In this document: piece by piece, positions 1 through 26,591 of the stretch
Layout of the letters: every line of letters starts with the position of its first letter
Numbering within the stretch: the stretch's first letter is position 1
IMG/VR virus record: IMGVR_UViG_3300009183_000320
Coordinates: 1 to 26,591 of that record
Origin: a virus
Strand: one strand, 5' to 3'
Length of the DNA: 26,591 bases
Notes under the pieces: model-generated
Told to the model about the DNA's origin: nothing
Seen by the model: the letters and a program-made list of their open reading frames with translations, nothing else
Database searches by the model: none
Translations under genes and position numbers: made by a program

Positions 1-2
1 AA

Positions 3-50
3 GTACCTGCTTCACCGCAAAATACTTTCTTATCTAAATTATATAAATAA
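3..50 (+). CDS. Possible 3' end of an upstream gene (partial)
   Basis: One frame runs open from the left edge and stops with TAA at 48-50, giving a tail ending ...TFLSKLYK. The other two plus frames are also open for short distances (one stops near 35, the other near 54), so the choice of frame rests only on how protein-like the residues look. It would be the gene just before the capsid gene, a place often held by a scaffold or head gene. Nothing functional can be read from 15 codons. Confidence 0.22.
   Translation, partial: VPASPQNTFLSKLYK
39..50 (+). promoter_or_regulatory. Candidate late promoter upstream of the capsid gene
   Basis: TTATATAAATAA lies 24 bases before the capsid ATG and contains TATAAATA, the T4 late-promoter consensus. 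Related TATATAA strings precede several other late genes (4938, 12317, 16454) and the small-RNA candidate (19563). No host-type TTTG/TANNTTTG pair is visible here. Because the whole genome is AT-rich, a chance match is quite possible. Confidence 0.3.
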
Positions 51-73
51 TTAACAAAAAAACTTATTAAAAA

Positions 74-1027
74 ATGAGAAAAAATCAAAACTTCGTACAA
101 CCTACTGTAACAAGTACGTACGCAGGGGAATTCGCTGGAAAATATATAGCGAGCGCCCTTTTATCTGCAACTACGCTAGATAAAAACTACATCACTATCA
201 TGCCGAATGTTAAGTACAAATCAGTAATCCAAAAGATTGATGTGAATAGTATTATAACTGATGCAGCGTGTGATTTCGCAACTTCTGGTACTGTTGCTCT
301 TTCTGAAAGAGTAATCACTCCAAAAGAATTGCAAGTAAACTTACAATTATGTAAAGCTGAATTTTTAAATTCATGGGAAAGTTTACAACTAGGATATAGT
401 GCTTTTGATACTATCCCTGCTAGCATAAACGATTTCTTAGTGTCTTACATTGGTGGAAAAGTTGCAGAAGCAACTGAACAATCAATTTGGCAAGGTGTTG
501 CTGCTACTAACGGACAATTCGGTGGTATCTACAACGCATTATCATCTTCAGTAGTTGCTGGTGGAAGCAATGCTCCTATCACTGCATCACTTTCTGGTTC
601 AGTTGATTCATCAAACGTATTAGCTAGATTAAATTCTTTAGTTGATGCAATTCCTCAAACTATCTATGGTAAAGAAGATGTATTAATTTACATCCCAACT
701 AACGTAGCTAAAGCATACCAACAAGCATTAGCTGGTGGTGCGCAAGGTGCGAACGGATACAACAACCAAATGAACGTTGGTGAAAAACCAATGAACTTCA
801 ATGGTGTTGAATTAGCATGGTGTCCAGGTTTAGCATCTTCTGCTATGGTTGCTGCACAAAAATCTAACTTATTCTTCGGAACAGGTTTGATGAGTGATTA
901 CAACCTTGTAAAAGTGTTAGATATGGAAGACTTAGATGGTTCTCAAAACTTTAGAATTATCATGAGATACACTGCGGCTACACAATACGGTATCGGTTCT
1001 GACATCGCTATCTACAAAAATTATTAA
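74..1027 (+). CDS. Major capsid protein (HK97-fold type)
   Basis: A 317-residue protein that fits the main shell subunit of the head. What is seen: an N-terminal arm, a middle segment reading QFGGIYNAL, a region with DVLIYIPTNVAKAYQQAL like the helix-strand unit of phage capsid proteins, and a C-terminal part with SNLFFGTGLMSDYN and RIIMRYTAATQYGIGSDIAIY, the typical late A-domain/P-domain ending. Ala, Gly, Ser and Asn are abundant and charge is low, as in shell proteins. The start follows an A-rich leader (TTAAAAAATG). A long hairpin follows the stop directly, and the next gene plus a strong terminator complete a two-gene unit. Family assignment is by overall pattern, not by a search. Confidence 0.85.
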   Translation: MRKNQNFVQPTVTSTYAGEFAGKYIASALLSATTLDKNYITIMPNVKYKSVIQKIDVNSIITDAACDFATSGTVALSERVITPKELQVNLQLCKAEFLNSWESLQLGYSAFDTIPASINDFLVSYIGGKVAEATEQSIWQGVAATNGQFGGIYNALSSSVVAGGSNAPITASLSGSVDSSNVLARLNSLVDAIPQTIYGKEDVLIYIPTNVAKAYQQALAGGAQGANGYNNQMNVGEKPMNFNGVELAWCPGLASSAMVAAQKSNLFFGTGLMSDYNLVKVLDMEDLDGSQNFRIIMRYTAATQYGIGSDIAIYKNY

Positions 1028-1079
1028 TTGAGTAAGTAATAGGGAGATTAAAGTTAAAACTATATCTCCCTTTACTCAA
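1028..1079 (+). terminator. Long two-part hairpin right after the capsid stop
   Basis: An inner 8-bp stem (AGGGAGAT at 1041-1048 with ATCTCCCT at 1064-1071) is enclosed by an outer 8-bp stem (TTGAGTAA at 1028-1035 with TTACTCAA at 1072-1079); a 5-base bulge sits on the left arm. It starts on the base after the capsid stop. There is no long U-tract behind it, so it may be a partial terminator or a 3'-end stabiliser of capsid mRNA rather than a full stop. Confidence 0.5.
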
Positions 1080-1117
1080 ATTAAAAAAGAAGAAACAAAA
1101 ATTAAAAATTAAATACT

Positions 1118-1669
1118 ATGGCTTGTAACTTATCAGCAGGACGTAACGAAGTATGTAAGGAATCAGTAGGTGGATTATCAGCAGTTTATTTTGTAAACTA
1201 TACTGGTTCACTAGCTAATATAACTGATGGTGAAAGTGATGATTTAATCAGCACATTACCAGCGGGTCTTACTGCTTACAAATACGAACTTAAAGGAACT
1301 AGCGCATATACTGAAACTGTAAATACTTCTAGAGAAAACGGAACTACATTCTTTCAACAAGAGTTAGTTTTAAATCTTAAGAAACTTACGCCTGAAATGA
1401 CAACTCAACTTAAACTTGCTGCTTACGGACGTCCACAAATATTCGTAGCTACAATTAATGGTGATTGTTTATTGATAGGACAACAAGAAGGAGCAGATTT
1501 AACTGCAGGAACTTTACAAACTGGAGCAGCATTGGGTGACCTTTATGGTTATTCATTAACGTTCACAGGTATGGAGAAATTCCCTGCATCGTTTATTTCT
1601 GGTTCTACTTTTGCTAACCCATTTGCTGGAGTATCAAACCCTCCAACAGTAGTAGCAGGAACTAACTAA
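1118..1669 (+). CDS. Structural protein, probable major tail tube protein
   Basis: A 183-residue protein beginning MACNLSAGRNEVCKESVGGL, with a beta-rich middle (AYKYELKGTSAYTETVNTS, FFQQELVLNLKKL) and a late YGYSLTFTGMEKFPA segment. The pattern of alternating strands with KYELKG...QELVLNLKKLT resembles tail tube subunits, which stack in hexameric rings along the tail. Its place directly after the capsid gene, in a unit closed by a perfect terminator, points to a highly expressed virion protein. I recall similar short proteins next to capsid genes in Bacteroidota phages, but a head decoration role cannot be excluded. The leader is A-rich. Confidence 0.5.
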   Translation: MACNLSAGRNEVCKESVGGLSAVYFVNYTGSLANITDGESDDLISTLPAGLTAYKYELKGTSAYTETVNTSRENGTTFFQQELVLNLKKLTPEMTTQLKLAAYGRPQIFVATINGDCLLIGQQEGADLTAGTLQTGAALGDLYGYSLTFTGMEKFPASFISGSTFANPFAGVSNPPTVVAGTN

Positions 1670-1693
1670 TCAGTATTTCGCTTAAAATATTAG

Positions 1694-1723
1694 AAGGGAT
1701 AGGTAAAACTATCCCTTTTTTTT
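1694..1723 (+). terminator. Strong rho-independent terminator
   Basis: A perfect 9-bp stem AAGGGATAG/CTATCCCTT (1694-1702 with 1709-1717) closes a 6-base loop and runs into eight T residues (1716-1723). It ends the capsid/tail-tube transcription unit and separates it from the portal group. Confidence 0.88.
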
Positions 1724-1754
1724 GTGCTTATCACTATAATATGAGATAAGTTTG
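1721..1754 (+). promoter_or_regulatory. Possible Bacteroidota-type promoter for the portal group
   Basis: TTTG at 1721-1724 and TAAGTTTG at 1747-1754 fit the -33 and -7 boxes, but the spacer is 22 bases rather than the usual 19-21 and the -33 box overlaps the terminator U-tract. It lies between a strong terminator and the next gene (ATG at 1791), where a promoter is needed. Medium-low support. Confidence 0.35.
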
Positions 1755-1790
1755 TTAAATGTATAGATAAACAAACGTAAATACAACTTA

Positions 1791-2165
1791 ATGTTAGCAT
1801 ACTATATATCAGGAAGCAATTATTACTCAATGAGAGTATCCCCAACGGGTTCTTCTAACCTTGTATTACAATTGCAAGATATGTACACATTAGTGAATAC
1901 ATCATCTTCAGTTAGTGCATCAACTAGACCTTACACATATCAACCATACGAAAGCATCCTAAATTGGACAGCATCTATCGCATCAGCATCAATTGGTGAG
2001 CAGTATAGAGCAGTTATAACGGATGGTACTGCATCTATATGGTTTGGTTCTATTTCAGTATTTGCATCTCAATCAATAGATAAAGCTGATTATGTAAACC
2101 AATTAGGTGTTGAAGAAGTGTATGTAAGTAACGTAACTGATAACGAATATATAATAATGGAATAA
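1791..2165 (+). CDS. Small beta-rich structural protein of unknown role
   Basis: A 124-residue protein rich in Ser, Thr and Tyr, beginning MLAYYISGSNYYSMRVSPTGSSNLVLQLQDMYT. No signal peptide, membrane span or catalytic motif is apparent. The alternating hydrophobic and polar residues suggest a small beta-sandwich. A single base separates its stop from the portal ATG, so the two genes are almost certainly co-expressed. A minor head or tail component is the likely role by position only; I do not recognise the family. Confidence 0.6.
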   Translation: MLAYYISGSNYYSMRVSPTGSSNLVLQLQDMYTLVNTSSSVSASTRPYTYQPYESILNWTASIASASIGEQYRAVITDGTASIWFGSISVFASQSIDKADYVNQLGVEEVYVSNVTDNEYIIME

Positions 2166-2166
2166 T

Positions 2167-3432
2167 ATGAAAGGAAAACAAAATTTTTCCGTTGTGAATT
2201 TAACACAACAAGAAATACCAATCGTAAGAGAGGATACAAAAACAAGATATACATGGGTACCTGTTGGTATAATAGGACCTGATGATTTCTTTCAAAACAT
2301 AACTGATAGTTTTACTACATCAACAACTAATGCAGCTTGTATTGAGGGTATATCTGATTTAATATTTGGAAAGGGGTTGTATTCTAAAGATACTGCATTC
2401 CAAACGGTGTTAGATACAATATTACCACAGGAAGAACTTAAAAGAGGTATATTTGATTTAAAGCTATATGGTAATGCATCATTTCAAGTATATTGGGATG
2501 ATACTCACACTAAAGTTATTAAAGTATATCATATTCCTGTTCAAACAATTCGTGCAGAGAAGATATATGATAACCCAAAGGTGCAAAACTACTACTATTG
2601 TACTGATTGGAACGACCAAAGAGCACAAAAGCATAAGAAAATCATACCTGCATTTGGTACATCTAATGAAAAGATGGAATTACTTTATGTTAAAAACTAT
2701 ACACCTGGTAAATACTATTATAGTTTACCTGATTGGATGAGTGCATTACAATTTTCTTTCGTAGAAGCTGAGTTATCTAACCTACATATGAACAACATTG
2801 AGAATGGTTTCTTACCATTAGTGATGATTAATATGAATAGTGGAGTACCTGCACCTGAAGAAAGACAAACAATTGAGAGTTTAATTGAGAATAAGTTTAC
2901 AGGAACTCGTAACGCTGGTAGATTTATGATATCATTTAACGATAATGTTGAATCAAAACCAACAATTGAAACAATTACTACTGATAATCTGCATGAAAAA
3001 TACAAATATGTAGCAGAATATGCGCAAGATAGAATATTAGTAGGACATAGAATTACTTCACCATTATTATTTGGTATTCGTACACAATCTAATGGATTTA
3101 GTTCTCAATCAGAGGAAATGAAAACTGCATTCTCTATTATGCAAACAATGACAATCAATCCATTTCAAAATTTAGTGATAAACACATTTACTTCTATGTT
3201 TGAACAATCAGGTTATGATAATACTGAATTATACTTTGAACAATTAACTCCATTAGCGATTCTTTCAGAAACTGCTGATGAAACTGGACAAACTATTAAC
3301 GAAGTTGAAGATGATATCAATGAGCAAGGTGAAAACCCTGCAACTACTGAAGATACTAGTGTAAACGATGTAGTTATACAACAAAGTAATCCAAACTTCA
3401 CAAAAGAATTTGAAATATTTAAACAAAACTAA
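2167..3432 (+). CDS. Portal protein
   Basis: A 421-residue protein that would form the dodecameric ring at the head vertex through which DNA enters and leaves. Recognisable segments in order: an N-terminal region with a hydrophobic turn (GISDLIFGKGLYS), the strand-rich wing around LYGNASFQVYWDD and VIKVYHIPVQTIRAEK, the stem/loop region NGFLPLVMINMNSGVPAPEE, and a C-terminal helix region reading ILVGHRITSPLLFGI with SSQSEEMKTAF, a very typical portal ending. The last 60 residues are acidic and low in structure (ETGQTINEVEDDINEQGEN), as in many portals. It lies downstream of the capsid gene rather than upstream, an unusual order. Two bases separate it from the connector gene. Confidence 0.85.
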   Translation: MKGKQNFSVVNLTQQEIPIVREDTKTRYTWVPVGIIGPDDFFQNITDSFTTSTTNAACIEGISDLIFGKGLYSKDTAFQTVLDTILPQEELKRGIFDLKLYGNASFQVYWDDTHTKVIKVYHIPVQTIRAEKIYDNPKVQNYYYCTDWNDQRAQKHKKIIPAFGTSNEKMELLYVKNYTPGKYYYSLPDWMSALQFSFVEAELSNLHMNNIENGFLPLVMINMNSGVPAPEERQTIESLIENKFTGTRNAGRFMISFNDNVESKPTIETITTDNLHEKYKYVAEYAQDRILVGHRITSPLLFGIRTQSNGFSSQSEEMKTAFSIMQTMTINPFQNLVINTFTSMFEQSGYDNTELYFEQLTPLAILSETADETGQTINEVEDDINEQGENPATTEDTSVNDVVIQQSNPNFTKEFEIFKQN

Positions 3433-3434
3433 CA

Positions 3435-3953
3435 ATGAGCTACGCACTTTTTATAACAAGAAACGATATTATCAAAAATTCACCTTTACAGGGTGCAATT
3501 GATGCTGATAGGTTACTACCATTCGTTCGTACTGCGCAAGATAAGTACATGCTTAATCTATTGGGTACTGTGTTGTTTGAATACCTACAATTGAAGATTA
3601 CTAATAACACAATTGGTTCATTAGATGCTTATTATCAGGATTTAATCAATGACCATATCAAACCTACACTAATATGGTACGCATGCGTTGAATACATCCC
3701 ATTTTCGGGCATTCAATTCAAAAGTGAGGGTGCAGTTAAGCACAAATCAGATACGGGGGAAACGCCGTCTAAGAATGAGATTGATTACCTATTAGCAAAA
3801 GCTGAAAATAGTGCTGATTTCTATGCAACTAGAATGCAAAACTATTTAATAGCATATTGTAACCAAATACCACAATACCTTGAGAGTGTTGGTAACCTAA
3901 CTCAGGTTTATCCTGATTTTACTAACCAATATTTCGGAGGTATCCAATTATAA
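3435..3953 (+). CDS. Head-tail connector/adaptor-like protein
   Basis: A 172-residue, mostly helical protein. The first part (DADRLLPFVRTAQDKYMLNLLGTVLFEYLQ) resembles the helix bundle of head completion adaptors that dock under the portal, and I recall a Bacteroidota-phage family (DUF6712-like) with this layout. A middle region with KSEGAVKHKSDTGETPSKNE is likely a flexible loop, followed by a long helix and a Tyr-rich tail. It starts two bases after the portal stop and is followed closely by a probable tail terminator, which is the normal neck-gene order portal, adaptor, terminator, gp10. Confident as a neck protein by context, moderate for the family. Confidence 0.6.
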   Translation: MSYALFITRNDIIKNSPLQGAIDADRLLPFVRTAQDKYMLNLLGTVLFEYLQLKITNNTIGSLDAYYQDLINDHIKPTLIWYACVEYIPFSGIQFKSEGAVKHKSDTGETPSKNEIDYLLAKAENSADFYATRMQNYLIAYCNQIPQYLESVGNLTQVYPDFTNQYFGGIQL

Positions 3954-3957
3954 TATT

Positions 3958-4479
3958 ATGGGATTAAATGTAGTAAATAAAGTAGGTACAAATTATTCAT
4001 TGTACTATAATGTTTTAAATTATTTTAAAACAATAATGACAAATCACCCTAGTATTCAATCAGTTAGTCAGGGTGATATCTATGAGATAGATGATAATGA
4101 ATTTCCAGCATATCCATTAGGTAATATATTAATAACTAACTCAACATTTAGTGATTCAAAGACAGTTTATAGATGCCAGCTTACAATTGCTGATAAAATT
4201 AAATTAAAGAATAATGAATCAGTTGGTGTTCATAATAAAGAAACTATTCCTTACTTTGGTACGGATGATACCGTTGATATTCATGCAAATACATTAAGTA
4301 TAATAAATGATTTAACATCTTACACTCAATACGCAGTGGATAATTTTGAAATAAATGCTGATATAAATTGTGAAGCATTTAAAGATAAATTTGAAAATGG
4401 TTTAGGTGGATGGGTTGCTACGTTTGATTTAACAACTCATAACGATAGACCTAGATGCTTATATAATTTATTATCTTAA
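3958..4479 (+). CDS. Probable tail terminator/neck protein
   Basis: A 173-residue protein with a helix-first layout (LYYNVLNYFKTIMTNHPSIQ), then a series of strands (PLGNILITNSTFSDSKTVYRCQLTIADKI), a helix (VDIHANTLSIINDLTSYTQ) and a final strand pair with GLGGWVATFDLTT. This alternation is typical of tail terminator proteins that cap the tail tube and bind the head neck. Position between the adaptor and the gp10-like gene fits the role. There is no enzymatic motif. The assignment is structural inference and could be another neck component. Confidence 0.5.
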   Translation: MGLNVVNKVGTNYSLYYNVLNYFKTIMTNHPSIQSVSQGDIYEIDDNEFPAYPLGNILITNSTFSDSKTVYRCQLTIADKIKLKNNESVGVHNKETIPYFGTDDTVDIHANTLSIINDLTSYTQYAVDNFEINADINCEAFKDKFENGLGGWVATFDLTTHNDRPRCLYNLLS

Positions 4480-4481
4480 GA

Positions 4482-4910
4482 ATGAAAGAATTCAGACAAG
4501 TAGCACAGGTATATGCAGAACTAGCACAATTATATATTGTTAATAGAAGTGTTCCTGCTTATAAAACAGGAAACTTATACGATAGGGTTGGTTTGTATAA
4601 CACTTATGAGAAGATGGTAACAATAAGACCATCCAAATCAACTACTAAATTCAAATTAGATATTCCTTCAGTTAATCTATCTCTATCATTTGCTCCTCCA
4701 GGTGCACGTTATGGAGCAATAGTACATGAGGGTACAGGATTAGGTAGGAATTCAATACCACGTCCGTTCGCAGAAGAAGCTGCTAACGATAGAGTTATGC
4801 AGAAAACCATTAATGATGCTATGAAAGGTATAATAAATGATACGGTTTTACCACAAATACGTGCTAGAATTGATAAATCGTTTATAAAGTTGTTGAGTAA
4901 AAGGAACTAA
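4482..4910 (+). CDS. HK97-gp10-like tail completion protein
   Basis: A 142-residue basic protein with the hallmarks of the gp10-like family: an early YKTGNLYDRV segment, a central beta region, the motif YGAIVHEGTG, and the IPRPFAEEA segment before a C-terminal helix of about 40 residues. Members act at the head-tail junction or complete the tail tip during assembly. The start is three bases after the upstream stop. The 45 bases that follow hold only a weak, mismatched hairpin and a TATATAA string before the next gene, so this may be the end of the neck operon. Confidence 0.78.
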   Translation: MKEFRQVAQVYAELAQLYIVNRSVPAYKTGNLYDRVGLYNTYEKMVTIRPSKSTTKFKLDIPSVNLSLSFAPPGARYGAIVHEGTGLGRNSIPRPFAEEAANDRVMQKTINDAMKGIINDTVLPQIRARIDKSFIKLLSKRN

Positions 4911-4937
4911 CCCCAATACAACATTGCTTTTTGTGGT

Positions 4938-4949
4938 TATATAATAAAC
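4938..4949 (+). promoter_or_regulatory. TATATAA-type candidate late promoter
   Basis: TATATAATAAAC lies in the short gap before the 4956 tail gene, 6 bases ahead of the ATG. It belongs to the TATATAA family described for position 39. The short distance to the start would make a near-leaderless mRNA, which weakens the case. Confidence 0.2.
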
Positions 4950-4955
4950 AAACTT

Positions 4956-6179
4956 ATGTCATTAAGCATAACCCAATATCCAGCTACCTGTTCTTTAGCA
5001 CAATCACCTATGGTGTTTACTGTTGCAGAGAATACCTCGGTAGTGTATAGTTCATCATTTCAATATTATGCAGATTTGTATTATTGGGAGGGTGCACCAA
5101 ATCAATCAGGTTCCACAGGAGATTACACATTAACAAAGTATCCTAATACCAGTTTGGTTGGAATGTTTGATGTAAGTAGAATTATAAACTCAACACTAAC
5201 TAATTTAGCATTTGATGATACATCAAACGTAAAGTATTATAAGTGTGATTTCTATTGGCAATATACAAATGCTTCAAACGTAATTGTATCATCATCTAAA
5301 GTTCCTAGCGGAATATATAAAGCATTAGATGGTTATGCACTATTTCAGGAACCAATCAATCAACAAATTGTATCTAAATCAGCTTACTGGCCTATCATGA
5401 GTGATGGACCTGTAACTCAATCATTTTTAGAAGATACTTTAGGTTGGATGTCAGTTTATGTTGGTAATACAGGTGCAACTCAACCTACAAAATTAGTTTA
5501 TTCAGGTTCTTTTGGTAATGCAAATTATGCATTAACTAGTACCGTATCATCATCAGGACAAATTAGTTATTTCCCAATTGGAATGACGTGTGATGATTTT
5601 CCTTTAAGTGAAAATAGTGAATGGTTTAGTGTACAGGCATTTAATGGTAACACACCATTAGGTGCATCAATTCGTTTTGAAAAAGATTGTATCCAAAAGT
5701 ATCCAAATGTAAGAATCAAATGGAAAAATAGATATGGACAGTTTGATTATATGAATTTCTATATGGTTAATCGCCAGGGATTCTCATCAACAAAAAGAAC
5801 TTACCAACCACAATTAGGAACATGGCAGGGTACATCTTTAAGTTATCAAGATTATGAAAGTTCAACATTAAATTATATATCAGATAGTAAACAAACCCTA
5901 AGTGTAAACACACCATATATTAATGAGGATTATAATGAGATATGGAAACAATTATTAGTTTCTGATGAAATATATTGGGTTTATGGACAGGATTCAGTTG
6001 GACAAGGATATAACAATGGATATAGTAATGGATTTGCAGCAGGAGTAACAACAACTGAAGTAGTTAGACCTATTACTATTAGAACTGATAGTACTGTATT
6101 TAAAACTGGTGTGAATGATAAGTTAATCCAATATCAATTTGATTTTGATTGGGGACAAGCATATAAATTAATAATATAA
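4956..6179 (+). CDS. Tail protein, possibly distal tail component
   Basis: A 407-residue protein rich in Ser, Tyr, Asn and aromatic residues with no enzymatic motif. The N-terminal half is a series of probable strands (SSFQYYADLYYWEGAP, FDVSRIINSTL); the C-terminal half includes IRIKWKNRYGQFDYMNFYMV-like strands and SVNTPYINEDYNEIWKQLLVSDEIYW. I have seen such a block in tail proteins of Bacteroidota phages between neck genes and the large tail hub gene, so a distal tail role is plausible by order. Its stop overlaps the next ATG (TAATG), coupling it to the 678-residue tail protein. Confidence 0.55.
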   Translation: MSLSITQYPATCSLAQSPMVFTVAENTSVVYSSSFQYYADLYYWEGAPNQSGSTGDYTLTKYPNTSLVGMFDVSRIINSTLTNLAFDDTSNVKYYKCDFYWQYTNASNVIVSSSKVPSGIYKALDGYALFQEPINQQIVSKSAYWPIMSDGPVTQSFLEDTLGWMSVYVGNTGATQPTKLVYSGSFGNANYALTSTVSSSGQISYFPIGMTCDDFPLSENSEWFSVQAFNGNTPLGASIRFEKDCIQKYPNVRIKWKNRYGQFDYMNFYMVNRQGFSSTKRTYQPQLGTWQGTSLSYQDYESSTLNYISDSKQTLSVNTPYINEDYNEIWKQLLVSDEIYWVYGQDSVGQGYNNGYSNGFAAGVTTTEVVRPITIRTDSTVFKTGVNDKLIQYQFDFDWGQAYKLII

Positions 6180-8215
6180 TGGGTATAGTTACTACACAGG
6201 GGTTTGTATTTAAATTAGTTGCAGATGGACAGATTTTAGACCTATTTGCAGATGAAGAAATTAAGTTATCTGATAACGTAACAGGTTTATTTGATTTAGG
6301 AGTATTACCAACTGATTTTACACGACAAATTAATTTACCAGGTTCAAAAAAGAATAATGCTTTCTTTGAACACTGCTACGATATTAGCGTACAAAACCCT
6401 GATACATTTGCAACCAATATTAAAGTTCCATGTTATTTGGATTTTGATGGTTTGTATTTAGCACAGGGATATCTACAACTTAATAAGGTTAATGTTTATG
6501 CAAATAAATTTATTGATTCATACGTTGTATCAGTATTTGGTGCTCTATCTTCATTTGGTATTCAGATTAATAAAACATATTTAACTGATTTAACTAATCT
6601 TTCAATATATAATCACACTGCTTCGTTTGATAATATTTCAGCAAGTTGGGGTGGTAACTTATTTAATGGAGATATTGTTTATCCATTAGCAGATTATGGC
6701 ACTGGGTATAAATATACATCAGGTGATGATTTTTTTGGTATAGATGATAGTGAAGGTGGATTAGCAGTGCAGGATTTTAAACCATCTATCCGTATGAAAA
6801 CAGTATGGGATGCAATATTTGATTATGCTGGATACACTTACTCAGGTTCTTTTTTTAATGAACCATTTTTAAATGATATTTACTTACTATGTAATAATTC
6901 ATTAAAATATCCTGAATTTGCTGGAGTTGATTTAGAAGGATATGGTACTATGAAGATATCACCTCTTTCAGGTAGCAATCAAACTGATTTAAATGTACCT
7001 CAAAATACAGTAACACGTTTACCTTGGTATAGTGTTGATAAAGACCCACAAAATGTTGTTGGAACAAATTCTTCGTATAATTTAGAAAAAGCTTCAGCAT
7101 TAAAAGGTATATTAACATTAGAAGTTAAACTATCAGGTTCATTAGGTGCTCCTACAACACAAATATATTACTGGCCTACTGGTTCATCACCATCAAATGT
7201 ATATACACAATTAGTAAATTTTAATAAATACTTTGAAAATAATTTAAATGCAGCATATGCAAATGGAGATACAGGACAAAATCAAACATATACAATTCAA
7301 ACTGAATTTGTAACTTCTAAATTAAATGCAGGAACATATTATTTTGGTGTAAATTGGTACGACCAATATTCTCCACCATATGATAACTTCTCATTTGTGT
7401 TAGACCCGGGTGGTAAACCTAAATCATCTTTAGAGATAACAAAGGTAACACAAGCTGCTGATGGTAGAGTTATGGATATTGCATTGAATATGCCATTTGG
7501 TACTAATGGAATTAAATTAATTGATTTTATTAAAGGAATACAAAAGAAATTTAATTTAATAATATATCCATCTAAAACAAGGAAAAATGAATTCATAGTT
7601 GAAACATTTAATAATTGGTATAAAAATGGTGAAATAAAAGATTTTAACAAATACATAAATTTAAATGAAAAGATAGAAGTAATTCCAGCTAATAACTTTG
7701 CAGTAAACGAATTAAACTTTGGTGATACATTAGATACTGATTATATATCTCAGCAATTTAGTAAATTAGCTAATAGAGAATTTGGTAAACAATATTATAC
7801 TGATACACAAAATTTCTTTTCGCAAGGTAAGTTTGAGGTTAAAACAACTTTAGCATCATCTCCTTTAATTAAAATAACAGGAACAGGTTTATCAGGTAGT
7901 GTTGGTGGATTAAATCCTAATGTAGTAGCATACCCTGTAAATGGTGATGGATTAGTTCAATTATCAACTTCTAATAATTTTTATGATGTATGTAGTAGTT
8001 ACTACTCACCACAAAGAGTTGTTTATTCTACAACTGGATTAATTGAAGAAAGTGCAGTATTATATTATGATGCATATGGAACTAATTTAGTAACAGGATA
8101 CATTTATGTTGTTGATAGTGGTAATGATTGTAGAATATGGCATTTAAATAATTCAACTGGAATTGTTGAAAATTCTGCACATGAAAGATGTGCTGATTTT
8201 GGAGGATGTGTTTAA
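6179..8215 (+). CDS. Large tail protein, candidate tail hub
   Basis: A 678-residue protein coupled to the previous gene by a one-base overlap. It opens with strands typical of tail hub proteins (GFVFKLVADGQILDLFADEEIKLSDNVT, then LPGSKKNNAFFEHCYD), contains repeated immunoglobulin-like stretches in the middle and a helix-strand segment near residues 435-500 (IKLIDFIKGIQKKFNLIIYPSKTRKNEFIVETF), and ends with a Cys-containing tail (HERCADFGGCV). The FIKGIQKKFNLI...FIVE block recurs in hub-like proteins where it forms a baseplate-hub subdomain. The next two genes begin with a domain that may be a detached C-terminal part of this hub (see findings). No lytic enzyme domain is seen. Confidence 0.55.
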   Translation: MGIVTTQGFVFKLVADGQILDLFADEEIKLSDNVTGLFDLGVLPTDFTRQINLPGSKKNNAFFEHCYDISVQNPDTFATNIKVPCYLDFDGLYLAQGYLQLNKVNVYANKFIDSYVVSVFGALSSFGIQINKTYLTDLTNLSIYNHTASFDNISASWGGNLFNGDIVYPLADYGTGYKYTSGDDFFGIDDSEGGLAVQDFKPSIRMKTVWDAIFDYAGYTYSGSFFNEPFLNDIYLLCNNSLKYPEFAGVDLEGYGTMKISPLSGSNQTDLNVPQNTVTRLPWYSVDKDPQNVVGTNSSYNLEKASALKGILTLEVKLSGSLGAPTTQIYYWPTGSSPSNVYTQLVNFNKYFENNLNAAYANGDTGQNQTYTIQTEFVTSKLNAGTYYFGVNWYDQYSPPYDNFSFVLDPGGKPKSSLEITKVTQAADGRVMDIALNMPFGTNGIKLIDFIKGIQKKFNLIIYPSKTRKNEFIVETFNNWYKNGEIKDFNKYINLNEKIEVIPANNFAVNELNFGDTLDTDYISQQFSKLANREFGKQYYTDTQNFFSQGKFEVKTTLASSPLIKITGTGLSGSVGGLNPNVVAYPVNGDGLVQLSTSNNFYDVCSSYYSPQRVVYSTTGLIEESAVLYYDAYGTNLVTGYIYVVDSGNDCRIWHLNNSTGIVENSAHERCADFGGCV

Positions 8216-8226
8216 AATAAAAAATT

Positions 8227-9654
8227 ATGGGTCAGAAGATACCAATATACATACCAACTTACATTTCAGATGCATCATACAATCCATGTAGAGTATTACC
8301 TAGATTATTATTTTATAATGGACAAGTAGATTGTGAAAAATTTTATGTACATGATGAAAATAACTCATCACGTTCAGTATATCAATTCCCATATTTTGAC
8401 AACTATAATGTTGTATCAGGTTCATTTCCTACTAGCGATAGCAAATCTCTTTTATTTTTAAATGAAACAGGTGTATATGGTGAAATACCTACTGAAACAT
8501 TATATTCAACTTATTGGGAAAAGTATGTTGAGTTATTATATAACCCACGTACACGTTTATTAAACGCATCTACTATTATACCATTAGCTGATTATTTTAA
8601 AATGGAATTAAATGATATAGTTGAGTTAAGGGGTAATTATTATCACTTACGTGCTATTAATAATTACAATATAAAAAATGGTGAGTGTAATATAGAACTA
8701 TTAGGTCCTATTTTAGATGATGCTTTAGTGTTTACTACAACAACAACCACTACTGCTGCTCCTACTACAACTTCAACAAGTACTACTACATCTACTACAT
8801 CTACTACAACAATAAGTCCAAATCCTTGTAGTTGTATGGAAATTATAGTTACATCAGCACCTGCTGAAACTTCTTGGTTAAGTTGTTATGGACAAACAAC
8901 TAATACATTCTATTCCGTAAATGGAACATATTATCAATGTGTTCAAAAAATTGGTGGATTAAATCAAATAGATTTTATTTCTGGAGGTGGTACTATTGGA
9001 CAAGTAGGTAATTGTAAAACTCAAGATTGTCCTCCTGCAACAACTACTTCAACAAGTACTAGTACTACAACTTCAACAAGTACAACTTCAACTACAACTT
9101 CAACAAGTACAACTTCAACTACAACTGCAGCACCTTTCTATGAAATTGTTGATTATGGTGCAAACGCAACTGATGCTTGTTATTCTCCAATATCATATTT
9201 CCCTATGACTGGTAATGGAACAACATTTTGTAATTCAACAACATTTACAAGTGCTACATGGAATTCAGTTGCAACTGGAAATTATGTGGTATCTTATAAT
9301 GGAAATTATCAGGATGTATCACATACATTTGGACAGGGATTTGCAACAGTTAGAGGTGGTGGATGTACGGCATGTCCTACAACAACTACAAGTACAACAA
9401 CTACAACTGCTGCAACTACATACAATTATTATACTTTAACAAGATATAATTGTCCAAATTGTAATGGTGCTTTAAATGGATTAATTGGTAGAAATAATAC
9501 AACAGGTGGAACATTAACAACTGGATACTATTATAATAATGGTGATGGATATGTATATAAAATTACTGGATATAGTGCTGGAAGTTATTATGATATAGAT
9601 TTAGATGGCTCAGCATCAGCTGGAACTGATTGTAGTGGAACTTGCGCAATATAG
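8227..9654 (+). CDS. Modular tail adhesin with three Thr/Ser hinges
   Basis: A 475-residue protein in clear modules. Residues 1-171 form an anchor domain (PRLLFYNGQVDCEKFYVHDE, YWEKYVELLYNPRTRLLNAS, LRGNYYHLRAINNY) that is nearly duplicated in the next gene. A Thr/Ser hinge (about 172-198) leads to a first module with Cys pairs (199-269), a second hinge (272-303), a second module (304-384), a short third hinge (385-398) and a last module (399-475). Each module ends in a close Cys pair (CKTQDC, CTAC, CSGTC). This beads-on-a-string layout suggests a host-binding fibre carried on the tail tip. It lies 11 bases after the hub-like gene and is likely co-expressed with it. Which surface structure it binds cannot be told. 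Confidence 0.65.
   Translation: MGQKIPIYIPTYISDASYNPCRVLPRLLFYNGQVDCEKFYVHDENNSSRSVYQFPYFDNYNVVSGSFPTSDSKSLLFLNETGVYGEIPTETLYSTYWEKYVELLYNPRTRLLNASTIIPLADYFKMELNDIVELRGNYYHLRAINNYNIKNGECNIELLGPILDDALVFTTTTTTTAAPTTTSTSTTTSTTSTTTISPNPCSCMEIIVTSAPAETSWLSCYGQTTNTFYSVNGTYYQCVQKIGGLNQIDFISGGGTIGQVGNCKTQDCPPATTTSTSTSTTTSTSTTSTTTSTSTTSTTTAAPFYEIVDYGANATDACYSPISYFPMTGNGTTFCNSTTFTSATWNSVATGNYVVSYNGNYQDVSHTFGQGFATVRGGGCTACPTTTTSTTTTTAATTYNYYTLTRYNCPNCNGALNGLIGRNNTTGGTLTTGYYYNNGDGYVYKITGYSAGSYYDIDLDGSASAGTDCSGTCAI
9064..9117 (+). repeat. 27-bp perfect tandem repeat coding a hinge
   Basis: Two identical 27-base units (9064-9090 and 9091-9117) made of ACT, ACA, TCA and AGT codons encode part of the second Thr/Ser hinge. 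The unit length is a multiple of three, so gain or loss keeps the frame. Confidence 0.9.
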
Positions 9655-9663
9655 AAATAATAT

Positions 9664-11382
9664 ATGTCAGAAATTATACCAATATACATACCAACTTATA
9701 TAAGTAATCAATCTTACGCGGCTACTAAAGTATTACCTAGATTATTATTTTATAATGGACAAGTAGATTGTGAGAAATTTTATGTACATGATGAAAATAA
9801 TTCTTCTAGAGGAGTTAATCAATTCCCTTATTTTGATAACTACAATGTAGTTACTGGTTCATTTCCAACTGTAAATTCTAAATCACTTTTGTTTAATAAT
9901 GAGGAAGCAGTTTATGGACAAACTCCAACTAATACATTATATTCAGATTATTGGGAAAAATATGTTGAATTATTATATAATCCTAGAACTAAATTATTAA
10001 ATGCATCAGCTATAATTCCTTTAGCTAATTATTTTAAAATTTCTCAAAATGATATTATTGAATTTAGAGGTAACTATTATCACTTAAGAGCAATTAATGA
10101 TTATAATTTAAGTAATGGAGAATGTTCAATACAATTATTAGGACCTATTTTACCTGATGCACTTCCATTTGTTATTCCATCTCTTAATTGTGATTATAGT
10201 TCATTAATTGTTATATGTAATACAACTACTACTTCAACTTCTACTACTAGTACTACATCAACTTCTACTACTAGTACTACATCAACTTCTACTACTTCAA
10301 CTTCAACAACTACAACAACATTAGGACCTTTATTTATTGAATATATAATTGTAGCAGGTGGTGGTTCGGGCGGAGGTTCACCACAAGAAGGACCAGGTTT
10401 ATTAAAAATGTGGCCAGGTGGTGGCGGTGGTGGACAAGTTATTACAGGAAGTATGATTGCAAATATTCCATTAACTATTGGTGTAGGTGCACAAGGACAA
10501 AATACATTCTATTTAAATAATGCTAATTTAGTACCTGCATATCCTGCAAATGTTGGATTCTTTAGTGGTAGTCATGGAAGTAAAGGGTGGCCTTCTTATA
10601 TTTCTGCTAGTACTATATATCAAATAGCACAGGGTGGTGGACAAGGTGGAACTTATAATGATAATGTTAATCAACCTGGATACCCAATTCCATTCTACCC
10701 AGGTGTTTCAACTTTAGGTGGATACCACTCAAATGGAGGAAATGGTGGTGGTGCTGCTATTGTAAGTGCTAGTAGTGCTAATTATCAAATTGTTAGTGGT
10801 GGATTATCAACAGGTGGTGGATTTAATGGAGCATGGTCTACTGGTTCTAATTCATTAACATTTGGAACTAATAATGCTGGTGGTGGAGCAGGAGCTGGTG
10901 CAAATGGTAGTGGTGCAAATGGTGGTAATGGATTCCAATGGTTAAATGGAGTATATTATGCAGGTGGAGGTGGTGGATTTACTTCAAATGGTAATTATCA
11001 AGCTGGATGTCCACAGGGATGTCCTCCTCCAACTGCAGGTACACCAGGTTTAGGTGGTGGAGGTCCATACAATACTGATGGAACTACCGGAGGTGGAGGT
11101 GGTGCTTCGTATAGTGCATTCTATCCAGCTAATGGTGGAGCAGGTTTAGTAATAATAAGATATGCAGGAACAACTCAAAGAGCAACAGGTGGAACAATAT
11201 CAACTAGTGGAGGATATACATATCATACATTCCAATCTAATTTGACTGGTGGTATTTATATAGTAGATGCAGTATCAGGTAGTAATGGAATTACTGGTGG
11301 TTATTATGGATACGACCAATCATATTACCTACAAACAGGACAATGGAGAAGTGCTTACACATCATCATTTATACCAATTTAA
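9664..11382 (+). CDS. Tail adhesin: duplicated anchor, hinge and Gly-rich domain
   Basis: A 572-residue protein. Residues 1-172 repeat the anchor domain of the previous gene with most positions identical, including VLPRLLFYNGQVDCEKFYV and YWEKYVELLYNPRT. A Thr/Ser hinge (about 186-219) leads to a glycine-rich domain (about 222-500) opening FIEYIIVAGGGSGGG and closing GGAGLVIIRYAGT; the interior has many GGGGG tracts and TIGVGAQGQ. This matches the known phage glycine-rich tail domain, in which packed polyglycine helices carry variable tip loops. The last 70 residues start ATGGTISTSGGYTYHTF, a common partner of that domain. The role is most likely receptor binding. Its start follows the previous stop by nine bases. 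Confidence 0.7.
   Translation: MSEIIPIYIPTYISNQSYAATKVLPRLLFYNGQVDCEKFYVHDENNSSRGVNQFPYFDNYNVVTGSFPTVNSKSLLFNNEEAVYGQTPTNTLYSDYWEKYVELLYNPRTKLLNASAIIPLANYFKISQNDIIEFRGNYYHLRAINDYNLSNGECSIQLLGPILPDALPFVIPSLNCDYSSLIVICNTTTTSTSTTSTTSTSTTSTTSTSTTSTSTTTTTLGPLFIEYIIVAGGGSGGGSPQEGPGLLKMWPGGGGGGQVITGSMIANIPLTIGVGAQGQNTFYLNNANLVPAYPANVGFFSGSHGSKGWPSYISASTIYQIAQGGGQGGTYNDNVNQPGYPIPFYPGVSTLGGYHSNGGNGGGAAIVSASSANYQIVSGGLSTGGGFNGAWSTGSNSLTFGTNNAGGGAGAGANGSGANGGNGFQWLNGVYYAGGGGGFTSNGNYQAGCPQGCPPPTAGTPGLGGGGPYNTDGTTGGGGGASYSAFYPANGGAGLVIIRYAGTTQRATGGTISTSGGYTYHTFQSNLTGGIYIVDAVSGSNGITGGYYGYDQSYYLQTGQWRSAYTSSFIPI
10237..10284 (+). repeat. 24-bp perfect tandem repeat coding a hinge
   Basis: Two identical 24-base units (10237-10260 and 10261-10284), followed by a partial third, encode the Thr/Ser hinge of the Gly-rich adhesin. 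The unit differs from the 27-bp unit in the neighbouring gene but uses the same ACT, TCT and AGT codon set. Confidence 0.88.
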
Positions 11383-11391
11383 TTAATAGAA

Positions 11392-12288
11392 ATGCCAAAT
11401 AGTATAACATTAACATTAGGAACACCATTAGGTAGTGATTTAGGACCTAACTTCAATCTTACAACAAATGTGGGAAGTGTAACACCTTCAACTGCAACAA
11501 GAAGTGAGTTGTTGGCTGGTAAGATTGTTAGTGTAAATGATTTAGCAACTATTATTAATGTAACATCAATTGGAAATTGTACAAATACAATAGCGCAAAC
11601 AATACCATGCGGAGGAACAACTACAACTTCTACTACTTCTACTACTTCTACTACTTCTACTACTTCTACTACTTCTACTACTTCAACATCTACAACTACA
11701 TCTACAACTACAACTACAACTGCTGCAATAAGTAATGAATTATATTATAGTGGTATCGGTCATAGTAGAGGTACAGGTAGTTTTTATAGCTCCTTACCTT
11801 CGTTCCCACCATATTGTTCGTATGGAAGTAATTGGACAACAGGTTCAACTAATATAAACTCTAGTTTTGTATGTTATTGGACAGGTAGCGTAGTAGCAAC
11901 ACCTGGTTCAACATATAATGCACCTAGAATTGTTAATGGTGTAACAGTACCAGCATTACTTTATACTCCAGGTACGGCTGCTAGCAGTGGAGGAAGTTTT
12001 TGTGTACAATCACCACTTTTTGCTACTAAAATTGAAGGTGGAGTAAGCAGTTCTCTTATAATATTCCCTAATACATCAGTTCCAGTTTCAACTGGTGGTA
12101 AAATTGAATATTGGAGTTACCCAACTTATGCTTCTGCAAACCCTAATGGATTAATGCCACAACTATATGCGATAACAGGTAGCTCTTATACGTTTACCGA
12201 TGTTTCACCATATCTACCGGTAGATAAAGTTATTCATACATTCACTTCATCAGGTAACTTCTATTATAATACATTTACATACCCATAA
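11392..12288 (+). CDS. Third hinge-bearing tail fibre/adhesin
   Basis: A 298-residue protein with a distinct small N-terminal domain (residues 1-74, with LTLGTPLGSDLGPNFNLTT and ELLAGKIVSVNDLATI), a Thr/Ser hinge at about 76-112 coded by a perfect 9-base tandem repeat, and a beta-rich C-terminal part (113-298) with many Ser, Tyr and Gly and no repeats. The N-terminal part differs from that of the two previous adhesins, so it probably docks elsewhere on the tail tip. It starts ten bases after the previous stop. The C-terminal domain is not recognised; a second receptor-binding or decoration module is likely from context. Confidence 0.6.
   Translation: MPNSITLTLGTPLGSDLGPNFNLTTNVGSVTPSTATRSELLAGKIVSVNDLATIINVTSIGNCTNTIAQTIPCGGTTTTSTTSTTSTTSTTSTTSTTSTSTTTSTTTTTTAAISNELYYSGIGHSRGTGSFYSSLPSFPPYCSYGSNWTTGSTNINSSFVCYWTGSVVATPGSTYNAPRIVNGVTVPALLYTPGTAASSGGSFCVQSPLFATKIEGGVSSSLIIFPNTSVPVSTGGKIEYWSYPTYASANPNGLMPQLYAITGSSYTFTDVSPYLPVDKVIHTFTSSGNFYYNTFTYP
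11626..11679 (+). repeat. Six perfect copies of a 9-bp tandem repeat
   Basis: The unit ACTTCTACT (Thr-Ser-Thr) occurs six times without change from 11626 to 11679, with a partial seventh copy. This is the most regular repeat in the window and prone to slippage; all changes in copy number keep the reading frame. Confidence 0.93.
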
Positions 12289-12312
12289 TCACAAATCGTT
12301 TTTAATTTGTTA

Positions 12313-12334
12313 AACATATATAAAACAATATGTT
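12313..12334 (+). other. Hairpin ending at the glycosyltransferase start
   Basis: AACATAT (12313-12319) pairs perfectly with ATATGTT (12328-12334) and the ATG follows on the next base. The loop and left arm also contain a TATATAAA string (12317-12324). It could either mask the start codon or be part of a late promoter; the stem is all A/U apart from one pair and weak. Confidence 0.35.
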
Positions 12335-13270
12335 ATGGAAAATATACGATTCATTTGCGCACAACCTGCCAATTCTTATTATACTTGGCAGGTAGAAGTA
12401 CTAATTAATAACTTTATTAAACATGGTGTTAATCCTAACCAAATTGATATCTTATGTGCAATAAACAATGATAATGTACCTGATGATTGGAGAAAACTTC
12501 AAAATCATTACAATACCGTTAGGTTCTTCTTCTACAATGACACCAGGAGTGATTTTAAGTACATTCCTGCCATTTATTTCAATTTAATGAAGAATCACCT
12601 TAAAGCACACCCAGAGCTTCAGGATGAGGTTCTTTTCCTACACGATAGTGATATCATTTTTACACGTAAACCTGAATTAGATTGGGTTCGTAAAAATAAT
12701 GTATGGAGTATGAGTGATACTAACTCATATATAAACTACGATTACATTCAACAAAAGGATAATGCTATCTACGAAAAGATGTGTGAGATAGTTGGTATTG
12801 ATAAAAGGATACCTAAATTAATGAACTCACATTCAGGTGGAGCACAATACATTATAAATGGTGAAGGTTGGGAGTTTTGGGATAAGGTAGAGAAAGATGC
12901 CATTACTATGTACGATTACTTTTGTGATATAGAACCATCATACGTTAAAAAGTTTGAAGGTGATTATCCATTACAAAAGTGGACAGCAGGTATGTGGAGT
13001 TTGTTATGGAACGCTTGGTTAGCAGGACACGAAACTAAAGTTGATGAACGGATTTCTTTTGGTTGGAGCACTGACCCGGTTGATAGAATTGATATGCACT
13101 GGATATTACATAATGCCGGTGTTACGGTTGACAATACGGATTTATTTTTTAAGGGTGCGTATATTAGTAAATTACCTTATGATGAGGTTTTACAAGTTGA
13201 TGAAAATAGAGCATCTTCGTACTATTGGAAACAGGTACAGGAAGTTGCACAAAAAACAATATTAAAATAA
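12335..13270 (+). CDS. GT-A-type glycosyltransferase
   Basis: A 311-residue soluble protein. An N-terminal nucleotide-sugar fold is followed by VLFLHDSDIIFTRKP, in which D104-S-D106 is the metal-binding DxD motif of GT-A enzymes. Further on come NSHSGGAQYII (about 164-174) and WTAGMWSLLWNAWLAGHE with DRIDMHWILHNAG (about 217-262). This order recalls plant and protist enzymes that add sugars to Ser or hydroxyproline (GT95/GT96-like), though that is from memory and the identity is distant. It sits directly downstream of three Thr/Ser-rich adhesins and is translationally coupled to a methyltransferase (TAATG). Modification of virion proteins or of host surface glycans are both possible; DNA glucosylation looks less likely. 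Confidence 0.65.
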   Translation: MENIRFICAQPANSYYTWQVEVLINNFIKHGVNPNQIDILCAINNDNVPDDWRKLQNHYNTVRFFFYNDTRSDFKYIPAIYFNLMKNHLKAHPELQDEVLFLHDSDIIFTRKPELDWVRKNNVWSMSDTNSYINYDYIQQKDNAIYEKMCEIVGIDKRIPKLMNSHSGGAQYIINGEGWEFWDKVEKDAITMYDYFCDIEPSYVKKFEGDYPLQKWTAGMWSLLWNAWLAGHETKVDERISFGWSTDPVDRIDMHWILHNAGVTVDNTDLFFKGAYISKLPYDEVLQVDENRASSYYWKQVQEVAQKTILK

Positions 13271-13803
13271 TGCCACATTCATATCATTACGGAAAAGCTG
13301 AAGCAATTGAGTTTATACAAAAAAACACTACACCTGAATCTAAAATATTAGATGTAGGTCCTGGTGTAGGAACTTATGCAGATTATTTAAAACCATTAGG
13401 TTACCACATAGATGGATTAGAAATCTATGATGGTTATATAGATGCATACAATCTATCAGAAAAATATAAAAATATATACATTGGAGATATTGTAACTTAC
13501 GATATATCTGATTATGATTTTGTAATAATTGGTGATGTGTTAGAACATCTTACAATTGAAGATTCACATAATGTGTTGAGTAGATGTAAGAATGTATTAG
13601 TAGCAGTACCTTATATATGTCCGCAAGGTGGTGTAGATTTTTATCATAATGAACATCATTTGATAAATCCATATGAAGCACATCAGCAATCAGATTTAAC
13701 ACCATTAGAAATGCTTACACGATATCCAAGTTTAGGTTTGGTATGGAGTAATCATTTATATGGTTATTACTCAAACATTAAATGGAACGGATATTATGCA
13801 TAA
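13270..13803 (+). CDS. Class I SAM-dependent methyltransferase
   Basis: A 177-residue Rossmann-fold methyltransferase. Motif I is ILDVGPGVGTYADYL (about 26-40), the acidic end of strand 2 is E51 in DGLEIYD, and motif IV-like FVIIGDVLEHL is at 84-94. An in-frame ATG 45 bases upstream exists, but the start at 13270 overlaps the glycosyltransferase stop by one base, gives a clean N-terminus (MPHSYHYGKAEAIEF) and is preferred. The VLEHL pattern is common in enzymes that methylate sugars or small molecules in surface polysaccharide pathways. Coupled to the glycosyltransferase before it and the methyltransferase after it. The substrate is unknown. Confidence 0.72.
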   Translation: MPHSYHYGKAEAIEFIQKNTTPESKILDVGPGVGTYADYLKPLGYHIDGLEIYDGYIDAYNLSEKYKNIYIGDIVTYDISDYDFVIIGDVLEHLTIEDSHNVLSRCKNVLVAVPYICPQGGVDFYHNEHHLINPYEAHQQSDLTPLEMLTRYPSLGLVWSNHLYGYYSNIKWNGYYA

Positions 13804-14410
13804 ATTAGAAGAAACATTTACGGAAATATATGAAAAGAACTTATGGCAATCTGCTGAAAGTGTTAGCGGATTAGGTTCTGAAATGGAATACGCAAAATCA
13901 ATTAGTAAGGAATTACCTGTGTTATTACAAAAGTATAACATAAAATCTATTTTAGATATTCCATGTGGAGATTGGAATTGGATAAAGAACGTTGATTTAT
14001 GTGGAGCATCTTATATAGGTGCAGATATTGTTAAACCTTTAATTGAGGAAAACAAAATCAAATACCCTGGTGTAGATTTTAGAGCATTAGATTTAACATC
14101 AGATGATTTACCTAAAGTTGATTTGGTATTTGTTAGAGATTGTTTTGGACACTTAACAAATGAAAAAGTACACAAATCATTAGATAACATAAAGAGAAGT
14201 GGCAGTAAATACCTACTTGCAACCTCATTTACTCGTTGGAATACTAATCCTGATATAGTGGATGGTGGTTGGAAATGCATTAATTTGCTAATTGAACCAT
14301 TTAATTTAAAACCTGTTTACTTAATAAATGAGGAATTTGAGGTAGGATACCCTCATTATAACGATAAATGCATGGTATTATTTGAATTGATACCCACTAA
14401 CAAACCCTAA
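13796..14410 (+). CDS. Second class I SAM-dependent methyltransferase
   Basis: A 204-residue methyltransferase starting at the ATG that overlaps the previous stop by eight bases (an upstream in-frame ATG at 13760 lies well inside the previous gene and is less likely). Motif I is SILDIPCGDWNWIKNV (about 51-66), strand 2 ends in YIGADIV with D77, and the motif IV region is LVFVRDCFGHLT (about 110-121). The D-I-P-C-G-D motif and RD...HL pairing match a family of phage and bacterial methyltransferases near glycan genes. Its sequence is not closely similar to the first methyltransferase, so this is not a tandem duplication. Probably acts in the same modification pathway as its two upstream neighbours. 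Confidence 0.7.
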   Translation: MHKLEETFTEIYEKNLWQSAESVSGLGSEMEYAKSISKELPVLLQKYNIKSILDIPCGDWNWIKNVDLCGASYIGADIVKPLIEENKIKYPGVDFRALDLTSDDLPKVDLVFVRDCFGHLTNEKVHKSLDNIKRSGSKYLLATSFTRWNTNPDIVDGGWKCINLLIEPFNLKPVYLINEEFEVGYPHYNDKCMVLFELIPTNKP

Positions 14411-14428
14411 TAAACGTGTTATACAGTT

Positions 14429-14578
14429 ATGATAAAGGTAGTAATTGATTTATTAAATGTTGGTGATTATTATGGAATGAGTGAAAGTGTTGATTTTGCC
14501 AAAGGTAGACATCAATATCCTTCAACTATAAATCATATTAAATTGTTACTTAAACGAGTTTGGAAAAGTAAAAAATAG
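14429..14578 (+). CDS. Small basic protein of 49 residues, unknown
   Basis: An ATG at 14429 opens a 49-codon frame that ends at TAG, two bases before the tape measure ATG. The product starts MIKVVIDLLNVGDYYGMSE and ends with a Lys/Arg-rich helix (INHIKLLLKRVWKSKK). The tight fit between two genes, the A/T-rich third codon positions and the lack of another use for this 170-base gap support it as coding. Position before the tape measure could suggest a tail assembly factor, but no frameshift arrangement like the lambda G/GT pair is seen. No family is recognised. Confidence 0.5.
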   Translation: MIKVVIDLLNVGDYYGMSESVDFAKGRHQYPSTINHIKLLLKRVWKSKK

Positions 14579-14580
14579 AT

Positions 14581-16443
14581 ATGGCAGATAATACAACCAC
14601 ATACACCGCCGTAATTGAAACTGAAGTAAAAGGTACGGATGAAGTAGAACAATTAGGTGATGAAGCTGAAAAAGCTGATGGGAAGTTTAAATCCCTTCGT
14701 ACTCAAATTAGAGAAACTACAATAAAACTTCAGGAGTTAGCAGATAAAGGACAGGAGGGTACTAAAGAATTCAAAAAGTTATCCAATCAATTAGATGAAT
14801 TAGGAGATAAACAAAAGAAAGTTGCTTTCCAATCAGGACAAATTGAAGATAAATTAGCAGCTCTACCAGGACCTATTGGTGCAATTGGTAAAGGTTTTCA
14901 AACTGCAAAAGGTGCAGTTGATACATTTGGTGTAAGATTGGCAATTGCAACAGGTGGTATAACACTTATCATTGGTGCAATTATCGCAATGAAGGATGCA
15001 TTAGGTAAGAGTGAGCAAGGACAGGCTACATTAAATAAAGTAACTGATGCATTCTCTAAACTATTAGCACCATTATTAACAATGGTTTCTGCAGTAGCAA
15101 TTCCTACATTTGAATTCTTTGCAAAGGTAATTAATAAGGTAGCAGATGCTGCTGAATGGGTTGCAACTAAATTAGGATTTACTAAAAAATCAATAGATGG
15201 ATTTAATCAATCAGCAAAAGATGCACAAAAAGCATTCTATGAACAAGCTGAAAAAGATTTAGAGGAAGCAAAACGTGTAGCTGATGTATATAAAGCAATT
15301 GATGAGAAGAATAAAGCAGCAGCGTTAGCAAGACAAAAAGCACATCAGGAGAAATTAGATAAAGCAGCAGAGGAGAAAAAGAAGAAAGATGAAGAAGCTA
15401 AAAAGATAGCAGATGCTGGAAACAAAGTATTAGTTGATGCATATATAGCTACCTTATCTCAAAGAGACCAGGATATATACAACGCTGGTATCAAACAAAA
15501 TGAAAGATTATTAGCATTAGATAAAGCTGGTATAACTGATAAAACATCCGTATTAGAACAGGGTAGAATAGAGGTTGCAGCAATTAATAAGAAATACGAT
15601 GATGAGGCTGCTAAAGCAGTTGAGGATGCTAAGAAGAAGAAAGCAGATGAAGATAAGAAAGCAGAAGATGATAAGAAAGCAAAAGGAGAGAAAGATAGAG
15701 AAGATGATTTATTAGGTTTACAAAACAAAATAGATTTTGATAATAATACGTTCCAACAAAAGAAAGATTTAATAACTGCGCAAGAGCAAGTATTATTATC
15801 TAATCAGGAACTTACTGAAAATCAAAGAACTCAAATTTCTCAACAAGCTGCTCAACAAAGAAAAGCAATTGATGAAGCTGAAAGAGATGCGAAAGCAGAA
15901 ATACTATTAGCACAAATTGATTTAGTTGGACAGTTTGGTTCATTGATGCAACAAATTGCAGGTAAGAATAAGAAGTTAGCAATCGCAGGTGTTATCGTAC
16001 AACAAGCTGCAGCTATTGGTTCTATTATTGCAAATACTGCAATTGCAAATGCAAAAGCAGCCGCTGCGTTTCCTTTAACATTAGGACAACCTTGGGTAAC
16101 AATTAATACAATATCGGCAGCATTAGGTGTTGCATCAACAATAGCTAGTGCAGCAAAATCAATACAACAAATTAATAGTAGTGATAACGCAACATCAGTT
16201 AGTGGAGGAGGAGCAAGTTTACCAAACAATGCTATGACACCACCAACCGCACCATCAGTAGCAGGAGCTGCTGCACCGATAATACAGGGAACACAATCTG
16301 CAACACCAGGTGCACAAATTGCATCAACACTTGCTCAAACATCAGGAAAACCCGTTAAGGCGTATGTAGTTTCAGGAGATATAAGTTCACAACAGGCGCT
16401 TGATAGAAGAACATCAAACTCTGCTACCTTTGGTGGGTACTAA
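14581..16443 (+). CDS. Tape measure protein
   Basis: A 620-residue protein that sets tail length and is ejected with the DNA. It shows an N-terminal coiled coil (about 20-90: EVEQLGDEAEKADGKFKSLR and onward), a hydrophobic segment at about 120-140 (ATGGITLIIGAIIAMKDAL), a second at about 161-181 (LLAPLLTMVSAVAIPTFEFF), a long Lys/Glu/Ala-rich helical middle (about 215-390, with KKKKADEDKKAEDDKKA), a Gln-rich helix, and a hydrophobic Ala-rich C-terminal region (about 465-530). At about 0.15 nm per residue the predicted tail is roughly 90 nm. It lies after the adhesin and glycosylation genes rather than before the tail-tip genes, which is unusual. Confidence 0.85.
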   Translation: MADNTTTYTAVIETEVKGTDEVEQLGDEAEKADGKFKSLRTQIRETTIKLQELADKGQEGTKEFKKLSNQLDELGDKQKKVAFQSGQIEDKLAALPGPIGAIGKGFQTAKGAVDTFGVRLAIATGGITLIIGAIIAMKDALGKSEQGQATLNKVTDAFSKLLAPLLTMVSAVAIPTFEFFAKVINKVADAAEWVATKLGFTKKSIDGFNQSAKDAQKAFYEQAEKDLEEAKRVADVYKAIDEKNKAAALARQKAHQEKLDKAAEEKKKKDEEAKKIADAGNKVLVDAYIATLSQRDQDIYNAGIKQNERLLALDKAGITDKTSVLEQGRIEVAAINKKYDDEAAKAVEDAKKKKADEDKKAEDDKKAKGEKDREDDLLGLQNKIDFDNNTFQQKKDLITAQEQVLLSNQELTENQRTQISQQAAQQRKAIDEAERDAKAEILLAQIDLVGQFGSLMQQIAGKNKKLAIAGVIVQQAAAIGSIIANTAIANAKAAAAFPLTLGQPWVTINTISAALGVASTIASAAKSIQQINSSDNATSVSGGGASLPNNAMTPPTAPSVAGAAAPIIQGTQSATPGAQIASTLAQTSGKPVKAYVVSGDISSQQALDRRTSNSATFGGY

Positions 16444-16451
16444 TATATACA

Positions 16452-16461
16452 TATATATAAC
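16452..16461 (+). promoter_or_regulatory. TATATATAAC candidate late promoter
   Basis: TATATATAAC at 16452-16461, preceded by ATATATAC at 16443-16450, lies in the 48-base gap before the protease gene. The same two elements in the same order occur at 19549-19570 before the small-RNA candidate, which is why it is listed. Chance is possible in such AT-rich DNA. Confidence 0.3.
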
Positions 16462-16491
16462 TAAATAACCTAACTAAATTGTTAAAGTATT

Positions 16492-17229
16492 ATGAAAGAA
16501 GATTTACTATATGAGCTAACGATAGAAGATGAAAATGATTTTATCTATGCAATATCAATGGTTACTGAACCCGCTATTGAAAGTAATTGGATTTACTTTG
16601 GTAAGGAGAAAGTTCAGTTAGCTAAATTAGATGATGAAAAGAGATTAGTATTAGGTGCAATCCTTATACCAAATAAAAATATCCTGAGGTTGGACGGTGA
16701 GGGTAACCCTTATCATGTGTTTATAAAACCAGAAACAATCAAAAGATTATCAGAAATTTATTTGGAAAAAAAATATACTGATGCAGTAACTATTGAGCAT
16801 GAAAGAACTGTTGATGATATCACATTAGTTGAATCATGGATAGTAGAAGATACTAAAAGAGATAAATCAGCAGTGTATGGTTTATCATTACCTAAAGGAA
16901 CTTGGGCGGGTACGATGCACGTTAAGAATGAGAAGGTGTGGAATGATTATGTAAAAACAGGAATCTTATCGGGATTCTCAATTGAAGGCATATTTTCCCA
17001 TCAGTTAGTTAAGAACTCAAAAGAACCTGCTTATCTTAAAAAAGAAATTAGTGATTTAACTGATGAAGAAGCTAAACAATTATTAGCTACAATACATTCA
17101 CTTTTAATAGATGATGTTAAGTTAGAACAACCTTCAGTTAATAGTACATATGCAGGTGAAGGACCTGATGATAAAAAGAAAAATAAAAAAGATTACACAC
17201 ATCCTGCATTAGTGGGAACAAAAAAATAA
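16492..17229 (+). CDS. Prohead protease, XkdF/S78-like
   Basis: A 245-residue serine protease of the XkdF-like (Peptidase_S78_2) type that would trim the head scaffold and capsid arms. Visible landmarks: ISMVTEPAIESNWIYF (about 21-36), LVLGAILIPNKNILRLD (52-68), the catalytic-type His in TIEHERT (H103), VESWIVED (113-120), and LSGFSIEG (159-166) with the likely nucleophile S163. The C-terminal 50 residues are Lys-rich and may be a cleaved tail. It lies about 15 kb from the capsid gene, whereas these are usually adjacent. Three bases separate it from the DUF5856-like gene. Confidence 0.8.
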   Translation: MKEDLLYELTIEDENDFIYAISMVTEPAIESNWIYFGKEKVQLAKLDDEKRLVLGAILIPNKNILRLDGEGNPYHVFIKPETIKRLSEIYLEKKYTDAVTIEHERTVDDITLVESWIVEDTKRDKSAVYGLSLPKGTWAGTMHVKNEKVWNDYVKTGILSGFSIEGIFSHQLVKNSKEPAYLKKEISDLTDEEAKQLLATIHSLLIDDVKLEQPSVNSTYAGEGPDDKKKNKKDYTHPALVGTKK

Positions 17230-17232
17230 TAT

Positions 17233-17598
17233 ATGGCAAGCATAGTAGAAATCGTATCATATTTTAATTCAGCTAAACAACAAGCAATTGTATGGCATCA
17301 ACAAACAACTGAATTAGGAGAGCATGAAGCTTTAGAAAAATTTTATGATGAAATTGTAGATTTATTAGATGAATTAAGTGAAAGTTATGCCGGCATATAT
17401 GGTAGATTAAAAGGATACGATGTACATGATTTAGCAGATTGGACATCAACTGAAGATACAATTACATATTATAAAAATTGTTATAGTTGGTTACAAACTG
17501 AAAGAACATCAGCACCGCAAGATAGTTGGATTCAAAACCAATTAGATGAGATTGCACAATTGTTAGGACAAACACTTTATAGATTAACTCTTAAATAA
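17233..17598 (+). CDS. DUF5856/Dps-like helical protein
   Basis: A 121-residue, all-helical acidic protein with WHQQTTELGEHEALEKFYDEIVDLLDELSESYAGIYGRLKGY. The spacing of HQQT, EHEALEKFYDEIVDLLDEL and the later helix NQLDEIAQLLGQTLYRL is that of the DUF5856 family known from large tailed phages, which resembles ferritin/Dps four-helix bundles. Potential metal ligands are His and Glu in the first and second helices (GEHEAL, YDEIVD). Lying between the prohead protease and two small proteins with a shared leader, it may be a head-internal or DNA-associated protein. The family match is from memory. Confidence 0.6.
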   Translation: MASIVEIVSYFNSAKQQAIVWHQQTTELGEHEALEKFYDEIVDLLDELSESYAGIYGRLKGYDVHDLADWTSTEDTITYYKNCYSWLQTERTSAPQDSWIQNQLDEIAQLLGQTLYRLTLK

Positions 17599-17616
17599 TG
17601 TACGCAACATTATAAT

Positions 17617-17973
17617 ATGAATCATAATTTAGTACATAAAAAATTACAACAATTTGAATCTTATTCTGATTACCCTGATGGTGTGAAAGGAAATGCAAAG
17701 AGAGCATTAGAGTATGCAGATAAGAATGGTTGGGGTAGTTGTGGAACTCCTGTTGGTAAACAAAGAGCAAATCAATTAGCTAACGGAGAACCTATTTCAG
17801 TAGATACAATCCAAAGAATGTATTCATTTTTAAGTAGACATGAAGGTGATTTAGTATCATCTAAATCATATGGAGATGGTTGTGGTAAACTTATGTATGA
17901 TGCATGGGGTGGAAAAGCAGCATTAGGTTGGAGTAGAAATAAACTTAGACAATTAGGATTACTAAATGAATAA
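17617..17973 (+). CDS. Small phage protein with GWGSCGTPVGKQRANQLA module
   Basis: A 118-residue protein. After a short leader (MNHNLVHKKLQQFES) comes a compact module (18-115): DYPDGVKGNAKRALEYADKNGWGSCGTPVGKQRANQLANGEPIS, then IQRMYSFLSRHEGDL, then GCGKLMYDAWGGKAALGW. I recall this module as a stand-alone protein or as a domain attached to phage head or protease proteins; its function is unknown to me. The leader resembles that of the next gene (MNNNIVHKNILKF). It overlaps the next gene by eight bases. Confidence 0.6.
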   Translation: MNHNLVHKKLQQFESYSDYPDGVKGNAKRALEYADKNGWGSCGTPVGKQRANQLANGEPISVDTIQRMYSFLSRHEGDLVSSKSYGDGCGKLMYDAWGGKAALGWSRNKLRQLGLLNE

Positions 17974-18292
17974 TAATATAGTACATAAAAACATTCTTAA
18001 GTTTGCTATAAACGAAGTATCACTTAATCAATTTGAAATATGGTTAGGTGAAACATCATCAGATGAACCTATGTATATATGGTGGAGAACAAACGAAGGT
18101 AACAATAGAAGATACTCTATGTATTGGGATAGTGCTGCGTATGTAGGTGGTAATGCTGGAGGTAGTGATACAAAAGCTGCAGAAGGTATGTGGAACTTAC
18201 AGGGTGATTATCCTAGAGGAGATTGGAGAACATTAGATACCAATACCGTAACACGCTTTAGTTGGAAAGGTAAGGCGTATCGTATAGGTTAA
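17966..18292 (+). CDS. Small protein sharing the N-terminal leader, unknown
   Basis: A 108-residue protein beginning MNNNIVHKNILKFAINE, a near repeat of the first 13 residues of its upstream neighbour, joined to a quite different body rich in Trp, Tyr and Gly (WWRTNEGNNRRYSMYWDSAAYVGG, DWRTLDTNTVTRFSWKGKAYRIG). The body looks like a small beta-barrel. It overlaps the previous gene by eight bases and its stop codon overlaps the stop of the convergent sigma-like gene by four bases. Function unknown. Confidence 0.6.
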   Translation: MNNNIVHKNILKFAINEVSLNQFEIWLGETSSDEPMYIWWRTNEGNNRRYSMYWDSAAYVGGNAGGSDTKAAEGMWNLQGDYPRGDWRTLDTNTVTRFSWKGKAYRIG

Positions 18293-19158
18293 ACTTTACA
18301 TAACCCAACCTCAGCTAATTGTTTTCTTACGGTGTATTCATCAACACCAAATATTCTAGCGAAACCAGCTACACTAAATCTTCTATTAGTTAAAGGAGAA
18401 TAGTTTTCAATACAAAATTGTATTTCTTCTTTCGTTAATTGTTCCTTATTTAAATATGGAATACCAACTCCTGTTTTATCCCATTCCTTTTTAAAAGTAT
18501 CATAGTGAGAACTAATTCTATTAAATACTTTAGTGATGTAATGTCTATCAATTGATTTACCATCTATTACCGTTAAGTTATTCATCAAATCTCTACGATT
18601 AAAACTTTCAATAGAATCTATATTCCTCATTAATTTAATAACTTCATTAAGAACAGGTACAAACTTTCTAGCAGCTGCAGTAGTTAATTTCTCTTTATTA
18701 GTTTCTAAATAATCAGCAAATGCATTTAATAAGTTTGCTTTATCTTCCATTTCTTCTACTCTACCATTATCTACATCAGCGATATCCCAATTCTCATTTA
18801 GTACATCTAACTTAAGAGTTTTCTTTGTACTACTATATCCTTTCATATTATGAAAGATATAATAGTTTTTAGCACATATTGTCATATAAGAAAATGCTTT
18901 ACCCTTACCTTCTTTGATTCGGTATAACCTTTCACTTAAGTACCCAACACAATCGTATTGAATATCTAATGGTTCACCATCTATGTATTCAGGTTTAATT
19001 TTATTATAATACACCTCTGCTATTTTAAATAGAGCTGGGTATATTATAGTAAACAACTTATTCTTCTCACTTTCAGTTTCCGCAATATTATATTGGTGGA
19101 TTGCAGATTCAATCCCTTCGTGGAAGTAGTTGTTGCTAGGATTCTTTTTGCGTGGCAT
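18289..19158 (-). CDS. Sigma-factor-like protein, candidate late-gene regulator
   Basis: A 289-residue protein. Residues about 65-115 (LDIQYDCVGYLSERLYRIKEGKGKAFSYMTICAKNYYIFHNMK) resemble sigma region 2 of divergent phage sigma factors such as T4 gp55-like proteins: an acidic helix, then an aromatic F-x-Y-M-T-I-x-A-K-N-Y-Y helix for the melting strand. The C-terminal 35 residues (RRFSVAGFARIFGVDEYTVRKQLAEVG) form a likely helix-turn-helix that could read a promoter upstream element. It lies alone on the minus strand, facing the late genes, and is transcribed from a near-perfect host-type promoter at 19219-19250. A phage-encoded sigma that switches on late genes is the best reading; a non-sigma DNA-binding role is not excluded. 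Confidence 0.6.
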   Translation of the reverse strand: MPRKKNPSNNYFHEGIESAIHQYNIAETESEKNKLFTIIYPALFKIAEVYYNKIKPEYIDGEPLDIQYDCVGYLSERLYRIKEGKGKAFSYMTICAKNYYIFHNMKGYSSTKKTLKLDVLNENWDIADVDNGRVEEMEDKANLLNAFADYLETNKEKLTTAAARKFVPVLNEVIKLMRNIDSIESFNRRDLMNNLTVIDGKSIDRHYITKVFNRISSHYDTFKKEWDKTGVGIPYLNKEQLTKEEIQFCIENYSPLTNRRFSVAGFARIFGVDEYTVRKQLAEVGLCKV

Positions 19159-19218
19159 GTAACTTATAGTTTATATAATAATAACAAACGAATTAACAGT
19201 TGTTATATATCATAGAGC

Positions 19219-19250
19219 AAAGGTACGAAAAATATCTGATAAAACCAAAT
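19219..19250 (-). promoter_or_regulatory. Bacteroidota-type promoter for the sigma-like gene
   Basis: On the minus strand TTTG (19250-19247), a 20-base spacer and TACCTTTG (19226-19219) match the TTTG-N20-TANNTTTG pattern exactly. The expected start is near 19213, giving a leader of about 55 bases before the ATG at 19158. Confidence 0.8.
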
Positions 19251-19254
19251 TAAT

Positions 19255-19545
19255 ATGCCAATACCAAAACCGAGCGGTGGTGAAACACAAAATGATTATG
19301 TGGGAAGATGCATGCATGAGATAGGAACTGAATACGATACTAATGAGCAAGCAGTTGCTATTTGTATTAATACCTACCAAAAAGGTACAATGAGTAAAAC
19401 CAAAGAACAAAGAGTAGCTGATAAGTTATCAGGTATATATTTGTTAGAAGGGTTAGAAGGAGCATGTTGGCCGGGATACGAAGCTATTGGTACAAAGATT
19501 TTGGACGGTAGAGAAGTTCCAAATTGTGTACCAATTAAATCATAA
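19255..19545 (+). CDS. Small two-module phage protein, unknown
   Basis: A 96-residue protein of two short pieces. Residues 1-43 (MPIPKPSGGETQNDYVGRCM, then EQAVAICINTY) match a Cys-bearing module often found at the front of phage prohead proteases or beside them. Residues 56-95 (LEGACWPGYEAIGTKILDGR, then PNCVPIKS) are another module I have seen in phage proteins. Four Cys residues could bind a metal. No upstream plus-strand host-type promoter is visible, and the 96-base gap before it also holds the divergent promoter at 19219-19250. Role unknown; a link to the head genes is likely. Confidence 0.58.
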   Translation: MPIPKPSGGETQNDYVGRCMHEIGTEYDTNEQAVAICINTYQKGTMSKTKEQRVADKLSGIYLLEGLEGACWPGYEAIGTKILDGREVPNCVPIKS

Positions 19546-19572
19546 ATCATATATACCCTATATATATAACCT

Positions 19573-19659
19573 GTTGAGTACGCTATATTCTATTATCTAA
19601 ATTGCCATTTATATTTTCCATATAGTACTCAACATAATCCCACTTCGGTGGGATTTTTT
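19573..19659 (+). ncRNA. Candidate small structured RNA
   Basis: GTTGAGTAC (19573-19581) pairs perfectly with GTACTCAAC (19625-19633); inside it TATAT (19584-19588) pairs with ATATA (19620-19624), with a two-base GC bulge on the left arm and a 31-base loop. Two bases later a perfect UUCG terminator begins. A TATATATATAAC string ends three bases before the hairpin. If that is a promoter, the transcript would be a compact RNA of about 87 bases with no start codon of note. It could instead be just the 3' end of the 19255 mRNA. It does not fold as a tRNA. Confidence 0.4.
19636..19659 (+). terminator. UUCG-loop terminator, plus strand
   Basis: AATCCCAC (19636-19643), loop TTCG, GTGGGATT (19648-19655) then a run of T to 19659. 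A perfect 8-bp stem with a stable tetraloop ends plus-strand transcription just before the leftward operon's own terminator. Confidence 0.9.
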
Positions 19660-19664
19660 ATTAT

Positions 19665-19693
19665 AAAAAACCCCCGGTGGAAAAGACCGGGGG
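19665..19693 (-). terminator. Strong terminator, minus strand
   Basis: CCCCCGGT (19671-19678) pairs with ACCGGGGG (19686-19693) around a 7-base loop. Read on the minus strand it is followed by six T residues (19670-19665). It stops the leftward operon (19807-21376) head-on with the plus terminator at 19636. Confidence 0.9.
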
Positions 19694-19806
19694 AACATTA
19701 GGGAACAATGACGAAACCCTAATTATTGTGAGTAAACAATTACTTATTAAAGTGAGGGGAGATTCTATTAACAAACCTATTAACAAAACAAACCTCTCCC
19801 CAACAC

Positions 19807-20169
19807 TTAACTATTTTTATTCAACCTAACATCATCTACTTCCTTTGATAATGTTTTGAAGTATCTTATCTTACCTTCATCCTGCGCCTTCTTACACGCG
19901 GGGTATATGATATCCTGAAACCCTAAGTAGTACGCCTGCTTCTCACTCCACGCTTTAATCACAAATGGAGGAAACACTTTGTTACCTTTATCCGTTTCAA
20001 TTACAAACTTAAGTGTATATACAAATGAGTTAGGGTCACTCTCAATCATCCTACGGGTCTCACCTTCTATCTCTTTGTGGGCCTCATCACTTAACGTATT
20101 CCATAGTGATTGAAACCTACGTTCAACGGATACAATCCTTTCTTCTAATTCTTTTATTCTATCTTCCAT
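19807..20169 (-). CDS. Unknown protein with N-terminal coiled coil
   Basis: A 120-residue protein. Residues 1-45 (MEDRIKELEERIVSVERRFQ onward) form a heptad-type coiled coil; residues 50-100 look like a small mixed domain (FVYTLKFVIETDKGNKVFPPFVIKAWSEKQAYYLGFQDIIYP). It starts three bases after the upstream stop and is the last gene before the leftward terminator. No known family is recognised. An early-expressed accessory role is inferred from the operon. Confidence 0.6.
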   Translation of the reverse strand: MEDRIKELEERIVSVERRFQSLWNTLSDEAHKEIEGETRRMIESDPNSFVYTLKFVIETDKGNKVFPPFVIKAWSEKQAYYLGFQDIIYPACKKAQDEGKIRYFKTLSKEVDDVRLNKNS

Positions 20170-20172
20170 AAC

Positions 20173-20568
20173 TTATTTATTTTTTCGGTTTCTACATTCA
20201 ATCCATTTATCTAATTGGAATCCCTGTTTAACACAAAATATTAACTCACCTTCTTCAAGGGCTTTTTCAGTTTCCCAATTACCATTTGGGTTTCTACTTT
20301 GGTCCCAATAGTAATCGTATGCATCTTCTACGTTAGCGAATGATAACCTATCATCCGTATCATCTATACCAAAGATTTTATCAAAGGTATCTAACGAATC
20401 CTCTAAAGTACGAACTACATTACTATATTTAGTAATCCAAACATCCATATCTTCCTCACTACCATATCCCAATTCTTCCCAATCACCTTCGTTTAATTCA
20501 TTTAATGCAACTCTATTCCATCTAATATTCTCTATTAGGTAATCTCTATATTGTGTATTCTTATTCAT
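20173..20568 (-). CDS. Acidic early protein, unknown
   Basis: Starting at the ATG on 20568-20566, which follows the A-rich leader AAAACAAACAAT used by neighbouring genes, this is a 131-residue acidic protein (MNKNTQYRDYLIENIRWNRV...). An in-frame ATG 33 bases earlier lies inside a hairpin and is less likely. The C-terminal part (WETEKALEEGELIFCVKQGFQLDKWIECRNRKNK) carries two Cys and a basic end. No domain is recognised. A GC-rich hairpin at 20585-20608 precedes it. Confidence 0.6.
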   Translation of the reverse strand: MNKNTQYRDYLIENIRWNRVALNELNEGDWEELGYGSEEDMDVWITKYSNVVRTLEDSLDTFDKIFGIDDTDDRLSFANVEDAYDYYWDQSRNPNGNWETEKALEEGELIFCVKQGFQLDKWIECRNRKNK

Positions 20569-20584
20569 ATTGTTTGTTTTAATA

Positions 20585-20608
20585 AGGGGAGTGTATTTCA
20601 ACTCCCCT
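20585..20608 (-). other. Leader hairpin between two leftward genes
   Basis: AGGGGAGT (20585-20592) pairs perfectly with ACTCCCCT (20601-20608) around an 8-base loop, then comes TTATTAAAACAAACAAT and the ATG. The U-tract is poor, so attenuation or mRNA processing is as likely as termination. Comparable leader hairpins follow the promoters at 21433 and 22419. Confidence 0.55.
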
Positions 20609-20617
20609 AATGTTTTA

Positions 20618-21376
20618 TTAAAGTGTATTTAGATAGGTTTCTAAATCAGTTATCTCTTTCTTATCTCTAAGGTATCTCTCTAAAAGGGATTCGTAATCTC
20701 TACTAAATGTACCCTCAAACACTTTCTTTTTGTGTGTTAGGTAATCACCTAATAATAACCCTTCCGCAAACTCTTTTGTGATATCAAACTTTTGTTTTAC
20801 CTTAGTGTACACATACTCTAACCAATCTTTGTAGTAAGTACTTTCTCTCCATCCATCAATAAGTTTACTTCTAACATCCGCATGAGATTCTAATGATTCA
20901 TCCTCATTGTATTCCCAATATAAGGTATCTACTAACCTATAACATTTGTGTATGTTACCCCTCTCAACACCTTCGTAAACGATATTTAATGAATCACATA
21001 ACTTTTGGTGTTTCTCATTACCTAAATTGTAAAGTGTTTCTGATAGATACTCATTGAAATTATGAACTAAAACACCAGTAATCACTCTACCTAAGAATGG
21101 TTTTCTGATATCACATACATTGAAATCATCTTTCTCACCAACAATGTAATATGTTTCTACTACATCCATATTACGGATATCCGAAGTATCATACATATCA
21201 TCCATTACATACCCAACAACATCATTTTTTATTGATAGTTGTGAACGTAATTCTTTTAATTCCTCATCTATGTAAGAATACAATGGGGAATTTGAATACG
21301 ATTTGTTGTATTCGTTTAAATCAAATGTACCTTTTTTGATAGTGAAAGGTGTAACACTTTTCGTTGATTTACTCAT
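20618..21376 (-). CDS. Early protein of 252 residues, unknown
   Basis: Translation from the ATG at 21376 (after AACGTT) gives MSKSTKSVTPFTIKKGTFDL and a 252-residue, Tyr- and charge-rich, mostly helical protein (ELKELRSQLS, KLCDSLNIVYEGVERGNIHK, DWLEYVYTKVKQKFDITKEF, LLERYLRDKKEITDLETYL). A longer in-frame start at 21433 would lie within the promoter's -7 box and is rejected. It is the first gene behind the 21433-21464 promoter. No membrane span, signal or catalytic motif is seen. Probably early; function unknown. Confidence 0.62.
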   Translation of the reverse strand: MSKSTKSVTPFTIKKGTFDLNEYNKSYSNSPLYSYIDEELKELRSQLSIKNDVVGYVMDDMYDTSDIRNMDVVETYYIVGEKDDFNVCDIRKPFLGRVITGVLVHNFNEYLSETLYNLGNEKHQKLCDSLNIVYEGVERGNIHKCYRLVDTLYWEYNEDESLESHADVRSKLIDGWRESTYYKDWLEYVYTKVKQKFDITKEFAEGLLLGDYLTHKKKVFEGTFSRDYESLLERYLRDKKEITDLETYLNTL

Positions 21377-21432
21377 AACGTTTTTGTTGTTTTTTTGTTT
21401 GAGTTGAGAAATACTCCCAACCCTTAATACCA

Positions 21433-21464
21433 TAAAGATACGATAAACTACTCATATTTCCAAA
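21433..21464 (-). promoter_or_regulatory. Early promoter cassette copy 1
   Basis: Minus strand: TTTG (21464-21461), 20-base spacer containing ATGAGTAGTTT, then TATCTTTA (21440-21433). The spacer sequence itself is conserved in the copies at 22419 and 23150. The expected leader before the 21376 start is about 50 bases and holds a 6-bp hairpin. Confidence 0.8.
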
Positions 21465-21489
21465 TAATTGATAAACTATTTTACACATT

Positions 21490-21498
21490 TTATCCACA
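21490..21498 (+). promoter_or_regulatory. DnaA-box-like TTATCCACA
   Basis: Exact match to the bacterial DnaA-box consensus. It lies 26 bases from the -33 box of promoter copy 1, the same distance as the box at 23207 from promoter copy 3. The surrounding CACATTTTATCCACATTT is shared by both. Confidence 0.5.
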
Positions 21499-21503
21499 TT
21501 TTC

Positions 21504-21530
21504 ATAACTCATTGATTATCAGCACTTTAC
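21504..21530 (-). repeat. 27-bp element, copy 1
   Basis: A 27-base element with core ATTGATTATCAGCA. It lies 40 bases upstream of the -33 box of promoter copy 1. Other copies are at 22522, 22562 and 23221. The centre TGAT-T-ATCA is a dyad, as expected for a site bound by a dimeric regulator. Confidence 0.6.
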
Positions 21531-21585
21531 ATATATACCCCTTTTTAACCGATTTAAGGAGGGGTGGGGGTTCTTTGGATGGATA

Positions 21586-21636
21586 CCCCTATAACCAAAA
21601 GATAGGGGAAATTAGGGGTATTTCTACCCCTTTTTT
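21586..21636 (+). terminator. Paired GC-rich hairpins with plus-strand terminator
   Basis: Two hairpins sit side by side: CCCCTAT/ATAGGGG (21586-21592 with 21602-21608), then AGGGGTA/TACCCCT (21614-21620 with 21625-21631) with a TTTC loop and a T-run to 21636. The T-run serves plus-strand transcripts, although the gene that ends here (21648) is on the minus strand; on that strand the hairpins have no U-tract. It may be bidirectional or stop antisense transcription. Confidence 0.55.
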
Positions 21637-21647
21637 ACCCCTACTTA

Positions 21648-22145
21648 CTATGAATTCCAATCCACTACCTTATCCATTTTCTTAAGTGATTCAGTTAAAT
21701 CCGAATCCTTTCGTACATACTCTACAAATTTTAAGGTTTTCATTACCATCTCCAATGGGTTTCTTTTGAAACACTCACTCCATTCGTTGATAGTTTTAGT
21801 ATCTTTATCCATTAGGGATTTTGTAAGGAACATTGTAACTACAAATATCTCTCTCTCCATAATTTTCTCTTTGAAGATAGGATACTCTTTTGATAAAGAA
21901 CTTCTGGTATCATCTATGAATTGTGAAAACACACCACTTTGTAACATTTCAATAATGAATTCAAATATCTTATCATTTGATTGAGTTAATACTTTTGTTT
22001 GGAGTACCGCAAAATCCTCATCGGTTAAACCCTCTTTACAAATTGATTCCAATTTGTTCATCATTGGTACATAATCACTCTTAACTTTGTACACATTCTT
22101 TTTTGTGTTTTTGGTAGTAGTACTACCTTTTCTTTTCTTACTCAT
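21648..22145 (-). CDS. Basic-tailed helical early protein, unknown
   Basis: A 165-residue protein opening with a strongly basic tail (MSKKRKGSTTTKNTKKNVYK), then mostly helices (KLESICKEGLTDEDFAVLQ, DKIFEFIIEMLQSGVFSQFI, LEMVMKTLKFVEYVRK). The basic N-terminus could contact nucleic acid. The start is preceded by the shared leader end AACGTT. It is the second gene behind the promoter at 22419. No family is recognised. Confidence 0.6.
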   Translation of the reverse strand: MSKKRKGSTTTKNTKKNVYKVKSDYVPMMNKLESICKEGLTDEDFAVLQTKVLTQSNDKIFEFIIEMLQSGVFSQFIDDTRSSLSKEYPIFKEKIMEREIFVVTMFLTKSLMDKDTKTINEWSECFKRNPLEMVMKTLKFVEYVRKDSDLTESLKKMDKVVDWNS

Positions 22146-22176
22146 AACGTTGTTTTTTTTTGTTATTGTTTATTGT

Positions 22177-22365
22177 TTATTTTTGAATGATTGAATCTAT
22201 TTGTGATAATATCCACATTTTTCTAAAAGAGATATTAGCCCATTGCTCCATATCCTCATTGGTTAATGTACTTGGTTTCTTACTATCTAATTCAGATAAG
22301 ATGTTTTCGGTTTTTCTTAAATTTACGTTTAACCACTCTACTAATTGTTTTTCTACGTTCGTCAT
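22177..22365 (-). CDS. Small helical early protein of 62 residues
   Basis: A 62-residue protein (MTNVEKQLVEWLNVNLRKTE...WILSQIDSIIQK) of two or three amphipathic helices. It directly follows promoter copy 2 (ATG about 50 bases from the predicted transcription start) and the A-rich leader AAACAAACAATT. A plus-strand frame over the same bases lacks such signals and is rejected. Function unknown. Confidence 0.6.
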   Translation of the reverse strand: MTNVEKQLVEWLNVNLRKTENILSELDSKKPSTLTNEDMEQWANISFRKMWILSQIDSIIQK

Positions 22366-22418
22366 AATTGTTTGTTTTTTTATTTATGGTTGAAGAATAC
22401 CCTCAACCTTTATATACC

Positions 22419-22450
22419 CAAAGATAGGTGAAACTACTCATAATTCCTAA
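22419..22450 (-). promoter_or_regulatory. Early promoter cassette copy 2
   Basis: Minus strand: TTAG (22450-22447) in place of TTTG, 20-base spacer containing ATGAGTAGTTT, then a perfect TATCTTTG (22426-22419). The leader that follows forms a 6-bp hairpin (GGTTGA with TCAACC), as in copy 1. Confidence 0.78.
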
Positions 22451-22491
22451 TTATTTGGTAACTATTTTTGATATATTTTTATTTATAATGT

Positions 22492-22504
22492 GTAACTGAT
22501 TGAT
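22492..22504 (-). repeat. Half copy of the 27-bp element
   Basis: GTAACTGATTGAT at 22492-22504 is identical to the first half of the copy at 22522, exactly 30 bases away, and lies 42 bases upstream of the -33 box of promoter copy 2. The second half has diverged. Confidence 0.5.
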
Positions 22505-22514
22505 ACTCAATAAA

Positions 22515-22862
22515 CTATTTTGTAACTGATTGATTATCAGCAGGTTGCATATTCTCATAATCTAACTCATTGATTATCAATGGACTATGTTTTGGGTACA
22601 CTTTAGTAGGGTTTTCATACTCTACCTCAACACCACTATAAGCCCTACCCAAATCAGTACCTAAACTCTTTAATCCTATTATAATACCATTTTGGATATT
22701 GATTGCAGTAAAGAACTTTGAATCAGTTTCGTACTCACCATTCTCATACTTCTCTTTTATTTCACACTTCTTTTGAATAGCTAACCAAATCTGATGTTTG
22801 ATATACATTTGGATGTGTGGTATTCTAACCACTTTTATTGTTGTTGCTTGTAACGTTTTCAT
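22515..22862 (-). CDS. Early protein of 115 residues, unknown
   Basis: A 115-residue protein (MKTLQATTIKVVRIPHIQMY...) with a beta-rich start, a helix (QIWLAIQKKCEIKEKYENGE) and a middle strand (IQNGIIIGLKSLGTDLGRAYSG). The C-terminal codons overlap two copies of the 27-bp element (22522 and 22562), so this reading frame shares its 3' end with regulatory sequence of the next cassette. Expressed from the promoter at 23150 after the 22871 gene. Family not recognised. Confidence 0.58.
   Translation of the reverse strand: MKTLQATTIKVVRIPHIQMYIKHQIWLAIQKKCEIKEKYENGEYETDSKFFTAINIQNGIIIGLKSLGTDLGRAYSGVEVEYENPTKVYPKHSPLIINELDYENMQPADNQSVTK
22522..22548 (-). repeat. 27-bp element, copy 2
   Basis: Starts GTAACTGATTGATTATCAGC and ends GGTTGC. 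It matches the palindrome at 23221 in length and in most positions, including the TTGAT-N-ATCA core and the GTTGC end. It overlaps the last codons of the 22515 gene. Confidence 0.6.
22562..22588 (-). repeat. 27-bp element, copy 3
   Basis: Contains the perfect dyad CATTGAT-T-ATCAATG (22568-22582 region) 40 bases from copy 2, inside the 22515 coding sequence. The outer arms are less conserved. Confidence 0.5.
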
Positions 22863-22870
22863 ATTTTATA

Positions 22871-23101
22871 TTATTTTATTTTACCTTCTCTTTTGTTTAT
22901 TAAAAATTGTTGATACTTCTTCTCAATACCATTTAACCTTTCGTTATTTTCGGGCAACCATTCACCACGTCTTACCCATCCTCTCATTACTGAAATCATA
23001 CCTTCGTTAAAAGCACCATCAAAATACATTGGTGAATACTCATCTAAAAACTCAATGTAAGAGTTCATTCGTTTAATTTGTTTTTGTGTTAATTTTTCCA
23101 T
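22871..23101 (-). CDS. First leftward early protein, unknown
   Basis: A 76-residue protein (MEKLTQKQIKRMNSYIEFLD...) that opens with a basic helix, has a central segment with SPMYFDGAFNEGMISVMRGWVRRG, and ends Lys-rich. It is the first gene of the leftward early unit, with its ATG about 45 bases from the start predicted for promoter copy 3 and preceded by AACGTT. Small size, position and early promoter suggest a host-takeover type protein, but this is inference. Family not recognised. Confidence 0.58.
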   Translation of the reverse strand: MEKLTQKQIKRMNSYIEFLDEYSPMYFDGAFNEGMISVMRGWVRRGEWLPENNERLNGIEKKYQQFLINKREGKIK

Positions 23102-23149
23102 AACGTTTGTTAGTTGTAGGTAACCACCCTTTTAATTGTTTGATATATG

Positions 23150-23181
23150 TAAAGATAGGTAAAACTACTCAATATTCCTAA
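23150..23181 (-). promoter_or_regulatory. Early promoter cassette copy 3
   Basis: Minus strand: TTAG (23181-23178), 20-base spacer containing TTGAGTAGTTTTACC, then TATCTTTA (23157-23150). It is divergent from the plus-strand promoter at 23275, with the 27-bp palindrome between them. Confidence 0.78.
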
Positions 23182-23206
23182 TTATTTAGGTACTTTTTTC
23201 CACATT

Positions 23207-23215
23207 TTATCCACA
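23207..23215 (+). promoter_or_regulatory. DnaA-box-like TTATCCACA
   Basis: A second exact TTATCCACA, 26 bases from the -33 box of promoter copy 3 and preceded by another CCACATT. It lies within the control region upstream of the initiator-like gene. Confidence 0.5.
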
Positions 23216-23220
23216 TTTGT

Positions 23221-23247
23221 GCAACTAGTTGATAATCAATGAGTTGC
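23221..23247 (+). promoter_or_regulatory. 27-bp palindromic operator-like site (element copy 4)
   Basis: GCAACT (23221-23226) and AGTTGC (23242-23247) form the outer arms and TTGAT-A-ATCAA (23229-23239) the centre of a 27-base dyad; only two pairs fail. It lies 40 bases upstream of the leftward -33 box and 28 bases upstream of the rightward -33 box, a natural place to control both promoters. Confidence 0.65.
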
Positions 23248-23274
23248 ATATTAGGTAAAATAAACCCTATTTTA

Positions 23275-23306
23275 TTTGGTAGTTTTAGATATTCTTCGTA
23301 TCTTTG
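23275..23306 (+). promoter_or_regulatory. Rightward early promoter, near-leaderless
   Basis: TTTG (23275-23278), 20-base spacer, TATCTTTG (23299-23306): a perfect host-type match. The ATG of the initiator-like gene begins five bases after the -7 box, so transcription would start at or next to the start codon. The spacer resembles that of the 23765 promoter (GGTAGTTT near the start, TTCG at the end). Confidence 0.85.
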
Positions 23307-23310
23307 TTAA

Positions 23311-23760
23311 ATGAAAGGAAACTTTACACAAATATCTAATGAGTTAATGAGGTGTATTAACTTAACTCCTACTGAAAAATCTTTATTAGTTATACTATAT
23401 GGGTTACCTAAAACATTTGTAATACGAAAGGAAATACTGCACAAACTATATGGGTTTGGTGTTACACAATTAGATACTGCATGGAAAGGTTTAAAGAAAA
23501 AAGGTTTTATTATTTCAAAAAGATTACCTTCAAATGGTAAGTTTAATAATTGGAAACACACCATCAATATTACACCAGTAGGTTTTACACCCATAGGTTT
23601 TACACCCATCCAAAACATATCCATTAAAGAAGATTGTAACCCAGGTAATATTTTAAATAAAAAGATTAACAGTTCCCAGGATACTGCTTCCCAGGGTATT
23701 GCTGATATTGATATTGAGAAATCTTTTGCTGATATAAAAAAGATTTTAAATAATTATTAA
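23311..23760 (+). CDS. Winged-helix replication-initiator-like protein
   Basis: A 149-residue protein. Residues 1-85 (FTQISNELMRCINLTPTEKS, then LLVILYGLPKTFVIRKEILH, then LDTAWKGLKKKGFIISKRL) have the layout of the winged-helix N-terminus of phage replisome organisers and DnaD-like initiators: F-T-Q-I-x-N, helix, helix, then a wing of KKKGFI...R. The rest is low in structure and carries a five-residue repeat (TPVGF, TPIGF, TPIQN) coded by three 15-base DNA repeats. It is the first gene of the rightward unit behind a strong early promoter. A role in starting phage replication is likely; a transcription regulator is the alternative. Confidence 0.62.
   Translation: MKGNFTQISNELMRCINLTPTEKSLLVILYGLPKTFVIRKEILHKLYGFGVTQLDTAWKGLKKKGFIISKRLPSNGKFNNWKHTINITPVGFTPIGFTPIQNISIKEDCNPGNILNKKINSSQDTASQGIADIDIEKSFADIKKILNNY
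23568..23612 (+). repeat. Three 15-bp direct repeats (iteron-like)
   Basis: Units at 23568-23582, 23583-23597 and 23598-23612 share the core TTACACC and mostly TTTTACACCCAT. An AT-rich stretch (TAATATTTTAAATAAAAAG) follows from about 23645. Two further short direct repeats TTCCCAGG lie at about 23672-23697. Repeats plus an AT-rich stretch inside an initiator gene recall the lambda origin within gene O. The repeat also makes a five-residue protein repeat, so a purely protein-level reason is possible. Confidence 0.5.
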
Positions 23761-23764
23761 GAAG

Positions 23765-23796
23765 TTTGGTAGTTTCAGTTTTTATTCGTATCTTTG
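23765..23796 (+). promoter_or_regulatory. Second rightward early promoter
   Basis: TTTG (23765-23768), 20-base spacer, TATCTTTG (23789-23796), only four bases after the stop of the initiator-like gene. The spacer shares GGTAGTTT, AG and TTCG positions with the 23275 promoter. Predicted leader to the 23819 ATG is about 17 bases. Confidence 0.83.
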
Positions 23797-23818
23797 TTAA
23801 ACAATTAAATTATATAAT

Positions 23819-24301
23819 ATGGCACAGTACAAAAGCAATGAGGATTACCAAAAGGAATTACTCATTCAGTTTGATGAATTATCATCACAGGAATTAAAAG
23901 GGTTAATCTCTAAATGTAAAAACTTCTTACCAAAGTTTGAAGTAGAAGATAGTAATAGGGATTACCTAATCAGTAACATTATAACACAATGTGAAGAAAT
24001 GAAACAAATCACTTTCAATCAATGGAAAGCATTATCAGCTTTTTGTAGAGATTGCACTAAGTTGGATATGGTTAATAACAAAGTTAAATCATTGGAAGAC
24101 CCGATTGATTATGTATTTGATAACACTCCAAATGCTATTGATTTAAATAAACTATCTCCAGCTCAATTGGAAAGTTACTTACAAAATGAAAGTAAGAATA
24201 AGTTAAGCTCAGATATGAATAGAGTTATTGAGGAAGCATTTGCTGATAGATACAAAGTTACCAAAGAAGGTAAAGCAATTAAATTACCAAAATCAAACTA
24301 A
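23819..24301 (+). CDS. Early helical protein of unknown function
   Basis: A 160-residue acidic protein, mostly helical (NEDYQKELLIQFDELSSQEL, MKQITFNQWKALSAFCRDCT, LSPAQLESYLQNESKNKLSS). One Cys pair (FCRDC) is present but no clear metal site. It is expressed from its own promoter at 23765, directly downstream of the initiator-like gene, and its stop overlaps the HNH gene start (TAATG). A replication accessory role such as a helicase loader is conceivable from position alone. Confidence 0.55.
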   Translation: MAQYKSNEDYQKELLIQFDELSSQELKGLISKCKNFLPKFEVEDSNRDYLISNIITQCEEMKQITFNQWKALSAFCRDCTKLDMVNNKVKSLEDPIDYVFDNTPNAIDLNKLSPAQLESYLQNESKNKLSSDMNRVIEEAFADRYKVTKEGKAIKLPKSN

Positions 24302-24660
24302 TGGATAACTTAAAACTAATAGATGGGTTTGATGATTATTATATCTCACCCGATGGTACAATTTATAGTACTAAATACTCAAAGAGATACAACCACGAAG
24401 GTAAGTTAAGATTATTGAAACCACGTACACATCCATCAGGATATTTATATGCTGGATTGTTTAAAGGTGTTGGTAGCAGTAAACAAAGATTATGGAGAAG
24501 GGTTCACAGGTTAGTTGTTGAATCTTTTATTGGACCTATACCTGATGGGTTAGAGGTGAACCATAAAGATTTAAACAAACACAATAACAACGTTTCTAAT
24601 TTGGAAATTGTTACTCGTAGACAAAACATAATTCATTTTCATGCAAACAAAACAAAATAA
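24301..24660 (+). CDS. NUMOD4/HNH homing-type endonuclease
   Basis: A 119-residue free-standing endonuclease. The N-terminus (LIDGFDDYYISPDGTIYSTK) is a NUMOD4 DNA-binding motif, followed by the HNH core: VHRLV with H69, EVNHKDLNKHNNN with H88, and NLEIVT (100-105), then HFHANK at the end. Such genes cut DNA at specific sites and are spread by homing between phages. It overlaps the preceding stop by one base, so it is tightly built into the operon without disrupting a visible reading frame. Length is normal for a minimal member. Confidence 0.85.
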   Translation: MDNLKLIDGFDDYYISPDGTIYSTKYSKRYNHEGKLRLLKPRTHPSGYLYAGLFKGVGSSKQRLWRRVHRLVVESFIGPIPDGLEVNHKDLNKHNNNVSNLEIVTRRQNIIHFHANKTK

Positions 24661-24676
24661 GAAAAACATATTAGGT

Positions 24677-24964
24677 ATGAGTAAGAATGATGGAGCAACT
24701 TCTTTTATGGGAGTAACTAAACATCAGGCGTTTACTCACCTTAAGATTAAATGGTATCGTTTTAAATACTCAATCAAATTAGGAAGTTGGTTAGAGTTTC
24801 TGATAGAGATATTCACATTAGGAAAGGGAGAAGCTATTGCACTTTGGATATCAAAGAAAGTGTTTAAGAAAGATAGTTGTGGTTGTTGTGAAAGGAAACA
24901 ATGGTTAAACCGATTAACAAACCCTAACTACAATGGATGGTGTGATAAAATAAAATTATATTAA
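24677..24964 (+). CDS. Small protein with hydrophobic segment and CGCC motif
   Basis: Starting at the ATG after the HNH stop (an upstream ATG at 24641 lies inside the HNH gene), a 95-residue protein. It has a hydrophobic stretch (SWLEFLIEIFTLGKGEAIALWI) and ends with CGCCERKQWLNRLTNPNYNGWC. The pattern C-G-C-x-x-R-x-x-x-L-N recurs, as I recall, at the C-terminus of small proteins in Bacteroidota phages; the function is unknown. The hydrophobic part could be a membrane anchor or an amphipathic helix. It is separated from the next gene by a single base. Confidence 0.55.
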   Translation: MSKNDGATSFMGVTKHQAFTHLKIKWYRFKYSIKLGSWLEFLIEIFTLGKGEAIALWISKKVFKKDSCGCCERKQWLNRLTNPNYNGWCDKIKLY

Positions 24965-24965
24965 T

Positions 24966-25199
24966 ATGGAAGAAGTTAAAGATTACTCACCATTCAATCA
25001 GGTTGAGTTTGAATCAATGGCAGCTGATTTAGAATCAGTAGGTGCTTATCTACCTGAAGATAAACTTAATATCTTTTGGGAAAGATGTACACGAATTAGA
25101 GGTAAGGGTGAACCACGACCATGCAGTTGTGGGAGTGCCGGTCCTCTATGGGGAAAGTGTGTAGAAGATATTAGAAACTTTGTAAATGCACGAAAGTAA
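24966..25199 (+). CDS. Small Cys-containing phage protein, unknown
   Basis: A 77-residue protein (MEEVKDYSPFNQVEFESMAA...) whose C-terminal half reads FWERCTRIRGKGEPRPCSCG then GPLWGKCVEDIRNFV. Four Cys (ERC, PCSC, GKC) could hold a zinc ion. I recall the C-S-C-G-S-x-G-x-L-W block in other Bacteroidota phage genomes near regulators. It overlaps the following sigma-like gene by 14 bases, suggesting coupled translation. It may work with that regulator, but this is inference. Confidence 0.55.
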   Translation: MEEVKDYSPFNQVEFESMAADLESVGAYLPEDKLNIFWERCTRIRGKGEPRPCSCGSAGPLWGKCVEDIRNFVNARK

Positions 25200-25746
25200 A
25201 TTAACTTTAGAGCAAATATTAAAAGAGAACAACAGGAGATTAGATATACTATGTAAAACTAAACACACCTGGTTGCTTAAAGCAGCATACAACATAACGA
25301 AGAATGCAGATGTATCAGATGATTTAGTTTCTGAACTTTATTTATATATTGCGGAGAGGGGTAATCAAAATATATGGTATGGTAAGAACGAATTCAATAT
25401 GATGTATCTGCATTCTTATTTGCGTACACGTTGGATAAACCTAATTAAGAAAGCATCTAAAACTGAAAAGATATCAGATGATTGGGATACCGTTGATGAG
25501 GAGTATGATATAGATTTAGATATGAAGATACAAGCTACCTACGATGAAGTAGTAGATGAGATACAACAATTACAAAAAACAAAGATGTGGGGTTCAGCAA
25601 GGTTAGCAGAGTTATATCTCTTTAACGATGAGATGACGTTGGACAAACTATCTAAAGAGATTGGTATAAGCAAATCTACTTCGTTCTTAAATGTACGCAA
25701 GATTAAGCAACACATAAGAAACACCAAAGTAAATCCTTTCCGTTAA
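25186..25746 (+). CDS. Second sigma-factor-like protein
   Basis: A 186-residue protein. Residues 28-90 (TWLLKAAYNITKNADVSDDL, then SELYLYIAERG, then YLHSYLRTRWINLIKK) resemble the region 2 fold of small sigma factors, with the acidic DDLVSELY helix and the basic aromatic YLRTRWINLIKK helix. Residues about 147-180 (EMTLDKLSKEIGISKSTSFL) form a helix-turn-helix as in region 4. Overall length and order fit an ECF-like sigma of phage type. It lies in the rightward early unit and its stop overlaps the Mom-like start. Together with the 18289 protein it gives two sigma-like genes, perhaps for successive gene sets. Confidence 0.6.
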   Translation: MHESKLTLEQILKENNRRLDILCKTKHTWLLKAAYNITKNADVSDDLVSELYLYIAERGNQNIWYGKNEFNMMYLHSYLRTRWINLIKKASKTEKISDDWDTVDEEYDIDLDMKIQATYDEVVDEIQQLQKTKMWGSARLAELYLFNDEMTLDKLSKEIGISKSTSFLNVRKIKQHIRNTKVNPFR

Positions 25747-26495
25747 TGGAGTTAAGAGAGATACCATTAAAGATAGCAAACGAATTAATCGTAAGGAACT
25801 ATTGGACACATAAGATATCTAAACCACCGAAATATAGTTTGGGGATTTATATTGATGGAGATATTAAAGGTGTTATACAATTAGGTTGGGGAGTTAATCC
25901 AAAAGAAACACAAAAGAAAGTTAAGGGAACAAAGGAAGGAGAGTGGTTAGAGTTAGTTAAGATGTGGACAGCAAATGAAGTACCACCAAATACAGGAAGT
26001 AAAGCAATGGGTTTAATGTTCCAATGGATAAGAGATAATCAACCTGATATAAAATGGTTAATTACATTCGCAAACGGAGCAGCAGGACATGTAGGTACAC
26101 AATATCAAGCGAGCAATTGGATATATACGGGATACAATAAGGTAGGAGGAATGTGGGTAACAAAAGAAGGAGAGATGATACACAACCTAACACTAATGTA
26201 TAACGATAAGATACCTAACACAAAGAGAGAAACATTAGAGAGCATATTTGGTAAACCCCTTTATAGAGTAGTGGGTGGACAGTTTAGATACTTTTATTTT
26301 ATACACAAAGCAGAAAGGAAGAACCTCACTTTAGATGAACTACCATACCCAAAGCAAAGGGATTTAAAAGATTACATAGAGATATTAGATGCGAACTGGG
26401 AAGGACCTAAACCACTTTGGGATGAAGTAGCAGGATGTATCCGTAATAGAGCAGAAACATGGCATGCTTCAACGATAAATACAATATGGTGGTAG
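25746..26495 (+). CDS. Mom-like DNA adenine modification protein
   Basis: A 249-residue protein of GNAT-like layout. The N-terminal part (ANELIVRNYWTHKISKPPKYSLGIYIDGDIKGVIQLGWG) has the first strand-helix of Mom-type proteins, in which Y, H and K residues lie before G-x-Y-x-x-G. WLELVKMWTAN and a helix follow, then LITFANGAAGHVGTQYQAS (106-124) and NWIYTGYNKVGG, the most diagnostic segment of the family. Phage Mu Mom converts adenine in DNA to a carbamoylmethyl form that blocks many restriction enzymes. A Mom-like role in protecting this phage's DNA is thus likely but not proven. One base overlaps the sigma-like gene. Confidence 0.68.
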   Translation: MELREIPLKIANELIVRNYWTHKISKPPKYSLGIYIDGDIKGVIQLGWGVNPKETQKKVKGTKEGEWLELVKMWTANEVPPNTGSKAMGLMFQWIRDNQPDIKWLITFANGAAGHVGTQYQASNWIYTGYNKVGGMWVTKEGEMIHNLTLMYNDKIPNTKRETLESIFGKPLYRVVGGQFRYFYFIHKAERKNLTLDELPYPKQRDLKDYIEILDANWEGPKPLWDEVAGCIRNRAETWHASTINTIWW

Positions 26496-26542
26496 AGTGT
26501 TATAATATATAGAAACGATTAAATATCGTATCAAAAACGAAT

Positions 26543-26591
26543 ATGGAAAAGAGCAGAGAGCATTTATTTAAACCAGGCAATAAGATGGGTG
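26543..26591 (+). CDS. Start of a gene, perhaps terminase small subunit (partial)
   Basis: The ATG at 26543 opens a frame to the right edge, giving MEKSREHLFKPGNKMG. The FKPGNKMG string is typical of the N-terminus of small terminase subunits and related HTH proteins that begin with a basic tail of this kind. Only 16 codons are present, so this stays a suggestion. The 47 bases before it hold a TATATAG string and no host-type promoter. Confidence 0.42.
   Translation, partial: MEKSREHLFKPGNKMG

Follow-up and report, generated by a model that had tools for sequence, protein, structure and literature searches.

The DNA analysed here, hereafter the window, is one complete IMG/VR virus record; it is 26,591 bp long and has 32% GC. 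Judged by its portal protein, which has a relative in Nonlabens phages, and by its promoter type, the source is a tailed phage of Bacteroidota. The closest cultured phages by portal protein are the Nonlabens phages P12024S/L (33% identity), and a megablast of the window against named phages gave no match. Two blocks of genes, 74 to 18,292 and 23,311 onward, are read rightward, and the genes between them leftward. None of the leftward ORFs was assigned to a family in a Pfam search, and the putative transcription start sites lie about 45-53 nt from the start codons of leftward ORFs. The genes of the region are as follows.

20618-21376, minus strand: leftward early ORF, 252 aa, behind promoter 1
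21648-22145, minus strand: leftward early ORF, 165 aa, behind promoter 2
22177-22365, minus strand: leftward early ORF, 62 aa, behind promoter 2
22515-22862, minus strand: leftward early ORF, 115 aa, no family
22871-23101, minus strand: first of the leftward early ORFs, 76 aa, with its start codon about 45 nt from putative start site 3, no family
23311-23760, plus strand: rightward ORF, DnaD-like helicase loader / replication initiation protein, 149 aa (phrog_186, 1.7e-6)

Further along, a Mom-like DNA modification protein is encoded at 25746-26495 (PF25680, 2.6e-49). Several CCCCT / AGGGG runs in inverted order, possibly terminators, lie at 21531-21645, between the ORF at 21648-22145 and the first of three promoter cassettes. 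These cassettes (copies 1 to 3) and the divergent promoter beside copy 3 comprise the features listed below, where palindrome distances are counted to position -1 and L181, L182 and L183 are related phages.

21433-21464, minus strand: leftward promoter 1, TTTG (-33) GAAATATGAGTAGTTTATCG TATCTTTA (-7); conserved in L181
21479-21498, plus strand: DnaA-box-like pair of copy 1, TTTTACACA (21479-21487) and TTATCCACA (21490-21498), 11 bp apart
21504-21530, no strand: palindrome of copy 1, candidate bend site, ATAACTCATTGATTATCAGCACTTTAC; centre 21517; distance 88 (about -89)
22419-22450, minus strand: leftward promoter 2, TTAGGAATTATGAGTAGTTTCACC TATCTTTG (-7); -33 is TTAGG, not TTTG; orthologue L183_b
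22492-22518, no strand: promoter-proximal palindrome of copy 2, GTAACTGATTGATACTCAATAAACTAT; centre 22505; distance 90 (about -91)
22522-22548, no strand: second palindrome upstream of promoter 2, GTAACTGATTGATTATCAGCAGGTTGC; centre 22535 (about -121); within the 3' end of the ORF at 22515-22862; conserved in L183 at 6356
22562-22588, no strand: third palindrome upstream of promoter 2, CTAACTCATTGATTATCAATGGACTAT; centre 22575
23150-23181, minus strand: leftward promoter 3, TTAGGAATATTGAGTAGTTTTACC TATCTTTA (-7); orthologues L182_a and L183_a
23196-23215, plus strand: DnaA-box-like pair of copy 3, TTTTCCACA (23196-23204) and TTATCCACA (23207-23215), 11 bp apart
23221-23247, no strand: palindrome of copy 3, near perfect, GCAACTAGTTGATAATCAATGAGTTGC; common to leftward promoter 3 (distance 88) and the divergent rightward promoter (distance 76)
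23275-23306, plus strand: divergent rightward promoter, TTTGGTAGTTTTAGATATTCTTCGTATCTTTG; conserved in L183

All three leftward promoters carry GAGTAGTTT-N4-TATCTTT on the minus strand (21434-21453, 22420-22439 and 23151-23170). With up to two mismatches allowed, this pattern has exactly three matches in the window against 0.04 expected, and none beyond the three promoters, which bears out the first-pass annotation in its proposal of three leftward promoters with a common -7 box and spacer. Sigma-ABfr promoters of Bacteroidota have the form TTTG / TAnnTTTG (PMC7366714). The further claim that both boxes are common to the copies holds for the -7 box, which is TATCTTT in 3/3 promoters (the final G of TAnnTTTG is present in copy 2 only and is A in copies 1 and 3), but not for the -33 box, which is TTTG in copy 1 only and TTAGG in copies 2 and 3. 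Identity is 74% between copies 1 and 3 over 102 nt and 71% between copies 1 and 2 over a shifted 102 nt. Among 595 loci, the GAGTAGTTT spacer pattern is found in this phage group only, plus one stray match in L043. A related form, TTTGGTAGTTT, with TAGTTT directly after the -33 box, occurs in 40/673 promoter-like matches of the loci and is perhaps an extended -33 element; a promoter at 9947-9965 of L182 shows both spacer forms (TTTGGTAGTTTCAGTAGTTTTTCGTATCTTTA). The rightward promoters at 23275-23311 and 23765-23801 of the window are 89% identical over 37 nt.

A 27-base element had been placed 40, 42 and 40 bases upstream of the -33 boxes of copies 1, 2 and 3, and it was located there in each case. 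Beyond what had been described, the two halves of this 27-mer form a near-perfect palindrome, RYAACTNNTTGATWATCAANNAGTTRY; a further two (centres 22535 and 22575) are present in copy 2, so that three stand in a row. The palindromes of copies 1-3 score 29.5, 30.0 and 33.0, that of copy 3 being the best; five sites in the window reach at least 29.5, as compared to 0.0 sites at 28 or above in shuffled windows.

Between palindrome and promoter, the 9-mer TTATCCACA was recovered in copies 1 and 3 where it had been reported, and it proved to be one member of a pair whose two members lie 11 bp apart. The pair, TTTTNCACA-NN-TTATCCACA, occurs twice in the window and not at all in 200 Markov shuffles. 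Six matches to the DnaA-box consensus TTWTNCACA are present in the window, four of which make up the two pairs, and by sequence alone these are candidate boxes. Such a pair also lies between palindrome and promoter in L181_a, L182_a and L183_a, and is absent from copy 2, from L183_b and from the cassettes with spacings of 67 and 77. The reading of copy 2 as holding a decayed 9-mer is not supported, since no recognisable copy is present there (6/9 in alignment) and the orthologue L183_b also lacks it. Among the loci examined, the pair at fixed spacing is confined to this phage group. One or two TTATCCACA 9-mers lie near palindrome and promoter in the apparently unrelated phages L120, L568 and L009.

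The regulatory module is kept in related phages, as the first-pass annotation had supposed for a repeated module. Apart from a near copy of the window phage (L180), it is present in L181, L182 and L183, whose homologues of the 252-aa protein are 86%, 46% and 44% identical, respectively. The palindrome lies at distances of 88 in L181, of 88, 67, 89 and 77 in L182, and of 88, 90 and 76 in L183, giving for the window group 88, 88, 88, 88, 88, 90, 90, 89, 67, 77 and 76, with rightward promoters at 75-76. In phages with 44-46% protein identity, the conserved columns concentrate in the palindrome arms, the spacer and the -7 box.

The palindrome itself extends far beyond this group. The pattern AACTNNTTGATWATCARNNRGTT was found in at least 119 stretches of IMG/VR. 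Outside the search pattern, T at -12 and A at +12 are conserved symmetrically (about 80-85%), and thus the true motif is approximately RTAACTNATTGATWATCAATNAGTTAY. Among crAss-like phages it is present in L339 (2995), L342 (2710), L341 (1611) and L340 (2322); in Carjivirus communis and crAssphage ZA it is intergenic, just upstream of the replication gene repL, with no clear promoter phasing. P12024S has one weak palindrome without a clear promoter. In genome contigs, the strict palindrome was found in Bacteroidota, Fibrobacter, Lentisphaeria and one further bacterium, against zero for the reversed control. Chromosomal palindromes are almost always intergenic, and their arrangement with a promoter is rare (5/198 Bacteroidota genomes). 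The MAG Microscillaceae Prado074 (G012; loci L185-L262 in part) has 120 exact TAACTNNTTGATWATCAANNAGTTA copies, of which all classed ones are intergenic, with variable flanks. A reading of the palindrome as a phage attachment site was rejected, a tyrosine integrase being undetectable in 39/40 palindrome phages examined and the sole match lying about 69 kb from the site. The description of the module as phage-built therefore stands for the spacer motif and the fixed-spacing DnaA-box pair, which are group-specific, but not for the 27-mer, which is found across Bacteroidota phages and chromosomes; given this spread, the common regulator is probably a host protein.

The palindrome stands at promoter distances one DNA turn apart in many unrelated phages. 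In loci picked by the palindrome alone, TTTG/TAnnTTTG promoters point away from it in 17 cases versus 4 towards it, six of them at exactly 67. A separate scan of IMG/VR for the palindrome core together with a Bacteroidota-type promoter, at any gap of 20-50, gave more than 119 stretches, while a control palindrome of the same composition gave 19 in the whole collection; this control is imperfect, as the core is a commoner coding word, and the argument therefore rests on the statistics of phase and arm. Among the matches listed, 86 independent sites show peaks at 66-68, 78-79 and 87-89 (near 67, 78 and 88 bp), and no sharp peaks were seen beyond 90 bp. With TAnnTTTG at -12 to -5 (PMC9723704), the palindrome centres come to lie at about -68, -79 and -89. 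In the independent subset of the matches listed, the promoter-proximal arm AGTT is present in 16/49 in-phase and 1/37 off-phase sites; the p-values for arm versus phase (Fisher, 6e-4) and for the in-phase excess (binomial, 9e-8) are only indicative, since the phase windows were set after the histogram had been viewed. The association of arm with phase is the stronger point because AGTT lies outside the search pattern. When the palindrome-chosen loci are added to the matches listed, 22/23 arm-bearing sites are in phase, with a best period of about 10.5-10.75 bp. The cassettes of the window (88, 90 and 88) and its divergent rightward promoter (76) all fall within 2 bp of the scan peaks.

Each half of the palindrome fits the IHF consensus, published as WATCAANNNNTTR (PMC10380432) and as WATCARNNNNTTR (PMC8421141). 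Copy 3 agrees with WATCAANNNNTTR perfectly on either strand; copies 1 and 2 do so on the half that is proximal to the promoter. The palindrome core TTG-N5-CAA has by sequence the geometry of the lambda H' site, TTG-CTTAT-CAA-N4-TTG, as read from the letters of the lambda genome, where two kinks flank this centre. Full palindromes have a second consensus half where the IHF A-tract would be, and one-armed in-phase sites are A/T-rich, not clearly A-tracts. We consider the 27-mer to be most likely the target of an IHF-type protein that bends DNA. BHFa is an IHF-like factor of Bacteroides, and Arg46 of IHF-beta reads TTR. A DNABII protein with an IHF-beta-like Arg46 (RGFGSF) was found in 11/12 palindrome-bearing genomes examined, including Bacteroides, Pedobacter, Xanthomarina, Hymenobacter and Fibrobacter; the residue before GFGSF is Ser in IHF-alpha and Val in HU of E. 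coli. A homodimer, which has Arg46 on either side, should favour sites that have TTR on both sides, as the palindrome does. No DNABII (HU/IHF) protein was found in a search of the phages. Matches to PF00216 (DNABII-like) number 15 in Bacteroides clarus (G001) and 19 in Parabacteroides faecalis (G011). A KEGG-annotation survey scored Bacteroidota as without IHF (PMC3940949). Two observations count against the IHF reading: the palindrome exceeds ordinary IHF sites in length and strictness, and the genome with most palindromes (the 120 of G012) gave no Arg46 DNABII match, which makes another regulator possible, although this MAG may be incomplete.

From the observed sequences, their conservation and their phasing we infer the binding protein, the bending, the activation and the role of DnaA as follows. 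Each cassette would consist of a Bacteroidota-type promoter (-33/-7) of the primary sigma factor and, about 88 bp upstream of it, a site for an architectural activator. A host IHF-type DNABII homodimer on the 27-bp palindrome would bend the DNA sharply. Because the palindrome lies on one helix face (its distances from the start being about 67, 78 or 88 bp), this bend would bring upstream DNA against RNA polymerase and stimulate initiation. That a host protein of the IHF/HU type, probably an Arg46 homodimer, bends the DNA in phase and so aids RNA polymerase at the early promoters is the account we favour with moderate confidence. IHF and DnaA boxes act jointly at oriC and datA (PMC10380432), so DnaA may be a second input in copies 1 and 3, where two DnaA-box-like 9-mers one helical turn apart, between bend and promoter, could let it join or tune the complex. 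Within the promoter, the GAGTAGTTT spacer would be an element specific to this phage group and may serve as an operator. The lack of a canonical TTTG -33 box in copies 2 and 3 and of sharp peaks beyond 90 bp counts against this explanation. A wider formulation, which we put forward tentatively, is that an undescribed dyad-reading regulator found throughout the phylum, be it a new protein or a DNABII homodimer that has become specialised, could be the general early-promoter activator of virulent Bacteroidota phages, acting at about -68, -79 and -89 in phase with the helix, with DnaA as second input in this group.

It is doubtful, yet deserves weight, that the palindrome is instead the site of an undescribed dimeric, sequence-specific Bacteroidota activator other than a DNABII protein, which would contact RNA polymerase from one helix face and whose site the phages adopted. 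The sites of dimeric regulators are typically long, strict palindromes whose N positions vary, the 120-copy genome lacks an Arg46 DNABII match, and helical phasing is equally expected of a contacting activator; however, both halves and the 11-bp core geometry agree with IHF, and contact from -89 would itself need looping or bending. We think it unlikely that the module is mainly a replication-origin element, a bend site with DnaA boxes beside a replication initiator gene, and that transcription is a by-product. The DnaA-box pairs with their 11-bp separation and the cooperation of IHF with such boxes at oriC and datA would suit an origin, as would the start of the DnaD-like gene 64 bp from the copy 3 palindrome, the crAssphage palindrome upstream of repL and a local minimum of the cumulative GC skew near 23 kb, although this skew also tracks gene direction. 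Against it, the three copies are dispersed and each feeds a leftward gene, the promoter phasing is left unexplained, and most palindrome phages lack DnaA boxes nearby, with no general enrichment near palindromes in phages (6 observed, 3.9 expected) or genomes (3 versus 4.1). Recent gene-plus-promoter duplications that have yet to diverge, with no common regulation, would account for the 71-74% identity of copies 1/3 and 1/2 over about 100 nt, but are highly improbable given the clustering of conserved columns in the arms of the palindrome, the spacer and the -7 box of phages whose protein identity is 44-46%, and given that the palindrome keeps its helical phase at 67, 77 and 88 in L182.

Little is known of transcription start in Bacteroidota phages. 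Palindrome and phasing together provide a testable rule for phage promoters of this phylum, as well as a site that its IHF-like proteins may bind; crAss-like phages with the palindrome can join such a test. Promoters that are strong and tunable in laboratory Bacteroidota could be a further gain from them.

Among known systems, the three promoters resemble those of Sigma-ABfr in the -7 TAnnTTT and in spacing (PMC7366714), and differ in the final A of the -7 box (copies 1 and 3), the missing -33 TTTG (copies 2 and 3) and the conserved GAGTAGTTT spacer. The candidate IHF-type site of copies 1 and 3, spaced from DnaA-box-like 9-mers, resembles the pairing of IHF site and DnaA boxes at oriC, datA and DARS2 of E. 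coli (PMC10380432), but here the arrangement is attached to phage promoters. Lambda attP H' is like the 27-mer in its TTG-N5-CAA-N4-TTG geometry and unlike it in being one-sided, having an A-tract and serving recombination. A literature search, with most subscription journals outside its coverage, found no account of the motif in this sense. The earlier statement that the module has no described equivalent needs qualifying, as phage early promoters with an IHF site upstream are the closest described case. In lambda pL the IHF site lies near -86, and Giladi et al. in 1998 (cited in PMC1784095) reportedly described it together with a distant UP element; no IHF consensus was found in lambda pL at one mismatch or fewer. 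Like pL, the cassettes have a leftward phage early promoter that would be stimulated by an upstream IHF-type bend site, here a candidate at about -89; unlike pL, they have a palindromic site, a Bacteroidota -33/-7 promoter, three copies and added DnaA-box-like pairs. Since IHF-stimulated phage promoters are already known, the novelty lies in a palindromic IHF-like site at three helically phased positions across Bacteroidota phages.
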